Source: Saccharopolyspora sp. SCSIO 74807 (GTDB taxonomy: Bacteria; Actinomycetota; Actinomycetes; Mycobacteriales; Pseudonocardiaceae). Taken from it: DNA of 64,000 nt. A program made the translations under genes and the position numbers. Below, in pieces: positions 1 to 64,000 of this stretch. The stretch covers positions 4,123,501-4,187,500 of the forward strand of contig NZ_CP146100.1 in NCBI RefSeq assembly GCF_037023755.1. Direction: 5' to 3'. Under the pieces are notes generated by a model, which searched no databases, was not told the origin of the DNA, and saw nothing but the letters and a program-made list of their open reading frames with translations. How positions within the stretch are numbered: the stretch's first letter is position 1; each line of letters begins with the position of its first letter.

Positions 1-2
1 AC

Positions 3-50
3 GGTGGCGCTACCCGGCCTGCGCGCCGCACGTGCGAGGAGGCACCTTGA
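3..50 (+). CDS. possible 3' end of an upstream gene (partial)
   Basis: Only about 15 codons would lie in the window, ending at the TGA at 48-50. The sole support is a TTGA overlap with the TTG start at 47, the same stop/start coupling used by many gene pairs in this window. The product cannot be identified. Confidence 0.3.
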   Translation, partial: GGATRPARRTCEEAP

Positions 51-871
51 CCGATCCCGCCGGGCAGCGGGTCCGGTGCACCGTCACCGACGGCGTCGCC
101 GACGTGCTGCTGAACCGACCGGCCAAGCTCAACGCCCTGGACCCGGCGATGTTCAGCGCCCTGGTCGAGACCGGCCTGCGGTTGCGCGCGGACCCGCGGG
201 TGCGGGCCGTGGTCCTGCACGGCGACGGGCGCGGATTCTGCGCCGGGCTGGATTTCGAGTCGTTCAAGGCGATGAGCGGCGGCGGTGCGCCGGACCATCC
301 CGCGGCGGAACCGATCGGGCCCGCGAAAGCACTCGGGCAGCAGGCCGTGCACGTGTGGCGGGAGCTGCCGGTACCGGTGATCGCCGCGGTGCACGGCGTG
401 GCATTCGGCGGCGGGTTGCAGGTCGCCCTCGGCGCGGACCTCCGGGTGGTCGCCGCGGACGCCCGGCTGTCCGTCATGGAGATCAAGTGGGGTCTGATAC
501 CGGACATGACCGGCACGCAGGTGTTGCCGGAACTCGTGGGCCGGGACGTGGCGAAGGAACTCACCTTCACCGGCCGGGAGGTCGACGGCCGGGAGGCGGT
601 CTCGCTCGGGCTCGCCACCAAGCTCGCCGACGATCCGGCGGCGGCCGCCCGCGTTCTCGCCGCCGAGATCGCGGGCAAGAACCCGCACGCCGTGCGGCGG
701 GCCAAGGAGCTGCTCGACGCCGCGGGGCAGGTGAGCCTCGAAGAGGGTTTCGCCGCCGAGCAACGCGCGCTGGGCGCGCTGCTCGGCACCCCCAACCAGA
801 CCGAGGCGGTGCAGGCCGTTTTCGCCGGGCGCGCACCGGAATTCGCCGACCCGGAGGCCGCCGATGCCTGA
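47..871 (+). CDS. enoyl-CoA hydratase/isomerase (crotonase family)
   Basis: Crotonase-fold protein of 274 residues acting on an enoyl-CoA in fatty-acid-like catabolism. Seen: an oxyanion-hole segment GFCAGLD, a second one at VAFGGGLQ, and the MEIKWGLIP segment. In hydratases two glutamates are expected; here the first position (GGGLQVAL) is Gln and the second (MEIKWG) is Glu, so an isomerase-like or altered activity is possible (inference). The TTG at 47 is preferred over the GTG at 32 because GAGGAGG at 36-42 is correctly spaced only for the TTG. The stop overlaps the next gene's ATG by 8 bases, so the two are co-translated. Confidence 0.85.
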   Translation: MTDPAGQRVRCTVTDGVADVLLNRPAKLNALDPAMFSALVETGLRLRADPRVRAVVLHGDGRGFCAGLDFESFKAMSGGGAPDHPAAEPIGPAKALGQQAVHVWRELPVPVIAAVHGVAFGGGLQVALGADLRVVAADARLSVMEIKWGLIPDMTGTQVLPELVGRDVAKELTFTGREVDGREAVSLGLATKLADDPAAAARVLAAEIAGKNPHAVRRAKELLDAAGQVSLEEGFAAEQRALGALLGTPNQTEAVQAVFAGRAPEFADPEAADA

Positions 872-1634
872 CTCGCCGTTCGACCTCAGCGGACACGTCG
901 CGCTGGTGACCGGCGGCAACTCCGGGATCGGCCTGGCGATGGCCGATGCGCTGGCCGCGGCGGGCGCGGGCGTGTGCGTGTGGGGCACCAACGCCGAACG
1001 CAACGAAACCGCGGCTGAGCAGCTGCGCGCGCACGGCACCGACGTGCTTCCGCTGCGCTGCGACGTCTCGGACGAGGCGCAGGTCGCCGATGCGATGCGG
1101 CAACTGACCGACCACTTCGGACGGTTGGACTCGTGCTTCGCGAACGCCGGCGTCGGTGGGGCCGGGATGCGGTTCCTGGAAACGGACCTGAGCGAGTTCC
1201 ACCGCGTCACCCGCGTCAACGTCGACGGCGCGTTCCTGACCCTGCGGGCCGCGGCCGCGCAGCTGGTCGAGCAGGGCGAAGGCGGCAGCCTCGTCGGCAC
1301 CGCCAGCCTGGCCGCCGTGCAGGGGCAGCCGCGCGGGCAGGGGTACGCGGCCAGCAAGGGCGCGCTGATCTCGATGATCAAGTCGATCGCGATCGAGCTG
1401 TCCCGGCACAAGATCCGCGCGAACGCCGTGCTGCCGGGCTGGGTGAGCACGCCGATGGCCGATCCCGCGTTGCAATCGGAGCCGTTCCAGCGGCGAGTGC
1501 TGCCGCGGATGCCGGTGGGGCGCTGGGGCGAACCCGGCGATTTCGGCGCGCTCGCGGTGTATCTGGCCAGCCCGGCCAGCTCCTTCCACACGGCCGACAC
1601 GATCACCGTGGACGGCGGATACCTGGCGTTCTGA
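864..1634 (+). CDS. short-chain dehydrogenase/reductase (SDR)
   Basis: Classical SDR of 256 residues, NAD(P)-dependent oxidoreductase of an alcohol/ketone. Seen: the cofactor motif TGGNSGIG at residues 16-23, an NAGVGG segment, the YAASK catalytic Tyr-x3-Lys, and a VDGGY end typical of classical SDRs. It overlaps the preceding crotonase gene by 8 bases, suggesting that the two act on the same CoA ester or its product. Substrate unknown. Confidence 0.85.
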   Translation: MPDSPFDLSGHVALVTGGNSGIGLAMADALAAAGAGVCVWGTNAERNETAAEQLRAHGTDVLPLRCDVSDEAQVADAMRQLTDHFGRLDSCFANAGVGGAGMRFLETDLSEFHRVTRVNVDGAFLTLRAAAAQLVEQGEGGSLVGTASLAAVQGQPRGQGYAASKGALISMIKSIAIELSRHKIRANAVLPGWVSTPMADPALQSEPFQRRVLPRMPVGRWGEPGDFGALAVYLASPASSFHTADTITVDGGYLAF

Positions 1635-1644
1635 GCGAGCCGGA

Positions 1645-2841
1645 CTACGGCAGCGGCACCACGCGGCCCGCGGCGAGCACCAGCCGGATTTCGCGCAACG
1701 CGGCGAGATCGCTGAGCGGATCCCCTTCGACCACCAGCAGGTCCGCGGCGTAGCCGGGGGCGATGCGGCCGATCCGGTCGCCCTGGCCGATCCCGGTGGC
1801 GCTGCCCGTGGTGGCCAGTTCGATGATGCGCTCCAGCGGGAAACCGACGTGCTCGTAGAGTTCCAGCGCCTCGACGAAATCCCCGAAACCGGAGCGGTGG
1901 CTGACTCCGGCGTCCGTTCCGGTGATCAGCGGCACGCCGAGGTCATCCATCCAGCGCAACCGCTGCACCACGTTGCGGGCACTTGCCGGGCCGATGACCT
2001 GCATGAATTCGCGCCACTTCGCGGGTGTCGCCACGCAGGCCCGCACGCCGCGCTCGACCATCGCGCGGGCCACGTCGTCGCGCCGGTCGTGGCCCTCGCC
2101 GCCGGTGCGCATCCAGGTGCAGTGCTCGATGGTGTCCACGCCCGCCTCGGTGGCCGCCGCGATCGAGTCCGACCCGTGCGCGTGGGCCGCGACCGGAAGT
2201 CCCGCGTCGCGCGCCTCCCGCACGATCAGCTTCAGCTCGGCGACGCCGAACTGCTCCTCGCGCATGGACACCGACTCCGGGGTGAGCGACCCGCCGGAGG
2301 CCATGACCTTGATGACGTCGGCACCGAGCGCGGCGTTGCGCCGGATCCGCTCCCGGATCGCTTCCGGACCGTCCACTTCGCCACCGAGGAACCAGCAGTG
2401 CCCGAGCGGCGGTGTCAGCGGCGGCCCGGCGGCGAGGATGCGCGGGCCGAGCAGCTCACCGCGTTCGACGGCCGCGCGGACCTGGAACACCAGCCCGTCC
2501 CGGTCGCCCAAGTCGCGCACCGTCGTGACACCGGAGGCCAGGGCCTGCTGCGCTCGCCCGGCCATGCCGAGCAGCAGCGCGGAGTCGTCGATGGCGCGCA
2601 GCTCGTCGACCACGTGCGGCCCGCAGTTGAACGCCAGGTGCACGTGGCAGTTGATCAAGCCGGGGAGTATCGCGTGCCGCGGGTGGTCCGAGCGGAGTGC
2701 GTCGTCATCGGCCGCGCGCTCGATCTCCTCCCGCGGACCCGCCGCGGTGATCGTGTCGCCGTCGATGAGCACGGCGCCGTCCTTGATGCGCTGCCCGACC
2801 GGTCCGGCCAGGACCTCGCGCGCGGTGATCAGTCGTTGCAC
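1645..2841 (-). CDS. metal-dependent amidohydrolase (imidazolonepropionase-like)
   Basis: Amidohydrolase-superfamily protein of 398 residues with the split N-terminal/C-terminal beta-sandwich layout of imidazolonepropionase-like and prolidase-like enzymes. Seen: the metal-binding HVHL after GLINC, VAAHAHG in mid-protein and TGTDAG near residue 310, matching the HxH, His and Asp ligands of the family. It starts at GTG 2841 with only a weak ribosome binding site. It converges with the SDR before it, 10 bases apart. Substrate class (cyclic amide, dipeptide or other) cannot be told. Confidence 0.8.
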   Translation of the reverse strand: MQRLITAREVLAGPVGQRIKDGAVLIDGDTITAAGPREEIERAADDDALRSDHPRHAILPGLINCHVHLAFNCGPHVVDELRAIDDSALLLGMAGRAQQALASGVTTVRDLGDRDGLVFQVRAAVERGELLGPRILAAGPPLTPPLGHCWFLGGEVDGPEAIRERIRRNAALGADVIKVMASGGSLTPESVSMREEQFGVAELKLIVREARDAGLPVAAHAHGSDSIAAATEAGVDTIEHCTWMRTGGEGHDRRDDVARAMVERGVRACVATPAKWREFMQVIGPASARNVVQRLRWMDDLGVPLITGTDAGVSHRSGFGDFVEALELYEHVGFPLERIIELATTGSATGIGQGDRIGRIAPGYAADLLVVEGDPLSDLAALREIRLVLAAGRVVPLP

Positions 2842-2959
2842 GAGACGGATTTCTACCTGCCGGGCACCGGGCTTCGGTACCGAATCGGCGAGTCCGGCCG
2901 CGAATCTTGCTCCGGTCGTGCGATGAGCGCGGCGCCCGCAGGCGAGTGGCAGCTACCGG

Positions 2960-4015
2960 CTAGCCGCCTTCCGGCCCCCTCGCCAGTTCGTGCAGGTCTC
3001 GCGCGACCAGCCGGATCTCGCTGGCCAGCTCCGACGAGCCGGGCGGCAGCCCCGTCGGGTCGATCCGCGTCGCGGGGGCTGCGAGTTCGCGGGCGCTCTC
3101 CCGGTTCCGGTCGGCCAGCGGGGCCGCGCAGAAGGTCCGCACCGCCTCGGCCAGGTCGTCGACCACCTGGACCAGCCAGTCCGGCGCGCCGTCCTGCCGG
3201 GCGAGCAGCTTGTGCGTGGCGCGCGCGACCAGCACCGAGTCGGTGTGCACCGGGTCGACTCCGGCCAGGTGCTCGTCCAGCGTCAGCACCGCGGCCCGCT
3301 GCCGCCGGCCGCGCACGGACTGCCGGGCCAGCGCCCGCGCGGACTGCCGGGCGGTTTCGAACGCCGCGAGCTCGTGGTGGCCGCGGCGGACCCGTTCCAG
3401 GTTCTGCCAAGCCGCCTCCGGATCGGCTCGCCGCAGCGCGTCCGCGGCACCGCGCAGGCCCTCCGCGGCGGGCGAGAGCGCCGCGCACACCGAGTTCGAC
3501 AGGATCGTCAGCGGGCTCGGAGTGACCAGCACCTGGCTCACCAGCAGCGCCAGTGCCCCGCCGATGAGCGCGCTGAACAGCCTGCTGAACCCGGTCTGCG
3601 GCGCGTGCAGCGCGATCACCAGCAGCGCGGCCACCCCGGCCTGGATGATCGGCAGCGGATTGGTGCTGGCCGTGGTGACCAGCAAGGTCGCCACCAGCAC
3701 CGCCAGCGCGGGCTGCCACGGCCCGACCCCCAAGTAGCGCACCAGCACTTCGCCGACCGCCACGCCCGTCAGCACACCGCCGATGACTCGGAACGCCCGG
3801 CGGCCCCGCGCGCCGGGTTCGTCCACCAGGCTGACCATGGAAGCGATCGGGGCGAAGATCGGCGCAGGCGGGCTCAGCAGCAGCGAGGCGATCCACCACG
3901 CGAGCCCGGCGGTCACCGAGGCCAGCAGCACGCGTCGCAGGGCGTGCCGCACGCGCGCGGCGACGCGGTGCAGCGGGATTCTGTTGAACGTCGGGCGGCT
4001 GGACACGGCCAACAT
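2960..4015 (-). CDS. FUSC-family membrane protein
   Basis: 351-residue protein with a membrane half (residues about 25-170, several hydrophobic segments) and a soluble, Arg/Ala-rich C-terminal half. The run after residue 30 (SVTAGLAWWIASLLL, then PIFAPIASMVSLV) matches the fusaric-acid-resistance/aromatic-acid-exporter (FUSC) family layout, whose members are proposed to export aromatic carboxylic acids. That role is family knowledge; nothing here fixes the substrate. It is short compared with full-length AaeB-type exporters but normal for the actinobacterial one-block form. Transcribed away from the sugar isomerase. Confidence 0.7.
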   Translation of the reverse strand: MLAVSSRPTFNRIPLHRVAARVRHALRRVLLASVTAGLAWWIASLLLSPPAPIFAPIASMVSLVDEPGARGRRAFRVIGGVLTGVAVGEVLVRYLGVGPWQPALAVLVATLLVTTASTNPLPIIQAGVAALLVIALHAPQTGFSRLFSALIGGALALLVSQVLVTPSPLTILSNSVCAALSPAAEGLRGAADALRRADPEAAWQNLERVRRGHHELAAFETARQSARALARQSVRGRRQRAAVLTLDEHLAGVDPVHTDSVLVARATHKLLARQDGAPDWLVQVVDDLAEAVRTFCAAPLADRNRESARELAAPATRIDPTGLPPGSSELASEIRLVARDLHELARGPEGG

Positions 4016-4072
4016 GGTCCCCGATCACGGCGGTGCGGGCTCGACGCGCGAGACCCCGGTTCGACGCGAGAG

Positions 4073-4083
4073 TCCACTGTGGA
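4073..4083. repeat. TCCANNGTGGA palindrome copy
   Basis: Perfect copy (TCCACTGTGGA) of a short palindrome that recurs in coding and non-coding positions in this window. This one lies between the divergent FUSC and isomerase genes, about 90 bases upstream of the isomerase start, so it could also be an operator. Confidence 0.4.
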
Positions 4084-4170
4084 GGAGTCAGCCGGGAGGC
4101 GTCCTCCCGCGGGCCGCCGGAATGTGCCAAGCTGTTCGGCCGGACCGCTGGAGAATCGGAGGGTGGCGTC

Positions 4171-5373
4171 GTGACCGAGCAACCGCAGGTGCCGGAGTGG
4201 GTGCGCAACGAGCCGGAACGGCTGCTGGCCTTCGCCGACGCGGCCGCGCACCCCGACGGCGGGTTCGCCTGGCTGGACGAAACCGGCCGGCCGGTCGCCG
4301 ACCGGCCGGTGGAAACGTGGATCACCTGCCGGATGACCCACGTGTTCGCGCTGGCCGTCGCGCAGGGGCGCGATGAGCTGCGCGAGAAGGTCGACATCGG
4401 CGTCGCCGCGTTGCGCGGGCTGTTGCACGACGACGAACACGGTGGCTGGTTCGCATCGGCGAACGCTCGAGGGCCCGTCGCCGCGCACAAGGGCGCTTAC
4501 GAGCACGCCTTCGTCGTGCTGGCCGCCGCCAGCGCTGCGGCGATCGGCGCCGACGGTGGCCGCGAGCTGCTGCGGGACGCGCTGCAGGTCGTCGAGAACC
4601 GGTTCTGGGAGGAGGGGCCCGGGTTGGTCGCGGACTCCTGGGACCGCACGTGGACCGAGCTGGAGGACTACCGCGGCGTCAACGCGAACATGCACACCGT
4701 GGAGGCGATGCTGGCCGCGGCCGATGTGACCGGCGACCGGGTCTGGTCCGACCGCGCCGCGCGCATCGTGCAAGCCGTGGTGCACGGCTTCGCCCGCGAG
4801 CACCATTGGCGGCTGCCGGAGCACTTCGACCCGCGCTGGAACGTGCGGCTGGAGTACAACCGGGACAAGCCCGCCGACCCGTTCCGGCCATACGGGGTGA
4901 CCATCGGCCACCTGCTGGAATGGGCGCGGCTGGCGCTGCACACCCGAGTCGCGCTGGGCGACGCCGCGCCCGGGTGGCTGCTCGAGGACGCGCGTGAGCT
5001 GTTCGCCACCGCGGTGCGCGACGGCTGGAACGCCGACGGCGCGGAAGGCTTCGTCTACACCACCGACTTCGACGCCACGCCGGTCGTGCGCAACAGGTTG
5101 CACTGGGTGCTGGCCGAAGCCATGGCGACCGCTTGGACGCTGCACCAGGTCACCGGCGAGCAGGAGTACGCGCAGTGGTTCCAGGAGTGGGCCGCGCACG
5201 CCGAACACTTCTTCGTCGACCGCGAGTCCGGTTCGTGGCACCACGAGCTCGACGAGCACAACCGACCGGCCGACACCGTCTGGGAAGGCAAGCCGGACGT
5301 TTACCACGCCTACCAGGCGACGCTGCTGCCCCGGCTCGCACCGGCGGCTTCGTTCATCGGCGCGCTGGCGTGA
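4171..5373 (+). CDS. AGE-family sugar isomerase/epimerase (YihS / mannose-isomerase type)
   Basis: 400-residue (alpha/alpha)6-barrel protein of the N-acylglucosamine 2-epimerase superfamily, interconverting an aldose and ketose. Residues recalled as catalytic in YihS have counterparts: Arg54 (ITCRMTH), His175 (ANMHTVEA), His247 and Glu250 (IGHLLEW) and His379 (DVYHAYQ), numbered almost as in YihS. That supports a sulfoquinovose- or mannose-isomerase-like enzyme; the two cannot be separated by eye. Start GTG 4171 is chosen for the GGAGGGT upstream and because the conserved N-terminus begins there. There are no other sulfoquinovose genes nearby. Confidence 0.85.
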   Translation: MTEQPQVPEWVRNEPERLLAFADAAAHPDGGFAWLDETGRPVADRPVETWITCRMTHVFALAVAQGRDELREKVDIGVAALRGLLHDDEHGGWFASANARGPVAAHKGAYEHAFVVLAAASAAAIGADGGRELLRDALQVVENRFWEEGPGLVADSWDRTWTELEDYRGVNANMHTVEAMLAAADVTGDRVWSDRAARIVQAVVHGFAREHHWRLPEHFDPRWNVRLEYNRDKPADPFRPYGVTIGHLLEWARLALHTRVALGDAAPGWLLEDARELFATAVRDGWNADGAEGFVYTTDFDATPVVRNRLHWVLAEAMATAWTLHQVTGEQEYAQWFQEWAAHAEHFFVDRESGSWHHELDEHNRPADTVWEGKPDVYHAYQATLLPRLAPAASFIGALA

Positions 5374-5403
5374 GGTTCTGCTCGGAATGACCTGCGTGGC
5401 GGC
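5374..5403 (+). repeat. intergenic repeat copy (GTTCT...GAATGA...GCGT.GCGG)
   Basis: Immediately after the isomerase stop. It lines up with 7174-7200: GTTCT, 4-5 variable bases, GAATGA, 3 bases, GCGT, 1 base, GCGG. Diverged copy of the intergenic repeat described in the findings. Confidence 0.4.
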
Positions 5404-5503
5404 GGGGTGGTGGTGCCGATCGTGCTGCAGCCGCTTAGCAGAGCGATGGTCAAAAAGGGAATGACCGTTGCGGTGCGATCTGATCCGCGGCAGCGTGCTC
5501 GGC

Positions 5504-5980
5504 ATGTCCGATCTTCCGGAAGCGCGCAGAGCGCACCAGCAAGACGTCGATTCCCTGTTGCGGTTGCGCGTGCGGATGCTCGCCGACATGGGCGTCGCGG
5601 TCTCGGACGTCGAATGGCGCGCCGCTGCCCGCGAGTGGTTCACCGACCGCCTGCGGCGGCCGGGGGAGTTCGCCGCGTTCGTGGTGGATGACCCCGAGGG
5701 CGGAGTGGTCAGCTGCGCGGTCGGCCTGTGCGAGCCGGTCCCGCCCGGTCCCGGCAATCACGCCGGGCTGCACGGCCGGGTGCTCAACATGAGCACCGAA
5801 CCGGCACACCGCAGGCGCGGCTACGCGAAGTCGTGCCTGCAGGCGTTGCTCGACTGGTTCCAAGCCGAAACACCTGCGCGGGTGATCAACCTCAACGCCA
5901 CCGCGGAAGGGGTCCGCATGTACGAGTCCATGGGGTTCCGACGACCGGACAACACGGCATTGCGACTCCGGTTGACCTGA
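5504..5980 (+). CDS. GNAT-family N-acetyltransferase
   Basis: 158 residues. The acetyl-CoA binding segment is visible as the motif-A-like stretch around STEPAHRRRGYAKSCL (Arg-Arg-x-Gly-Tyr-Ala) and the C-terminal MYESMGF segment is typical of GNAT proteins. Substrate unknown. ATG 5504 gives a normal N-terminus (MSDLPEARRA); an upstream TTG at 5468, preceded by AAAGGGA, would add 12 residues and cannot be excluded. Single gene flanked by repeat copies on both sides. Confidence 0.8.
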   Translation: MSDLPEARRAHQQDVDSLLRLRVRMLADMGVAVSDVEWRAAAREWFTDRLRRPGEFAAFVVDDPEGGVVSCAVGLCEPVPPGPGNHAGLHGRVLNMSTEPAHRRRGYAKSCLQALLDWFQAETPARVINLNATAEGVRMYESMGFRRPDNTALRLRLT

Positions 5981-5982
5981 AG

Positions 5983-6010
5983 AGTGTTCGGGAAGCGGTT
6001 TGCGTAGATG
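5983..6010 (+). repeat. intergenic repeat copy (CGGTTTGCGTAG form)
   Basis: Begins two bases after the acetyltransferase stop. AGTG followed by AAGCGGTTTGCGTAG matches AGTG...AAACGGTTTGCGTAG at 47890-47913, in the same position just after a stop codon. Confidence 0.4.
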
Positions 6011-6135
6011 GGCGGGCTGAGTCCTCGGACACCTGCACGCCGCATGCCACAGCACTTTCCCGCCGCCGTCCGGTGTTGATCGCCGGTGCGCGGGTACCCG
6101 GGGCGCGAATGAAGCCGAATCCGAAGGAGGCGGCC

Positions 6136-7161
6136 GTGAAGTTCGTCGCTGTGCTCTACCCCGGCCCCACCGAGCGGCACGTCGACCACTCCGGGCTCGA
6201 CCTGCTCGGCAGCACCGAAGGGGCACTGGGCCTGACGAAACTGCTGGAGTCGGAAGGGCACGAGCTCGTGGCGCTCAGCGACCGGGATGAGGCGCTGCGC
6301 GAGCACCTCCCGGACGCGGACGTGTTCATCACGACCCCGTTCTGGCCGACTTACCTCTCCGCCGACGCCCTGGACCGGGCGAAGCGGCTGAAGCTGGTGC
6401 TCACCGCCGGTGTCGGCTCGGACCACATCGACGCCGATGCCGCCACCCGCAACGGGATCACCGTCGCCGAGGTCACCGGCAGCAACGTGGTCAGCGTGGC
6501 CGAGCACGCCGTGATGCAACTGCTCACCTTGGTGCGCAACTACATCCCGGCCTACCAGCAGGTCCTGGACGGGCGCTGGGACATCGCCGACATCGCGGCG
6601 CGTTCGCACGACCTGGAGGACAAGACCGTCGGAATCATCGGCATGGGCCAGATCGGGCAGCGGATCGCGTTGCGGCTCAAGGGTTTCGACGTCAAGGTGC
6701 TGTACAACACCAAGCACCGCCGCAGTTCCACCGAGGAATCGGTGTTCGCGGCGCGCTACAAGCACCTGGACGACCTGGTGCACCAGTCCGATGCGATCGT
6801 GCTTTCCTGCCCGTTGACCGACGAGACCCGGGGCCTGTTCAACGAGGAACGGCTGCGCTCGATGAAACCCGGTTCGTGGCTGGTGAACATCGCGCGCGGC
6901 CAGATCGTGGACACCGACGCCCTGGTGCGGGTACTCGACGACGGGCATCTCGGCGGATACGCGGGTGACGTGTGGTATCCGCAGCCCGCGCCGTCCGACC
7001 ACCCGTGGCGGACCATGCCGGGACACGCGATGACGCCGCACGTTTCCGGCACGAGCCTGGAAGCCCAGCAGCGGTATGCCGCCGGAATCCAGGACACCGT
7101 ACGGCGTTTCCTCAACGCGCAACCGCTGCAGGAAGATTACGTGGTCGCTGCCCCGAAGTGA
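6136..7161 (+). CDS. NAD(P)-dependent formate dehydrogenase (D-2-hydroxyacid dehydrogenase superfamily)
   Basis: 341-residue enzyme oxidising formate to CO2. It follows the Pseudomonas-type formate dehydrogenase closely: TPFWP, TAGVGSDH, an EVTGSN segment with Asn117, Arg254 (IARGQ), Gln283 in PQPAPSDHPWRTMP and His302 in MTPHVSG, which are the formate- and transition-state-binding residues of that family. The dinucleotide motif GMGQIG is at 169-174. The position equivalent to the NAD-specifying Asp221 of the Pseudomonas enzyme is Thr192 (YNTKHRR), which may relax or shift specificity to NADP (inference). GTG 6136 is chosen because AAGGAGG at 6124-6130 sits ideally before it. It is about 60 residues shorter than the Pseudomonas enzyme, lacking its N-terminal and C-terminal extensions. 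Confidence 0.88.
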   Translation: MKFVAVLYPGPTERHVDHSGLDLLGSTEGALGLTKLLESEGHELVALSDRDEALREHLPDADVFITTPFWPTYLSADALDRAKRLKLVLTAGVGSDHIDADAATRNGITVAEVTGSNVVSVAEHAVMQLLTLVRNYIPAYQQVLDGRWDIADIAARSHDLEDKTVGIIGMGQIGQRIALRLKGFDVKVLYNTKHRRSSTEESVFAARYKHLDDLVHQSDAIVLSCPLTDETRGLFNEERLRSMKPGSWLVNIARGQIVDTDALVRVLDDGHLGGYAGDVWYPQPAPSDHPWRTMPGHAMTPHVSGTSLEAQQRYAAGIQDTVRRFLNAQPLQEDYVVAAPK

Positions 7162-7173
7162 TCCCGGCCAGCA

Positions 7174-7225
7174 GAGTTCTTTCAGAATGATTCGCGTAGC
7201 GGAACCTCAGCGGCTTCGCCGCTGA
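7174..7225 (+). repeat. intergenic repeat copy with hairpin
   Basis: Contains GTAGCGGAACCTCAG (7196-7210), shared exactly with copies at 28784-28798 and 47922-47936. It runs into a perfect 8-bp stem TCAGCGGC / GCCGCTGA with a TTC loop (7207-7225). Confidence 0.55.
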
Positions 7226-7264
7226 CAAGACAAGGCCCGAAAACCACACTGAGATGACTCCTGA

Positions 7265-7301
7265 GTGGACGGACCGGTCCCGTCCGGACGGGTCCGTCCA
7301 C
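7265..7301. terminator. bidirectional terminator-like hairpin
   Basis: Perfect 11-bp inverted repeat GTGGACGGACC / GGTCCGTCCAC with a 15-base GC-rich loop, between the convergent formate dehydrogenase and aldehyde dehydrogenase genes. There is no T-run, as is common for actinobacterial terminators. Confidence 0.6.
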
Positions 7302-7323
7302 CGGCGGAGATCAGCCGAGTCGA

Positions 7324-8862
7324 TCACTTGGCCCGGCCGTGGCGGAACGCGATGACGCGTTTGATGATGCGCATGGTGGCGGCGCTGCGGCGGAAGCTCA
7401 TCAACGCCATGCCCGGAACGGCGAAGCGCTGCCGTGCGATGGAGTGCGGGCGGGAGAACGCCAGCAGTCCTTCGGATCCGTGGATGCGCCCGAAACCGGA
7501 TTCACCGACCCCGCCGAACGGCAATCCGGCGATACCGGCGAACCCGAGCACCGAGTTGATCGAAGTCGCCCCGGCACGCAGTCGGCGGGCGATCTCCATC
7601 CCGCGGTTGCGGGAGAAGACCGTGGAGGCGAGCCCGTAGCTGGTCGCGTTGGCCAGCTCGACCGCCTCGTCCACCGAGTCGACGGTGCGCACCGTCATCG
7701 TCGGCCCGAAGGTTTCTTCCCGCACAGCAGCGGAATCCTCATCGGTGTCGACGAGCACGACCGGATCGACGAACGGGGCGCGAACCGAATCACTGCCACC
7801 GACGACGGCCTTCGCCCCGTGCGACCAAGCATCCTCGATGTGCTCGCGGACGATGTCCACTTGCGACGGAACGGTCATCGGGCCGTACGAATCGCCGGCG
7901 CGCACGCCGCGCAGCTCGCGCGCCAGCGCCTCCACGAACCGCTCGCGCAGCGAGCGCACGACGTAGATCCGCTCGACCCCGACGCAGGTCTGCCCGCTGT
8001 TGGACACCGCGCCCCACGCCGCGGCCTCGGCCGCGGCGGAGACGTCGGCGTCGTCGGCGACGATCAGCGCGTCCTTCCCGCCGCATTCCACCAGGACGGG
8101 AGTGAGCGTCTCCGAGCACGAGGCCATGATCTTCTTGCCGGTGGGGCTGGAGCCGGTGAGCGCGAGTTTGTCCACACCGGACCGGCACAGCGCCGCCCCG
8201 GTCTCGCCCGCGCCCTGCACCGTGGCCAGCACGCCTTGCGGTGCCTCGGGATTCGCCTTGTGGAAGGCTTCCGCGAAGTAGCGGCCCACGGCGGGCGTGT
8301 GCTCGCTCGGCTTGAAAACCACCGTGTTGCCCGCGGCGAGCGAGTAGGCGATCGACCCGTTCGGCGTGTACAGCGGATAGTTCCACGGCCCGATCACGCC
8401 GACCACGCCCAGCGGCCGCTGCTCCACCCTGGCGGCGAAGTTCGACATCAACGGGCCCGGTGAGACCGACCGGGACCGCAGCACCGAGCGCGCGTTCTTG
8501 GCCGCCCAGCGGATGTGCTCCAGCGTCAGCACGAGCTCCAGGTACGCGTCGTCGAGCGGCTTGCCGTTCTCCCGGCGGGTCAGCTCCGTCAGCTCGTCGG
8601 CGTGCTGCGTGAGGTGTGCCGCCCATCGCAGCAGGCAGCGCTGCCGACCGGCGAAGTCCAGCCCGCTCCACCACGCGGCGGCTTCCCGCGCCCGTGCCAC
8701 CGCGTCGGCGACCTCGGCAGGGCCGTCGACGGAGAAGGTCGCCACGACCGAACCGTCGGCCGGATCGGTCGAGACCAGCTGCGCCGATTCCCCTGCCCGG
8801 GCCGACTCAGCTGCCCGGCCCGCCTCGCCTGCCTGGCCCGCGGACGTCGTTGTCCTGGTCAT
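7324..8862 (-). CDS. aldehyde dehydrogenase
   Basis: 512-residue NAD(P)-dependent aldehyde dehydrogenase. Catalytic Cys293 (SGQTCVG), general base Glu259 (LVECGGK), Asn161 in GPWNYPL and the cofactor Lys184 in VFKPSE are all present. Residues 1-30 are an Ala/Gly/Glu-rich low-complexity leader. The gene lies 16 bases downstream of the acyl-CoA dehydrogenase on the same strand, with GGGAGG before its ATG, so the pair probably forms one operon oxidising an aldehyde and its acyl-CoA. Confidence 0.88.
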   Translation of the reverse strand: MTRTTTSAGQAGEAGRAAESARAGESAQLVSTDPADGSVVATFSVDGPAEVADAVARAREAAAWWSGLDFAGRQRCLLRWAAHLTQHADELTELTRRENGKPLDDAYLELVLTLEHIRWAAKNARSVLRSRSVSPGPLMSNFAARVEQRPLGVVGVIGPWNYPLYTPNGSIAYSLAAGNTVVFKPSEHTPAVGRYFAEAFHKANPEAPQGVLATVQGAGETGAALCRSGVDKLALTGSSPTGKKIMASCSETLTPVLVECGGKDALIVADDADVSAAAEAAAWGAVSNSGQTCVGVERIYVVRSLRERFVEALARELRGVRAGDSYGPMTVPSQVDIVREHIEDAWSHGAKAVVGGSDSVRAPFVDPVVLVDTDEDSAAVREETFGPTMTVRTVDSVDEAVELANATSYGLASTVFSRNRGMEIARRLRAGATSINSVLGFAGIAGLPFGGVGESGFGRIHGSEGLLAFSRPHSIARQRFAVPGMALMSFRRSAATMRIIKRVIAFRHGRAK

Positions 8863-8878
8863 GATCGCGCCTCCCGAT

Positions 8879-10021
8879 TCACAGCCCGTAGGTCTTGCCG
8901 ATGATGTCGCGCTGGATCTCGCTGGTCCCGCCGTACACCGTGGACACCACGGTGGAGCGCAGCAGCGCCTCCATGCCGTACTCGGTGGCGTAGCCGTAAC
9001 CGCCGAGCATCTGCATCCCCTCCAGCGAAACGTGCTTGGCCAGCTCGGTGCACTTGAGCTTGGCCATCGACGCCTCGCGCGGGAACGTCTTGCCCGGGTT
9101 CTCGTCGATCTGCCGCGCCACGTCGTCCAGCAGCAGCCGGGCGCACTCCAATTCCGTTGCCATGTCGGCGATCCGGTGCCGCAACGCTTGGAACGAACCG
9201 ATCGGCCTGCCGAACTGCTCGCGTTCGGACACGTAGGCCACGGTGTCGTCGAACGCGCGACGGGCGGTGCCCAGCATCAGCGCCGCGAGGATCATCCGCT
9301 CGAGGTTGAGCCCGGCCATGAGCTGCTTCCACGCCTGGTCGACCTCGCCGACCACGGCCGCGTCCGGCACGAAGCAGTCGGTGAAGTACAGGTCGTTGAC
9401 CTCCCGGCCGCCCATGGTGTCGATGCCGGTGATCTGCAGCCCCGCTGCGTCCGCGGGCACCATGAACTGCGTCAGGCCCTCGTGCTTGGTGCCGCCGGGA
9501 GTGGTGCGCGCGATCAGCAGGATGTGATCGGCGATGTGCGCGTTGGAGCACCAGGTCTTCTGGCCGTTGATCAGCCAGCCGCCGTCGGTACGGGTTGCCT
9601 TGCAGGCCAGCGCGCCCACGTCCGAACCCGCTGCGGGCTCGGACATCGAGACCGCTTCGACGTGGCCGTCCACCACGCCGCGCAGCACCTTCTCCTTCTG
9701 CTGCGGCGAGCCGAACTTCTCGTACCCGGCCGCGGAGATGATCGTGGTGGCGAAGCCGCCGATCGGCGCGCGGCCGTAGGCGGTCTCCTCCAGGAACAGG
9801 CACAGCTCGGTCATGCCCTGCCCGGCACCGCCGTACTCCTCCGGCAGCGAGACCCCGAGCCAGCCCAGCTCCGCCATCTTGGCGTAGAGCTGCTGGTTGT
9901 GCGGGTGCTGCCCGCCGCCGGTCAGCTCGTCGCGCTGCTGCTTCGTGCCGCACTCGCGGCGGCAGAACTCGGCGATGGCGTCGACGAAGTCGCGTCGCTC
10001 ATCGGTGAGGACTCGTGGCAT
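8879..10021 (-). CDS. acyl-CoA dehydrogenase
   Basis: 380-residue FAD-dependent acyl-CoA dehydrogenase. Seen: the SEPAAGSD and TWCSNAH flavin/substrate segments and the REQFGRPIGSFQ helix. The MCAD/SCAD-type catalytic Glu site (YEGT) reads YGGT here, whereas GLNLERM carries a Glu where isovaleryl-CoA and long-chain enzymes place their base, so the alternative base position is inferred. ATG 10021 is chosen for the AAGGAAA upstream and the usual MPRVLTDE N-terminus. A putative operator shared with the TetR/MpaB promoter lies about 80 bases upstream. Confidence 0.87.
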   Translation of the reverse strand: MPRVLTDERRDFVDAIAEFCRRECGTKQQRDELTGGGQHPHNQQLYAKMAELGWLGVSLPEEYGGAGQGMTELCLFLEETAYGRAPIGGFATTIISAAGYEKFGSPQQKEKVLRGVVDGHVEAVSMSEPAAGSDVGALACKATRTDGGWLINGQKTWCSNAHIADHILLIARTTPGGTKHEGLTQFMVPADAAGLQITGIDTMGGREVNDLYFTDCFVPDAAVVGEVDQAWKQLMAGLNLERMILAALMLGTARRAFDDTVAYVSEREQFGRPIGSFQALRHRIADMATELECARLLLDDVARQIDENPGKTFPREASMAKLKCTELAKHVSLEGMQMLGGYGYATEYGMEALLRSTVVSTVYGGTSEIQRDIIGKTYGL

Positions 10022-10102
10022 GGGTTTCCTTCCGGGGGCGCCGGTGCCGCTTCGAGGGCGTGCGCGGCCGGTCGACGACCGTGCCGCGTCATGCCGTGAA
10101 CT

Positions 10103-10118
10103 GTAAATGGCGATTAAC
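10103..10118. promoter_or_regulatory. candidate operator, GCGATTAAC half
   Basis: GTAAATGGCGATTAAC; its reverse complement shares GTTAATCGC.ATT with 11573-11585. It lies in the acyl-CoA dehydrogenase promoter region. Proposed site for the neighbouring double TetR regulator (inference). Confidence 0.4.
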
Positions 10119-10215
10119 TTGGGAACAAGACAAGCCTGCTGGAAGCTGTTCCGAAGTCGGATATCCGCAGCTGACCGGGAGCGTCCGAGACCATCCCGAT
10201 GGCGCGAGCGGCGCT

Positions 10216-10261
10216 TCACAAGTCAGGCCCCTCACAAGTCAGGCCCTGCACGAGTCAAGCC
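10216..10261 (+). repeat. three tandem 15-base repeats
   Basis: Units TCACAAGTCAGGCCC, TCACAAGTCAGGCCC and a diverged TGCACGAGTCAAGCC, separated by at most one base, end at the 3' end of the TetR gene. Function unknown. Confidence 0.5.
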
Positions 10262-11460
10262 GAGTGCAGCACCGCCAGCACCAGGTACCGCGCCTGCTCC
10301 TGCCCGCCGATCCGGGAACCGGCCATCGCCATGTCGTTGACGATGTTCAACGCGGCCTGCACCGTCACCTGCAACCGGTTCGCCCGCGTCGGCTCGCGCA
10401 CGTGCTCGGTCAGCGCCATCCACTGTCCGATGTGGTCGCGTTGCGCGCGGCGCAGCGCGTGTCGGTCGTCGGTGGGCAGGTTGCGGTACTCGGAGAGGTA
10501 CACCGCGAGCAGGTCCCGGTTGTCGAAGGCGAACTCGACGTAGGCCGCCACCAGTCCGCGCAGCGCCGTCTCCTCGTCGGAGGCGCCTTCGACGGCCCGG
10601 CCGGTGGCCACGGCCAGCCGGTCGGCCGCTCGGTAGTACACCGCGGCCAGCAGATCCGCTTTGCCCGCGAAGTGCCGGTAGACGCTGGAGGCGTTGATCC
10701 CCGCGGCGGTGCCGATCTCCTCCATGCTCACGGTGTGGAACCCCCGCTCGCGGAACAGCACAACGGCTGCGGCGAGCAGTTTTTCCCGCCGTGCGGCGAG
10801 TTCGGGCACGCCGCCGACGGCGGGTGCGACGGCTTTGCGCTCGGGGGAGGGCGGCTCGGCGGCCAGCACGACCGAGGCGATCGAGTGCAGCGCTTCCTCC
10901 GCCACCCGGTCGCTGAGCGAGACCCGGTGCGTGGACCAGCTCGCGATCCCGCTCAGCGCCGCGGACGACAGCAGCCGCGCGGACGGTTCCGGCAATTCCG
11001 GGCGAAGCGCCCGCAGCCGGTTCGCGAGTACCGCGATCAGCGCCCGCAGCTTGCGATCGACCTGGGCGCGGTCGTCGGCGTCGAGGTGCCTGTTCTCCCA
11101 CTGGTACAGCCGGATGCTGCCGCGGCGGTGCACCACCAGCGACACCACCGCCCGCACGATCGCCCGCAGCCGCTGTTCGTCGTCGCCGGACTCCTGGTCG
11201 GCCTGCTCGGCGCAGGCGTTGAGCGAATCGGCGAACTCCTGCGCGGCGTGCGCGAGGATGTCCTGCTTGTTCCGGAAGTGCCGGTAGATCGCCGGGCCGG
11301 TGATGCCCGCCGCGGAGGCGATCTCGCCGAGGCCGACGCCGTGGTAGCCGCGTTCGCTGAACAGCTCGGCCGCGATCGCCGAGATCTGCGCCCTGCGGTC
11401 GTGCGTGCGCCGCCGCGTGGCGGTGGCAGGGGGCCGCGCAGAAGGTCGCGGAGCCGCCAT
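10255..11460 (-). CDS. double-headed TetR-family regulator (two TetR DNA-binding domains)
   Basis: 401 residues with two complete TetR N-terminal helix-turn-helix domains: residues about 23-70 (ELFSERGYHGVGLGEIAS, then GPAIYRHF) and about 225-272 (LFRERGFHTVSMEEIG, then ASSVYRHF). Each is followed by an alpha-helical segment. An ordinary TetR protein is near 200 residues with one such domain, so this is a tandem fusion. ATG 11460 follows GGAGGG. The gene is divergent from the oxygenase/sigma operon, with a palindromic candidate operator between them and a related site before the acyl-CoA dehydrogenase, suggesting control of both units (inference). Confidence 0.85.
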   Translation of the reverse strand: MAAPRPSARPPATATRRRTHDRRAQISAIAAELFSERGYHGVGLGEIASAAGITGPAIYRHFRNKQDILAHAAQEFADSLNACAEQADQESGDDEQRLRAIVRAVVSLVVHRRGSIRLYQWENRHLDADDRAQVDRKLRALIAVLANRLRALRPELPEPSARLLSSAALSGIASWSTHRVSLSDRVAEEALHSIASVVLAAEPPSPERKAVAPAVGGVPELAARREKLLAAAVVLFRERGFHTVSMEEIGTAAGINASSVYRHFAGKADLLAAVYYRAADRLAVATGRAVEGASDEETALRGLVAAYVEFAFDNRDLLAVYLSEYRNLPTDDRHALRRAQRDHIGQWMALTEHVREPTRANRLQVTVQAALNIVNDMAMAGSRIGGQEQARYLVLAVLHSA

Positions 11461-11572
11461 GGTGATCCCTCCGTTGCTCGCCGCGCGATCGCGGAACGAC
11501 TTTACACGCCCGGGATTTCGCCGCCAGCACAACGGCTCTCGTTCTTGACTGGCGAACTCGATCGAGCCTAAT

Positions 11573-11588
11573 GTTAATCGCGATTCGC
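11573..11588. promoter_or_regulatory. palindromic candidate TetR operator
   Basis: GTTAATCGCGATTCGC, with a perfect 10-base palindrome AATCGCGATT at 11576-11585, in an AT-richer spot 91 bases before the oxygenase start and 113 bases before the TetR start. It matches the site at 10103-10118 in opposite orientation. Confidence 0.45.
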
Positions 11589-11663
11589 ACGGTGTCGCGG
11601 ACGCCGCGGCACCAGGCCGGTCCCCATCCCGTCCCTGATCATCGGCGATCGTGGAGGCGCGCA

Positions 11664-12545
11664 GTGCACGGAACCGCCCAACACCCGCCGCTTCCCGGAG
11701 CGGATTCGGAGACCTGGCGCCGATTCGGGCTCGCACCGGGCCTGTTCCTCGCGGGCACCGGGCTGCTGTTGCAGGTCGCGCACCCCGTGGTGGGCGCAGG
11801 CGTGCTGGAGCACTCCGACTTCAAAAACGCCCCGTGGAAGCGGCTGGTCAACACCCACCTGTCCACCATGCGGTTCATCTACGGGATGCGACCGGGCGCG
11901 GACGCGGAAGGTTCCCGCCTGTGGGAACTGCACAAGGACATCAAGGGAGTCGACGGCCGGGGCCGTCGGTACCACGCCCTGAACCCGGATGCGTACGCGT
12001 GGGTGCACTTCACCCTCGCGCAGTTCGTGGTCGACACCGCCGAGCTTTTCGGCGACCCGATGACCCCGGCCGAGACCGAGCGGATGTGGCAGGAGTTCCG
12101 CGCGATCGGCCGCGCCTTGCAGCTCAAGGAGCACCACATGCCCGCGGACTGGGCGAGTGCGCAGGTGTGGTTCCGGGACGTGGTGCGCAACCGGCTGGAA
12201 GCCACCGAGTCGACCTACGACGTGCTGGAGAGCATCTCCGATCCACCTCGCCCGTACCGCTGGATACCGCGCTTGCTGTGGGCACCGATCGGCCGTCCGT
12301 TCGGCCGGATCGTGCGGATGACGACCATCGGCACCATGCCACCGGAGCTGCGCGAGCGAATGGGCCTGCAGTGGAGCGCCCAGCAGGAACGCCGGCTGCG
12401 CCGATTCGGCCGCCTCGTCGGCGGGATGCTGCGGGCGCTGCCGTGGCCGTTGCGCTACACGCCGTTCGCGCTGCCGGCGATCCTGCGGGACAAGCGCCGG
12501 ATCGCCGCTTCCCGGCCCGCCCGGCTCGCCGGAGCGGGAGCATGA
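11664..12545 (+). CDS. MpaB-type oxygenase (DUF2236)
   Basis: 293-residue protein of the ER-bound oxygenase MpaB/latex-clearing-protein-like family (DUF2236), whose studied members are heme-b oxygenases. Seen: LLLQVAHPVVGAGV near the N-terminus, STMRFIYG, and the segment NPDAYAWVHFTLAQ, the His-containing core of the family. GTG 11664 is chosen for GTGGAGG at 11651-11657. Its stop overlaps the sigma-factor ATG by 4 bases (ATGA), coupling the two. The heme-ligand assignment and substrate are not fixed by sequence. Confidence 0.82.
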   Translation: MHGTAQHPPLPGADSETWRRFGLAPGLFLAGTGLLLQVAHPVVGAGVLEHSDFKNAPWKRLVNTHLSTMRFIYGMRPGADAEGSRLWELHKDIKGVDGRGRRYHALNPDAYAWVHFTLAQFVVDTAELFGDPMTPAETERMWQEFRAIGRALQLKEHHMPADWASAQVWFRDVVRNRLEATESTYDVLESISDPPRPYRWIPRLLWAPIGRPFGRIVRMTTIGTMPPELRERMGLQWSAQQERRLRRFGRLVGGMLRALPWPLRYTPFALPAILRDKRRIAASRPARLAGAGA

Positions 12546-13156
12546 CCGCCGCGGCGGCGGCGCCGGAAGCGCTTTCCGGCGACCGCGCGTGGGAGCTGGT
12601 GGAGCTGGCCAAGCAGGGCGACGCGGCCGCTTTCGGCGAGCTCTACGAGAGCTACCGGCATCGGGTCAGCAACTTCCTGTGCGCGCGCATCGCGGACTTC
12701 AGCACCGTCGAAGACCTGGTGCACGAGACGTTCGCCAGGGCGCTGGGCAGCATCGCCACCGTGCGCCGCAGCAGCAGCGATCCGGGCGCGTGGTTCGTCA
12801 CGATCGCCCGGCACCTGCTGCTGGACCACGTCAAGTCCGCCCGGCATCGCCGCGAGGTCGTCACCGGCGAGTTCGACCCGAACCGGTTCGGCGGCGACGT
12901 GCTGGAAGACCGCGTGCTGGACCGGTGGATGGCCGACCGGCTGTGGTCGCGGGCGGCCGACCTCAGCGGTGATCAGCGGCGCTGCCTGGTGCTGCGGTTC
13001 GCCTGCGGGTTCAGCGTCGACCAGACGGCGGCGAAGATGGGGCGCGAGCCGGCCGCGGTGCGCGCGCTGCAGTACCGGGCGGTGCGCCGGCTCGGCGAGC
13101 TGCTGAGCCAGGAACCCTGGGTGCAGGAAGCCGGCCGCCGCGGCGAGCGAGCTTGA
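12542..13156 (+). CDS. ECF-like RNA polymerase sigma factor
   Basis: 204 residues with sigma region 2 (about 25-95: FGELYESYRHRVSNF, VEDLVHETFARAL) and region 4 (about 140-190: LSGDQRRCLVLRFACGFSVDQTAAKMG, a helix-turn-helix). It recruits RNA polymerase to a specific promoter set. ATG 12542 overlaps the oxygenase stop (ATGA). No anti-sigma gene follows; the next gene is on the opposite strand. How it is held inactive is unclear. Confidence 0.85.
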   Translation: MTAAAAAPEALSGDRAWELVELAKQGDAAAFGELYESYRHRVSNFLCARIADFSTVEDLVHETFARALGSIATVRRSSSDPGAWFVTIARHLLLDHVKSARHRREVVTGEFDPNRFGGDVLEDRVLDRWMADRLWSRAADLSGDQRRCLVLRFACGFSVDQTAAKMGREPAAVRALQYRAVRRLGELLSQEPWVQEAGRRGERA

Positions 13157-13198
13157 CGCGACGTACCTGGTTGCGGGCTCCTGAAACAGGCGCGGTCG

Positions 13199-13918
13199 TC
13201 AACCGCCGGAGCCGACCGCGCCGACCGCTTCGTCGATGCGCCGCGCGAGCTCCACGTCGAGTTCGGTGACCGCATCCAGCGAGCGTGTGCGCAGCGTGAA
13301 CAGCACTCCGCTGGAGCGTTCCTCGATGCCGGCGTGGTGCGAGAGATCCTTCTCCGCCTGCTTCACCTGGTTCAGCAGCGGGGTGAGCCGGTCCGCGGGC
13401 AGGCTCACCTCCCGGCTGATCCCGGTGGTCGTGCCCGTCCAGCCCGGTAGCGAACGCAAGGTGCGCTCCAGCTCGCCCTGATCCAACGGGCGCGGTCGAT
13501 CATCGGCTCCCGCCGCCGCCCATTCCGGAGGCGGACCGCCACCGGGCGGCGCGAACAGCACGCCGAGATCGCCGGGCAACCGATGCTGCAACGACTTCGC
13601 CACGTCCGGATCCTGAGCCGCGAGTTGGGAGAGCACGGCCTGGGTCAGGTAGCGAGCGCGTTCCGGCGGCGCCCCGGCCTGGCCGCCGACCTCCTGCGCC
13701 AGGTCCGCCGGTTGATCACCGGAGCGCAGCGGCGCATCCCACGGGACGTCCTCGCGCAGCTTGCCTGGCAGCACCGTGGCGAGCTGCTCGCGGTCCGCCC
13801 CGTCCAAGTGCTGCACCAGTGCGGCGACAACGTCGATCGTGGCTCGCCGTGCTTCTTCGGCATCGGCCAGTTCGGCTTTCTTCCGGACTCCGTCGACGAA
13901 TTCTCGGTAAGCGATCAT
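13199..13918 (-). CDS. DUF2267 / pterin-4a-carbinolamine-dehydratase-like fusion
   Basis: 239 residues. Residues 1-125 look like DUF2267 (MIAYREFVDGVRKKA, ATVLPGKLREDVPW); after a Gly/Pro linker (125-145), residues 146-235 look like pterin-4a-carbinolamine dehydratase (LRSLPGW, AEKDLSHHAGIEER, TELDVELARRID). Of the three catalytic histidines of that family the HH pair (194-195) is present, while the third (THxxG motif) reads TRSLD with Arg212, so dehydratase activity is doubtful (inference). ATG 13918 follows GGAGGAACC. It lies 49 bases downstream of the SRPBCC gene. Confidence 0.75.
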   Translation of the reverse strand: MIAYREFVDGVRKKAELADAEEARRATIDVVAALVQHLDGADREQLATVLPGKLREDVPWDAPLRSGDQPADLAQEVGGQAGAPPERARYLTQAVLSQLAAQDPDVAKSLQHRLPGDLGVLFAPPGGGPPPEWAAAGADDRPRPLDQGELERTLRSLPGWTGTTTGISREVSLPADRLTPLLNQVKQAEKDLSHHAGIEERSSGVLFTLRTRSLDAVTELDVELARRIDEAVGAVGSGG

Positions 13919-13967
13919 CGCAGGTTCCTCCGCGGGCGCCCGCAGCATCCGCCGTGGCCGGTTCCGC

Positions 13968-14435
13968 TCAGCGCGGCGTGTCCGGCGGGATGCGCGGGCC
14001 GGTGTGCAGCAGCGGGTCGCGCTCCCCGCGCCGGGACTCCGGCACGCCCGGTTCGGTTTCCAGGAACACCTTGATCTGCGCGAGGCCGTCGCGGACCGCG
14101 CGGTTGATCTGCTGGTGCTGCGTGCGGGTCTGCGGCCGGAAGTCGACTCGGATGCTGATGTCGGTTCGCCGCTGTTGCTGCGGGGCGACGTCGACGAGGA
14201 TTTCGTAGCTCGGCTGCGCACCGCGCAGGCGTGTGCGCCCGCCGGTCTCCTCGACCCGGACTTCGGCGTCGGTCGGCATCCCCTCGAAGTCGAGCCCGCA
14301 CCGGAACACTCCGTCCCCGACGCGGCGGACCCCGGTCAGCCCAGGGAACACCCTGGCCAGGAAACTCGGTTCCGCGCACTGGCGCCGGACCTTGTCCGCC
14401 GGTGCGGCGACGAGCACGGACTCGGTGAACGACAT
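13968..14435 (-). CDS. SRPBCC-family protein (START-like ligand-binding fold)
   Basis: 155 residues. The start MSFTESVLVAAPADKV and the alternating beta pattern through FEGMPTDAEVRVEE fit the polyketide-cyclase/START-like SRPBCC fold, which binds hydrophobic ligands. The C-terminal 25 residues are Pro/Arg-rich and probably disordered. AAGGAGG precedes the ATG. It is followed on the same strand by the DUF2267 fusion gene. No catalytic residues can be assigned. Confidence 0.6.
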   Translation of the reverse strand: MSFTESVLVAAPADKVRRQCAEPSFLARVFPGLTGVRRVGDGVFRCGLDFEGMPTDAEVRVEETGGRTRLRGAQPSYEILVDVAPQQQRRTDISIRVDFRPQTRTQHQQINRAVRDGLAQIKVFLETEPGVPESRRGERDPLLHTGPRIPPDTPR

Positions 14436-14563
14436 CTGCTGCCTCCTTCGCGCGCCGGGAGTCCGGCACGAGCCTCAGCAGCTCAGTGGCCGGGAACCCC
14501 TGGTACGCCCGGGATTCCCGGCCACCCGATCGGTGAAACGACCACCGAGCCCGTCGAGGAGGT

Positions 14564-15604
14564 TCAGCCGTGCAGCGCCCGATCCGGCGCACCGAAGCGA
14601 TCGGTCGCCGTGTTGGCCTGGTGCCAGTGCGGGTAGACCAGCCACGGCTTGCTGACCTCGTCGAGCCGCGCCAGCTCGTCCTGGCCGAGCCGGACTTCCG
14701 CGGCCGCGAGGTTGTCCTGCAGCTGCTCGTCCTTGCGCGCGCCGATCACCAGCGAGGTCACGCCCGGCTTGTGCAGCAGGTAGGCCAGCGAGATCTGCGC
14801 GGGGGAGACGCCGTGCCCGGCGGCGATGTCCACGATCACCTCGATGGTGTCGTAGAGCTTGTCCTCGTCGCGCACCGGCGGCTCGCTCCACTCCTCGGAC
14901 AGATGCCTGCCCTCGGCGGCCTGCTGCCCCCGGCGGTACTTGCCGGACAGCAGCCCACCGGCCAGCGGGCTCCACACCAGGACTCCCAGTCCTTGATCGA
15001 TCGATGCGGGCACGAGCTCGTACTCGGCGTCCCGGCTCTCCAGCGAGTAGTAGATCTGGTTCGCCACGAACCGCTGGTAGCCGTGCCGGTCGGCCACCCC
15101 GAGCGCCTTCATCAGCTGCCAGCCCGCGTAGTTGGACACCCCGAGGTAGCGGACCTTGCCGGAGCGCACCAGCGTGTCCAGCGCCTCCAGCGTCTCCTCC
15201 AGCGGAGTCTGCCCGTCCCACTCGTGCACGTGGTAGAGGTCGATGTGGTCGGTCCGCAGCCGCCGCAGGCTGGCCTCGGCCTGGCCGATGATGTGGTGGC
15301 GGGAGAGCCCTGCGTCGTTCGGGCCGTCGCCCATCGGCATCCGGACCTTGGTCGAGAGCAGCCAGTCGTCCCGTTCGCCCGCGATCGCTTCGCCGACGAT
15401 CTCCTCGGCCGCGCCGGTCGAGTACATGTTCGCCGTGTCGATGAGGTTGACCCCGGCGTCGCGGGCCATGCCGAACTGGCGCTTGGCGCCCCCGACGCCG
15501 GTGTTGCCCAGGTTGCCGAACATGCCTTCCCCGCCGAAGGTCATCGTGCCCAGCGTCAGCGTCGAGATTCGCAGACCGGAACGTCCCAGCTGGCGGTACT
15601 CCAC
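14564..15604 (-). CDS. aldo/keto reductase
   Basis: 346-residue NADPH-dependent (beta/alpha)8-barrel reductase of carbonyl groups. The AKR catalytic tetrad is visible: Asp-x4-Tyr in DTANMYSTG, Lys in STKV and His in YHVHEWD; the NADP-binding end reads LVIGARKDEQLQDNL. GTG 15604 is chosen because it has AGGAGGAG upstream and begins VEYRQLGRSGL, the family's usual N-terminus. Transcribed away from the hopanoid operon across a 554-base gap. Physiological substrate unknown. Confidence 0.88.
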   Translation of the reverse strand: MEYRQLGRSGLRISTLTLGTMTFGGEGMFGNLGNTGVGGAKRQFGMARDAGVNLIDTANMYSTGAAEEIVGEAIAGERDDWLLSTKVRMPMGDGPNDAGLSRHHIIGQAEASLRRLRTDHIDLYHVHEWDGQTPLEETLEALDTLVRSGKVRYLGVSNYAGWQLMKALGVADRHGYQRFVANQIYYSLESRDAEYELVPASIDQGLGVLVWSPLAGGLLSGKYRRGQQAAEGRHLSEEWSEPPVRDEDKLYDTIEVIVDIAAGHGVSPAQISLAYLLHKPGVTSLVIGARKDEQLQDNLAAAEVRLGQDELARLDEVSKPWLVYPHWHQANTATDRFGAPDRALHG

Positions 15605-15866
15605 GGTCACTCCTCCTGTCGGTTCCGGAGATGGTTTCCCCGGTTGAGAACAACGAGCTCGGGATCGCGGTATTCCCGCGCGTCCCGTTCGACACGCAAC
15701 GCCGTCGCGGACGTCACCGGGCCGGTTGGTCCGACGTGGCCGGAGGTGATCGATGCGACCGAAGGTGACGATGTAACGGCCCGCTCCAGCGTTCGTAGCG
15801 CACCTGCGTCCGTGCCGCTTCCCGATCGATGGGTGCCGCCCCGGCTCGCTCGTCCGAACACAACAG

Positions 15867-15877
15867 TCCATTGTGGA
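15867..15877. repeat. TCCANNGTGGA palindrome copy
   Basis: TCCATTGTGGA in the hpnC upstream region, next to the AT-rich AATAAATC. See the palindrome finding. Confidence 0.45.
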
Positions 15878-16004
15878 ATAAATCGTGCTGAGGCGAATTC
15901 GACCGCAGTGTAAGGCTTTGCCCGCGGAACTTATTCGTTCGTGACATGGCAATGCGCCCAGGTGTTCGGCTTTGCGTCCCCATGCTGCGGAACGGGATGC
16001 ATAT

Positions 16005-16017
16005 GTCCATAGTGGAC
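16005..16017. promoter_or_regulatory. extended palindrome GTCCATAGTGGAC upstream of hpnC
   Basis: Perfect 5+3+5 palindrome about 140 bases before the hpnC start; the most symmetrical copy of the TCCANNGTGGA pattern. It could be an operator of the hopanoid operon or simply a member of the dispersed palindrome set. Confidence 0.4.
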
Positions 16018-16158
16018 GCGGTGACGGCATTCGCTTGCGCCGCACCGCCCTACGACGCTCACTCGGTCGAGTAGCCGCTCCGACCTGCGGTGCGAACCGC
16101 GCAGACCTACGCTGACCTGGTCGGTCACCCATGGGTGTCGCTGGGTGAGGGGGCCATT

Positions 16159-17064
16159 GTGGACATTTCTCGGGCTCGTGGGCGGCATGGCCACGAGCAC
16201 GCGGCGGCGCGGCAGCCGGACGTTTCGGCACAACTGCCCGACGCCGCCGCCGTGCTCGCGCGCGCCGCCGGGGAGAACTTCCCCGTCGCCGCCCGCGTCC
16301 TGCCGGGAGATCTGCGCAGGCACCTGATGGCGCTGTACGGCTACTTCCGCCTGGTCGACTACGCGGGCGACGAAGCCCCCGGAAACCGGGAAAGCCTGCT
16401 GGAATTCCTCGAAGCCGACCTCGCGCACGCGTACCGCGGCACCCCGCGGATCCCGTTGCTGCGCGCGCTCGCACCCACCGTGCAGGAATGCGGCATCCCG
16501 CAGGACGTCCTCGTGCGGTTGATCGAAGCGAACCGCCAGGACCAGCACGTGCGCCGCTACCGGACGTTCGCCGAATTGGTGCGGTACTGCGAGCTGTCGG
16601 CCAACCCGGTCGGTGAGTCCGTGCTGCACGTGTTCGGCTGCGCCCGCCCGGACCTGGTGTCGCTGTCCGACCGGGTGTGCACCGCGTTGCAGGTCCTCGA
16701 ACACTGCCAAGACGTGCTCGAAGACCTCCGGCAGGACCGGGTGTACCTGCCGGAGGCGGACCTGGCGCACTTCGGCTGCAGCCTCGACGAACTCGGCACG
16801 TATCCGGCACCGCTGCGCTGGCGCAGGCTGATCCGGTTCCAAGTGGCCCGCGCCGAACGCCTGCTCGACTCCGGCGCCCCGTTGATCGGTCGGCTGCCGG
16901 GCCTGGCGCGGCTGTCCGTGGCCGGGTACGTCGCGGGCGGGCGCGCGACCGCGCAAGCCTTCGCCGGCGCCGGTTACGACCCGATCTCCGTGCACTTGAG
17001 CCCGGCGAAGACGCGCACCGCGGGGGAATGGGCACGACTGCTGCTGACTGGAGGAGCTTGGTGA
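16159..17064 (+). CDS. hpnC: hydroxysqualene synthase HpnC
   Basis: 301-residue trans-isoprenyl-diphosphate-synthase-fold protein. In the HpnCDE route it turns presqualene diphosphate into hydroxysqualene. The two Asp regions are VDYAGDE (67-72) and QDVLED (184-189), followed by DRVYLP, which is typical of HpnC rather than HpnD. GTG 16159 is chosen for GAGGGGG at 16147-16153; an upstream GTG at 16090 lacks such a site. It is the first gene of a seven-gene operon and its stop overlaps the hpnD start (GTGA). Confidence 0.9.
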   Translation: MDISRARGRHGHEHAAARQPDVSAQLPDAAAVLARAAGENFPVAARVLPGDLRRHLMALYGYFRLVDYAGDEAPGNRESLLEFLEADLAHAYRGTPRIPLLRALAPTVQECGIPQDVLVRLIEANRQDQHVRRYRTFAELVRYCELSANPVGESVLHVFGCARPDLVSLSDRVCTALQVLEHCQDVLEDLRQDRVYLPEADLAHFGCSLDELGTYPAPLRWRRLIRFQVARAERLLDSGAPLIGRLPGLARLSVAGYVAGGRATAQAFAGAGYDPISVHLSPAKTRTAGEWARLLLTGGAW

Positions 17065-17924
17065 CCGCGTCGGTGCAAGAGGCATACCGCGAGTGCGAGC
17101 GCATCACCCGCACCCGCGCCCGCAACTTCTCCTACGGGATCCGGCTGCTGCCCGGCCCGAAACGGCGGGCGCTCTCGGCGGTGTACGCGTTCGCCCGGCG
17201 CGTCGACGACATCGGCGACGGCGGACTTCCGATGAACGACAAGCTCCGGCTGCTCGGCCAGGCCCGCTCGGACCTGCACGCGGCCAGCACCCGGTCGGCG
17301 GATCCGGTGCTGGTGGCGCTGGCGGACGCGGCGTCGCGGTCGGCGCTACCGATGCACGCCTTCGACGAACTGATCGACGGTTGCGAGGCCGACGTGCTCG
17401 GCACCCGGTACCGGACGTTCGCGGAGCTGCTGCACTACTGCCGCTGCGTCGCCGGTTCGATCGGCCGCCTCTCGCTGGGCGTGTTCGGCACCCAGGACCG
17501 GGCCGTGGCGGAACGCCGCGCGGACGCGCTCGGCGTGGCGCTGCAACTGACCAACATCCTCCGGGACGTCCGCGAAGACCACGTGGAAGGCCGCGTGTAC
17601 TTGCCGGACGAGGACCTCGAGCGGTTCGGGGTCCGGCTGGAGCCGCACACGCCCGGGCTGCTGCTGCACGAGCAGGACGGGCTCGCGCGGCTGGTGCGGT
17701 TCGAGGTGCAGCGCGCCGAGCAGTGGTACCGCCAGGGCTTCGCGCTGCTGCCGATGCTCGACCGCCGCAGCCGCGCCTGCTGCGCGTCGATGGCCGGGAT
17801 CTACCACGAGGTCCTGCAAGCGATCGCCGCGGCGCCGCTGCGGGCCATGCAGCAGCGGACTTCGCTGACGAGCTGGCAGAAGGCGGGCGTGGCGGCCCGC
17901 TCGATGGCGGGGATGGCGCCGTGA
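17061..17924 (+). CDS. hpnD: presqualene diphosphate synthase HpnD
   Basis: 287 residues, condensing two farnesyl diphosphates to presqualene diphosphate. Both Mg-binding regions are canonical: RRVDDIGD (47-53) and NILRDVRED with Asp169 and Asp173, followed by GRVYLP. Paralogous to HpnC but with the full DDxxD-type first motif. GTG 17061 overlaps the hpnC stop by 4 bases and has GAGGAG 5 bases upstream; the stop overlaps hpnE in the same way. Confidence 0.92.
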   Translation: MTASVQEAYRECERITRTRARNFSYGIRLLPGPKRRALSAVYAFARRVDDIGDGGLPMNDKLRLLGQARSDLHAASTRSADPVLVALADAASRSALPMHAFDELIDGCEADVLGTRYRTFAELLHYCRCVAGSIGRLSLGVFGTQDRAVAERRADALGVALQLTNILRDVREDHVEGRVYLPDEDLERFGVRLEPHTPGLLLHEQDGLARLVRFEVQRAEQWYRQGFALLPMLDRRSRACCASMAGIYHEVLQAIAAAPLRAMQQRTSLTSWQKAGVAARSMAGMAP

Positions 17925-19294
17925 GCCGGCACGTGCTGGTGGTCGGGGGCGGTCTCGCCGGGATCACCGCCGCGCTGCGGTGCGCCGACAGCGGGTACGA
18001 GGTGACCCTGGTGGAGACGCGAGCGCGGCTCGGTGGCGCCGCGAGTTCGTTCCAGCGCGGAGACTTGGACGTCGACACCGGGCAGCACGTCTTCCTGCGC
18101 TGCTACAGCGCGTACGCCGCGCTGCTGCGCAGGCTCGGCGTGCTGGACGAGGTGCGGGTGCAGCCTCGCTTCCGGGTGCCGGTGCTCGAGCCGTTCCGGG
18201 CCTGCTCGGTGCTGCGGCGCTGGGACCTGCCCGCACCGGCGCACCTGGCTCCGGCGTTGCTCGGGCATCCCGCTTTGACGTTGCGGCAGCGGGTGAACGC
18301 CGCGCGCACCGGGATGCGGATGCGGGAGCTCGACCCGGAGGATCCGGCGCTCGACCGGATCAGCTTCGGCGACTGGTTGCGGGAGTGCGGTGAGTCGGCG
18401 CGGGCCGTGGACGCGCTCTGGGCACTCCTGTCGGTTGCCGCGCTCAACGCCGCGCCGGACGAGTCCTCGCTCGCGCTGGCCGCGACGGTGTTCCGCACCG
18501 GCCTGCTCGACGCCGCGGACAGCGGCGACATCGGCGTACCGCTGCGGCCGCTGGCAGAGCTGCACGACGGCGCCGCGCACCGCGAGCTGGCGTCCGCAGG
18601 AGTGCGGGTTCTCCTGCGCACCAAGGCGAACAGCGTGCTGCGAGACGAATCGGGCGAGACGGGCTGGCGGGTCCCGGTGCGCGGGCGCGGAGGCGAGGAA
18701 GTGCTGCGCGCCGACTCCGTGATCGTCGCCGTCCCGCACCAGCACGCCGGCGCACTCCTGTCCGCCCGGCTCTTGCCCGCGGCGGCGGCCTGGTCCGGGC
18801 TGTCGGCAGCGCCGATCGTGAACCTGCACGTGCGCTACGACCGGCCGGTGCTGGCCGAACCGTTCGCGGCGGTCCTCGGCTCGCCGGTGCAATGGCTGTT
18901 CGACCGCACCTCCGCGGCCGGCGTGCGCCGCGGCCAGTACCTGGCGATCTCCCTGTCGGCCGCGCACGAGTACGTCGAGCAGCGCACCGGCGAGCTGCGC
19001 GCGCTGTTCCTGCCGGCGCTGCGCGACCTGCTTCCCCGCGCGCGGCGGGCCGAGGTCCAGGACTTCTTCGTCACCCGCGAACCGCGCGCGACCTTCGCGC
19101 AAGCGCCCGGGACCCGCGATCTGCGACCCGGCGCCGACACCGGGCTGCCCGGGCTGGTGCTGGCGGGCGCGTGGACCGCCACCGGCCTGCCCGACACCCT
19201 GGAAGGCGCTGTGCGCAGCGGGGATCAGGCCGCGCGAGTGGTGCGGGCGACGTTCGACGAAGCCCGCCCGGCGGGCTTGGAGGTGACCCGATGA
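17921..19294 (+). CDS. hpnE: hydroxysqualene dehydroxylase HpnE
   Basis: 457-residue FAD-dependent amine-oxidase/phytoene-desaturase-like protein that reduces hydroxysqualene to squalene. Seen: the N-terminal dinucleotide motif VVGGGLAGITAA with the acidic ETRARLGG following, and the C-terminal FAD segment LAGAWTATGLPDTLEGAVRSG. Overlaps hpnD (GTGA) and the prenyl synthase (ATGA), keeping all three squalene-forming enzymes coupled. Confidence 0.9.
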   Translation: MSRHVLVVGGGLAGITAALRCADSGYEVTLVETRARLGGAASSFQRGDLDVDTGQHVFLRCYSAYAALLRRLGVLDEVRVQPRFRVPVLEPFRACSVLRRWDLPAPAHLAPALLGHPALTLRQRVNAARTGMRMRELDPEDPALDRISFGDWLRECGESARAVDALWALLSVAALNAAPDESSLALAATVFRTGLLDAADSGDIGVPLRPLAELHDGAAHRELASAGVRVLLRTKANSVLRDESGETGWRVPVRGRGGEEVLRADSVIVAVPHQHAGALLSARLLPAAAAWSGLSAAPIVNLHVRYDRPVLAEPFAAVLGSPVQWLFDRTSAAGVRRGQYLAISLSAAHEYVEQRTGELRALFLPALRDLLPRARRAEVQDFFVTREPRATFAQAPGTRDLRPGADTGLPGLVLAGAWTATGLPDTLEGAVRSGDQAARVVRATFDEARPAGLEVTR

Positions 19295-20304
19295 CCACGG
19301 CGACACCCAGCGTGCTGAGCACCTCGCGCCAGCAGGTCGAACCGCAGCTGCGGGCCGCGGTCGGCAGGCTCGACGAGCACACCCGGCGGGTCTGCGAATA
19401 CCACCTCGGCTGGGTGCACGCCGACGGTTCTCCGGACGGGCGCACCGGCAAGGCGCTTCGCCCGGCGCTGGTGCTGCTGTCCGCGCAGGCCATCGGCGGC
19501 CCCGGGCACTGGCCGACGCGCGCGGGCGCGGCCATCGAACTCGTGCACAACTTCTCGCTGCTGCACGACGACTTGATGGACGACGACACCTCCCGGCGGC
19601 ACCGGCCCACCGCTTGGACCGTGTTCGGCCGGCCCTCCGCGCTGCTGGCGGGGGACGCGCTGCTGTCGCTGGCCACCGACGTGCTGGTGGACACGCCTTC
19701 CGCGCACGCGGCGGAAGCGGTGCGGATGCTCGGCGCGGCGACCAGCAGGCTCATCGTCGGCCAAGCCGCCGACCTCGGCTTCGAGCACCGGCACGAAGTG
19801 GCGCTGGACGAGTGCCTGCGCATGGTCGAAGGCAAGACCGCGGCGCTGCTCGGCTGCGCGTGCTCGCTGGGGGCGCTGTGCGCCGGGGGCGACGAAGACG
19901 CCGTGGCGCGGATGCGCTCGTTCGGCATCGAGCTGGGCATGGCCTTCCAACTGGTCGACGACCTGCTGGGGCTGTGGGGCGATCCGGAGACGACCGGCAA
20001 ACCGGTGCTTTCCGACCTGCGGGCGCGCAAGAAGACCGCGCCGATCGTGCACGCCCTGAGCTCGGCGACCCCGGCGGGCGAGCGGCTGCGCCGGATCTAC
20101 CGCGAACCCGCGCGGCTCGTCGGCGAACGCGCCGAGCACGCCGCCGAACTGGTGCGCCAGGCCGGCTCCCGGGAGTGGGCCGAATCCGAGTGCGAGCGCA
20201 GGTTCGACGCCGCGCTCGCGCAACTGCACGCCTGCGGCCGGCACAGCGCGGCCGTCGAATCCCTGACCGAACTCGCGGAGTTCATCGTGCGGAGGCAATG
20301 GTGA
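19291..20304 (+). CDS. polyprenyl (farnesyl/geranylgeranyl) diphosphate synthase
   Basis: 337-residue trans-prenyltransferase supplying the C15 precursor inside the hopanoid operon. The first Asp-rich motif is DDLMD (93-97), preceded by Phe88 at the fifth position upstream. The second is DDLLG (223-227), a variant frequent in actinobacterial prenyl synthases. A short DDxxD first motif with an aromatic at -5 resembles GGPP synthases, yet HpnCD need FPP, so product length is uncertain. ATG 19291 and the stop both overlap neighbouring genes by 4 bases. Confidence 0.87.
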   Translation: MTTATPSVLSTSRQQVEPQLRAAVGRLDEHTRRVCEYHLGWVHADGSPDGRTGKALRPALVLLSAQAIGGPGHWPTRAGAAIELVHNFSLLHDDLMDDDTSRRHRPTAWTVFGRPSALLAGDALLSLATDVLVDTPSAHAAEAVRMLGAATSRLIVGQAADLGFEHRHEVALDECLRMVEGKTAALLGCACSLGALCAGGDEDAVARMRSFGIELGMAFQLVDDLLGLWGDPETTGKPVLSDLRARKKTAPIVHALSSATPAGERLRRIYREPARLVGERAEHAAELVRQAGSREWAESECERRFDAALAQLHACGRHSAAVESLTELAEFIVRRQW

Positions 20305-22226
20305 CCGACCAACTGACCCGATCCCAGCAGCAGCAGACCCAGCCGGACCTGCCCGCGGTAGGCGCCAGGGCGCACGGCGCGCTGCTCGCCGCCCGGGATC
20401 ACCTCTTGTCGTTGCAGCATACCGACGGCTGGTGGAAGGGGGAGTTGGCGACGAACGTGACCATGGACGTCGAGGATCTGCTGATGCGCCAGTTCCTCGG
20501 CATCCGCACGCCGGAGGAGACCGCGCAGGCGGCGCGCTGGATCCGTTCGCAGCAGCGCGAAGACGGGACCTGGGCGAATTTCCACGGCGGGCCCGGCGAC
20601 CTCTCCACCACGGTCGAGGCGTACGTCGCGCTCAAACTCGCAGGCGACGACGTCGAAGCCCCGCACATGACCCTCGCGCGAGCCTGGATCCTGGCGCACG
20701 GCGGCCTCGAATCGACCCGCGTGTTCACCCGGATCTGGCTGGCACTGTTCGGCGAATGGTCGTGGGACGAGCTGCCCGCGATGCCGCCGGAAGTCGTGCT
20801 GCTGCCGAAGTGGGCGCCGCTCAACCTGGCGAACTGGGGTTGCTGGGCGCGCCAGACCGTCGTGCCGCTGACCATCGTGTGCACGCTTGCACCCCGGAGG
20901 GAACTCGGGGTGAGCGTGCGCGAGCTGCGCTCCGGGCGGACACCGCAGCGCTCCTCCGACCCTTGGGACCGGGCGTTCCGCGCGCTCGACGCGGTGTTGC
21001 ACCGGTATCAGCGGTACCCGCTGAAGACGGTGCGGCGGCACGCGATGCGACGCGCTGCGGAGTGGATCATCGCCCGGCAGGAGGCCGACGGCTCGTGGGG
21101 CGGCATCCAGCCCCCTTGGGTGTACTCGCTGCTGGCGCTGCACCTGCTCGACTACCCGCTGGAACACCCGGTGCTGCGGGAGGGCTTGGCCGGGTTGGAG
21201 GGCTTCCTCATCCGGGAACGCACTCCGCAGGGCACGAGCCGCCGGATGGAGGCGTGCCAATCACCGGTGTGGGACACCGTGCTGACCGTGCAGGCGCTGC
21301 ACGACGCCGGTTTGCCCGCCGACCACCCGTCGTTGCGGTGCGCGACCGATTACCTGTTGCGCGAGGAGATCCGGGTGCCCGGTGACTGGGCGGTGCGCAG
21401 GCCCGGGCTCGCTCCGAGCGGGTGGGCGTTCGAGTTCGACAACGACGGCTATCCCGACATCGACGACACCGCCGAAGCGGTGCTCGCGCTCAACCGGGTC
21501 GAGCACGGCAGACCGCAGGAGGTGCACGCGGCCATCGAACGCGGGCTGGCCTGGATGCGCGGCATGCAGTCCCGAGACGGTGGCTGGGCAGCGTTCGACG
21601 CGGACAACACCAGCAGGCTTGCTACCCGGCTGCCGTTCTGCGACTTCGGGGAAGTGATCGACCCGCCCTCAGCGGACGTCACCGCGCACGTCGTAGAAGC
21701 GATGAGCTTGCTCGCCGACCGCGAGGATCCCGCGGTGCGCGCGGGCGTGCGGTGGCTGCTGGCGAACCAGGAGCGCGGCGGCTCGTGGTTCGGCCGCTGG
21801 GGCGCCAACCACGTTTACGGCACGGGCGCGGTCGTGCCCGCGCTGGTCGCCGCCGGGGTGCCCGCCAACCACCCGGCGCTGCGGCGGGCGGCGGATTGGC
21901 TGGAGGAGCACCAGAACGCCGACGGCGGCTGGGGAGAGGACATGCGTTCCTACACCGATGCGCGGTGGATCGGGGTGGGCACCTCGACCGCCTCGCAGAC
22001 CGGATGGGCGCTGATGGCGTTGCTGGCGCTGGGCAGGCACGCCAGCGAAGCGGTGCGCAACGGCGTGGAATACCTGGCCACGAGCCAGCGCGCGGACGGC
22101 ACCTGGGACGAGCCGCAGTTCACCGGAACCGGATTCCCCGGCGACTTCTTCATCAACTACCACCTGTACCGGCTGATCTTCCCGCTGACCGCGCTCGGCC
22201 GCTACGAGCAGGCGGTGAACCGGTGA
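20301..22226 (+). CDS. shc: squalene-hopene cyclase
   Basis: 641 residues, membrane-associated class II triterpene cyclase converting squalene to hopene/hopanol. The protonating motif DIDDTA is at 386-391 (Asp386-x-Asp388-Asp389). Several QW repeats are visible: QREDGTW (86-91), QEADGSW (260-266), QSRDGGW, QERGGSW, QNADGGW and QRADGTW. Length is normal for bacterial Shc. Coupled by GTGA overlaps to the prenyl synthase before it and hpnG after it. Confidence 0.95.
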   Translation: MTDQLTRSQQQQTQPDLPAVGARAHGALLAARDHLLSLQHTDGWWKGELATNVTMDVEDLLMRQFLGIRTPEETAQAARWIRSQQREDGTWANFHGGPGDLSTTVEAYVALKLAGDDVEAPHMTLARAWILAHGGLESTRVFTRIWLALFGEWSWDELPAMPPEVVLLPKWAPLNLANWGCWARQTVVPLTIVCTLAPRRELGVSVRELRSGRTPQRSSDPWDRAFRALDAVLHRYQRYPLKTVRRHAMRRAAEWIIARQEADGSWGGIQPPWVYSLLALHLLDYPLEHPVLREGLAGLEGFLIRERTPQGTSRRMEACQSPVWDTVLTVQALHDAGLPADHPSLRCATDYLLREEIRVPGDWAVRRPGLAPSGWAFEFDNDGYPDIDDTAEAVLALNRVEHGRPQEVHAAIERGLAWMRGMQSRDGGWAAFDADNTSRLATRLPFCDFGEVIDPPSADVTAHVVEAMSLLADREDPAVRAGVRWLLANQERGGSWFGRWGANHVYGTGAVVPALVAAGVPANHPALRRAADWLEEHQNADGGWGEDMRSYTDARWIGVGTSTASQTGWALMALLALGRHASEAVRNGVEYLATSQRADGTWDEPQFTGTGFPGDFFINYHLYRLIFPLTALGRYEQAVNR

Positions 22227-22825
22227 GCGGTGATCGGCTGCTGATCTGCGCTGCGCTGCGAACCGAAGCCGTGGCATTGCGCGGCGCGTGCGACCGGGCG
22301 CGCGTGCTGCGCACCGGGCTCGGACCGCGCCGGAGCTCCCGGCGCCGCAACGCCGACGCGGTGGCCGGCTGTGGCGCGCTGGCCGTAGTCGGTCTCGCGG
22401 GCGGGCTGGGTGAAGTACCCAGCGGCGGTGTGGTCGTCGCCGACGAGGTCCGGGATGCGCACGGCAGCACGGCCCTGCCGGACGCGGGATCGTTGGCGGC
22501 TCGGCTCGACCGCGCCGGATTCGCGGTGTGGCGCGGGCCGATCACGACGACCGACCACATCGTCGGCGGCGGCGAGAAGTCGGCGCTGGCCGCTACCGGC
22601 GCGCTGGCCGTCGACATGGAATCGGCCGCGCTCGCCCGGCTGGCCGGACGCGGACTGCGCGCGGTCGTGCGCGTGGTCGTGGACACCCCGAGCGAGCCGC
22701 TGCTGCGCCCGCGCACGCCGTACCGCGCGTGCCGGGCGCTGCTGCGGCTGCGCCGCCTCACACCCGCGGTGGCGGAGTGGGCGGCCGACCCGGAACGCGC
22801 GCCCGCGGTGGCGCACCGGGACTGA
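22223..22825 (+). CDS. hpnG: adenosylhopane nucleosidase/phosphorylase HpnG
   Basis: 200-residue nucleoside-phosphorylase-fold protein that removes adenine from adenosylhopane, giving ribosylhopane derivatives. Seen: the VDMESAALARLA purine/ribose-binding motif and an N-terminal CAALRTEAVAL start. GTG 22223 overlaps the shc stop (GTGA). The Arg-rich stretch near residue 50 (RRSSRRR) is unusual. It precedes hpnH although it acts after it. Confidence 0.88.
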   Translation: MSGDRLLICAALRTEAVALRGACDRARVLRTGLGPRRSSRRRNADAVAGCGALAVVGLAGGLGEVPSGGVVVADEVRDAHGSTALPDAGSLAARLDRAGFAVWRGPITTTDHIVGGGEKSALAATGALAVDMESAALARLAGRGLRAVVRVVVDTPSEPLLRPRTPYRACRALLRLRRLTPAVAEWAADPERAPAVAHRD

Positions 22826-22860
22826 TCCGCAAACACCAGAAGCAGTCAGGAGGTGCAGCC

Positions 22861-23862
22861 ATGGGCATTCCGATGCGCCAGGCCGCTCGCGTCGGCGCCT
22901 ACCTAGTGCGGCAGAAGCTCGCGGGCCGAAAGAAGTTCGCGCTCACCCTGGAGCTGGAGCCGTTGTTCGCCTGCAACCTCGCCTGCGCGGGGTGCGGCAA
23001 GATCCAGCACCCGGCGAGCGTCCTCAAGCAGCGGATGCCGGTCGACCGGGCGCTGGCCGCGGTCGAGGAATGCGGTGCCCCGGTGGTCTCCATCGCAGGC
23101 GGCGAGCCGCTGATGCACCCCGAGATCGAGGTGCTGGTCGACGAGCTGGTCAAGCGCAAGAAGTTCGTCTACCTGTGCACCAACGCGCTGCTGATGCCGC
23201 GCAAGATCGACAAGTTCACGCCGTCCCCGTACTTCTCGTGGGCGGTGCACGTCGACGGGCTGCAAGAGCGCCACGACGCCTCGGTGTGCAAGGAGGGCGT
23301 GTTCGCGCAAGCGGTCGACAACATCAAGGACGCGCAGCAGCGCGGGTTCCGGATCACCACGAACAGCACGTTCTTCAGCACCGACACGCCGTCCTCGGTG
23401 ATCGAGGTGCTGGACTACCTCAACAACGAGCTCGACGTGGACCAGATGATGCTCTCGCCCGCCTACGCCTACGACAAGGCGCCGGACCAGGACCACTTCC
23501 TCGGCGTCACCGAGACCCGGGAGCTGTTCAAGAAGGTTTTCGCCGATGGCAGGCGCCGCAAGTGGCGGTTCAACCACTCGCCGAAGTTCCTGGACTTCCT
23601 GGAGGGCAAGGTCGACTTCGGCTGCACCGCGTGGGCCATCCCGTCCTACTCGCTATATGGCTGGCAGCGGCCCTGCTACCTGATGGCCGACGGCTACGCG
23701 CAGAGCTACCGGGAGCTGTTGGAGGAGACGGACTGGGAGGCTTACGGTCGCGGGCGCGACTCGCGCTGCGCCAATTGCATGGCGCACTGCGGCTACGAGC
23801 CGACGGCCGTGATGGCCACGATGGGTTCACTGCGCGAGTCCATACGGGCGCTGCGCGGGTGA
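22861..23862 (+). CDS. hpnH: adenosylhopane synthase HpnH (radical SAM)
   Basis: 333-residue radical-SAM enzyme joining 5'-deoxyadenosine to hopene to make adenosylhopane, the entry to side-chain-bearing hopanoids. The cluster motif is Cys38-x3-Cys42-x2-Cys45 (ACNLACAGC), and the SAM-binding IAGGEPL segment follows. AGGAGGTG precedes ATG 22861, 35 bases after hpnG. Genes for later side-chain steps (hpnO, hpnP and similar) are not in the window. Confidence 0.93.
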   Translation: MGIPMRQAARVGAYLVRQKLAGRKKFALTLELEPLFACNLACAGCGKIQHPASVLKQRMPVDRALAAVEECGAPVVSIAGGEPLMHPEIEVLVDELVKRKKFVYLCTNALLMPRKIDKFTPSPYFSWAVHVDGLQERHDASVCKEGVFAQAVDNIKDAQQRGFRITTNSTFFSTDTPSSVIEVLDYLNNELDVDQMMLSPAYAYDKAPDQDHFLGVTETRELFKKVFADGRRRKWRFNHSPKFLDFLEGKVDFGCTAWAIPSYSLYGWQRPCYLMADGYAQSYRELLEETDWEAYGRGRDSRCANCMAHCGYEPTAVMATMGSLRESIRALRG

Positions 23863-23945
23863 CGTGAGTCACCCCTGTTCGTCGGTAGTCCCGGCGTGCT
23901 GGTTACGGTAGGGGCCAACGGCCCCCGACGTACGGACCGATACGA

Positions 23946-24605
23946 ATGCAGAAGCCCTCGCAGGTGGTTCACCTCGACGCGCTTTCCGCGCACCTCTGGC
24001 ACGCGGCCAAACACCTCGGCGAGACGGTGATCGCGCCGCTTGCGCTGTTCTATGTCCTGTTCAACCTCACCGGCCTGACCGGCGGTCTCATCGCCGCGCT
24101 CGTCTGGGGAGTGGGCGCCGTCGCGGTGCGAGCGGTACTGCGGGTGAAGATCCCGATGGTGCTGCTGCTGACCACCGGGATCCTGGTGGTCCGCACCGTC
24201 GTCGGGTTCGCGACCGGCAGCTCGTTCCTGTACTTCCTGGAACCGAGCCTGCAGAACTTCTTCGTGGCGTTGTTGTTCCTGGGTTCGCTGCTGTTCGAGC
24301 GGACGTTGATCGCCAAGCTCGCCGACGACTTCTGCGTGCTTCCACCGTCGCTGATCGGCAACGCGCGGGTGCAGAGGTTCTTCCGGCGGGTGTCGCTGCT
24401 GTGGGCGCTGGTGTTCACGATCAACGGGTTCACCACGCTGTGGGCGCTGGCGCAGGCGACGATCGGGCACTTCCTGCTGGCCAGCACGGCGGGCTCGTTC
24501 AGCCTCGTGGCGGTGGCCGCGGTGGCGTCGGTGTGGTGGCTGCGCCGGGAGCTGCACGGCGAGGGGATCACCTTGCGCTTCTCCCGCAAGGCCGTGCCCG
24601 CCTGA
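23946..24605 (+). CDS. VC0807-like integral membrane protein
   Basis: 219 residues with about six hydrophobic segments (around 25-45, 50-65, 70-85, 95-120, 155-175, 180-200). The sequence with FFVALLFLGSLLFERTLIAKLADDF resembles the VC0807/intracellular-septation-like family; function unknown. It follows hpnH by 83 bases, which include a small GGGGCC-AAC-GGCCCC hairpin, so it may be read with the hopanoid operon or separately. A clear terminator closes it. Confidence 0.65.
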   Translation: MQKPSQVVHLDALSAHLWHAAKHLGETVIAPLALFYVLFNLTGLTGGLIAALVWGVGAVAVRAVLRVKIPMVLLLTTGILVVRTVVGFATGSSFLYFLEPSLQNFFVALLFLGSLLFERTLIAKLADDFCVLPPSLIGNARVQRFFRRVSLLWALVFTINGFTTLWALAQATIGHFLLASTAGSFSLVAVAAVASVWWLRRELHGEGITLRFSRKAVPA

Positions 24606-24618
24606 GCCTTCGTCGACG

Positions 24619-24650
24619 AACGGCACCGTCCCTCGGGGCGGTGCCGTTTT
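24619..24650 (+). terminator. rho-independent terminator
   Basis: 10-bp stem AACGGCACCG / CGGTGCCGTT with a 10-base loop and a T-run (TTTT at 24647-24650), directly after the membrane-protein gene and before the convergent SDR gene. Confidence 0.85.
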
Positions 24651-24656
24651 CGCGCT

Positions 24657-25376
24657 TCAGCCGAAGCGGCGCGCGAGCAAGCGGAAGGTTCCCGGCAGGG
24701 CGCCGCGCACCCGCGAAGCCAGGCCCAGCCAGGACGGCACGAACACCTCCGGCGTTTCCCGCTCGATGGCGGTCAACAGCACGCGGGCCACCTGATCCGG
24801 CGGGATCGGGCGCGGGAACCGGCGGGTGTACGCGCCGCGCCGGTCGAAGAAGCCGGTGCGCACCGCGCCCGGCAGCACGGTGGTGACCGGCACGCCCTCG
24901 GCGCGGATGCTGTCGGCGAACGCCCGCAGCCCGGCCTTCGTCGCCGCGTAGGCGGCCTCGTGGTGCACGCCGACGGCCGCGATGGACGAGACGAACGCGA
25001 CCTGCCCGCCGCGATGGCTCAGTTCCGGCATCGCGGCCCTGGTCAGCTCCATCGGAGCGGTCAGGTTCAGCGCTACCAGGTCGCTGACCTGCCCGGCGGT
25101 CATCGCGCCCAGCGGGCCATGCCAGCCCGCCCCGGCGTTGTTGATCAGCAGCTCGACTCCGGCGGCCGCATCGGCGACCCGGGCCAGCTCGTCCCGAACG
25201 GTCAGGTCGGCGCGCAGCGGGCGGCCACCGGTGCGGCGCGCCAGCGCGCCGAGCCGGTCGGCGTCGCGCCCCACCAGCAGCGGCTCGCACCCGGCGGCGG
25301 CCAGCTCGATCGCCAGCGCCGCTCCGATGCCCGAGGAACCCCCGGTGATCAGGGCGCGCCGCGGAGGCCACCTCAT
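24657..25376 (-). CDS. SDR-family oxidoreductase
   Basis: 239 residues. TGGSSGIG (11-18), LINNAGAGW and YAATK are the classical SDR cofactor and catalytic motifs; the C-terminal end is hydrophobic/basic (WLGLASRVRGALPGTFRLLARRFG), which may hold it near the membrane and is seen in SDRs acting on lipids (inference). Its ATG overlaps the DMT gene's stop by 4 bases, making it the third gene of the glycosyltransferase/acyltransferase operon. Confidence 0.85.
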   Translation of the reverse strand: MRWPPRRALITGGSSGIGAALAIELAAAGCEPLLVGRDADRLGALARRTGGRPLRADLTVRDELARVADAAAGVELLINNAGAGWHGPLGAMTAGQVSDLVALNLTAPMELTRAAMPELSHRGGQVAFVSSIAAVGVHHEAAYAATKAGLRAFADSIRAEGVPVTTVLPGAVRTGFFDRRGAYTRRFPRPIPPDQVARVLLTAIERETPEVFVPSWLGLASRVRGALPGTFRLLARRFG

Positions 25377-26275
25377 CCGGACCCGGAATTCCGGGCCGCG
25401 ATCCGGCGCAGGTGCTCGCCGCGCCGGGTCAGCACCCAGATGCCGACCAGCAGCAGCACCGCCGCGAGCACTTCACCTGCCAGTGCGTACGGGCTCGCCA
25501 CGACCCGCTCGCCGAGCCAGTTCACCCCGATCGCGATGCCCACCAGCGGATCGACCGCGGTGATCACCGCCAGTGCCGGGGAGATGAACCGGCCCTGCTG
25601 GAAGGTGTTCTGGCTGAGCAGGAACCCCACCGGCCCCAGCGCGCACACGACGTAGAGGGTGGGGTGGCCGAACGGTTCGGCGAGGCCGCCCTGCCGGATC
25701 TGCCCGGCCACGACCTTGATCAATCCGGCGGTGACGCCGTAGAGCACGCCTGTCGCCAGGGCCAGCGCCAGCACCCGGAGCTCACCGCGGAACCGCCCGG
25801 CGGCGAGCAGGCAACCCAGCACGATCAGCACCAGCACCGCCGCGAGCGGGAACACTCCGGAGCCGGTGAACCCCTCACCTTGCCCGCTCGGCCGCGCCAG
25901 CAGCAGGAACACCGCCAACCCGACGGCGACCGCGAGCGCGCCGAGCACCAGGACCCGGTCCAACCGGCGGTGCGCCATCCAGGCCGCGAAGACCGCGCCG
26001 AACAGCACCGCGGTGACCAGCAGCGGCTGCACCAGCACCAGCGGACCGAACGCGAGCGCCACGACCTGCAAGGACAGCCCGACGATCACGGTGCCGATGC
26101 TCAGCAGCCAGATCGGTTTGCGCACCAGTTGCCACAGCAGCCGGGGATCCAGCGTGCGGGTGGTGGGCACCTGCTTGGTCGCGCGTTGCTGCACGGCGCT
26201 GGCCAGCCCGAACCCGGCGGCGCCCGCCAGCGCGGCGGGCACCGCGATGAACAACTGGCTCCCGGTGGAGGTCAC
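25373..26275 (-). CDS. DMT-superfamily multi-pass membrane protein
   Basis: 300 residues with about nine or ten hydrophobic helices, in the drug/metabolite-transporter (EamA/NIPA-like) pattern: TKQVPTTRTLDPRLL between helices 1 and 2, and a repeat-like second half. A role as transporter or flippase for the lipid made by the upstream enzyme is possible but inferred only from the operon. GTG 26275 overlaps the upstream stop (GTGA) after GGAGGG. Confidence 0.75.
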   Translation of the reverse strand: MTSTGSQLFIAVPAALAGAAGFGLASAVQQRATKQVPTTRTLDPRLLWQLVRKPIWLLSIGTVIVGLSLQVVALAFGPLVLVQPLLVTAVLFGAVFAAWMAHRRLDRVLVLGALAVAVGLAVFLLLARPSGQGEGFTGSGVFPLAAVLVLIVLGCLLAAGRFRGELRVLALALATGVLYGVTAGLIKVVAGQIRQGGLAEPFGHPTLYVVCALGPVGFLLSQNTFQQGRFISPALAVITAVDPLVGIAIGVNWLGERVVASPYALAGEVLAAVLLLVGIWVLTRRGEHLRRIAARNSGSG

Positions 26276-28650
26276 GCGCCCTCCTGCGCGCCGAGCCGCA
26301 GTGCGGCGAAGGCGCTCGGGAGCTGGTCGGCGAGCTTGTCCACGTCGGGCAGCAGCGCCGCGTCGGTGGTGAGCGCGACTCCGACGGTTCTTCCCCACCC
26401 GATGGTCCCGATCGCCAGCGCCATGCCATCGGCCAGCGGCAAGACCGGGTACACGGTGCGCAGCAGCGCTCCGGCGATGTGCACCGGCGTCCGGTGCCCC
26501 GGCATGATCGAGACGATCGCCTGGAAGAAGTTGCGTCCGTAGATCCTGCGGCAGACCCAGCGGTGCAGCGGAGCGGGCAGCAGGCGCAGACCCCGCAACA
26601 CGGCTTCGCTGGCCTGCGGCTGCCCGCGGTGCTGCGCGCGGTCGAGCCGGGCGGCGACTTCGGCGAGCCGTCGCCGCGGGGACATGGGGCCGATGGGCAG
26701 GTCGACGGTCACCGCGACCGCGTGGTTGCCGAAGTCTTCGGTGCCGGGACGGGCCTTCCTGGGCACCATGGTGCGGAAGTTCCGCTGGTGTGTGTTGTTC
26801 TCGTCCAAGCGGTGCAGCGCTTCGGCCACCATGCCGAGCAGCAACGCGCTGCGGGATACGCCGTTCGCGCGGGCTTCGGCCTCGACCTCGGCGGCGTCGA
26901 GCTCTTTCCAGGCGAAGCGGCGTGCTCCGGTGCTGCGTCCGCCGAGGCCGCCGCGCGGGGCCGGGCCTGCGGTGACCAGGCTCAGCATGCCGCGCAACAC
27001 CGCCGTGACGTACCGCAGGCGTGGAATCGCGGGCCGGGACTGCTCCGGCAGATCGGGGACCTCGTCGCACAGCAGCCGCAGCAGCGTCGAGGTCATCACC
27101 AACCCGTCGCCGAGCGAGTGGTGCATCTTCACCAGCAGCGCCGAGTCGCCGGAGCCGGGCCGGTGCAGCACGGCCATCTCCCATGGTGGGCGGTCGGTGG
27201 GCAACGGCGTGCTGAAGAACTCGCGCTCCGCGGACTCCTGATCGTCGTGCTCGCCGAGCGTGATCCGCCGCAGGTGCTGCTCAGGTGCGAGTCGCCGGAC
27301 CGGCACCCAGTGCGGTTCGCGGTGTCGGCGGGTGACCAGCCGCTTGCTGACCATGGGCAGTTCGGGCGCACGGGCGGCGATCCGTTCGCTGACCCGCGCG
27401 GCGAGCTCGGCGCCCCATTCCGCGCCGGCCGCCGGTCCGCGCAGCGACAACACGGCGCCGGTCTGCTGTGCAACCTGCGGGGTCGTGACGTGCACGAAGA
27501 ACGTGTCCTGAGCGCGCATCCGCTCGGGCACGGCGGGATCCAGGTTCGCCATATCGGCCACCTGGTCGGCGAACTCGCCGGTGTCCCGCAGGTGCCGGAG
27601 CATCCGCTGCTCGGCGTTGTGCAGCTCGCCGGGCTCGGTGGCGAGCCGGTCCAGCGCCTGCGCCAGCGCGGGCTCGTCGTCGCAGAGTTCGGCCAGACCG
27701 GCGCGTTCCATCAGCTCGGCGTTGGCGCGGCCGTGCCCGGCGATGGGTTCGAACATGAGGACCGGGCGGGCGCAAGCGAGTGCTTCCAGCGCGGTGGCGC
27801 CCCCGGCATTGGTCACCACGACGTCGGCCGCCGCGGTGCGCGTGGCCATGTCGTCGACCCAGCCCAGCGGGTCGATCCGGGAGTCGCGCTCGGCACGGCG
27901 CAGCAACCGCTCGCGCAAGGTGTCGTTGTGCCCGCACACGACCACGACCTGATCGGTCCCGGCGCGCAGCGCTGCCTCGACGGCGCGGTCGACGGAGCCG
28001 AAACCCAGTGAGCCGCACGAGATCAGCACCACGAAACCGGCCTGCGGGAGACCGCAGGCGCGGCGTGCTTCGGCCTTGTCCCGCGGGTGGAACGCGGCGA
28101 CGACGGGCGGTGCGCTGACGGTGTTGACCGCCGCCGGTTCGGCGAGATCGGCTGCCCCTGCGCTGACCTCGCTCATGGCGTAGTGCCGGTCGATCGCGGA
28201 GTAGACCCAGAACGGGTGCGGGGCGAAGTCGGAGATCACCGCCGCGACCGGAGTCCGCAGTTCGCCGCGGGCGCGCAACCAGGCCAGACCGGCGGTGCCC
28301 ATGGGGTAGGTGGACACGATCAGGTCCGGGCGTTCGTCGGCCAGCAGCGGGCGCAGCCTGCGGCCCGCCCAGGCACCGACGAAGCGGCGGCAGCCGTTGG
28401 CGAACCAGCGTTGCCGCCACAGCGCGGCGTAGAAGAAGTCGTAGAGCCATGGCGTGGACTGCACGTTGGTCACGTAGATCCGGCCGAACGTTCGCGGCAC
28501 CCAAGGCCCCATCGCCCGCAGTGCGTCGAGCCAGGACACCTCGCAGCCCGGCCACGATCGCCGGGCGGCCTTCTCGACGGCTCGCGCGGTGGCGTTGTGC
28601 CCTTCCCCGATGGTGGCGCTGACCAGCAGCAGGCGGCGCGGCTCAGTCAC
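26272..28650 (-). CDS. fusion of an MGDG-synthase-like glycosyltransferase and a WS/DGAT acyltransferase
   Basis: 792 residues, two enzymes in one frame. Residues 1-365 look like a GT28/MGDG-synthase glycosyltransferase: GEGHN (15-19), STYPMGT, ISDFAPHPFWVY and the nucleotide-sugar-binding TNAGGATALEAL (280-291). Residues about 375-792 look like wax-ester-synthase/diacylglycerol acyltransferase: PPWEMAVL, the catalytic HHSLGDG (510-516) and FGNHAVAVTVDLP. No stop or frameshift separates them. GTG 28650 has AAGGAG upstream. The first part would move a sugar onto a lipid acceptor, the second transfers an acyl chain from acyl-CoA; a coupled route to an acylated glycolipid is inference. First gene of an operon with a DMT protein and an SDR. 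Confidence 0.85.
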   Translation of the reverse strand: MTEPRRLLLVSATIGEGHNATARAVEKAARRSWPGCEVSWLDALRAMGPWVPRTFGRIYVTNVQSTPWLYDFFYAALWRQRWFANGCRRFVGAWAGRRLRPLLADERPDLIVSTYPMGTAGLAWLRARGELRTPVAAVISDFAPHPFWVYSAIDRHYAMSEVSAGAADLAEPAAVNTVSAPPVVAAFHPRDKAEARRACGLPQAGFVVLISCGSLGFGSVDRAVEAALRAGTDQVVVVCGHNDTLRERLLRRAERDSRIDPLGWVDDMATRTAAADVVVTNAGGATALEALACARPVLMFEPIAGHGRANAELMERAGLAELCDDEPALAQALDRLATEPGELHNAEQRMLRHLRDTGEFADQVADMANLDPAVPERMRAQDTFFVHVTTPQVAQQTGAVLSLRGPAAGAEWGAELAARVSERIAARAPELPMVSKRLVTRRHREPHWVPVRRLAPEQHLRRITLGEHDDQESAEREFFSTPLPTDRPPWEMAVLHRPGSGDSALLVKMHHSLGDGLVMTSTLLRLLCDEVPDLPEQSRPAIPRLRYVTAVLRGMLSLVTAGPAPRGGLGGRSTGARRFAWKELDAAEVEAEARANGVSRSALLLGMVAEALHRLDENNTHQRNFRTMVPRKARPGTEDFGNHAVAVTVDLPIGPMSPRRRLAEVAARLDRAQHRGQPQASEAVLRGLRLLPAPLHRWVCRRIYGRNFFQAIVSIMPGHRTPVHIAGALLRTVYPVLPLADGMALAIGTIGWGRTVGVALTTDAALLPDVDKLADQLPSAFAALRLGAQEGA

Positions 28651-28990
28651 GAGGCGAGCTCCTTCCGAGAACGGCTCGTGCTTTCGCAGGCTAGCGGCGA
28701 CCCGCTGCCTCGGCCGGGTGGAGCCGAACGGGACGAACCGCGCCTGTGGAGTGCCTCCGAAGTTGGCTTGCGCAGTGGGTCAGGTAGCGGAACCTCAGCT
28801 GGAAGGCGCGGAGGCAGAAAACCGGCGGGTGCGGCCGATGCATGGACCGCGATGCCGCGTGCTCGCAGCACGAACCACGCCGTTTCGGCCGAGAATGTGT
28901 CCGGATTGAGCGATGTCGTGCGGGACGGGCGGTGTTGTGCGATCGCGATCGTCCTGCCTGTCCCGGGTTTTCCGGGGAAGGGGAGCGGAC
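28651..28990. other. 340-base divergent intergenic region
   Basis: No convincing gene. It contains an intergenic repeat copy (28765-28798) and should hold the promoters of the glycosyltransferase-fusion operon and of cynS. No clear -10/-35 boxes are recognised. Confidence 0.5.
28765..28798 (+). repeat. intergenic repeat copy
   Basis: TTGCGCAGTGGGTCAGGTAG followed by CGGAACCTCAG; differs from 47907-47936 at only a few positions. Confidence 0.55.
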
Positions 28991-29434
28991 ATGATCAGTA
29001 AGCAGGATGCCGCGGCCGCGGTCCGGTCGCAGAAGACCGAACTGGGCCTGACCTGGGCGCAGCTGGCCGAGGCGGTGGGCAGGCCGGTCGCCTGGACCAC
29101 GGCGGCGCTGCTCGGCCAGCACCCGATGGGCGAGGCCGAGGCGAACGCCGCCGCGGAGTTGCTCGAACTGGACCGGGAGGTCGCTCTCGCGCTGCGCGTC
29201 CAGCCCACTCGGGGCGCGCTGGACGCGCAGGTGCCCGCCGACCCGACGATGTACCGGCTCTACGAGGTGCTGCAGGTGTACGGGCCGACCATCAAAGAAC
29301 TGATCCACGAGGAATTCGGTGACGGCATCATGAGCGCGATCAACTTCCGGCTCGACGTCCGTCGCGCCGAAGACCCGCAGGGCGACCGGGTCGTGGTCAC
29401 CTTGGACGGCAAGTTCCTGCCGTACCAGTGGTGA
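28991..29434 (+). CDS. cynS: cyanate hydratase (cyanase)
   Basis: 147 residues, converting cyanate and bicarbonate to ammonia and CO2 as a decamer. The helical N-terminal domain (TWAQLAEAVGR) and the C-terminal catalytic domain are complete. Active-site Arg89, Glu92 and Ser115 lie in MYRLYEVLQ and GIMSAINF, at the spacing of E. coli Arg96/Glu99/Ser122. No carbonic anhydrase or cyanate transporter gene is adjacent. The stop is 12 bases from the convergent chorismate mutase stop. Confidence 0.95.
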   Translation: MISKQDAAAAVRSQKTELGLTWAQLAEAVGRPVAWTTAALLGQHPMGEAEANAAAELLELDREVALALRVQPTRGALDAQVPADPTMYRLYEVLQVYGPTIKELIHEEFGDGIMSAINFRLDVRRAEDPQGDRVVVTLDGKFLPYQW

Positions 29435-29446
29435 ACCGCGCCGTTC

Positions 29447-30064
29447 TCACGCGCACATCGAAACCACCGCCCTGTCCAATGCTCGCCGGTGCAGCGGGTC
29501 GAAGTGGTGGTGCAGGTCGGCGGCGAGCACCGAGGCCGCCACCCCGACCCGGCACGGAGTGTTCGGCGCCCGCACCCGCTCGGTCGCCTTGAGCTGCCGC
29601 ACCGCCTCGTCGCTGATCCGTTCCAGCTCCCGGCGCACCTGGCCCAGGTCGGGGCGTTCACCCGGGCGCGACTCGGGGTGCGCGTCCCACCGGGCGTGCA
29701 GGCCGCGCTGCACGTCCTTGCCCGCTTCGATCTGGTCGGTGAAGAAGCGGACGGCTACGCCCGGATCGAGTCCGTTGTCCGCGGCGAGCTCGGACACCTC
29801 GCCCAGCACCCGTCGCTCGCGTTCCGGATCGGCGATGGGTTTTCCGGTGCCGTACTTGGCGGCGGCGACCTCGTCCGCCAGCGCCAGCCGTTGCGCGGCG
29901 AGGTCCACCAGCGGGCCGAGATCGGTCGTCGCGGACTGCGCGGCGACCGAAGCCGGACCGACGACGGGCGCCCCGGCGTCCGGTGTCGCGGTTGCGGCCG
30001 GTGCCGTGCCTGCGGCCACGGCGCCGATGATCGAAGTTGCCAGCAACGTGCGTCGCATCGTCAT
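29447..30064 (-). CDS. secreted chorismate mutase (AroQ gamma type)
   Basis: 205 residues with a signal peptide: MTMRR, a hydrophobic core and an Ala-rich cleavage zone near residue 26 (TATPDA). The mature part is all-helical with AAQRLALADEVAAAKYGTG (Arg and Lys active-site residues), ERRVLGEV and a two-Cys C-terminal part (NTPCRVG, SMCA) that may form the disulfide known from the mycobacterial secreted enzyme. It converts chorismate to prephenate, here outside the membrane; why this is useful is unknown for the family. ATG 30064 follows a GGGGAG-type site. Confidence 0.85.
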   Translation of the reverse strand: MTMRRTLLATSIIGAVAAGTAPAATATPDAGAPVVGPASVAAQSATTDLGPLVDLAAQRLALADEVAAAKYGTGKPIADPERERRVLGEVSELAADNGLDPGVAVRFFTDQIEAGKDVQRGLHARWDAHPESRPGERPDLGQVRRELERISDEAVRQLKATERVRAPNTPCRVGVAASVLAADLHHHFDPLHRRALDRAVVSMCA

Positions 30065-30365
30065 GACTTCTCCCCTCGCGGTTCTGCTTCGCGGAAAAGT
30101 CTGCCGTGCACCCGCGTTCGAGCCGGGGCGGACTCGCCGCGGCGTGTCGGCCGGATGCCTCGGCGAACCGAATGCGCAGGTGAGCCAGGATATCCGCGAC
30201 CGAATCAAGTGCCGCGAGTCCGTTGTGGACAGAGCGTTCGCAAGCGCCCCCGGCCGGGCGGTTGCAGGGCGGCGCGGTTGAGCACCCGCCCGGCCGAGGG
30301 GTTGCGTTCGCGCGCCTACGCGCGCGGTCCCATCGCGAGCCCCGCAGCGCGAGGCGGTCGCGAGA
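30065..30365. other. 301-base intergenic region
   Basis: Lies between the chorismate mutase start and the end of the P450-operon SDR. It has the hairpin at 30251-30296 and a one-mismatch palindrome copy TCCGTTGTGGA (30219-30229). No gene is supported. Confidence 0.45.
30251..30296. terminator. terminator-like hairpin
   Basis: 11-bp inverted repeat CGGCCGGGCGG / CCGCCCGGCCG with a 24-base loop, about 70 bases past the SDR stop on the minus strand. Likely the end of the P450 operon. Confidence 0.45.
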
Positions 30366-31136
30366 TCAGCTGGACAGGTAGCCGCCGTCGGCGGCCAGCG
30401 CGTGCCCGGTCACGAACGACGAATCGTCCGAGCACAGCCACAGGCTGGCCGCGGCGACCTCCTCCGGCCGCCCGAACCGGCCGAACAGGCTCAGCCGCGG
30501 CGCCAGGTCCTGCTCGCGGCGTCCGGTGCTGTCCATCGAGTACCGGATCATCGGCGTGTCGATCGCGCCGGGGCAGACTGCGTTGACCCGGATGCCGCGC
30601 GCGGCGTTCTCCAGCGACGCGACCTTGGTCAGCCCGATCACGCCGTGCTTGGCCGCGGTGTAGATCGCCTGGTTGAGCTGCGGCCGGTAGGAGTTCACCG
30701 AGCCGATGTTCACGATCGAACCGGGACCGTCCTGCCGCAGCATCTGCTTGATCTCGTGCTTGAGGCACAGCGCCACGGACTTCAGGTTCACCGCCAGGAT
30801 CCGGTCCAGGTCGTCCTCGGCGAGCTCGGCGACGGTATTGGCGTCCGGGGCGACCGCGGCGTTGTTCACCGCGCAGTCCAGCCGCCCGTACCGCTCGACC
30901 GCGGTCTCGACCATCGCGCGCACCTGATCGGAGTCGCCGACGTCGACGCGCAGGAACGACGCCCGGCCGCCACCGGCGACGATCTTGTCCACCGTGGACT
31001 CACCTGCGCGTTGCTCGCGGTCGGCGACCAGCACCGACGCGCCTTGCGCCGCCAGCAGCTCGGCGGTTGCCGCGCCCATGCCCATCGCCGCTCCGGTGAC
31101 CGCCGCGACCTTGCCCGCGAGTGCGTCGCTGCCCAT
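30366..31136 (-). CDS. SDR-family alcohol dehydrogenase
   Basis: 256 residues; the cofactor motif reads TGAAMGMG (Ala/Met instead of the usual Ser/Gly positions), with VNNAAVAP, IGSVNS and the YTAAK catalytic pair. It is the third gene of the P450-ferredoxin reductase-SDR operon, 11 bases after the reductase, so it probably oxidises the alcohol made by the P450, as CamD does in the camphor pathway (inference by analogy). ATG 31136 follows GGAGGAAC. Confidence 0.85.
   Translation of the reverse strand: MGSDALAGKVAAVTGAAMGMGAATAELLAAQGASVLVADREQRAGESTVDKIVAGGGRASFLRVDVGDSDQVRAMVETAVERYGRLDCAVNNAAVAPDANTVAELAEDDLDRILAVNLKSVALCLKHEIKQMLRQDGPGSIVNIGSVNSYRPQLNQAIYTAAKHGVIGLTKVASLENAARGIRVNAVCPGAIDTPMIRYSMDSTGRREQDLAPRLSLFGRFGRPEEVAAASLWLCSDDSSFVTGHALAADGGYLSS
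30988..30998. repeat. TCCANNGTGGA palindrome copy (in coding sequence)
   Basis: TCCACCGTGGA inside the SDR gene at 30366-31136; perfect at all eight arm positions. Confidence 0.35.
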
Positions 31137-31147
31137 GTTCCTCCTGC

Positions 31148-32299
31148 TCAGAACGGGTTTTCGGGATCGCGCAGGGATTCCGGATCGGGAGTCGCTCCCG
31201 CGCCGATGGCGTTGCGCGCCGGAACCAGCTGCTTCGGCCGGTTCACGCCCAGGTGCGCGGTCAGCCGCCCTTGCGGGGACAGCCAGGCGGCGCCCCACCG
31301 CTCGGAGTCCGCGCCGCGCAGCACCAGCGTGTCGGCGGCGCTGTGGTGCCCGACGTACTGGAGCTTGCGGCCGAACTGGTCGCTCCAGAAGTAGGGGACC
31401 GGATCGTGCTCGGGAATGCCGGTGCCGAGGATCTGCGCGACCACCGTTTCCGGAGCGGTGCGCGCCTCGTCCCAGTGCTCGACCCGCAACCGCGCGCCCG
31501 AGCGCGGCGACCAACGCGCCGCCACGTCGCCCACCGCGTACACCCCGGGAACTCCGGTGCGCAGGTGTTCGTCGACGAGCACGCCGCGGTCCAGCTCGAC
31601 GCCGGAGCCAGCCAGCCACGCCGTGTCCGGGCGCACGCCGACTCCGGTGACCACCACGTCGGCGTCCAGGTGCCCGCCGCCGGTCAGCGCCACCCCGCCG
31701 GAGGTGATCGCGTCGACGCCGGTGCCGAGCCGCAGGTCGACCTCCGCCCACCACGGCCGCATCCGCTGCCCGACCTGCTCGCCCAGCGCACCGAGCGGGA
31801 CCGGTGCCGCTTCCACGCAGGTCACCGAGCAGCCCCGGGCCAGTGCGGCGGTGGCCACTTCCGCACTGATCCAGCTCGCGCCGACCAGCACGACCCGCGC
31901 TCCCGCCCGCAGCCGTTCCCGCAGCAGCGCCGCGTCGTCGGCGGTGCGCACGACCAGCTGCGGACCGTCGCCGGGAAGCCGCACCGGGCTCGCGCCGGTG
32001 GCGATGACCAGCGCGTCGTAGCCGACGTCGCCGGAATCGGTACCGACCACCCGTTCCGCCGGATGCAGCGATCGAGCCGCTGCGCCCAGCCGGAGATCGA
32101 CCGACAACGCCTCGTAGTCGGTCCGCAACGTGGGGTCGAACTCGTCCCGCAACGCCGCCTTGGTCAGCGGCGGCCGGTCGTAGGGCGCCCGCCGCTCGGC
32201 CGCGAGCAGCACGATCTCGCCGTCGAACCCCTTGCGCCGCAGCAATTCGCAGGTGCGCGCCGCGGCCAGCCCCCCACCGGCGATGACGACCCGGGTCAC
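31148..32299 (-). CDS. ferredoxin-NAD(P) reductase (FAD, BphA4/putidaredoxin-reductase type)
   Basis: 383 residues, passing electrons from NAD(P)H to the P450 ferredoxin. FAD motif VVIAGGGLAAARTCELL, the second dinucleotide motif VVLVGASWISAEVA, VTGVGVRPDTAWL and the FAD segment VYAVGDVA are all in order. GTG 32299 overlaps the P450 stop by 4 bases (GTGA), so the two are co-translated. The matching ferredoxin gene is on the other strand, across the divergent promoter. Confidence 0.9.
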   Translation of the reverse strand: MTRVVIAGGGLAAARTCELLRRKGFDGEIVLLAAERRAPYDRPPLTKAALRDEFDPTLRTDYEALSVDLRLGAAARSLHPAERVVGTDSGDVGYDALVIATGASPVRLPGDGPQLVVRTADDAALLRERLRAGARVVLVGASWISAEVATAALARGCSVTCVEAAPVPLGALGEQVGQRMRPWWAEVDLRLGTGVDAITSGGVALTGGGHLDADVVVTGVGVRPDTAWLAGSGVELDRGVLVDEHLRTGVPGVYAVGDVAARWSPRSGARLRVEHWDEARTAPETVVAQILGTGIPEHDPVPYFWSDQFGRKLQYVGHHSAADTLVLRGADSERWGAAWLSPQGRLTAHLGVNRPKQLVPARNAIGAGATPDPESLRDPENPF

Positions 32300-33525
32300 C
32301 GGGCGAGCTTCGGGCCGGGAGTGAACCGCGCCGGGATGCGCTGGAAGCCCATGTTCGTGCCCTGGTGCGGATAGCGCTCCAGCGCGTCGAAATCGACGGT
32401 GTAGTCCGGCATCCGGGTGAGGATCTCGTTGAGCAGCGTCTTGGCCATCAACCGGCCCAGGTGCGAGCCGGCGCAGCGGTGCACCCCGATGCCGAAGGCG
32501 GTGTGCCGGTTCGGCCAGCGGTCGATGTCGATCTCGTCCGGGTGCTCGAACAGCGACTCGTCCCGGTTGGCCGAGGCCCAGGAAAGCAGCACCCGGTCGC
32601 CTTGCCGCATCGGGCAGCCGCGGAACTCGGTGTCCTGCGCGACGGTGCGGGCCAGCGCCTGGGTGGGGGAGAAGTAGCGCAGGAACTCCTCCACGGCGTG
32701 GTCGAGCAGGCTCGGATCTTCGATCAGCCGTTGCCGCACGTCGGTGTGCTCGGCCAGCCAGACGAGCGTCTGGCTCACCAGCGAGGCGGTGGTCCCGGTA
32801 CCGCCCGCGATGAGCAGCTCGACGATGGCGAAGACCTCGTCGTCGGTGATCGGCCGGTCGTCCACGGTCTGCTGCACCAGGTAGCTGATCACGTCGTCCT
32901 GCGGATCGGCGCGGCGCTGCTCGATGATCCGGCTCATCTGCTCGGACAGGTAGGGCAGGTCCACTTCGGTGGCCTGGCGCCACTTCTCGCTGCCGGGCAC
33001 GGCGGCCAGCGTGGCGTGGTGCGCGCGCGAGTAGCGGCGCCACTCCTCGACCGGCAGGCCCAGCCAGTCGATGGTGACCAGCGACGGAACGCCGATCACG
33101 GAGGTGAAGTCGCACTCGCCGGTCTCGATGACCTCGTCGATGAAGCTGCTGACGTGGTGCTCGACCATGCCGCGCATCCGCTCGATCGCGGCGGGCGAGG
33201 TGATCGGGTTGATCAGCTTGCGGAACTTCCGGAAATCCGGTGGATCCAGTTCAATCGGGATGTGGAAGTGCATGGGCGTCTTCGGGATCACCACGGACAG
33301 CCCCTCGCCTCCGGAGGAGGTGCGCGCCGAGGAGAACACGCCGTCGTCCCGCGCGGCTTCGAAGACGCTCTCGTAGTCGGACAGCACCCAGTAGCCACCG
33401 TGCGACTCGGTCCAGGCGAGTCCGTGCTCGTTGCGGACGGCGCGGTAGGAAGCGACCGGGTCCGCGGAGTGCTCCTGGGAGTTGTGATCGAAGCGGATCA
33501 CTGGACAGCGCTGTTGCGAAGCCAT
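32296..33525 (-). CDS. cytochrome P450
   Basis: 409-residue class I bacterial P450. The heme loop FGIGVHRCAGSHLG carries Cys351, the K-helix ExxR is Glu280-Arg283 (EEFLR). The I-helix, normally AGx[D/E]T, reads AGGTGTT (240-246), lacking the acidic residue of the oxygen-activating pair. It has its own reductase (overlapping), a divergent ferredoxin and alcohol-dehydrogenase-like SDRs, so it likely starts catabolism of a non-activated carbon skeleton. ATG 33525 follows AGGAGG with a long 10-base spacer. Confidence 0.92.
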   Translation of the reverse strand: MASQQRCPVIRFDHNSQEHSADPVASYRAVRNEHGLAWTESHGGYWVLSDYESVFEAARDDGVFSSARTSSGGEGLSVVIPKTPMHFHIPIELDPPDFRKFRKLINPITSPAAIERMRGMVEHHVSSFIDEVIETGECDFTSVIGVPSLVTIDWLGLPVEEWRRYSRAHHATLAAVPGSEKWRQATEVDLPYLSEQMSRIIEQRRADPQDDVISYLVQQTVDDRPITDDEVFAIVELLIAGGTGTTASLVSQTLVWLAEHTDVRQRLIEDPSLLDHAVEEFLRYFSPTQALARTVAQDTEFRGCPMRQGDRVLLSWASANRDESLFEHPDEIDIDRWPNRHTAFGIGVHRCAGSHLGRLMAKTLLNEILTRMPDYTVDFDALERYPHQGTNMGFQRIPARFTPGPKLAR

Positions 33526-33558
33526 GCTGCTGGGACCTCCTATTGCATCAACCCCGCT

Positions 33559-33600
33559 GTTGACCTGATAATGGTTATACTAGATATGCCGGTTGTCAAC
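33559..33600. promoter_or_regulatory. divergent P450/ferredoxin promoter with candidate operator
   Basis: AT-rich island bounded by GTTGAC and GTCAAC. TTGACC (33560-33565, plus) and TTGACA (33594-33599, minus) could serve as -35 boxes for the two directions. Inside is ATAATGGTTAT (33568-33578), which carries the ATGGT core shared with three other promoters of the region. Confidence 0.5.
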
Positions 33601-33652
33601 GGTTCGCACGAAGCCGGGGGAGTCGGCGCCACCTCGACGAGGAGGAGAAACC

Positions 33653-33844
33653 ATGCGCGCGCGGGTCGATCCGAACCACTGCCAGGGGCACGGGCTGTGC
33701 CAGATGAGCGCCCCGAACGTCTTCGCGTTGCGCGAGGAGGACGGCACCGCCTACGTGCTCGAAGAACAGGTCCCGGCCGAGTTCGCCGACGAGGCCGTCG
33801 AAGGCGCGGACTCCTGCCCCGAGCGCGCGATCACGGTCGACTGA
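33653..33844 (+). CDS. P450-type ferredoxin with CxxHxxC motif
   Basis: 63-residue electron carrier, probably [3Fe-4S] because the second cluster Cys is replaced: Cys10-x2-His13-x2-Cys16 and Cys55-Pro. This variant motif is typical of actinobacterial ferredoxins encoded next to P450s. ATG 33653 follows GGAGGAG; a longer frame from 33593 lacks such a site. Its stop overlaps the crotonase ATG by one base (TGATG). Divergent from the P450 over 127 bases. Confidence 0.9.
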   Translation: MRARVDPNHCQGHGLCQMSAPNVFALREEDGTAYVLEEQVPAEFADEAVEGADSCPERAITVD

Positions 33845-34611
33845 TGGGGGAGGACGTGCTGGTCGAGCAGCGCGGGGACGCGCTGTGGCTCACGCTCAAC
33901 CGGCCGGAGCGCAAGAACGCCTTCGATCCCGCCATGTCCGACGCGATCGTCGAAGCGCTCAGCGGCGCCGATGAGGCGCGGGCGGTGGTGCTGACCGGAT
34001 CCGGCGGCAGCTTCTGCGCAGGCGGATCGTTGCAGCAGCTCAGCACGCCGACCACCGGGGAGATGCGGGCGCTGTACCAGGGCTCGCTGCGGTTGTTCGA
34101 CGCCGTGCGGCAATGCCCGCGCCCGGTCATCGCCGCGGTCAACGGCGCGGCGGCGGGCGGCGGCAACGAACTCGTCGTGGCCTGCGACCTGGCGATCGCG
34201 GCGCGTTCGGCGACGTTCGGCCAGACCGGGCCGAAGGTCGGCAGTGCCCCGGTCACCGGCGCCACCAACGTGCTCGGCGTGCAGATCGGGGAGAAGCGGG
34301 CCAAGGAGATGGCGATGCTGTGCCGGCGCTACTCCGCCGAACAGGCCGAGAGCCTGGGTCTGGTCAACGAGGTGGTCGAGGACGACCGGCTGGCGGAGGC
34401 GGTGACCGGATGGGTCGAGGAGCTGGCCGAGCTGAGCCCGCGCTACCTGGAGATCACCAAGATCTCCTCCAACATCTGGTGGAACTCGGCGCGGGACTCG
34501 TTCAGCAACGGTCTCGGGATGCTGGTGCAGGCGGTGGGCAGCGCGGACATGGTCGAGGGCGCCACGTCGTTCTTGGAGAAGCGGCGACCGCGGTTCCCGC
34601 CGCCGGAGTGA
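33844..34611 (+). CDS. crotonase-family ring hydrolase (BadI/MenB-like)
   Basis: 255 residues. Oxyanion segments GSFCAGGS and GAAAGGGNELV. The stretch GQTGPKVGS followed by GEKRAKEMAMLCRRYSAEQA, then LGLVNEVV, resembles the MenB/BadI branch (naphthoate synthase; 2-ketocyclohexanecarboxyl-CoA hydrolase) more than ordinary enoyl-CoA hydratases. BadI-type enzymes open a cyclic beta-keto acyl-CoA hydrolytically, which would suit an alicyclic substrate (inference). Coupled to the ferredoxin gene by a one-base overlap. Confidence 0.78.
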   Translation: MGEDVLVEQRGDALWLTLNRPERKNAFDPAMSDAIVEALSGADEARAVVLTGSGGSFCAGGSLQQLSTPTTGEMRALYQGSLRLFDAVRQCPRPVIAAVNGAAAGGGNELVVACDLAIAARSATFGQTGPKVGSAPVTGATNVLGVQIGEKRAKEMAMLCRRYSAEQAESLGLVNEVVEDDRLAEAVTGWVEELAELSPRYLEITKISSNIWWNSARDSFSNGLGMLVQAVGSADMVEGATSFLEKRRPRFPPPE

Positions 34612-34771
34612 TCCCGGCGGCGTCGGGCATCGCAGCGCCCTCGGCGGCCGCAGGTGCAGTGATCCCGGTGTCCGCAGGCGTCGCAGCCAGAGTCGCCGCG
34701 AACCGGACCGCCGCGCGAACTCCGGTGGTGCGCGCAGGCACCGCAGCGGCACCGGCGCAGCCGCGGCAGTA

Positions 34772-34799
34772 CCGGCCCCCTGCCCGCGCAGGGGGCCGG
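34772..34799. terminator. strong terminator hairpin
   Basis: Perfect 12-bp stem CCGGCCCCCTGC / GCAGGGGGCCGG with a 4-base CCGC loop, between the convergent crotonase and SDR genes. No T-run. Confidence 0.7.
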
Positions 34800-34805
34800 C
34801 GCCGG

Positions 34806-35570
34806 TCACTTCGGGGGCATCCGGATCGCCCCGTCCAGCCGGATCGTCTCGCCGTTGAGCATCGGGTTGCCGATGATCTGCTCGGCGAGCGCGGCGAACT
34901 CGTCCGGGCGCCCCAGCCGCGACGGGTGCGGCGTGCGGGAGGCGAGCCCGTCGCGGATCTCGTCGGAGAACCGGGACAGGATCGGCGTGTCGAACGTGCC
35001 CGGCGCGATCGAGCACACCCGCACCAGCTTGCGCGCCAGGTCGCGGGCGGCGACCAGCGTCATGCCGACCACCCCGGATTTCGCCGAGGCGTAGGGGATC
35101 TGCCCGATCTGGCCTTCCCACGCCGCGACCGAGGCGGTGAGCACGCAGACTCCGCGCTCACCGTCGACCGGCTCGTTGCGCGCCATCCGGGCCGACGCCA
35201 GCCGCAGCACGTTGAAGCTGCCGGTCAGGTTGGTGCGCACGATCGACTCGTACTGCTCCAGCGAGCCCGGTTCGCCGTCGCGTTCCACCACGCGGACCGT
35301 GCCGCCGCGGCCCGCGCAGTGCACCAGCGCGCGGATCGGGCCTTGCTGCTCGGCGAGGTCCATCGCCGCGTCGACCGCCTCCGGATCGGCCACGTCGGCC
35401 GGGGCGAAGCTCGCCTTGCCACCGAGCTCGGCCGCCACCTGCTCGCCCGCGGAGCTCGGCAGGTCCACCAGCACCACCGGCACGCCCCGGTCGAGCAGCC
35501 GCTTGGCGCTGGCCAGCCCGAGCCCGGACGCACCGCCGGTCACCACTGCGCTGCCACCGTCGAGGTTCAT
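34806..35570 (-). CDS. 3-hydroxyacyl-CoA dehydrogenase-type SDR (HSD10-like)
   Basis: 254 residues. VTGGASGLG motif, VHCAGRG in place of NNAG, YASAK catalytic pair and the IRMPPK end, a pattern close to type II 3-hydroxyacyl-CoA dehydrogenases (17beta-HSD10 family). Placed after the thiolase on the same strand, 48 bases downstream, it would provide the 3-hydroxyacyl-CoA oxidation before thiolysis. AGGAGAAC precedes the ATG. Confidence 0.82.
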   Translation of the reverse strand: MNLDGGSAVVTGGASGLGLASAKRLLDRGVPVVLVDLPSSAGEQVAAELGGKASFAPADVADPEAVDAAMDLAEQQGPIRALVHCAGRGGTVRVVERDGEPGSLEQYESIVRTNLTGSFNVLRLASARMARNEPVDGERGVCVLTASVAAWEGQIGQIPYASAKSGVVGMTLVAARDLARKLVRVCSIAPGTFDTPILSRFSDEIRDGLASRTPHPSRLGRPDEFAALAEQIIGNPMLNGETIRLDGAIRMPPK

Positions 35571-35618
35571 CGTTCTCCTGCTCCCCCGGCCGCATCGCCG
35601 AGTTCGTCGGTTCCGCGC

Positions 35619-36779
35619 TCAGGCCGCGGGGTTTTCCAGGATCGTCGCGTTGGCCATGCCGCCGGCTTCGCACATCGTCTGCAGCCCGTAGCGCGCGCCG
35701 GTGCGTTCCAGGTGGTTGATCAGCGTGCTCATCAGGCGCGTCCCGGACGCGCCGAGCGGGTGCCCGAGCGCGATCGCGCCGCCCACCGGGTTCAGCGCCG
35801 CGTCGGCCACGCCGAGTTCGCGCTGAAACGCCAGCGGCACCGGCGCGAACGCCTCGTTGACCTCGAACGCGGCGATGTCGGCGAGCGGAATGCCGCTGCG
35901 GGCGAGGACTTTCCTCGTCGCCGGGATCGGCCCGGTGAGCATCATCCGCGGGTCGTCGCCGACCACGGCCGATGCCGCCACCACCGCGCGCGGGCGCAGG
36001 CCCAGCTCGGCGGCGCGGTCCTCGGACATCACCAGCAGCGCGGCGGCACCGTCGGTGATCTGCGAGGAGTTGCCCGCGGTGATCTTCCAGTCCAGGTTCC
36101 GCGAGTGGTGCTTCTCGGCGAACGCGGGCTTGAGCCCGGCGAGGCCTTCGGCGGTGGTGCCCTCGCGGATCGTCTCGTCCGCGGTGAGCCCGGCGACCGG
36201 GGTGAGCTCGTCGTCGAACCAGCCCTGCGCGCGTGCGTGCGCGGCGCGTTCGTGCGAGCGCGCGGAGTAGTCGTCCAGTTCGGCGCGGGTGAGCTTCCAC
36301 TTCTCGGCGACCAGTTCCGCGGAGATGCCCTGCGGCACCAGATCCGGGTAGCGCTCCCGCACCGCAGGGCCGAACGGGTCCGCGTCGCCGCGCGCAGAGC
36401 CGATCGGCACCCGGCTCATCGACTCCACCCCGGCGGCCACCGCGATGTCGTAGGCCCCGGCCTGCACGCCCTGCACCGCGAAATCCACGGCCTGCTGGCC
36501 GGAACCGCACTTGCGCTCGACGGTGACCGCGGGGACGTGCTCGGGCCAGCCCGCGGCGAGCAGCGCTTGGCGGCCGGGGGTGGCGGACTGCTCGCCGTTC
36601 TGCCCGACGCAGCCCACCAGCACGTCGTCGATCAGGCCCGGGTCGAGCTCGGTGCGTTCGGTGAGCCGGGCGAGCACGGCGGCCAGCAGGTCCACCGGGT
36701 GCGTCTCGGCGAGCGTTCCGGTCTTCTTGCCCTTGCCCATGGGGGAGCGGACGGCATCGACGATGACGGCACGGCGCAT
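35619..36779 (-). CDS. acetyl-CoA acyltransferase (thiolase)
   Basis: 386-residue degradative thiolase cleaving a 3-ketoacyl-CoA. Nucleophilic Cys91 (ERKCGSGQQA), the GHPLGASGTRL His loop and a second Cys in TMCEAGGMANA are present. First gene of a thiolase-SDR pair, divergent from the SDR-LLM-ligase operon. ATG 36779 follows GGAGGG. The promoter side has a GATGATGAATATCA AT-rich stretch. Confidence 0.92.
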   Translation of the reverse strand: MRRAVIVDAVRSPMGKGKKTGTLAETHPVDLLAAVLARLTERTELDPGLIDDVLVGCVGQNGEQSATPGRQALLAAGWPEHVPAVTVERKCGSGQQAVDFAVQGVQAGAYDIAVAAGVESMSRVPIGSARGDADPFGPAVRERYPDLVPQGISAELVAEKWKLTRAELDDYSARSHERAAHARAQGWFDDELTPVAGLTADETIREGTTAEGLAGLKPAFAEKHHSRNLDWKITAGNSSQITDGAAALLVMSEDRAAELGLRPRAVVAASAVVGDDPRMMLTGPIPATRKVLARSGIPLADIAAFEVNEAFAPVPLAFQRELGVADAALNPVGGAIALGHPLGASGTRLMSTLINHLERTGARYGLQTMCEAGGMANATILENPAA

Positions 36780-36831
36780 ACGCCCTCCAATCATGATGAT
36801 GAATATCAGCGTACATCCCAAGCGCGCGCTC

Positions 36832-36876
36832 TTGACCCAGTTCGGGCCGATACTATGATTATGATTATTACAAACG
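36832..36876 (+). promoter_or_regulatory. promoter of the SDR-LLM-ligase operon with AT-rich island
   Basis: TTGACC (36832-36837), 16 bases, TATGAT (36854-36859): a good sigma70-type promoter for the plus-strand operon. The -10 is embedded in TATGATTATGATTATTAC, an AT-rich stretch unlike the surroundings, suitable for operator binding. Confidence 0.6.
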
Positions 36877-36937
36877 GTTCGACCCGTCGTACCGCGGCCA
36901 CACCGCCGCGGCGCCCGCTCTCCCGGGAGGAAACCGC

Positions 36938-37711
36938 ATGACACGCCGTTTCGAGGACCGCATCGCCGCCGTCGTCGGAGGGGGATCGGGCATGGGCCGC
37001 GCGATCTCGCACCGGCTCGGTTCCGAAGGGGCGCACGTCTACGTCGCCGACCTCGGGCAGCAGGCGGCCGAGGAGGTCGCCAAGGAGATCGCGGACGAGG
37101 GCGGCCAAGCGACCGCGGTGCAGGTCGACGCCACCGACACCGACAGCCTCAAAGCGCTGTTCGCGCGCATCGAGTCCGAGCACGGCGTGCTGCACGCGCT
37201 GCACGCGCAGGTGGGGATGCCCGGTCCCAGCGGCACCGAAGTGGATGCCGATGAGTGGGAAAAGAACATCGACGTGAACGTCAAAAGCGCCTACTACACC
37301 TGCACTCTCGGGCTGGACCTGCTGCGCAACGCGGGCGGGCACGGGTCGATCACGATGACCTCGTCCACCTCGGCGCTGGTCGGCTCGCCGTTCAGCCCGA
37401 TCTACTCGCTGACCAAGGGCGCGCTGGTGCCGTTCTGCAGATCGCTGGCGCTGCTCGGGGCTCCGGACGGGATCCGGGCCAACGTGGTGTGCCCGGGCAC
37501 CGTGCACACGCCGATGCTCTCGCAGTTCTTCGGGCGCGAGCCCGGTGCGGACGTTTCGGAGCTGACGAAGAACTTCGTCGGCGGCATCCCGCTCGGCCGC
37601 GGGGCGCAGCCCGAGGAGATCGCGTCCGTGGTGGCGTTCCTGGCCAGCGACGACGCCAGCTACGTCACCGGCGTGACCGTTCCCGTCGACGGCGGCCTCA
37701 CCGCGAAGTGA
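36938..37711 (+). CDS. SDR-family oxidoreductase with altered NNAG motif
   Basis: 257 residues. VGGGSGMG cofactor motif, YSLTK catalytic pair and VDGGL end. The structural NNAG motif after beta-4 is replaced by LHAQVGMP (88-95). GGGAGGAAAC precedes ATG 36938. First gene of an operon of about eight genes; presumably a ketone/alcohol step ahead of the LLM monooxygenase (inference). Confidence 0.83.
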   Translation: MTRRFEDRIAAVVGGGSGMGRAISHRLGSEGAHVYVADLGQQAAEEVAKEIADEGGQATAVQVDATDTDSLKALFARIESEHGVLHALHAQVGMPGPSGTEVDADEWEKNIDVNVKSAYYTCTLGLDLLRNAGGHGSITMTSSTSALVGSPFSPIYSLTKGALVPFCRSLALLGAPDGIRANVVCPGTVHTPMLSQFFGREPGADVSELTKNFVGGIPLGRGAQPEEIASVVAFLASDDASYVTGVTVPVDGGLTAK

Positions 37712-37730
37712 CGACCAGGAAGGATCGAAC

Positions 37731-38792
37731 ATGGTGCAGGTCGGTCTGCTGCTCAGCGACGTGCCGAAATCGGTGACGCCGGCCAAGCAGTTCAAGGACG
37801 TGCTGCGGATCGTGGAAGCCGCGCAGCGCAACGGATTCACCCACATCGCCATCGGGCAGCACTTCCTGTACGGGGATCTGCGCTGGCTGCAACCGGTTCC
37901 GCTGCTCGCCCGGCTGGCGGCGGAGGTCTCGCAGGACGTCAAGCTGGTCACCCAGATCATGATCGCGCCGCTGTACCACCCGGTGCTGCTCGCCGAGGAG
38001 ATCGCGACGCTGGACGTGGTGACCGAGGGGCGATTGGTCTTCGGCGCCGGGCTCGGTTACCGGGCCGAGGAGTTCGACTACCTCGGTGTGCCGTTCAAGC
38101 AGCGCGCTTCGCGGTTCGACGAGTCGTTGCGGCTGATGAAGCGGCTCTGGACCGAGGACGAGGTGACTTTCGAGGGCGAGCACTGGCAGCTGGATTCCGT
38201 TGCGCCGCACCTGCATCCGGTGCAGAAACCGCATCCTCCATTGTGGATCGGCGCGCACAGCATGGCGGGCACCCGGCGCGCCGGGCGGTACGGTGACGCC
38301 TACGTGTGCCCGCCGGAAACGCCGGTTCCGCAGGTGATCGAGCGGTTCCGCGCCGTGCGGGACGGTTTCGCCGCGCGCGGCAAGGAATTCGGGCCGCAGC
38401 CGCTGCGGCGCAACACCTTGGTCGCCGACACCAAGCAGAACGCGCTGGCCGAGTACTCGCGGGTGGCGCAGGGCCGCTACATCACCTACGCCAACAAGGG
38501 CTTGGACGTGATGTCCGGCAGCGACTTGGAGAACGCGTTCGCCGAAGCCGTGTCCAACCACGCCGTGGTCGGGTCGCCGGAGGACGTCGTCTCGGAGCTG
38601 ACCGAGCTGGTGACCACGCTGCCGGTCGACCCGCTGCTGATCCGTCCGCAGTGGCCGACGATGGACGCGGACGAGACGATCGCCTCGATCGACCTGTTCG
38701 GGCGGGAAGTGCTGCCCTCCCTGGTCGGTATCCAGCCGCGCAACGACATCCCCGCGCGGGCGGACTCATCCGCGCAAGCCGGGGAGGCCTGA
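37731..38792 (+). CDS. luciferase-like (LLM) flavin-dependent monooxygenase
   Basis: 353-residue bacterial-luciferase-fold protein using FMNH2 or F420. Seen: VGLLLSDVP start, HIAIGQHFLYGD, the LAEEIATLDVVTEGRLVFGAGLGY segment typical of the family, and PPLWIGAHS. LLM enzymes include type II Baeyer-Villiger monooxygenases such as those for diketocamphane, which would fit between an SDR and an acyl-CoA ligase; this is an analogy, not proof. The stop overlaps the ligase ATG by one base. Confidence 0.85.
   Translation: MVQVGLLLSDVPKSVTPAKQFKDVLRIVEAAQRNGFTHIAIGQHFLYGDLRWLQPVPLLARLAAEVSQDVKLVTQIMIAPLYHPVLLAEEIATLDVVTEGRLVFGAGLGYRAEEFDYLGVPFKQRASRFDESLRLMKRLWTEDEVTFEGEHWQLDSVAPHLHPVQKPHPPLWIGAHSMAGTRRAGRYGDAYVCPPETPVPQVIERFRAVRDGFAARGKEFGPQPLRRNTLVADTKQNALAEYSRVAQGRYITYANKGLDVMSGSDLENAFAEAVSNHAVVGSPEDVVSELTELVTTLPVDPLLIRPQWPTMDADETIASIDLFGREVLPSLVGIQPRNDIPARADSSAQAGEA
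38237..38247. repeat. TCCANNGTGGA palindrome copy (in coding sequence)
   Basis: TCCATTGTGGA inside the LLM gene, using the unfavoured Leu codon TTG in a very GC-rich gene. Confidence 0.35.
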
Positions 38793-40435
38793 TGACCCGG
38801 TACTACGAGAACACCTCGTTCACCTTCGAGGAGCCGGAGAACTGGACGCTGGACCACGTCCTGCGGCACTACGCGGCTTCGCAGCCGGATGCGACGTTGC
38901 TGAAGACGCCCGCGGAAGGTCTGCAGTGGACATACGCCGAGATGCTCGGTTCGGCGGAGCGGATCGCGGGCGCGCTGGTCGCTGAAGGCGGGCAGTACGG
39001 CGACCGGGTCATCATCATGGCGTTCAACTCGTCCCGGTTCGTGCGCACCTGGTTCGGTACCGCGCTGGCCGGGATGGCCGAGGTCCCGATCAACACCTCC
39101 TACGAGGGCGAGTTCCTGCGCCACCAGGTCGTCACGGTCGGTGCCCGCTGGGCGGTGATCGACGACGTGTTCGCCGAACGCTGGGTGGCCGTCGCCGAAC
39201 ATGCGCGCGGAGTGGAGAAGTTCTGGGTCATCGACACCGGGCGCGGGTCCGAGGCCGTGGAGCTGCTGCGTTCCCACGGCTGGCAGGCCGAGCAGTGGGA
39301 AGCCTTGGCGGAAGGCCCGGTGCTGGACCTGCCGACGCCGAAGGCGCAGGACCTCGGCGCGATCTTCTTCACCTCCGGCACCACCGGCCCGTCCAAGGGC
39401 GTGGCGATGCCGCACTCGCACCTGTACTTCTTCGCCCAGGAGGTCGTGAACCTCACCCACCTGACCAATGTGGACACTTATCTGACGACCACGCCGCTGT
39501 TCCACGGCAACGCCCAATTCATGGCGGTGTATCCGGCGCTGGTGGCGGGCGCGAGCGCGGCGGTCCGGCCGAAGTTCAGCGCCAGCAAGTGGATCGACCA
39601 CATCCGCGAGTCCGGGGCCACGGTGACGAACTTCGTCGGCGTGATGATGGACTTCGCCTGGAAGCAGCCCGAGCGGCCGGACGACCTGGACAACCCGCTG
39701 CGCGCGGTCTACGCCGCACCGACCGCGAGCACCATCGTCGAGCAGTTCAAGCGGCGCTACGGTGTCGAATCCTTTGTGGATGCTTTCGGGCTGACCGAGA
39801 CCGGCGCACCGATACTGTCGCCCTACGGCGTGGATCGGCCACCGGGTGCGGCCGGGTTGCAGGCCAAGGGCTGGTTCGACATCCGCCTGGTGGATCCGGA
39901 GACCGATCGCGAAGTGCCGGTCGGCGAGGTCGGCGAACTGGTGGTGCGCCCGGTACGGCCGTGGACGTGCAGCATGGGCTACTACGGGATGCCGGAGAAG
40001 ACGCTGGAAGCGTGGCGCAACCTCTGGTTCCACACCGGTGATGCGCTCAAGCGCGACGAGCAGGGCTGGTACTACTTCGTCGACCGCTACAAGGACGCGC
40101 TGCGCCGCCGCGGCGAGAACATCAGCTCCTACGAGGTGGAACAGGCCATCTTGAGCCATCCCGCGGTCGCGGAATGCGCGGTCATCGGTGTGCCCGCGGA
40201 CGTGGAAGCCGGTGAGGACGAGGTGCTGGCCGCGATCGTCGCGTCCGAGCCGGTGGATCCCGCGGAAGTGCTCCAGTGGTGCGACGGCAAGCTCCCTCCC
40301 TTCGTCATACCCCGATTCGTGCGGATGCTCGACGCGCTGCCCAAGACGCCTTCCGAGAAGGTCCGCAAAGCGGTGCTGCGCGAGGACGGGATCACGGCCG
40401 ACGCCTTCGACCGGTCCGGCGCACCGGCTCGCTGA
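38792..40435 (+). CDS. ATP-dependent acyl-CoA ligase (ANL family, CaiC-like)
   Basis: 547-residue acyl-adenylate/thioester-forming enzyme activating a carboxylic acid. The P-loop-like FTSGTTGPSKGV, DAFGLTETG (A5), WFHTGDAL (A7), RRRGENISSYEVE (A8) and the C-terminal Lys in TPSEKVRK (A10) are complete. Best resemblance is to crotonobetaine/carnitine-type or cyclic-acid ligases. Overlaps the LLM gene by one base and precedes the acyl-CoA dehydrogenase by 13 bases. Confidence 0.9.
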   Translation: MTRYYENTSFTFEEPENWTLDHVLRHYAASQPDATLLKTPAEGLQWTYAEMLGSAERIAGALVAEGGQYGDRVIIMAFNSSRFVRTWFGTALAGMAEVPINTSYEGEFLRHQVVTVGARWAVIDDVFAERWVAVAEHARGVEKFWVIDTGRGSEAVELLRSHGWQAEQWEALAEGPVLDLPTPKAQDLGAIFFTSGTTGPSKGVAMPHSHLYFFAQEVVNLTHLTNVDTYLTTTPLFHGNAQFMAVYPALVAGASAAVRPKFSASKWIDHIRESGATVTNFVGVMMDFAWKQPERPDDLDNPLRAVYAAPTASTIVEQFKRRYGVESFVDAFGLTETGAPILSPYGVDRPPGAAGLQAKGWFDIRLVDPETDREVPVGEVGELVVRPVRPWTCSMGYYGMPEKTLEAWRNLWFHTGDALKRDEQGWYYFVDRYKDALRRRGENISSYEVEQAILSHPAVAECAVIGVPADVEAGEDEVLAAIVASEPVDPAEVLQWCDGKLPPFVIPRFVRMLDALPKTPSEKVRKAVLREDGITADAFDRSGAPAR

Positions 40436-40448
40436 TCAGGAGACCACG

Positions 40449-41615
40449 ATGGACTTCAACACCGACGAGGTGCACGACGACATCCGATCGGCGGTTCGCG
40501 CGTTGTGCGCGAAATTCTCCGACGACTACTGGATGGAGCACGACCAGAGCCAGGAATTCCCGTGGGAATTCTACGAAGCCGTGGTCAAGGGCGGCTGGCT
40601 CGGGCTGACGGTGCCCACCGAGTACGGCGGCGGTGGGCTGGGCGTCACCGAGGCGGCGATCGTGGAACAGGAGATCGCCGCCTCCGGTGCGGGGATGAAC
40701 GGTTGCAGCGCCGTGCACATCGGCGTGTTCGGCTTCGAGCCGATCATCCGTCACGGCGATGAGCAGCTCAAGCAGCGGTTCCTGCCGCGGCTGGCCGAAG
40801 GTGACCTGCACGTGTCGTTCGCGGTCACCGAGCCGGACGCCGGTACCGACACCACCAACCTCAGCACGTTCGCAACCAAAGTGGACGGTGGATGGTCGGT
40901 GTCCGGCAAGAAGGTCTGGATCACCAAGGCGCAGGAGGCCGAGCGGCTGATCCTGCTGGCCCGCACGACGCCGCGCGGCGAGGTGACGAAGAAGACCGAC
41001 GGCCTCACGCTGTTCTTCGCGCCGATGGACCGCAACAACGTCACCGTGCGCAAGATCCCCAAGCTGGGCCGCAATGCCGTGGACACCAACGAGTTGTTCA
41101 TCGACGAGTTGTTCGTCCCGGACGAGGACGTGGTCGGCGAGGTCGGCAAGGGCTTCCGCGCCATCCTGGCCGGGCTCAACGCGGAACGGGTGATCTCCGC
41201 GAACGCCGCGCTCGGCATCGGCCGCGCCGCGCTGCGCCGTGCCACCGAATACGCAACGCAGCGCGAGGTCTTCGGCCGTCCGATCGGCCGGAACCAGGGG
41301 ATCGCGTTCCCGCTGGCGGAGGCGTTGATGCGGCTCGACGCAGCGGATCTGACCTGTCAGAAAGCCGCGTGGTTGCTGGACAACGGGCACACCGCGGGTC
41401 GCGAGGCCAACGCGGCGAAGTACTTGGCGGCCGAGGCGAGCTTCCAAGCCGCGGACGCGGCGTTGAGCGCGCACGGCGGCTACGGCTACAGCAAGGAGTA
41501 CCACATCGAACGCTACTTCCGGGAGGCGCGACTGATGCGGATCGCGCCGATCAGCCAGGAAATGGTGCTCAACTACACCGCCGAGCACGTGCTCGGCCTG
41601 CCCAGGAGCTACTGA
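40449..41615 (+). CDS. acyl-CoA dehydrogenase
   Basis: 388-residue FAD enzyme. TEPDAGTDTTNL, KVWITKAQEA, REVFGRPIGRNQ and SAHGGYGYSKEYHIERYFREARL are the family segments. The usual C-terminal catalytic Glu site (YEGT) reads APIS, so that Glu is absent; GLNAERV holds a Glu at the isovaleryl/long-chain position, which may be the base instead (inference). It follows the ligase and overlaps the CitE start by one base, so it should dehydrogenate the acyl-CoA made by the ligase. Confidence 0.88.
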   Translation: MDFNTDEVHDDIRSAVRALCAKFSDDYWMEHDQSQEFPWEFYEAVVKGGWLGLTVPTEYGGGGLGVTEAAIVEQEIAASGAGMNGCSAVHIGVFGFEPIIRHGDEQLKQRFLPRLAEGDLHVSFAVTEPDAGTDTTNLSTFATKVDGGWSVSGKKVWITKAQEAERLILLARTTPRGEVTKKTDGLTLFFAPMDRNNVTVRKIPKLGRNAVDTNELFIDELFVPDEDVVGEVGKGFRAILAGLNAERVISANAALGIGRAALRRATEYATQREVFGRPIGRNQGIAFPLAEALMRLDAADLTCQKAAWLLDNGHTAGREANAAKYLAAEASFQAADAALSAHGGYGYSKEYHIERYFREARLMRIAPISQEMVLNYTAEHVLGLPRSY

Positions 41616-42529
41616 TGCGGCCGTACCGTTCCGTGCTGTTCGTGCCCGCTCACCGTCCGTCCTGGGTGGACAAAGCCGTGGCCAGCGGCGCCGACGCGGT
41701 GGTGCTGGACCTGGAGGATTCGGTGCCCGCGGCGGAGAAGGCCGGGGCCCGCCGCGCCGCGGCGGAGTCCATCAAGCGGCTGCGCGGCGAGGGCGTCGAG
41801 ATCGGGCTGTTCGTCCGGGTCAACCCGCTGGAGACGAAGTTGACCGGCGGAGACCTCGAAGAAGTCGTGGTGCCCGGGTTGACCGGCGTGTTCGCCCCGA
41901 AGATCGAGGCGGCCATCGACGTGCTGCGCTACGACGCGCTCGTCGACCACTTCGAGGTCCGCAACGGCGTGGCGGACCTGGAGTACATCGTGCCGGTGGA
42001 GACGGTCCGCGCCATCCACTCCTGCCTGGACATCGCGACCGCGTCCCCGCGGGTGGGCGCGATGATCGGCCCGACCGCCGAGCACGCGGACATCGCCAAC
42101 GCCGTCGGTTACGAGTGGACCCCGGAAGGGCTCGAGACGCTGTACCTGCGCTCCCGCGTGCTGCTCGCCTGTCGGGAGGCCGGAATCCACGCGTTGACCG
42201 GGCTCTGGGAAGCGCTGTCCGATCTGGACGGGCTTCGCGAGTTCGCGCGCCGCGGAAGGCAACTCGGATTCCGCGGAATGATCGCGATCCATCCGAGTCA
42301 CGTCGCGCCGCTGCACGAGGTGTTCACACCGTCCGAACAGGACATCGAGTTCTACCGCGGACTGGTCGCCGCTTACGAGCAGGCCGCCGCGGACGGCGCG
42401 GGCGCCCTGCGCTACCGCGGCGTGCACATCGACAAGGCGCATTACGACAAAGCGGTGGACTGGCTTTGGCGTGCGGAATCGCTGCTGGCGGGCACCGGTC
42501 GGCAAGCGCTGCGGCGCGGGGAGGAGTGA
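41615..42529 (+). CDS. HpcH/HpaI aldolase / citrate-lyase-beta-like (CitE) protein
   Basis: 304-residue TIM-barrel lyase that splits or forms a C-C bond beside a CoA thioester. Seen: VLFVPAHRPSWVDKA, VLDLEDSVP (Mg/CoA site), FAPKIE, IVPVETVRAI (Glu Mg ligand) and AIHPSHVAPL. The second acidic ligand region reads GPTAEHADIA rather than the common Gly-x-x-Asp pattern. It is followed 4 bases later by a MaoC hydratase; such CitE-MaoC pairs occur in itaconyl/mesaconyl-CoA or beta-methylmalyl-CoA routes. Confidence 0.85.
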   Translation: MRPYRSVLFVPAHRPSWVDKAVASGADAVVLDLEDSVPAAEKAGARRAAAESIKRLRGEGVEIGLFVRVNPLETKLTGGDLEEVVVPGLTGVFAPKIEAAIDVLRYDALVDHFEVRNGVADLEYIVPVETVRAIHSCLDIATASPRVGAMIGPTAEHADIANAVGYEWTPEGLETLYLRSRVLLACREAGIHALTGLWEALSDLDGLREFARRGRQLGFRGMIAIHPSHVAPLHEVFTPSEQDIEFYRGLVAAYEQAAADGAGALRYRGVHIDKAHYDKAVDWLWRAESLLAGTGRQALRRGEE

Positions 42530-42533
42530 GGCA

Positions 42534-43046
42534 GTGCGCGGACTGTACTTCGAGGAGTTCGAGATCGGCGCGAACTTCCGCCACCCGTTCACCCGCACCA
42601 TCACCGAGATGGACAACGTCATGTTCACCTCGCTGACGATGAACCTGCAGCCGCTGCACTTGGACGAGGAGTTCGCCAAGCGCAGCGTGCACGGCGGCCG
42701 CGTGCTCAACAGCCTGTTCACCCTCGCGCTGATCGGTTCGTTCCACGTGCCGGAGCTGACCATGGGCACCACGCTCGGGAACCTCGGCTACGACAAGGTG
42801 AAGTTCCCGCACCCGGTCTTCCACGGGGACACGCTGCGCGCCGAAACGACCATCCTGGACAAGCGGGAATCCCGCAGCCGCGGTGATTCCGGCATCGTCT
42901 GGTTCGAGCACCGCGGCTACAACCAGGACGACGTGCTGATCTGCGAATGCACCCGCGTCGGCATGATGGCCAAGAAGCCCGCGGACGATTCCGCGGCACC
43001 GCAAGGAGAACCGCCCGCCGACGGAGCCGAGGAAGGTGCGCGATGA
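42534..43046 (+). CDS. MaoC-family acyl-CoA hydratase (mesaconyl/itaconyl-CoA hydratase-like)
   Basis: 170-residue hot-dog-fold protein. The hydratase motif, usually D-x-N-P-x-H, reads NLQPLHLDEEF here, so the catalytic Asp is Asn while His remains, the form I associate with MaoC proteins next to CitE. GTG 42534 is chosen over an upstream start at 42471. The C-terminal 20 residues are acidic and Pro-rich. The stop overlaps the aldehyde dehydrogenase ATG by 4 bases. Confidence 0.8.
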   Translation: MRGLYFEEFEIGANFRHPFTRTITEMDNVMFTSLTMNLQPLHLDEEFAKRSVHGGRVLNSLFTLALIGSFHVPELTMGTTLGNLGYDKVKFPHPVFHGDTLRAETTILDKRESRSRGDSGIVWFEHRGYNQDDVLICECTRVGMMAKKPADDSAAPQGEPPADGAEEGAR

Positions 43047-44521
43047 CCACGACGAACACCGATTCCCGCCCATTGCGCGATTTCGTCCCGCAAGTACGTA
43101 CGCTCACCATCGCCAACAAGCCCGTGCAGCCTGCCGGTGAGAGCTGGGAAGTCCGCAATCCGGCCACCGAGGACGTGCTGGCGACCGTGGGCGGCGCCGC
43201 ACCGGAGCAGGTGGACCAAGCGGTGACGGCCGCGCGCGAAGCGTTCGGCCCCTGGTCGTCGCTGACCGGTGTGCAACGCAGCGCAGCCATGCACCGGCTG
43301 GCGGACGTTTTCGAAGCGCACCGGGACGAATTGCTCGCCTCGATCGTGAACGAGGTCGGCACGCCGGTGTCGTTGGCCGAAGGGATGCAGGTAGCCCTCG
43401 GGATCTCGCACCTGCGGTGGCAGGCCGAGGCGGCCAAGAAGGACCGCACGGTGCACCTCGGCGGGTTCGACCAGCCGGTGCCGACCGAAAGCGACGTGAC
43501 GCACTTCCCGGTCGGCGTGGTCGCCGCCATCACGGGCTACAACTACCCGCTGAACCTGGCGATCTACAAGTTCGGGGCCGCGCTGGCCGCCGGGTGCACC
43601 GTCGTGCTGCTGCCGTCACCGCGGACTCCGCTGACCACGTTGCTGTTCGGCGACCTCGTCCGCGAAGCCGAGCTGCCCGCGGGCGTGCTCAACACCGTCG
43701 TCGGCGGAACCGAAGCGGGACAACGGCTTTCCGCGCACCGCGGGGTGGACAAGGTCTCGTTCACCGGTTCGGACGCGGTCGGCTCGAAGATCATGGAGCA
43801 GGCGGCCCGCAACCTCAACGGCGTCACCCTCGAACTCGGCGGCAAATCCGCCAGCATCGTGCTGCCGGGCACCGAGGTCGAGTCGTTCGCCACCGACATG
43901 CACCTGCGCTGGTCGCGCAACGGCGGTCAGGGCTGCGCGGCGCTGGCGAGGCTGCTGGTGCACGAGGATCTCTACGACCGGTTCCTGGCGGCCAGCGCGG
44001 ACGCCTTCGAGCAGATGGTCGTCGGCGACCCGTGGGACCGGGAGACCAACATCGGGCCGATGATCCGGCCGGACCACCGGGACCGGGTGCGCGGCTACGT
44101 CGACGACGCGGTCGAGGCCGGTGGCAAGAAGCTGCTGTCGGTGGAAAAACCGTTGCCGGACAAGGGTTACTTCGTGAACCCGGTGCTGCTCGGCGAGCTG
44201 GGGCACGACGCCCGCGCCGTGCAGGAAGAGATCTTCGGCCCGGTCGCGGTCGTCGTGCCGTTCCGGGATACCGAGGAAGCGGTCCGGTTGGCGAACGACA
44301 CCGCCTACGGGCTGGCCGCCAACGTGTGGGCCGCCGACCTCGACGAGGGGCGCCACGTTGCCGAGCGGCTGCGCGCGGGCACGGTGTGGATCAACGGCGG
44401 CGGCGGGATGCGCCCCGACGCCCCGTTCGGCGGGTCGGGCCGCTCCGGCGTCGGCCGCGAACTCGGCGAATGGGGAATCCGGGAATACCTGGAACCCCGG
44501 CACATCCAGTGGCGGCTTTAG
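43043..44521 (+). CDS. aldehyde dehydrogenase with altered cofactor motif
   Basis: 492 residues. Catalytic Cys298 (GGQGCAA), Glu264 (LELGGKS) and Asn167 (GYNYPLN) are present. The cofactor motif K-P-S-E reads Leu190-Pro-Ser-Pro193, losing the conserved Lys that holds the nicotinamide cofactor's ribose, so cofactor binding may differ. ATG 43043 overlaps the MaoC stop. Placed among P450, LLM and CoA enzymes, it may oxidise an aldehyde intermediate. Confidence 0.87.
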   Translation: MTTTNTDSRPLRDFVPQVRTLTIANKPVQPAGESWEVRNPATEDVLATVGGAAPEQVDQAVTAAREAFGPWSSLTGVQRSAAMHRLADVFEAHRDELLASIVNEVGTPVSLAEGMQVALGISHLRWQAEAAKKDRTVHLGGFDQPVPTESDVTHFPVGVVAAITGYNYPLNLAIYKFGAALAAGCTVVLLPSPRTPLTTLLFGDLVREAELPAGVLNTVVGGTEAGQRLSAHRGVDKVSFTGSDAVGSKIMEQAARNLNGVTLELGGKSASIVLPGTEVESFATDMHLRWSRNGGQGCAALARLLVHEDLYDRFLAASADAFEQMVVGDPWDRETNIGPMIRPDHRDRVRGYVDDAVEAGGKKLLSVEKPLPDKGYFVNPVLLGELGHDARAVQEEIFGPVAVVVPFRDTEEAVRLANDTAYGLAANVWAADLDEGRHVAERLRAGTVWINGGGGMRPDAPFGGSGRSGVGRELGEWGIREYLEPRHIQWRL

Positions 44522-44539
44522 GCCGCCGAGGAGGCGATC

Positions 44540-45799
44540 ATGGCAGGGACGACATCGGCCTCGGCCGACACCTCCGGGTCTGCGGGTGCATCCGGTGCGG
44601 GACCGCTGGCGGGCGTGCGGGTGCTGGAGCTCGGCACGATGTACGCCGCGCCCACCGCGGGCCGGATGCTGCGCGACTTCGGCGCCGACGTGGTCAAGGT
44701 CGAGGACCCGGTCACCGGGGACTACGCCCGGCAGTGGGTGCCGCAGAAGGACGGCCTGTCGCTGGGTTTCGCCCGGCTCAACGCGGGAAAGCGCTCCGTC
44801 GGCGTGGATCTGCGCGACCCGGAGGGCCGCGCGCTGGTGCGCAGGCTGGCCGCGCAGTCCGATGTGGTCGTCGAGTCGTTCCGCCCGGAACGGCTGGAGA
44901 AGTGGGGTCTGGGTTACGAACGGCTGGCCGCGGACAACCCAGCTCTGGTCCTGACCCGGGTTTCCGGTTTCGGCCAGACCGGCCCGTACAAGTCGCAACC
45001 CGGCTTCGGCACCGTGGCCGAGACCGCCAGCGGCTTCGCCCAGATCAACGGCTGGCCGCAGTTGCCGCCGACCTCCCCGCCGTTCGGCTTCGCGGACTCC
45101 ATCGCGGGCATCGCCGCCGCGATGGGCACCGCGATGGCGCTGTACCGGCGGGAACGCACCGGCCAGGGCGAAGTGGTCGACGTGGCGCTGTACGAACCGC
45201 TGATGTTCATCATCGGGGACATGCTGCTGAAGTACACCGGACTCGGCGAGATCCAGGGCCGCATCGGCAACGGCACCGGAGCCGCGTCGCCGCGCGGGAT
45301 CTACGAGGCCGCCGACGGGAAGTACCTCTCGATCGCCGCGTCGAACCAGGCGATCGCGGAGCGGTTGTTCAGCGCGATGGGCTGCCCGGAGTTGATCGAG
45401 CACCCGCATTTCGCCACCAACGCGGCGCGGCTGGCCAACAACGACGAGGTCCAGCAACGGGTCCGGGACTGGGTCGGTTCGCTGCCGCGGGCGAAGGCGC
45501 TGGCGCTGCTGGAGGAGCACGAGGTGGTCAACGCCCCGGTCAACGACGCGGCCGACATCGTCGCGGACCCGCACTTCCTGCAGCGGACGCTGGTGGGCAT
45601 CACCGGGCGGGACGAACTGGCCGGTTCCCTGATGCCCGGGCCGATCCTGCACCTGGCGGGCTACGACGGTCCGGTTTACGACGGTGTGCCGCGCATCGGC
45701 GAGCACACCGGCGCGATGCTGGGGGAGCGGCTCGGGCTGGCGGAGTCCGAATTGGACGAACTCGGCGGCCGGGGCGTGATCGCGTCCGGAGCGCGATGA
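44540..45799 (+). CDS. class III (CaiB/BaiF-type) CoA transferase
   Basis: 419 residues, moving CoA between an acyl-CoA donor and a carboxylic acid via an aspartyl-CoA thioester. Catalytic Asp186 lies in FGFADSIAGIAAAMG. LELGTMYAAPTAGRMLRDFGADVVKVE and VSGFGQTGPY are typical. The first 22 residues are an Ala/Ser/Gly-rich leader. Last gene of the long operon; with CitE and MaoC it would give CoA-transferase/hydratase/lyase, the same set as itaconate degradation (inference). Confidence 0.9.
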   Translation: MAGTTSASADTSGSAGASGAGPLAGVRVLELGTMYAAPTAGRMLRDFGADVVKVEDPVTGDYARQWVPQKDGLSLGFARLNAGKRSVGVDLRDPEGRALVRRLAAQSDVVVESFRPERLEKWGLGYERLAADNPALVLTRVSGFGQTGPYKSQPGFGTVAETASGFAQINGWPQLPPTSPPFGFADSIAGIAAAMGTAMALYRRERTGQGEVVDVALYEPLMFIIGDMLLKYTGLGEIQGRIGNGTGAASPRGIYEAADGKYLSIAASNQAIAERLFSAMGCPELIEHPHFATNAARLANNDEVQQRVRDWVGSLPRAKALALLEEHEVVNAPVNDAADIVADPHFLQRTLVGITGRDELAGSLMPGPILHLAGYDGPVYDGVPRIGEHTGAMLGERLGLAESELDELGGRGVIASGAR

Positions 45800-45806
45800 T
45801 CCGGCC

Positions 45807-45829
45807 GGCCGCCGGGAATTCCGGCGGCC
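45807..45829. terminator. terminator hairpin
   Basis: 9-bp stem GGCCGCCGG / CCGGCGGCC with loop GAATT, 8 bases past the CoA-transferase stop and before the convergent SDR stop. Confidence 0.6.
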
Positions 45830-45846
45830 CCCGGCCGATCACCGCC

Positions 45847-46626
45847 TCACGGCTGCCCACCGTCCACTGTGATCACCGACCCGGTCGTGTAGCTGGACGC
45901 CGCGCCGGCCAGGTACAGCGCCGTGCCAACGATTTCGTCCGGGTCACCGCCTCGGCGCAGCGCGAACCCCTCGGCGCGGCGCGCGAACGCTTCCGGGTCC
46001 CAGGACGAGCTCACATCGGTGTGGAACGTCCCCGCCATGATGGCGTTGCAGCGCACCGATGGGCCGAAGGCGTGCGCGAACCCGGTGGTGATGGCGTTGA
46101 GCCCCGCCTTGGCCGCCGCGTACGGCAGGATGCCCGGCCGCGGGTGCACCGCTCCGGCACTGCTGATGTTGATGATGCTGCCCCCGGACCCGGCGGCCAT
46201 CCGGGTGCCCACCAGGGTGGCCAACCGGAACGGGGCTTTCAGGTTCACCCCGAGAACCTTGTCGAACAGTTCCTCGCTGACCGAGTTCAGGTCGTCGTAG
46301 AGCGGCGACATCCCCGCGTTGTTCACCAGCACGTCGACGTGCCCGAAGTGTTCGTAGGCGGTGTCCACAAGGGACTCCAGCTCGTCCCAGCGGCCGACGT
46401 GCGCGGGCGCGGGCAGCGCGGTGCGCCCGGTGGCCTGCTCGATCTCGGCGGCGGCCTGCTCGCAGGATTCCCGGCTGCGGCTGGCGATGACGACGTCGGC
46501 GCCTGCGGCCGCGAGCCCCTCGGCCATCCGCCTGCCCAGCCCGCGGCTGCCACCGGTGACCAGGGCGACCTTTCCGGTCAGGTCGAACGCGGTCTGCGGG
46601 TCGAAACGGTGCGGTTCACCCGACAC
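45847..46626 (-). CDS. SDR-family oxidoreductase
   Basis: 259 residues. TGGSRGLG motif (about 24-31), VLVNNAGMSP, ISSAGA and YAAAK, ending VDGGQP: a complete classical SDR. GTG 46626 follows AGGAGGTG. Divergent from an acyl-CoA dehydrogenase with an AT-rich, palindrome-bearing promoter between them. Substrate unknown. Confidence 0.85.
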   Translation of the reverse strand: MSGEPHRFDPQTAFDLTGKVALVTGGSRGLGRRMAEGLAAAGADVVIASRSRESCEQAAAEIEQATGRTALPAPAHVGRWDELESLVDTAYEHFGHVDVLVNNAGMSPLYDDLNSVSEELFDKVLGVNLKAPFRLATLVGTRMAAGSGGSIINISSAGAVHPRPGILPYAAAKAGLNAITTGFAHAFGPSVRCNAIMAGTFHTDVSSSWDPEAFARRAEGFALRRGGDPDEIVGTALYLAGAASSYTTGSVITVDGGQP

Positions 46627-46675
46627 GCGGCACCTCCTAGAGCGCCCCGGCGGGGCGCGGCATCTTCCAGCGGTC

Positions 46676-46708
46676 AGTATTCATTGTTATGGTAATCATC
46701 AATATGCC
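46676..46708. promoter_or_regulatory. AT-rich candidate operator between SDR and acyl-CoA dehydrogenase
   Basis: Contains ATTGTTATGG, then TAATCATCAATATGCC. ATGGT at 46689-46693 and the trailing ATATGCC align with 33571-33590 in front of the P450/ferredoxin pair with the same spacing. Confidence 0.5.
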
Positions 46709-46729
46709 TCAAGGGAGAGGAGCGCGGCG

Positions 46730-47887
46730 GTGACCGACGAGCAGCACGGGGTCTTCGAGCTCCCCCGCAGGCACCGGGAACTGCAAGCCGAGGCGCGCGA
46801 GTTCGCGGCATCGGTGCGCGACATCGCCGCCCGCGCCGACGAATCCGACGACATCGACCCGGAGATGCGCAAGCGCCTCGCGGACAGCGGGCTCGCCTCG
46901 ATCGTGGTCCCGGCCGAGTACGGCGGGCGCTACGAGCAGGTCGACTCGCTCGCGGTGACCGTCGTCCGCGAGGCGTTCGCCGCCGAGAGCGCGCACCTGG
47001 ACTCGATGCTGGGCATGCAAGGGATCGGCAGCTACGCGATCAGCGCGGGCGGGCAGGACGAGGTGCGCCGGACCTGGCTGCCGAAGGTCGCCGCGCTCGA
47101 GGTGATCGCCGCGCTCGCGCTGACCGAGCCGGACGTCGGATCGGACCTGCGCGCGATCAGCACCACGATCACCGAGCAGGGCGGTGAGCTGGTGCTGCGC
47201 GGGCACAAGTCGTTCATCACCAACGCCGGGGACGCCGACCACTACTGCGTGCTGGGCAAGGAAGGCGAGGACTACTCGCTGGTGCTGGTGCCCGCGGACG
47301 CGGCGGGGGTGTCCACGGAGAAGCCGCATCAGATCATCGCGCCGCACGTGCTCGGCGACGTCGTGCTCGACGACGTGCGGGTCCCGGCGGCCAACCGGCT
47401 CGGCGAGCGCGGCCGCGGGTTCAAGCTGATGCTGGCGACGCTGGCCACGTTCCGCGTCTCGGTCGCCGGAGCCGCGGTGGGCACTGCGCGGGCCGCGCTG
47501 GAGGAGGCCGTGCGGCACGCGACCGGGCGCGAGCAGTTCGGCGTGTCCCTCGCCCGGCTCGGGTCGGTTCCGGAGTCGCTGGCGACTTCGTGGACGGACC
47601 TGGAGATGGCGCGCTCGCTGGCTTACCGCGCTGCGGCGGGCGCCGCCCGCGATCCGCTGGCGAACCTGCACCTGTCCTCGATGGCCAAAGTCGGCGCGAC
47701 GGAGGCGTGCGCGCGGATCGTGGACCGCTCGCTGCAGACCATGGGCCGGTTCGGCCTGGTGCGCGGGTCCACGATGGAACGGCTCTACCGGGAGGCGCGA
47801 CCGATGCGGATCTACGAAGGCTCCACCGAAGTGATCCTCGATTCCCTCGCGAAGCAACTGACCAAGGACATCGGCAAGATCTACTAA
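46730..47887 (+). CDS. acyl-CoA dehydrogenase
   Basis: 385 residues. TEPDVGSDLRA, SFITNAGDADHY, REQFGVSLARLGSV. The C-terminal IYEGSTEV keeps the classical catalytic Glu, unlike the other two acyl-CoA dehydrogenases in the window. GTG 46730 follows GGGAGAGGAG. A one-gene unit; the stop is followed at once by a long structured repeat region. Confidence 0.9.
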   Translation: MTDEQHGVFELPRRHRELQAEAREFAASVRDIAARADESDDIDPEMRKRLADSGLASIVVPAEYGGRYEQVDSLAVTVVREAFAAESAHLDSMLGMQGIGSYAISAGGQDEVRRTWLPKVAALEVIAALALTEPDVGSDLRAISTTITEQGGELVLRGHKSFITNAGDADHYCVLGKEGEDYSLVLVPADAAGVSTEKPHQIIAPHVLGDVVLDDVRVPAANRLGERGRGFKLMLATLATFRVSVAGAAVGTARAALEEAVRHATGREQFGVSLARLGSVPESLATSWTDLEMARSLAYRAAAGAARDPLANLHLSSMAKVGATEACARIVDRSLQTMGRFGLVRGSTMERLYREARPMRIYEGSTEVILDSLAKQLTKDIGKIY

Positions 47888-47889
47888 AT

Positions 47890-48075
47890 AGTGCCTTAAA
47901 ACGGTTTGCGTAGTGGGTCGGGTAGCGGAACCTCAGGCGTCTTCTGGCTCCGGGATCGCCTCGGAGACGTAGCTCCCTACGCGGCGTCGGCGCTGTCCTC
48001 GCCAGAAGACGCCTGAGAACCCGCCGGTGGTCCGCCTGAGTCCCGCACCGCAAGCGGCTTACGCCGCTTGTGAAA
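47890..48075 (+). repeat. structured intergenic repeat with 17-bp inverted repeat
   Basis: Starts with CGGTTTGCGTAGTGGGTCGG and GTAGCGGAACCTCAG (to 47936), overlapping a perfect 17-bp inverted repeat CTCAGGCGTCTTCTGGC (47932-47948) / GCCAGAAGACGCCTGAG (48001-48017) with a 52-base interior that has its own CGTAG-CTCC-CTACG hairpin. A further stem CAAGCGGC / GCCGCTTG follows at 48051-48070. It could act as a terminator, be a mobile repeat or encode a structured RNA. Confidence 0.6.
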
Positions 48076-48138
48076 CCGCCCCGATCCGTTGCGGACCGCA
48101 CCGATCGGGTCAGGACGAGTCCCGCGAAGGAGTCGAAA

Positions 48139-49440
48139 GTGGACGGCTTACCGCAACGGCGCGGTGGCGTGGTCGCGGCGATCTGCTTCGTGACGATCGT
48201 GTGCGACGGCTACGACCTCATCGTCTACGGCACTGTCGTGCCGAGCCTGCTGCGCTACGAGCCGTGGGGCCTGGACGCCACCGCGGTCGGGGCCATCGCG
48301 AGCTACTCGCTGATCGGGATGCTGCTGGGCGCGCTGCTGGTCGGTGTGACCACCGACCTGCTCGGCCGCCGCAAGCTGATGCTGGCCAGCGTCACCTGGT
48401 TCTCGCTGTCGATGGGCGCGTGCGCGGTGGCGCCGACCCCGGAGCTGTTCGGGCTGTTCCGGTTCCTCGGCGGCATCGGCCTCGGCGGCGTGATCCCCAC
48501 CGCGATCGCGCTCACCGTCGAATTCGCCCCGCCGCGGCGACGGAATCTGGTCAACGCGCTGATGAACTCCGGCTACTCGGTCGGTGCGGTGCTGGCGGCG
48601 GTGCTCGGCCTGGTGCTGGTCGCCGGGCACGGTTTCCGCCCCATGTTCGCGATCGGCGCGTTGCCGCTGGTGCTGGTCGTGCCAGTGGCGTGGCGGTGGT
48701 TGCCGGAGTCGGTGGACTTCCTCGCGGCGCGGGGCAGGCGAGCGGAAGCCGAGCGGGTCGCCGCGCAGTACGGAATCGCGGTGCCGGAGCCCGCAGCCGC
48801 CACCGCTGCCGGGCGTGAGCGCTTCCGAATTCTGTTGCGGCGCCCGTATCCGCGGCTGGTCGCCGCGTTCGCTGCGGCGAGTTTCCTCGGGCAGGTGGTC
48901 GTCTACGGCCTCAACACGTGGCTTCCGGAGATCATGCGCTCTGCGGGTTATCCGCTCGGTTCCTCCTTGCAGTTCCTCGTGGCGCTGAGCATCGGCGCCG
49001 TGGCCGGCGCGTTGGTGCTGTCCACTGTGGCTGATCGGCTCGGCGCCCGGATCGTGGTGATCGCGGCGTTCGGCGTAGCGGTGCTGGCACTGCTGATCCT
49101 GAGCACGAACCCGCCGACGGTGGTGCTGTACCTGGCGGTGGCGCTGGCCGGGGTCGGCTCGAACGGCACGCAGATCGTGCTCAACGGCTACATCGCGCAA
49201 CGCTTCCCGGCCGGGGTCCGCGCAGGTGCGCTCGGCGGGATCCTGTCGGTCGGCCGGGTGGGCGCGATCCTCGGACCGATGCTCGGTGCCTTCGCGATCA
49301 CCGCGGGCTTCGGGCTGCGCGGTGACTTCTACCTGTTCGTACTGCCCGCCGCGCTGGGCATGGCGGCGCTGTTGTGCACGCCACGCGAAGCCGCTCCGCA
49401 GCCATCGGACCGGCGGAGAAGCACGGGTAGAGCCCGATGA
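48139..49440 (+). CDS. MFS transporter, aromatic acid:H+ symporter (AAHS) type
   Basis: 433 residues, 12 predicted membrane helices. The DGYDLIVYGTVVPSLL segment in helix 1 and the LLGRRKLML loop after helix 2 match the AAHS group (PcaK, BenK), which imports aromatic or related carboxylic acids with protons. That suggests the adjacent catabolic genes use an acid substrate or intermediate (inference). GTG 48139 has GAAGGAG 7 bases upstream. The C-terminal 20 residues are Arg/Ser-rich. Confidence 0.85.
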   Translation: MDGLPQRRGGVVAAICFVTIVCDGYDLIVYGTVVPSLLRYEPWGLDATAVGAIASYSLIGMLLGALLVGVTTDLLGRRKLMLASVTWFSLSMGACAVAPTPELFGLFRFLGGIGLGGVIPTAIALTVEFAPPRRRNLVNALMNSGYSVGAVLAAVLGLVLVAGHGFRPMFAIGALPLVLVVPVAWRWLPESVDFLAARGRRAEAERVAAQYGIAVPEPAAATAAGRERFRILLRRPYPRLVAAFAAASFLGQVVVYGLNTWLPEIMRSAGYPLGSSLQFLVALSIGAVAGALVLSTVADRLGARIVVIAAFGVAVLALLILSTNPPTVVLYLAVALAGVGSNGTQIVLNGYIAQRFPAGVRAGALGGILSVGRVGAILGPMLGAFAITAGFGLRGDFYLFVLPAALGMAALLCTPREAAPQPSDRRRSTGRAR

Positions 49441-49570
49441 GCACGGCGGTGATCGCCACATCGAGCACAACAGGCAGCAGCCACCACGGTTGCTCCGCGC
49501 AACCGGAGCACTTGCGGAAAATATGTGCGACTTTCCGCGTGCCCTGGCGCGACCGGCCACAACGCGGCCA

Positions 49571-49599
49571 CTACCATGACAACTATTATGAATGAACCT
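49571..49599. promoter_or_regulatory. promoter/operator of the GntR gene
   Basis: ACCATGACAACTATTATG: a TATTAT -10-like box at 49584-49589 and, on the minus strand, TTGTCATGGTAGT, matching TTGTTATGGTAAT at 46685-46697. Suggests autoregulation. The box overlaps the possible start codons, so the mRNA may be leaderless. Confidence 0.45.
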
Positions 49600-50334
49600 G
49601 TGTCCGGGGCCGCTTGGGAACGGCGCGGCGAGAAGGTGTCGGCGATCATCGCGCGGGAGATCGTGCGGGACATCGCCAAGCGCGAGCTGCCGTCCGGCTC
49701 CACCTTGGAATCCGAGAGCGCGATGCTCGGCCGCTACCAGGTGGCCCGCGCCTCGCTGCGGGAGGCGCTGCGCGTCCTGGAGACCCACGGCCTGGTGCGG
49801 ATGAAGCCCGGCCCCGGCGGCGGTCCCGTGGTGGCCGATGTGGACAGTCGCGAGTTCGGCCGGATGTGCACGCTGTTCTTCCAGGTGATGGGAATCCGGT
49901 TCAGCGAGCTGGTGGAGGCCCGGCTGATCGTCGAACCGCTGGTCGCGCGGCTGGCCGCCGAGCGGCGCGATCCGGAGGACAACGAGCAGCTGCGCACCAT
50001 CGTGCAGGAGGGCTTCGACGCGGAGGACTCCGCCGAGTGGTTGCGCGCCAGCAGCGCCTTCCACGCCAAGGTGCTGTCCATGTCCGGCAACGGCCTGCTG
50101 AACATCTTCGCCCGCGCGCTCAAGGACATCTTCACCGAGCGGGTTTCCGGCGTGCTGTTCGTCAGCCGCCGCCGCGCGGAGGTGAAGAAGGTGCACGGGC
50201 AGATCGCCGACGCGATCGTGGACGGCGACGGCGACCGCGCCGAAGAACTCATGCGCGAGCACATGAGCGAGTACGCCAAGATGGTCGCGAAGAAGGAACC
50301 GCAGCTCATGAACGAGGTCGTGGACTGGCGGTGA
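49588..50334 (+). CDS. GntR/FadR-family transcriptional regulator (FCD type)
   Basis: 248 residues: an N-terminal winged helix (about 10-75: ESESAMLGRYQVARASLREALRVLE, then GPGGGP wing) and a helical FCD ligand domain with FHAKVLSMSGN and a His-rich C-terminal helix. FCD regulators respond to organic acids or acyl-CoAs. No ribosome binding site is visible; ATG 49576, ATG 49588 or GTG 49600 could be used. Best local candidate to control the catabolic units sharing the ATGGT sites (inference). Confidence 0.85.
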   Translation: MNEPVSGAAWERRGEKVSAIIAREIVRDIAKRELPSGSTLESESAMLGRYQVARASLREALRVLETHGLVRMKPGPGGGPVVADVDSREFGRMCTLFFQVMGIRFSELVEARLIVEPLVARLAAERRDPEDNEQLRTIVQEGFDAEDSAEWLRASSAFHAKVLSMSGNGLLNIFARALKDIFTERVSGVLFVSRRRAEVKKVHGQIADAIVDGDGDRAEELMREHMSEYAKMVAKKEPQLMNEVVDWR

Positions 50335-50440
50335 GCTCGGAGGCGGTTCCGCGGCAGGGGCGGTGCGACCTCGGACGCCTCGAAGCGGGTGTCCTGGCGC
50401 CGCCGTTGCCGGCCCGGTGACGCACCCCCAAGGCGGCTGC

Positions 50441-51232
50441 TCAAACGGGCAGCCGCAGCACTCGGGAGAGGTTGCCGCCGAGCAGCGCCGCTTCGGTCTC
50501 GTCGCCCAGGCCGAGCGCTCCGATGGCGGCGATTTCCGCGGCCGGATCGGCCATCGGCCAGTCGGAGCCGAACACGACCCGTTCCGCGCCGTGCCTGCCG
50601 ATGATCTCGCGCACGGTGCCCGGGTGCACCGTGGCCAGCCCCGGCGGCCAGCTCGTCTCCAGCACGATCGGCAGGTCCCGCAATTCCTCCCGGGCCTCTT
50701 CCAGCATGTGGTAGCCGCCGAAGTGGCAGGCGACCAGCCGCAGCTGCGGGAACGTGCGCACGATCTTGCGCAGCATCTTCGGAGTGCTCAGCGAGTTCAC
50801 CGCGCCGCTGCCGCCCGCGCCCACGTGCGTGATCACCGGGAACTCGGAGCCGAACGCCTCGAGCAGCTCCCACAACCGCGGGTCCTCCAGGCCGAAGCCC
50901 TGGAACAGCGGGTGCACCTTGACCCCGTGGATGCCGTGCCTGCGCAGGCTGGCCAGGTTCGCTTCCACGGACTGATCCACGTGCACGGTGCCGAACGGGG
51001 TGAACCGGTCGCGGTCGAGCGAGGACACGAACTCGTTGGTGCGGTCGACGTGCTTGGCCGCGCCGGCCACGCCGAGCGCCACGCTGTGGTCGATGCCGTT
51101 CGCGCGCATGTCCGCGGCCAGCGTGCCCGCTTTGCCGTCGCGCAGCGCGCGCAGGCCGGGCAGCGCGTTCGCGCCGAGCGCCTTCTCCGCGATCGCGTCC
51201 GGCCACACGTGGGTGTGCGCGTCGATGATCAC
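50441..51232 (-). CDS. amidohydrolase (ACMSD/AmhX-like 'amidohydrolase 2')
   Basis: 263 residues, TIM-barrel metal hydrolase or decarboxylase. DAHTHVWPD (metal HxH) at the N-terminus, ITHVGAGG, CHFGGYH and the GSDWPM metal Asp are present. GTG 51232 is chosen for GGAGG-TCGAC spacing; a longer frame from 51271 lacks a site. Members hydrolyse lactones or decarboxylate cyclic acids, so a lactone formed by a Baeyer-Villiger step is one possibility (inference). An ATGGT-bearing AT-rich site lies upstream. Confidence 0.82.
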   Translation of the reverse strand: MIIDAHTHVWPDAIAEKALGANALPGLRALRDGKAGTLAADMRANGIDHSVALGVAGAAKHVDRTNEFVSSLDRDRFTPFGTVHVDQSVEANLASLRRHGIHGVKVHPLFQGFGLEDPRLWELLEAFGSEFPVITHVGAGGSGAVNSLSTPKMLRKIVRTFPQLRLVACHFGGYHMLEEAREELRDLPIVLETSWPPGLATVHPGTVREIIGRHGAERVVFGSDWPMADPAAEIAAIGALGLGDETEAALLGGNLSRVLRLPV

Positions 51233-51283
51233 GTCGACCTCCGGTGGGCGGTGGCGATCCTCGCGTCGCAACCTAGCAGACGC

Positions 51284-51307
51284 TGAAAATCATTACAATG
51301 GTTAGTC
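51284..51307. promoter_or_regulatory. AT-rich candidate operator before the amidohydrolase
   Basis: AAAATCATTACAATGGTTAG; ATGGT at 51298-51302 with TTA following, as at 33571-33577. Lies 52-75 bases upstream of the GTG. Confidence 0.45.
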
Positions 51308-51360
51308 ACCGGTCCACAGTGGTCGGCGCGAGTGGTGTCGCGGACCCGGCGGAACCGAAC

Positions 51361-51371
51361 TCCAAAGTGGA
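51361..51371. repeat. TCCANNGTGGA palindrome copy
   Basis: TCCAAAGTGGA in the gap between the amidohydrolase and the acyl-CoA ligase; a one-mismatch copy TCCACAGTGGT is 38 bases to the left (51313-51323). Confidence 0.4.
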
Positions 51372-51485
51372 CGTCGTTGCCGAATCGTTCATGGTCAGCC
51401 GGTTTTTTATCACCCGCATGACAACGAATCGCGCGGCCGGACCGGCTGTCTTGACGTGCTCGAAGCCGGGTCGGTAGAAGGTTTT

Positions 51486-51507
51486 GTTTACATTTCCCGT
51501 TGTAAAC
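51486..51507. promoter_or_regulatory. inverted repeat GTTTACA-N8-TGTAAAC before the ligase gene
   Basis: Perfect 7-bp arms with 8-base spacing, 16 bases before the ATG and just downstream of a possible TTGACG-N18-TAGAAG promoter (51451-51480). Looks like a repressor operator; the regulator is unknown. The TetR gene at 58167-58784 is one candidate. Confidence 0.5.
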
Positions 51508-51522
51508 GTTCGGAGGGGCACC

Positions 51523-53157
51523 ATGGCGCGGGACGACCACGAAGGCAGATCGGGCTCGGTGCGCCGAGCCGTGCAGAACCTGCGCGGGTTCCAAGTGCTC
51601 ACGCGCGCGGGGATGGCCTCAGCCACTGCGCCCGCCACCGCGCTGCGCGGGCTCGCCGACGTGCGCGACCACGGCCCACTGGTCGGCGCGCTGCGGCACG
51701 CGCTGCGCACCCGCCCGAACGCCGCCGCACTGGTGGACGAACACGGCACGCTGACCTACGCCGAACTGGACCGCGCCTCGCGCGCATTGGCCCTCGCACT
51801 GCTGGAACGGGGATTCGAGCCCGGCCACACGATCGCCGTGCTGTGCCGCGACCACCGGTGGCTGGTGCTGGCACAACTGGCCTGCGGCCGGATCGGCGTG
51901 CACGTCGTGCTCGTCAACACCGGGTTCGCCGCCCCGCAGCTGGCCGACGTGCTCGCCCGCGAGGACGCGGCAGCGCTGGTGCTCGACGGTGAATTCCACC
52001 CGCTGGTGCAGGAGGCGCGGTTGCGGCTGCCGTGCTTCGTGGCCTGGCAGGCGCCGCAGCCGCGCGGCGCGGGGCCGAGCCTGGCGGACCTGGTGGCGGA
52101 GGCCGAAGACGGCGCGCCGCTGCCGGAACCGGATCGCCCGGGCAGCGTCGTGCTGCTCACCAGCGGCACCACCGGCCGCCCGAAGGGCGCGCGCCGCCAG
52201 GTCCGCTCCGCGCTGGCCGCCGCGGACTTCCTGGACCGGATCCCGCTGCGGGCGCACGAGCGGACCTTCCTGGCCGCACCGCTGTCGCACGCGATCGGTT
52301 TCTCCCAGCTGACCGTCGCGTTCGGGTTGGGCAGCACCGTCGTGGTGCACCGGAGGTTCGATCCCGGGCAGCTCGCCCGGGCGGTGCACGAGAACGGCTG
52401 CACCTGCGTGGTCCTGGTGCCGACGATGCTGCACCGGCTGCTGGAGCTGGACGAGCGGTTCCTGCGGGAGTTGCTGTCCTCGGTGCGTTCGGTCGTGGTC
52501 TCCGGCTCGGTGCTGGCACCCGCCTTGGCGCAGCGGGCCAGTGCGGTGCTCGGCGACGTGCTCTACAACCTGTACGGCTCGACCGAGGCCGCGGTCGCCG
52601 CGGTCGCGACCCCGCGGGAGCTGGCGGCGGCGCCCGGCACGGTCGGCCGGTCCCCGCGCGGGTGCGCGGTGCGGCTCTACGACGAGCACAACCGGCGCAT
52701 CACCCGACCGCACACCGCCGGCCGGATCTTCGCAGGTGGCCAGCTCGCCTTCACCGGCTACACCACCGCCGGGGTCGGTCGCGGGCGCATCGACGGGCTG
52801 ATCGACACCGGGGACGTGGGGCACTTCGACGGTGACGGGCTGCTGTTCGTCGACGGGCGGGCCGACGACATGATCATCTCCGGCGCGGAGAACGTGTTCC
52901 CCGCCGAGGTGGAGAACCTCATCGCGACCCACCAAGCGGTCAAGGACGTCGCGGTCATCGGCGCCGAGGACGCGGAATTCGGTCAGCGGCTGCGGGCTTT
53001 CGTGGTGCCGATCCCGGGCGCCGAGCTGGAACCGCAGGAGATCGTCGAGTTCGTCCGCCGCCGGCTGGCCCGGCACAAGGTCCCGCGCGAGGTCGTGCTG
53101 GTGAAGTCGGTTCCGCGCAACACCACCGGAAAGCTGGTGCGCCGCGCGCTGGCCTGA
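51523..53157 (+). CDS. acyl-CoA ligase / AMP-binding enzyme (FadD-like)
   Basis: 544 residues. LLTSGTTGRPKGARR (P-loop), YNLYGSTEAA, IDTGDVGHFDGDGLLFVDGRADDMIISGAENVFPAEVE and the C-terminal catalytic Lys in RNTTGKLVRR are complete, so it should activate a carboxylic acid as its CoA ester. Residues 1-50 form a non-catalytic leader as in some mycobacterial FadD proteins. ATG 51523 follows GGAGGGG. It precedes a monooxygenase and a GMC oxidoreductase, 158 and about 1,690 bases on. Confidence 0.88.
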   Translation: MARDDHEGRSGSVRRAVQNLRGFQVLTRAGMASATAPATALRGLADVRDHGPLVGALRHALRTRPNAAALVDEHGTLTYAELDRASRALALALLERGFEPGHTIAVLCRDHRWLVLAQLACGRIGVHVVLVNTGFAAPQLADVLAREDAAALVLDGEFHPLVQEARLRLPCFVAWQAPQPRGAGPSLADLVAEAEDGAPLPEPDRPGSVVLLTSGTTGRPKGARRQVRSALAAADFLDRIPLRAHERTFLAAPLSHAIGFSQLTVAFGLGSTVVVHRRFDPGQLARAVHENGCTCVVLVPTMLHRLLELDERFLRELLSSVRSVVVSGSVLAPALAQRASAVLGDVLYNLYGSTEAAVAAVATPRELAAAPGTVGRSPRGCAVRLYDEHNRRITRPHTAGRIFAGGQLAFTGYTTAGVGRGRIDGLIDTGDVGHFDGDGLLFVDGRADDMIISGAENVFPAEVENLIATHQAVKDVAVIGAEDAEFGQRLRAFVVPIPGAELEPQEIVEFVRRRLARHKVPREVVLVKSVPRNTTGKLVRRALA

Positions 53158-53230
53158 GCCCGGTGCCCCGGTGCGCTCGGTGCCGGTGAGGCCAGTGCCC
53201 GATGAGTCCGGTGTCCGAAGATGTCAACGA

Positions 53231-53249
53231 TCTGACCGCCGGGGTCAGA
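53231..53249. promoter_or_regulatory. inverted repeat TCTGACC-N5-GGTCAGA
   Basis: Perfect 7-bp arms, in the 158-base gap before the monooxygenase gene. Candidate operator; regulator unknown. Confidence 0.4.
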
Positions 53250-53315
53250 CCGGTGCGGGCGGCTGCGGCTTAGCGTGATCTCCGAACTGCAGCGCACGAG
53301 CCCCAGGAGTCCGCG

Positions 53316-54794
53316 ATGGCACCGATCCGCCCGCCGCATGTTGCCATCATCGGCAGTGGTTTCGCCGGTATCGCGGTGGCGGCCGAATTGCGCCGCGCCG
53401 GGTACACCTCGTTCACCATCTACGAGCGGGCCGCTCGCGTCGGCGGTGTGTGGCGGGACAACACCTATCCGGGAGCCGCCTGCGACGTGCCGTCGCACCT
53501 GTATTCGTTCTCGCACGCGCGGGAACCGCGCTGGCGGTTCCGGTTCGCCCGGCAGCCGGAGATCTTGCGGTATCTGCGCCGGTGCGTCGAGCACTACGGG
53601 CTCACCGACCACCTGCGGCTCAGCACCGCGATCGTGGCCGCGCACTACGACGAGCAGCAGTGCCGGTGGCGGTTGCGGACCGAGTCCGGCGAGCAGGTGC
53701 AGGCCGACGTGCTCGTACCCGCGGTCGGCCAGCTCAGCGAGCCGCTGGTGCCGGATCTGCCGGGCCGGGAGGAGTTCGCGGGCCGGGCGTTCCACTCCGC
53801 GCGGTGGGACCACGGCTGCGAGCTGGCCGGGAAGAACGTCGCGGTGGTCGGCACCGGCGCGAGCGCGATCCAGTTCGTGCCCGAGATCGCCGAGCGCGCC
53901 GCGAAGCTGACGGTTTTCCAGCGCTCCGCACCGCACGTGGTGCCCCGTCCGGACCGGCCGTACCGGCCGCGGCACGAATTCGCGTTCCGCCGCGTTCCGG
54001 GTGCGCAACTGCTGGGCAGGCTCGGAGTGTGGTTGTTCTTCGAGTTCGCCGGGCGCGGGATGACCACCGCGCAGCCGATCGGCCGCGCGTTCACCGCCGT
54101 GGCGCGCAGGCACCGCGCAGCGCAGCTCGCCGAAGCCGAGACGGCGGAGGGGATGACCCCGGACCACGCCATCGGTTGCAAGCGGGTGCTGTTCTCCAGC
54201 GACTACTACCCGGCGTTCAACCGGCCCGGAGTGCGGTTGGAGCGCGAGTCGATCGAGCGGGTCACGCCCAGCGGCATCCGGACCGCGGACGGCATCGAGC
54301 ACGACGCCGACGTGCTGATCTTCGGCACCGGCTTCGACGCGCAGCACTTCCTCTCCTCGATCACGGTGCGCGGCAAGGGAAACCGGCTGCTGAGCGAGGA
54401 GTGGGGCGACGGCGCGCGCGCCTACCTGGGGCTGTCGGTGCCGCAATTCCCGAACATGTTCCTGATGTACGGCCCGAACACCAACCTCGGATCCGGTTCC
54501 ATCGTGCACATGCTGGAAAGTCAGGCGCGGTACGTGGTGCGCGCGGTGCGGGAGATCGTGCGCCGGAGCGGCGCGGCGTTGGAGGTGCGCGCCGAGGCGG
54601 CCGAAGAATTCGACCGCGAGATCCAGGAACGGTTGCAGCACAGCGTGTGGACGACCTGCTCGAGCTGGTATCGCGGTGCGGACGGGCGGATCAGCACGAA
54701 CTGGCCCGGTTCGATGGCCGAGTACCGGCGCCGCACCCGGCGGGTGGCGCTGGACGACTACCGGGTCCTGAGCCCGGGTGCCGTGCAGTCCTGA
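53316..54794 (+). CDS. Baeyer-Villiger-type flavin monooxygenase
   Basis: 492 residues. GSGFAGIA (FAD, 13-20), the fingerprint F-x-G-x3-H-x3-W-D at 154-165 (FAGRAFHSARWD) and the second Rossmann motif VVGTGASAIQF are all in the order of type I Baeyer-Villiger monooxygenases. Such enzymes insert oxygen next to a ketone, giving an ester or lactone. It stands between a ligase and a GMC oxidoreductase that could make the ketone. ATG 53316 has a weak AGGAG (CCAGGAGTCCGCG) upstream. Confidence 0.9.
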   Translation: MAPIRPPHVAIIGSGFAGIAVAAELRRAGYTSFTIYERAARVGGVWRDNTYPGAACDVPSHLYSFSHAREPRWRFRFARQPEILRYLRRCVEHYGLTDHLRLSTAIVAAHYDEQQCRWRLRTESGEQVQADVLVPAVGQLSEPLVPDLPGREEFAGRAFHSARWDHGCELAGKNVAVVGTGASAIQFVPEIAERAAKLTVFQRSAPHVVPRPDRPYRPRHEFAFRRVPGAQLLGRLGVWLFFEFAGRGMTTAQPIGRAFTAVARRHRAAQLAEAETAEGMTPDHAIGCKRVLFSSDYYPAFNRPGVRLERESIERVTPSGIRTADGIEHDADVLIFGTGFDAQHFLSSITVRGKGNRLLSEEWGDGARAYLGLSVPQFPNMFLMYGPNTNLGSGSIVHMLESQARYVVRAVREIVRRSGAALEVRAEAAEEFDREIQERLQHSVWTTCSSWYRGADGRISTNWPGSMAEYRRRTRRVALDDYRVLSPGAVQS

Positions 54795-54843
54795 ACCCTC
54801 CGCCGAGTGTGTCCACAGTGGTGAAACGACAGCGAGGTTGCGC

Positions 54844-56526
54844 ATGGCCGACTACGACGTGCTCGTCATCGGATCCGGTTTCGGCGGCGGGGTTTCCGCG
54901 CTGCGGCTGACCGAGAAGGGCTACCGGGTGGGGGTGCTCGAAGCGGGCAAGCGCTTCTCCGACGCGGACTTCCCGAAGACCTCCTGGCGGGTCCGCGACT
55001 ACCTGTACCTGCCCGCGCTGGGCTGCTACGGCATCTTCCGGCTCAACCTGCTCAAGGACGTGCTGATCCTCAGCGGCGCCGGAGTGGGCGGCGGTTCCCT
55101 GGTGTACGCGAACACGCTGTACGAACCGCCGAAGGAGTTCTACCGGCACCCGCAGTGGGCCGGGATCACCGACTGGGAGCAGGAACTCGCGCCCTACTAC
55201 GACCAGGCCAAGCGGATGCTCGGTGTGACCCGCAACCCGCGCGACACACCGTCCGATGAGGTCATGCGGCGGGTCGGCGAGGAGCTCGGCATCGGCGACA
55301 CCTACCACACCTCCCAGGTCGGGGTTTTCTTCGGCGAGCCGGGGGAAACCGCCGCCGACCCGTACTTCGGCGGCGCCGGACCGGACCGCAGCGGATGCAT
55401 CCACTGTGGAGCTTGCATGACCGGGTGCAGGCACGGCGCGAAGAACACCGTGGCGAAGAACTACCTGCATCTGGCGGAGAACGCGGGCGCCGCGGTGCAT
55501 CCGATGACCACGGCCACGACGGTGCGGCCGCTGCCGGGCGGCGGGTACGCAGTGGACACCGTGCGCACCGGTGGCCGATTCCGCAAGCACCGCAAGACCT
55601 TCACCGCAGACCAGGTGATCTTCTCCGCCTCCGCGCTGGGCACCCAGAAGCTGCTGCACCGGATGCGCGACGAGGGCGTGCTGCCGCGCATTTCGGCCAA
55701 GCTGGGCGTGCTCAGCCGCACCAACTCCGAGCAGATCCTCGCCGCCCGCGCGAAAGGGTCCGAACGCGACTTCAGCGAAGGAGTCACGATCACCTCGTCG
55801 CTGCACCCGGACTCGACGACGCACATCGAACCGGTCCGCTACGGCAAGGGCAGCAACCTGCTCGCCCTGCTGGAGGCGTCGCTGGTGGACCCGAAGCCGG
55901 GACGCAACCGCCTGCTGCTGGGATTGCGGCACATGCTGCGCAACTGGCGCGACCTGCCCACGTTGCACAACCCGCGGCGCTGGTCGCAGCAGGCGATCAT
56001 CCTGCTGGTGATGCAGGCGGTGGACAACTCCCTGACGCTGCGCAGCAAACGCGGCCTGTTCGGGCGAAGGCTCACCAGCGAGCAGGGCGGCGGTGAGCCG
56101 AACCCCACCTGGATCCCGGCCGGGCACGACGCGGCCCGCGCGGTCGCGCGCGACATCGGCGGCGTACCGGCGGGCAGCTGGGCCGATCTGGCCAACGTGC
56201 CCATCACCGGGCACTTCATCGGCGGCTGCGCGATCGGCGCGGACGCCGAGCAGGGTGTCGTGGACCCGTACCATCGCCTCTACGGCCATCCGGGGCTGCA
56301 CGTCGTGGACGGCTCCACGATCTCGGCCAACCTCGGGGTGAATCCCTCGCTGACGATCACCGCGCAGGCAGAGCGGGCGATGGCGCTGTGGCCGAACAAG
56401 GGCGAACCGGACCGCCGCCCGGAACTCGGCGAGCCGTACCAGCAGGTCCCCGCGAGCACGCCCGGCCGCCCGGTCGTGCCGGAGGCCGCGCCGGGCGCAC
56501 TGCGCCTGCCGGTCACCCCCGTCTGA
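54844..56526 (+). CDS. GMC oxidoreductase (cholesterol-oxidase-like) with four-Cys motif
   Basis: 560 residues. FAD motif VIGSGFGGGVSA (8-19), GAGVGGGSLVYAN, His in GHFIGGCAIG and Asn in NLGVNPSLTI, as in cholesterol oxidase/ChoD-like GMC enzymes. An insert at 185-195 reads CIHCGACMTGC, i.e. CxxCxxCxxxC, followed by RHGAKNT; the pattern is that of a [4Fe-4S] ferredoxin and suggests electron transfer instead of direct oxygen use (inference). The gene starts 49 bases after the monooxygenase. No secretion signal, so probably cytosolic. Confidence 0.9.
   Translation: MADYDVLVIGSGFGGGVSALRLTEKGYRVGVLEAGKRFSDADFPKTSWRVRDYLYLPALGCYGIFRLNLLKDVLILSGAGVGGGSLVYANTLYEPPKEFYRHPQWAGITDWEQELAPYYDQAKRMLGVTRNPRDTPSDEVMRRVGEELGIGDTYHTSQVGVFFGEPGETAADPYFGGAGPDRSGCIHCGACMTGCRHGAKNTVAKNYLHLAENAGAAVHPMTTATTVRPLPGGGYAVDTVRTGGRFRKHRKTFTADQVIFSASALGTQKLLHRMRDEGVLPRISAKLGVLSRTNSEQILAARAKGSERDFSEGVTITSSLHPDSTTHIEPVRYGKGSNLLALLEASLVDPKPGRNRLLLGLRHMLRNWRDLPTLHNPRRWSQQAIILLVMQAVDNSLTLRSKRGLFGRRLTSEQGGGEPNPTWIPAGHDAARAVARDIGGVPAGSWADLANVPITGHFIGGCAIGADAEQGVVDPYHRLYGHPGLHVVDGSTISANLGVNPSLTITAQAERAMALWPNKGEPDRRPELGEPYQQVPASTPGRPVVPEAAPGALRLPVTPV
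55400..55410. repeat. TCCANNGTGGA palindrome copy (in coding sequence)
   Basis: TCCACTGTGGA within the codons of the GMC four-Cys motif (Ile-His-Cys-Gly); it uses the rare Cys codon TGT and Gly codon GGA. Confidence 0.35.
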
Positions 56527-56549
56527 ACGCCCAGAGCTTGGAGGCATCG

Positions 56550-57173
56550 ATGACCTATCCGCCCGAACCGTGGAACATGCGCGCCAGCATGCACATGTCG
56601 CTGTGGCCGGTGCCCGCGTTCGAGCTGCCGGACGTGCCTGCCGGGACCGAGCCTGCGCTGCTCGGCGGTTCCGGGCTGGTCGGCACCGCGTGGCTGGTCT
56701 ACGGGCCGGGTTCGGTGCTGGAGTACAACGAGCTGCTGGAGGCGGTGCTGGTGCGCCACGACGGCCGCCCGCACGTGACCATCACGAAGATCTGGGTGGA
56801 CAGCGCCGCGTCCAAGCAGGGCGGCCGCGAGCTCTGGGGCATCCCGAAGGAGCTGGCGCGGTTCCGGCTGCGTTCGGCGACCGGGCAGGCCGGCGAATCG
56901 CGGGTCGCGTCGTTCGCTGCGGACGGCATCGCCTCGGCCGGGTTCACCCGGCTGGCGAAGCTGCCCGGGAACTGGCCGTTCGACTACCAGCTCGCGCAGA
57001 CCCTCGACGGCCGGCTCAAGATCAGCGGTTTCCACGGGTCGTCCCCGGCGGGCCTGTGCACGGCGTCGTGGCGGTTCGAGGCGAGCGGTCCGCTGGCCTG
57101 GCTGGCGGGCAGGCGGCCGCTGGCCAGCGTGCAGCTGCGGGACGTGTCGTTGCGCTTCGGCGACGAGAACTGA
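56550..57173 (+). CDS. acetoacetate-decarboxylase-like protein
   Basis: 207 residues. The motif GGRELWGIPKELARF (91-105) holds Lys100 at the place of the Schiff-base lysine of acetoacetate decarboxylase, and the TITKIWVDSAASKQ strand before it fits. Many homologues in actinobacterial oxidation clusters have no proven decarboxylase activity. TTGGAGG lies 7 bases before ATG 56550. Third gene of the monooxygenase-GMC set, 23 bases after the GMC gene. Confidence 0.8.
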   Translation: MTYPPEPWNMRASMHMSLWPVPAFELPDVPAGTEPALLGGSGLVGTAWLVYGPGSVLEYNELLEAVLVRHDGRPHVTITKIWVDSAASKQGGRELWGIPKELARFRLRSATGQAGESRVASFAADGIASAGFTRLAKLPGNWPFDYQLAQTLDGRLKISGFHGSSPAGLCTASWRFEASGPLAWLAGRRPLASVQLRDVSLRFGDEN

Positions 57174-57220
57174 GGGTTTTCTGATCAGCGGCCGGTGCGC
57201 GGCGTGCGATCATCGCGGTC

Positions 57221-57880
57221 ATGACTGGCTCCGCTCGTGCGCTGTTGGACTCGGTGCAGCAGGAGCTCGCGCCGCGGGAGGGCGGCAACCGGCTGGTCCC
57301 GCTGGTCCGGCACGGCAACGCCCCGCGTGCGGTGCCTGCCGCGCTGGCCGCTGAGGAACACCGCATCGTGCCGTGCGACTGGCGCAGCTTCCTGACCCTG
57401 TCGGCCCGCGCCACCGACCGGCCCACCCGGGAGTTCTTCGCCGGGCTCGCCGCGGGCGAAGGCGCCGCGCTCAACGCGCTGCCGAAACTCGCCCGCGCGC
57501 TCGGGTGGGACGACGACGAGGTGGCTGCCTACCGCCCCGCAGCGGGCTGCCAGGCGTACCCGGCGTACATGTCGTGGCTGGCGCTGCACGCCGAGCCCGC
57601 CGACGCGGCGGTCGCCATCGTGTCGAACTTCGCGGCGTGGGGCGGGTATTGCGCCGAGATCGCGCACGGCCTGCGGTCGCACTACGGCTTGTCCGAACAG
57701 GACTGCGAGTTCTTCGACCTGTTCGCGCACCCCGCTGCCGGGGCCGCCGAGCAGGCCGAAGCGGCGGTGCAGGCCGGGCTCGACGCCGGGAAGTTGACCG
57801 AGTCCACCGCCCGCGAGCAGGCGCGCCTGTTCCAGGAGTTCGAGCTGATGTTCTGGAACACCCTCGCCGACGCGGGCTAG
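57221..57880 (+). CDS. TenA/PqqC-family (heme-oxygenase-fold) protein
   Basis: 219 residues, all-helical. RATDRPTREFFAGLAAGEG, AAGCQAYPAYMSWLA, VSNFAAWGGYCAEIAHGLRSHYG and the C-terminal FQEFELMFWNTL follow the TenA/thiaminase-II/PqqC layout. The catalytic Cys of thiaminase II is not securely placed (Cys at CQAYP and GGYC are candidates). Role unknown; 47 bases after the decarboxylase-like gene, so possibly co-transcribed. Confidence 0.7.
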   Translation: MTGSARALLDSVQQELAPREGGNRLVPLVRHGNAPRAVPAALAAEEHRIVPCDWRSFLTLSARATDRPTREFFAGLAAGEGAALNALPKLARALGWDDDEVAAYRPAAGCQAYPAYMSWLALHAEPADAAVAIVSNFAAWGGYCAEIAHGLRSHYGLSEQDCEFFDLFAHPAAGAAEQAEAAVQAGLDAGKLTESTAREQARLFQEFELMFWNTLADAG

Positions 57881-57924
57881 GTTCCGCGCACGAACCGATC
57901 CCTGCGCAGCGCCTGGCCCGCAGC

Positions 57925-58100
57925 GCGGCCACCCCCAGCGGCTCAGGTTCAGCTCCTCGTCCGGCCCGGGTTCGCCGAACGCGGCCATCGTGGGATGCAG
58001 TCCCGCCGCGCCGAGCGCGATGTTGCCACCCAGCCACAGCGCGTCGAGGGAGTTGCCCGCGTCGTAGGTGCCGCTGAGCTGTTGCAGCACGCAGGGGTTG
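57925..58100 (-). pseudogene. remnant of a membrane diguanylate-cyclase-type protein
   Basis: One minus-strand frame here translates to LSGTYDAGNSLDALWLGGN followed by IALGAAGLHPTMAAFGEPG, which resembles the transmembrane-to-linker part (DALWLxGYxLLGAAALHPSM) of actinobacterial GGDEF/EAL sensor proteins. There is no start, GGDEF domain or continuation on either side, so it looks like a decayed fragment of about 55 codons. Confidence 0.45.
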
Positions 58101-58166
58101 GACCGCGCGGCCCCGCGGATCCGCACGTCCGTGCGGCACAGCCACGCCGTAGGACACTATGGACGG

Positions 58167-58784
58167 TCATGCCACCAGCGCACGCACCAGATCCGCCAGC
58201 CCTGCCTTGATCCGTTCCGGCTGCATCCCGGCGATCTCCCGCTGGTAGGTCACCATGCCGGCGCCGAGCGGGGCCAGCAGCGCGTCCGCCAGGTAGTGCT
58301 CGTCCGAGCCCGGCCTGGCCTGCCGCAGCAGCTCGGCGAGGTGGCGGTGATGCACCGCGTAAGCACCGCTGAGGTACCGCGCGTGCGGGGTGTTGTGCTC
58401 GGCCAGCAGCAGCAGCGCCGACTGCTCCTCGACCCGGGCGACCAGTGCGTGCAGGAACGCGGTGATGCGCTCGGCGGCCGCGGCGCCGGGTCCGAGCGGC
58501 GGAGCGCCGCGCAGGAAGGACTCCTGGAACTCGCGTTCCCGCTCGTCGAGCAGCGCGTAGGCCAGCCCGGCGCGGTCGCCGAACCGGCGGTAGACGGTGC
58601 CAACGCCGACACCGGCGGAGTGCGCGACCTCCTCCATGGAGAGTCCTTCGACGCCGCTGGTGCGCACGATGTCCCGGGCCGCGTCCAAGATCCGCTTGCG
58701 GTTCCGCGCCGCATCGGCCCGTTCGGCGGGCTGGGCGCGGGGGAGGCGGAGCACGGGGTCGCCGGACGGCTGTTCGGCTGGCAT
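58167..58784 (-). CDS. TetR-family transcriptional regulator
   Basis: 205 residues. N-terminal domain at about 25-72: NRKRILDAARDIVRTSGVEG, then LSMEEVAHSAGVGVGTVYRRFGDR, a standard TetR helix-turn-helix. The C-terminal ligand domain resembles those of general TetR repressors. ATG 58784 follows GAGGAGGAG. Target unknown; it faces the plus-strand TenA-like gene across the pseudogene fragment. Confidence 0.88.
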   Translation of the reverse strand: MPAEQPSGDPVLRLPRAQPAERADAARNRKRILDAARDIVRTSGVEGLSMEEVAHSAGVGVGTVYRRFGDRAGLAYALLDEREREFQESFLRGAPPLGPGAAAAERITAFLHALVARVEEQSALLLLAEHNTPHARYLSGAYAVHHRHLAELLRQARPGSDEHYLADALLAPLGAGMVTYQREIAGMQPERIKAGLADLVRALVA

Positions 58785-59020
58785 CCGCGCTCCTCCTCGC
58801 CTCCGGTGCGTCCGGACCAGTCTGCCGATCGGCGAGCGCCGAACCAACCCGCCGCACGCGCGCGTCGCGAACATCACCGACCGGCCGCGCCGAGCGAGAA
58901 CGGCGCCGGAACACGGCCGACTGCGGCCGGGAACGACTCCGACCGGCCCCGGACCGCCTCAGCCACCCGGCGCAGCGCGGGCGAGAACGGTGCCCGCCCG
59001 GTGCCGGGACTCCGGCGAGT

Positions 59021-59413
59021 TCAGATCAGCGCGCTCGGATCGGCGGGCACGTCCACGGAATGCTCACGCAGCGCGCTCAGCGGAACGACTTCGGTGGTGT
59101 CGGCGTGCGTGGCCGCCAGCAGCACCGGCGGTGCCACACCCGCCTCGTACGCCTCCCGCCAGCGGTCGGCGCACACGCACCAGCGATCACCCGGTTGCAG
59201 GCCGGCGAACCCGTGCTCGGGGCGCGGCGTGACCAGGTCGTTGCCCGCTTCCTGCTGCTGCACGAGGAATTCGGTGGACACCACCGCGCAGACGGTGTGC
59301 CTGCCGACGTCCTCGGGTCCGGTGGAGCAACATCCGTCCCGGTAGAAGCCGGTGAGGGGATCGGTGCCGCAGGGCTCCAGCTCGCCACCGAGCACGTTGC
59401 GTTCGGTCGTCAT
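59021..59413 (-). CDS. DUF2237-family protein
   Basis: 130 residues, Cys-rich. NVLGGELEPCG, TGFYRDGCCSTGPEDVGRH, VCAVVSTEFL, GNDLVTP, GLQPGDRWCVCADRW and APPVLLAATHA follow the DUF2237 conserved pattern almost throughout. Function unknown; the conserved Cys/His/Trp suggest a ligand or metal role but none is shown. GAAGGTG precedes the ATG. The upstream and downstream neighbours are on the same strand but 137-236 bases away. Confidence 0.88.
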   Translation of the reverse strand: MTTERNVLGGELEPCGTDPLTGFYRDGCCSTGPEDVGRHTVCAVVSTEFLVQQQEAGNDLVTPRPEHGFAGLQPGDRWCVCADRWREAYEAGVAPPVLLAATHADTTEVVPLSALREHSVDVPADPSALI

Positions 59414-59549
59414 GAGGACACCTTCATTTCCCACACCTGTCGGCTCTGGCCCGGCCCGGCCCGACGTGCCTGCGGCCTGGCCACCCAAGTGTGGCGAGAA
59501 CCGCCGAATCCGTCCAGTACTGGCGGTTTCGGCGGCTGTGCGGGGATTT

Positions 59550-60293
59550 CTAGCGCGGCATCCGGCGCCACACCGCCCGCGGCGCGTACCGCAGCACGCC
59601 GAAGAGCACCCGCAGCGCGAACGGCACCCACACCTCGTTCCTGCCGCGGCGAAGCGCCCGCGCGGCCGAGTCCGCGACCTGATCCGGGGTGCTGGAGAAC
59701 GGCGCGGGCGACATCCCTTCGGTCATTCGCCCGATCACGAACCCCGGCCGCACCACCAGCAGGTGCACACCGGTACCCGCCAGAGCGTCGGAGAGCCCGC
59801 TGGCGAACCCGTCCAGGCCGGCCTTGGCCGAGCCGTACACGTAGTTCGCCCGCCGCACCCGGACTCCGGCCACCGAGGAGAACACCACGATCCGCCCGCG
59901 TCCCTGCGCCCGCAGCAGCGTCGCCAGGTGGGTCAGCACCGTCACGTGCGCCACGTAGTCGGTGTGCACGATCGACATCGCGTGCTCGGCGTCGGTCTCG
60001 GCCCGCTGCTGATCGCCGAGGATGCCGAACGAGACGATCACGTCGTCGATCGGGCCGTGCCGCTCGGTGATCTGGTCGAGGACTTCCCGGTGCCTGCCGG
60101 TGTCGTCGGCGTCGAACTCGACCCGTTCGACGTGGTCCGCGCCCGCCTGCCGCAGCTCGCGCTCCTGCTCGTCGAGGTCACCGCTGCGCCGGGCGGCGAG
60201 CACGACGGTGCGCGCGCCCGCGTCCACCAGCCGCCGGGCCAGTGCCACGCCGATCTCGCTGCGCCCGCCGAGGACCAGAACCGTTCCGCTCAT
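59550..60293 (-). CDS. DprE2-like SDR (decaprenylphosphoryl-2-keto-ribose reductase type)
   Basis: 247 residues. The cofactor motif GGRSEIGVALARRL, FSSVAGVRVRRANYVYGSAK (Tyr-x3-Lys) and the basic C-terminal end AVWRRMPR follow DprE2, the NADH-dependent partner of DprE1 in decaprenylphosphoryl-arabinose synthesis for the arabinan cell wall. No DprE1-like oxidase is within the window on either side, so it is an orphan here and could be a paralogue. Located 24 bases after the S9-like gene on the same strand. Confidence 0.72.
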   Translation of the reverse strand: MSGTVLVLGGRSEIGVALARRLVDAGARTVVLAARRSGDLDEQERELRQAGADHVERVEFDADDTGRHREVLDQITERHGPIDDVIVSFGILGDQQRAETDAEHAMSIVHTDYVAHVTVLTHLATLLRAQGRGRIVVFSSVAGVRVRRANYVYGSAKAGLDGFASGLSDALAGTGVHLLVVRPGFVIGRMTEGMSPAPFSSTPDQVADSAARALRRGRNEVWVPFALRVLFGVLRYAPRAVWRRMPR

Positions 60294-60317
60294 CGCGGCC
60301 AGTCTGCCCGACGGTGA

Positions 60318-62075
60318 TCAACGGCTCCCGGGCGAGGGTGCCGTGCCGCCCCGGCAGAAGCTCACGATCCGCTCCCGCAGCGCGCCCGAGGTCGCCGCGG
60401 CCACCCCGCGGTGATCACCGGCGACCTCGAAGTAGCGCAGCTCAGGACCGGCCGCGCCGAGCCCGGCGACCGCCCGCCGCAGCTGCCTGGCTCGCTGCAC
60501 GGGCACCACCTCGTCTTCGACGCCGTGCACCAGCAGCAGGGGCGAAGTCACCGAGGTGATCGTGCGCGGCAGCTCGTCGTCGGCGAGCAGCTCCGGTGCC
60601 AGCGCCGCGCACCCCGACCACAGGTCCGGCGCGGTCCCGGCGGCGCGCAGCGCGATCCGCCCGCCGTGCCCGCCACCGATCAGCATCGACCCTGGCAGGC
60701 CCGGGCGCTGCGAACGCAGGTGGTGCCCGAGCGAAAGGATCTCGGGCAGGCCCGGCGCGCCCCACGCGCCGTTCTCGTCGCGGTGGTTCGCGGCGATGAC
60801 CGCGACCCCCACCGCGGCCAGGTCCTGGAACAGCGGGTGGAATTCCCACCGCCACACCGCGTCTTCCAGCGGGTGCAGCGCGAGCACCAGGTGCGAGCAG
60901 GACCGCCACTGGCCGCCGCCGTAGACGATCGCCTCGATGCCGCCGCCCAGCCGCAGCAGGTCGGCGGAGGCCCACGGCGGCAGCTCCGAAGCCTCCGAGT
61001 CCTCCGGCAACGTCGAGCACGCCCCGCTCGGCGCCAGCGTGACCAGCGTCGACGGCCGCGCCGGCGAGGAGAACGGCACGCGGACCACCTTGCCGGGCAG
61101 GCAGGCGCGGTCCCCGGTGCTGCCCGGCGGCAGCGACAGCGGGGTGAGCTTGTCCTCGCGCGGCGCGTAGAGCTCCAGCGCGGAAAGCGCCCCGGAGTCC
61201 CGCCGCAGCAATACCCGCTGGCCGCCGCCGTCCACCGCCAGCGGGACGTGCGCCGAGGTCAGCCGGTCCGGGAAGCGCACCGTGCTCGCCCCGTCCAGCA
61301 CGACCCAGCCCAGCCGGTCGGATCCGTCCGCGGTCGAGCGCACCAGCAGCAGCTTGGAGCCCTGGTGGTGCAGCAGGATCCGGTCGTCGCTGTCGGCCGA
61401 CAGCGAGAACAGCGGCTGCCAGGACCCGCGGCGCAGGTCGACCAGCACGCCTTCGACCCGCCGGTCCGGCCGGGTGAGGTTCAGCGCGAGCAGATCCGCG
61501 TCGGTGTCGAGCCACACACCCCCAGAGGCGGCACCAGGCAGCCGCACGAGTGGCTCGACACCGGGCGGGCCGTCGGTGATCCGCCAGACGGCACTCCGCT
61601 CCCGGTCCTCCCGGGCGATCAGGAAACCGAGTTGCGCGGCCGACGGGCTCGCCAGCAGGTAGCCCTCCTGGGCGCGCACCTGCCCGAGCAGGTGCGAGCG
61701 GGCGGCGGCCGTGTCGATCAGTTCCAGCTCGGCGAGCTCGTGATCCGTCGTCAGCAGCAGCACGCGGCCTTCGCCGAGCGGTGTGGCCTGTGCGGACGGG
61801 TCGACGACGGTGCCCCGGTGCAGCGCGCGGGCAGTGCCGTCGCGCTGCTGCGGGAAGCGGGATGCGCGGGAGTGGGCCGGTCGCGTGCCGAGGGAGCGGG
61901 ACCGCAGGCTGTGCGGCCGTGCGGACCGGTTGGCGGTGCCGAAGTCCCACAGTTCGAGGGTGGAGATCTCCTCGCTGGTCCGGACGCACGCGACTTCCCG
62001 GCCGTCCGGGGAGAAGCCGAAGTTCGACCTGGACACGGCCAGCGAGGCCGGCCGGATCGGGGCGGGTGCGCTCAT
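60318..62075 (-). CDS. S9-like alpha/beta-hydrolase with missing nucleophile (pseudo-peptidase)
   Basis: 585 residues. Residues about 15-385 are a beta-propeller-like region with repeated short strands; residues 390-575 form an alpha/beta-hydrolase part with LLLVHGVEDEVVP (Asp521) and GDHRGVAA (His555). The nucleophile elbow, normally G-x-S-x-G-G, reads GGGHGG (467-472), so Ser is Gly469 and peptidase activity is unlikely. ATG 62075. Followed by the DprE2-like gene, 24 bases on. Role unknown; a binding or regulatory role is inferred. Confidence 0.75.
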   Translation of the reverse strand: MSAPAPIRPASLAVSRSNFGFSPDGREVACVRTSEEISTLELWDFGTANRSARPHSLRSRSLGTRPAHSRASRFPQQRDGTARALHRGTVVDPSAQATPLGEGRVLLLTTDHELAELELIDTAAARSHLLGQVRAQEGYLLASPSAAQLGFLIAREDRERSAVWRITDGPPGVEPLVRLPGAASGGVWLDTDADLLALNLTRPDRRVEGVLVDLRRGSWQPLFSLSADSDDRILLHHQGSKLLLVRSTADGSDRLGWVVLDGASTVRFPDRLTSAHVPLAVDGGGQRVLLRRDSGALSALELYAPREDKLTPLSLPPGSTGDRACLPGKVVRVPFSSPARPSTLVTLAPSGACSTLPEDSEASELPPWASADLLRLGGGIEAIVYGGGQWRSCSHLVLALHPLEDAVWRWEFHPLFQDLAAVGVAVIAANHRDENGAWGAPGLPEILSLGHHLRSQRPGLPGSMLIGGGHGGRIALRAAGTAPDLWSGCAALAPELLADDELPRTITSVTSPLLLVHGVEDEVVPVQRARQLRRAVAGLGAAGPELRYFEVAGDHRGVAAATSGALRERIVSFCRGGTAPSPGSR

Positions 62076-62185
62076 CGGCGCCCCGGTTCAGCGGGATGCA
62101 CGCCGCGAGGCTAGGAAATCGCAGTTCAAGACGGTTTAAGGTTTCCTTAGAAAACGGCCGGAGGCACCCGGAAGTGTGGCCGCTG

Positions 62186-64000
62186 CTACTCGGAAGGGTG
62201 ATCGGGGCGCCGGGTGCCGGAGACTTCCGGGAACGGGCGCGGCGCTACCGAGATCTCCCGCATCCGCTCGCCGTAGATCTCGTAGCGGCGCCGCGCCTCC
62301 CCGAACCGCTCCTGGCGCAGCAACGTCTCGACCAGGTCGAGGTGCGCCTCTTCGTCGTACGGGTCGTCCCGCAGCAGCCGCAGCGCGAACCGCGCGACCC
62401 GGTCGGCGTCGCCTTCGTCGCGCAGCCGCCGGGTCAGCGCCCGCAGCAGCGCGGTGTGCGTGGTGCGCAGCTCGTCGGCCAGCGGGGCGGCCCAGTCCTG
62501 GTACGGATCGTCCTCCAGGAAATCGCCGGTGTAGGCGGCTTCGGCGGCCAGCAGCAGCTCGGTGACCTCGTCGTGGTCCTGGCGGTGCGCCTCCAGCGCG
62601 CGCTCGGCCTGGGCGGCGAAGGACTCCACGTCGATGCGCACGTGCCGCGGGTCCAGCCCGACCGTGCCCGCTTCGCTGGTCAGCAGCACCGACCCGGCCG
62701 CAGGCCCGCGGGAGGCGAGCACGTCGCGCACGGTCGAGAGCAGTACCGACAGCCGGTTGCCCGCCCGGACCGGCTCGACCTCCGGCCACAGCAGCTCCAT
62801 CAGTTCTTCCCGGCGCACCGGCCGCCGCTTCGCCACCAGGATCTTCAGCAGGTCCCGCGCTTTGCGGGACTGCCACGACGCCTTCGGCACCGGGCGCCCA
62901 GCGTGCTCGACCTGGAACACTCCCAGCGCGTGCAGCGCGACCGGAGGAGCCAGGTGCGCGACCGCCGCCAGCGGGCCGGCGGCGGTGCGGGAATCCGGCA
63001 CGATGCCGTGTTCGCGCAAGGTGCGCTCGGCGAGATCGACCGTGGCGGGTACCCCGTCGCGGGCCGGGCCCAGCCGGTGCCGCAGCAGCAGTCCCTGCGC
63101 TTGCTCGATGCCGAAGCCGCCTTCGCGCCAGATCTGCACGGCCTCGTCGAGCGCCCGTCCGTGCTCCAGCGGATCCGGGGAGGTCACCGCGGTCAGCGCC
63201 AGCGCTTCGGCCAGGCCGGGCTCGTCGCCGCGCGCCCGGGCACGTTCGGCGGCCAGCGCGGCGTCGGCGCGGGCCAGCTCGGTGGCGCCGGTCTCCCACC
63301 AGATCCAGCCGCGAGTCAGCAGCGCGCGCACCTCGTGCAGCAGCTCGCCGAGGCCGATCGCCCGCTGCGCGGATCGGAGCGCCTCGTCCGGGTCGTCGAC
63401 CACTCGCACTCGTGCGAGCCCCAGCAGCGCCGAGCTGGTGCCGAGGAGGTCCGGTCCGGCCAGCGCGAGCGCTTCTTCATACGCGGAGCGGGCGCGTTCC
63501 AGCCGCCCGCGTTGGCGGTGCACGTCCCCGCGCACGCACAGCGCCCAGGACAGGAACCGCGAGCCGTAGCGGCGGAAGACGTCGCATGCTTCGTCGTGCG
63601 CCACGATCGCCTCGTCGAACCGGCCGAGCCGGGCCAGCGCCGCGCCTCGCTGGGTGAGCGCGTGCGCCCGCAACAGCGGTTCACCGTGTTGTTCGGCGAT
63701 GCGCAGCGCCTTGTCGGCGTGCTGCACCGCTTCTCCGGGCGAGCCGCCCTCCACCAGGTGCAGCGCCCGGACGACGTGCAGCTGGGCGAGCCGGCCGTCC
63801 GGAGCGTTGTCGGTGGCGTCGAACCAAGCGGTGACGGCACCCCGGTGGTCTCCGCGCGCGGCGTTCAGCACCGCGCGAGCGCCGTGCGCCACTGCGGAGA
63901 TCTGTCCGGCGCCCGGAATTCCGCGGCTGCGTTGCGCCACGTCCACCGCTTGTTCCGCGAACTCGGCGCCGCGCTCGATCTCGCCGATGAGGCGGTGCGC
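62186..64000 (-). CDS. TPR/BTAD-type transcriptional regulator (5' end outside window)
   Basis: Open frame to the window edge, so the start is missing; 604 residues are visible. N-terminal visible part (to about residue 350) is TPR-like helical repeats with many Ala/Glu/Arg; then a winged-helix plus BTAD region: VALHALGVFQVEHAGRPVPK, SWQSRKARDLLKILVAKRRPVRREELMELLWPE (DNA-binding), and the BTAD helices. In full-length relatives an AAA-like ATPase precedes the TPRs. Order is reversed relative to SARPs, which have DNA-binding and BTAD at the N-terminus. Target unknown. Confidence 0.85.
   Translation of the reverse strand, partial: AHRLIGEIERGAEFAEQAVDVAQRSRGIPGAGQISAVAHGARAVLNAARGDHRGAVTAWFDATDNAPDGRLAQLHVVRALHLVEGGSPGEAVQHADKALRIAEQHGEPLLRAHALTQRGAALARLGRFDEAIVAHDEACDVFRRYGSRFLSWALCVRGDVHRQRGRLERARSAYEEALALAGPDLLGTSSALLGLARVRVVDDPDEALRSAQRAIGLGELLHEVRALLTRGWIWWETGATELARADAALAAERARARGDEPGLAEALALTAVTSPDPLEHGRALDEAVQIWREGGFGIEQAQGLLLRHRLGPARDGVPATVDLAERTLREHGIVPDSRTAAGPLAAVAHLAPPVALHALGVFQVEHAGRPVPKASWQSRKARDLLKILVAKRRPVRREELMELLWPEVEPVRAGNRLSVLLSTVRDVLASRGPAAGSVLLTSEAGTVGLDPRHVRIDVESFAAQAERALEAHRQDHDEVTELLLAAEAAYTGDFLEDDPYQDWAAPLADELRTTHTALLRALTRRLRDEGDADRVARFALRLLRDDPYDEEAHLDLVETLLRQERFGEARRRYEIYGERMREISVAPRPFPEVSGTRRPDHPSE

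Follow-up and report, generated by a model that had tools for sequence, protein, structure and literature searches.

One protein encoded by Saccharopolyspora sp. SCSIO 74807 joins an MGDG-synthase-like glycosyltransferase (GT) to a WS/DGAT acyltransferase in a single chain, and probably tailors C35 hopanoids as a bifunctional enzyme, yielding an acylated glycosyl-hopanoid, with a DMT-family membrane protein as its putative flippase and an SDR supplying the acceptor. This reading draws on what was observed—domain content, motifs, the operon, linkage to and co-occurrence with HpnH and squalene-hopene cyclase (SHC), and different combinations of these parts in other families with hopanoids—and from these observations we infer the acceptor, the donor sugar, the position of the acyl chain, the order of steps, the role of the flippase and the reaction of the SDR.

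Hopanoids, the sterol counterparts of bacteria, give rise to molecular fossils that are in wide use. Here, we describe the fusion gene and its setting, follow it and its parts through the host family and the wider class, and weigh the readings that these data allow.

Methods

The window, to which all coordinates refer, is the whole stretch of 64,000 nucleotides analysed (contig NZ_CP146100.1, positions 4,123,501 to 4,187,500); the source genome is 6.69 Mb in size. Host-family counts come from an even draw of 200 genomes, which are related and thus not independent of one another. The class sample comprised 296 genomes, 68 of them with SHC; outside the host family, neighbours were scanned at 40 SHC loci (some on short contigs or representing second SHC copies) and at four further loci. 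Trees were built from 49 GT halves and 29 WS/DGAT halves, with midpoint rooting for drawing. Labels such as G090, L054, f20 and g5 are our own handles; guided in part by named relatives, we take family f20 to be Streptomyces, genus g25 Saccharomonospora and genus g27 Amycolatopsis.

Results

The fusion protein and its relatives

The fusion gene lies on the minus strand at 26272..28650, begins with GTG and encodes 792 residues, as read from the open frame, Pfam and NCBIfam; the single MGDG-synthase-like and WS/DGAT polypeptide described in the initial annotation was thus confirmed, down to its exact coordinates. The Pfam search which that annotation had proposed returned two GT and two WS/DGAT domains, all above curated cut-offs. 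In the GT half (residues 1-365; 27556..28650, minus strand) these are MGDG_synth (residues 18-161, 5.6e-19) and Glyco_tran_28_C (residues 207-343, 1.4e-10); in the WS/DGAT half (residues 373-792; 26275..27534, minus strand) they are WS_DGAT_cat (residues 378-582, 4.3e-17) and WS_DGAT_C (residues 641-784, 3.5e-20). The motifs reported earlier are all present in the translated frame: GEGHN and TNAGGATALE in the first half and, in the second, HHSLGDG, the HHxxxDG motif at residues 510-516.

Among 33 aligned fused homologues, Pfam recovered MGDG_synth and WS_DGAT_C in all 33, WS_DGAT_cat in 28 and Glyco_tran_28_C in 25, and every homologue retained G15, G17 and H18 of the GT half and H510, H511, D515 and G516 of the WS/DGAT half. 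Another set of 20 homologues kept the first histidine of HHxxxDG in 19, the remaining row (L054) having D at H510. A protein 99% identical to ours is present in a Saccharopolyspora record (L118).

With both PF06925 and PF04101 above their gathering scores and a GxGHN motif, the GT half falls within the MGDG/DGDG synthase-like family; WS_DGAT_cat, WS_DGAT_C and HHxxxDG together mark the other half as a WS/DGAT O-acyltransferase domain. The best NCBIfam matches of the GT half are diglucosyl-diacylglycerol synthase models, to which it is a relative only, scoring 138.5 bits against the equivalog cut-off of 500 (NF010135), and profile searches place it closest to the solved structures 9wde (a processive DAG glucosyltransferase) and 4wyi (MGD1). 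UgtP and MGD1, which share its sequence family and motifs, are separate proteins acting on diacylglycerol. For the acyltransferase half, the closest solved structures are 6chj and 7nxg. Known WS/DGAT members make triacylglycerol or wax esters and share HHxxxDG and the C-terminal domain with this half, but here the domain is fused to a GT and the protein scores 193 bits against a cut-off of 310 for the family model TIGR02946. None of the seven NCBIfam matches of the fusion protein (E up to 0.01) is an HpnI model.

That the GT half stands nearest to diacylglycerol-acting enzymes was counted against the hopanoid reading. The same matches favour an acylated glycosyl-diacylglycerol (acyl-MGDG-like) as the product, with the GT using diacylglycerol as UgtP and MGD1 do, the WS/DGAT half acylating the sugar, and the hopanoid linkage reflecting a shared membrane function only. 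We regard this as clearly unlikely: the match to the diacylglycerol-enzyme model is far under its cut-off, and the distribution of the fusion and of its parts, given below, also speaks against it.

An operon facing a hopanoid cluster

The fusion gene shares four bases (GTGA) with the gene of the DMT-family membrane protein (25373..26275, minus strand), which in turn shares four (ATGA) with the SDR gene (24657..25376, minus strand), and the three-gene unit previously proposed from these overlaps is upheld. The DMT protein, the proposed flippase, scores above the cut-off of NF038012 and has eight hydrophobic stretches above a simple threshold; the fusion protein has none, a contrast that would suit an enzyme at the membrane periphery and a carrier within the membrane. 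The SDR, placed by Pfam and by its co-occurrence with hopanoid genes, is the proposed ribosylhopane reductase.

On the plus strand, a hopanoid cluster converges on this operon. It consists of HpnC (16090..17064; TIGR03464, 265 bits), HpnD (17048..17924; TIGR03465, 285 bits), HpnE (17921..19294; TIGR03467, 397 bits), a prenyl diphosphate synthase (19300..20304; no model over its cut-off), SHC (20289..22226; TIGR01507, 751 bits), an HpnG-like phosphorylase (22220..22825; TIGR03468, 64.5 bits, below the cut-off of 187) and HpnH, the adenosylhopane synthase (22834..23862; TIGR03470, 520 bits); all starts except those of HpnE and HpnH are approximate. A plus-strand gene for a VC0807-family membrane protein (23946..24605) stands tail to tail with the SDR gene, their ends 51 bases apart; such genes are frequent near fused loci, though not constant (16/28 and 26/41 in two sets).

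The fusion and HpnH in the host family

The 200 host-family genomes include 82 with HpnH and at least 64 with the fusion, the latter a lower bound from the matches listed; three of the 64 (G138, G168 and G009) show two adjoining matches in one open frame. In a second set, of named records, 41 of the 51 loci scanned were fused, and a search among other actinobacteria, as suggested at the outset, added one genome of another family. The initial annotation had named a sequence error joining adjacent genes, or a fusion confined to this genome, as outcomes that would overturn it; the fused homologues contradict both, and they rule out sequencing error or a chance join of two genes as the origin of the frame.

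HpnH is present in 63 of the 64 fused genomes. Judged from the coordinates of the listed matches, the two genes share a contig in 60 of these 63, lying within 5 kb of each other in 48 and within 12 kb in 57. This co-occurrence and tight linkage argue against diacylglycerol as the acceptor. Conversely, an acyltransferase match is present in 80 of the 82 genomes with HpnH, as part of the fusion in 63 and as a separate protein in 17, the two with none being the incomplete genomes G172 and G167 (87% complete). The list of genomes with WS/DGAT alone (18 genomes) is a mix of two lineages. Genome G090 (93% complete) has the fusion and no HpnH, and G122 (90% complete) has the acyltransferase half and the SDR and no HpnH. 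We counted these discordant incomplete genomes (G090, G122, G167 and G172, together with G016) against the hopanoid reading, as we did Saccharomonospora, which has no working GT half.

Three genera in which HpnH is patchy (g5, g16 and g43) allow a closer comparison, and there the fusion tracks HpnH in all 18 genomes listed. This comparison took genera with HpnH both present and absent in the listed rows, minus g3 and g20, whose HpnH-less rows include the disagreeing G090 and G122, with G167 disagreeing the other way.

Across 69 fused loci from 17 sampled genera (two sets of 28 and 41, with some genomes in both and some misses explained by short contigs), a DMT gene was a neighbour in 65 (27 + 38), the SDR in 66 (28 + 38), SHC in 62 (25 + 37) and HpnH in 56 (23 + 33). 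In the window, cynS lies on the opposite side of the operon; it was seen at four of the 69, two from records named Saccharopolyspora and two from g1, the window's genus. Almost all of the fused genomes seen come from a single family, as they would if the linkage were inherited synteny without functional meaning. We disfavour this explanation as very improbable, since one flank has been kept and the other has not, the fusion follows HpnH inside the three mixed genera, and the same parts occur in different arrangements in other families.

In several lineages, then, the genes of the unit are found within hpn clusters or next to them (not in f20, where the parts lie elsewhere or are absent), and the fusion co-occurs with HpnH, which places the unit with hopanoid tailoring. 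Because it belongs with the hopanoid pathway, a C35 hopanoid, and not diacylglycerol, is its most likely acceptor. The original proposal of a unit making an acylated glycolipid likely had the right class of product but missed the hopanoid context.

The SDR and its proposed ribosylhopane step

Among the matches listed for 28 genomes, SDR profile scores form two classes, at ≥209 bits and ≤180 bits; six host-family genomes lacking HpnH score 193–204 bits. At a subfamily threshold of 220 bits, chosen after the scores had been seen and dropping those six, 81 of the 200 host-family genomes have both SDR and HpnH, two have the SDR only (G016, 74% complete, and G122), one has HpnH only (G167) and 116 have neither; when the six are counted, the figures are 81 with both, eight with the SDR only and one with HpnH only. 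At E 1e-110, an HpnO-type aminotransferase was found in none of the 200 host-family genomes, with a query that matches 37 of the 296 class genomes. This query takes its name from the position of the gene behind HpnH in f20; curated models give it none.

The enzyme that converts ribosylhopane to bacteriohopanetetrol (BHT) is not established, according to the accessible part of a 2025 paper (PMC12583986). Given this, and because the SDR co-occurs with HpnH in a family where no HpnO-type aminotransferase was found, the SDR is a good candidate for the ribosylhopane-to-BHT reductase. The initial annotation had taken the SDR as part of the glycolipid-making unit; it is a member of the operon, but more likely belongs to hopanoid side-chain synthesis.

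A strict anti-correlation of SDR and HpnO was also considered and is ruled out by genomes of f13, f15 and f33, which can carry both, and by G297 (91% complete), which has HpnH and neither of the two. These cases, along with the f20 genomes that have HpnH and HpnO without the SDR (5/10), were counted against the proposed role of the SDR. Among solved structures the protein matches general SDRs best; the 60 listed include ribitol dehydrogenases and 17-beta-hydroxysteroid dehydrogenases, which proves nothing about substrate.

The same parts in other families

Only one genome outside the host family (G411, family f39) showed the fusion in the 296-genome class sample, in the complete arrangement with HpnH and SHC; none was seen in f20. 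The separate parts are found more widely. Genes of the SDR subfamily lie near HpnH in f13, f15 (1/3 loci), f18 (5/5), f37, f39 and at one f19 locus; most of the other f19 loci with HpnC or HpnD have the SDR close to these genes. GT and DMT genes stand near HpnC in f18 (4/5 loci) and f14, a separate WS/DGAT gene stands near HpnC in f24 and f30, and in one f30 genome (G245) HpnH is followed by the SDR, a VC0807 gene and a DMT gene. Such separate GT, acyltransferase, DMT and SDR genes near hopanoid genes are a further point against a diacylglycerol product.

Elsewhere the parts lie apart from hopanoid genes. The SHC-neighbourhood scan found none of the four at eleven f20 loci or the f33 locus; the SDR adjoins a GT homologue away from the hopanoid cluster in five of ten f20 genomes, four of these with a DMT gene, and f33 has a similar GT/SDR set, likewise away from the cluster. 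The f19 GT homologues that could be placed among the matches listed are not beside SHC, and outside the host family WS/DGAT is near SHC in two of ten genomes, among the matches listed. A Streptosporangiales bin (L089) holds the fusion, a second GT and a DMT gene, with no hopanoid gene within 9 kb. The f20 and f33 pairs, the f19 GTs, the WS/DGAT genes away from SHC and L089 were all counted against the hopanoid reading.

History of the fusion

Fused GT halves group together in the GT tree (22 rows, 94/80, just below the star mark), with separate Amycolatopsis GTs nested inside; a single clade (7 rows, 100/99) unites the unfused GTs of f18, f20 and f33 that are linked to hopanoid genes or to the SDR. 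The WS/DGAT tree likewise brings the fused halves together (20 rows, 97/96), and Saccharomonospora falls inside this group, close to Prauserella. Judged from these sequences, the fusion appears to be old and to have been undone at least twice: Saccharomonospora has evidently lost most of the GT half, and one Amycolatopsis group has evidently split the protein. After these fissions, parts have stayed with hopanoid genes, a point in favour of the hopanoid reading. At two Saccharomonospora-type loci the acyltransferase, next to the SDR and HpnH, retains no more of the GT than a stub (profile positions 95-143 or 100-143). In the Amycolatopsis-type genomes (L057, L061 and L106-L110) the GT stays with its DMT gene. 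In L064, the one Amycolatopsis-type genome whose WS/DGAT locus was examined, this gene and SHC are about 5 kb apart, and the SDR and a VC0807 gene are there too; the protein falls in a different clade (5 rows, 100/98), common to the hopanoid-linked proteins of f24 and f30, which also includes L183 and L184, whose fetched stretches show no hopanoid gene.

Since Saccharomonospora has no working GT half, glycosylation and acylation need not form one ordered path. The halves might instead act on different molecules, the GT making a glycosyl-hopanoid and the WS/DGAT an acyl-hopanoid or BHT ester, with no doubly modified product; this alternative shares the acceptor of the preferred reading, and the likelihoods of the two are not exclusive. 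It fits the Saccharomonospora-type loci, where only the acyltransferase, with the SDR, is kept beside HpnH, and the f18 clusters with GT and DMT, in which no WS/DGAT gene lies within the fetched 20 kb. We nevertheless think it somewhat unlikely, as the fusion itself, across the genera sampled, argues for coupling.

Discussion

In the preferred reading, a bifunctional hopanoid-tailoring enzyme, the SDR would provide the acceptor, in all likelihood as the reductase that turns ribosylhopane into BHT. With a nucleotide sugar as donor, the GT-B half would glycosylate a side-chain hydroxyl of BHT or a precursor, and the WS/DGAT half would esterify that sugar, or the polyol, with an acyl chain from acyl-CoA (or acyl-ACP). 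The product would be an acylated glycosyl-hopanoid (acylated glycosyl-bacteriohopanetetrol), which the DMT protein may flip across the membrane. More tentatively, we suggest a stricter version as a possibility, in which the SDR fills the gap between ribosylhopane and BHT as the reductase, a single polypeptide, the fusion, both acylates and glycosylates BHT, and the sterol-glycolipid-like product is flipped to the outer leaflet by the DMT protein.

The nearest known system is formed by HpnI, HpnK and HpnJ, which lead from BHT to BHT-N-acetylglucosamine, BHT-glucosamine and BHT cyclitol ether (PMC12583986). That pathway resembles the proposed role of the fusion in glycosylating BHT and in its genes usually lying in hopanoid clusters; however, in the accessible part of the same paper HpnI is a separate glycosyltransferase and no acyltransferase step is named, in contrast to the fused GT and WS/DGAT described here. 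An acylated glycosyl-hopanoid is already known in the N-acylglucosaminyl-BHT of Alicyclobacillus acidocaldarius, although this is an N-acyl amide from a Firmicute, and the available text of the source (PMC8537080) names no enzymes for it. The accessible portions of the open-access literature contained nothing on this arrangement linking hopanoids with wax ester synthase, with GT and acyltransferase, with a flippase, with acylated forms or with an SDR.

A GT–acyltransferase fusion accompanied by a transporter and a reductase beside hopanoid genes suggests an undescribed way of decorating hopanoids. The nearly one-to-one occurrence of the SDR with HpnH, in a family without detected HpnO, makes the conversion of ribosylhopane to BHT directly testable. 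If it is indeed made by one fused enzyme, an acylated glycosyl-hopanoid would correspond, in bacteria, to acylated steryl glucosides and might serve as a biomarker for the host actinobacterial family.

Gene content around the fusion gene

A VC0807-family membrane protein (window 23946-24605) was present at 42 of the 69 loci with a fused gene. Beyond cynS, on the other flank of the fusion operon, consecutive minus-strand genes (29447-35570) encoded a chorismate-mutase-domain protein, SDRs, a ferredoxin-reductase-like protein and a cytochrome P450. A second, divergently transcribed glycosyltransferase (GT) gene of the same family flanked the fusion gene at a set of Pseudonocardia and Actinomycetospora loci (L096, L097, L098, L101, L102, L103, L111-L115, L117 and L121). 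At two Saccharomonospora-type loci (L063:8595-9866 and L123:8800-10434), the GT had decayed to a stub still fused to the acyltransferase, which retained an intact HHxxxDG motif and was adjoined by the SDR and HpnH genes. Matches to SHC, HpnH, GT, WS/DGAT and SDR were each split across several frames in Pseudonocardia sp. CNS-139 (L120), which may reflect assembly errors. Of the 10 genomes checked from f20 (taken to be Streptomyces), five had GT and SDR genes grouped at a site apart from the hopanoid cluster (L231-L235), and in four of these five a DMT gene was part of the group.

Co-occurrence of the SDR subfamily and HpnH

The SDR subfamily, which includes the window protein (24657-25376, minus strand), shares a conserved FFxRRGxxYxRxxPxP-like tail (alignment A4). 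Scored as present at a 220-bit threshold, chosen after the scores had been seen, this subfamily tracked HpnH across the Pseudonocardiaceae: 81 of the 200 sampled genomes had both, 116 had neither and three were discordant.
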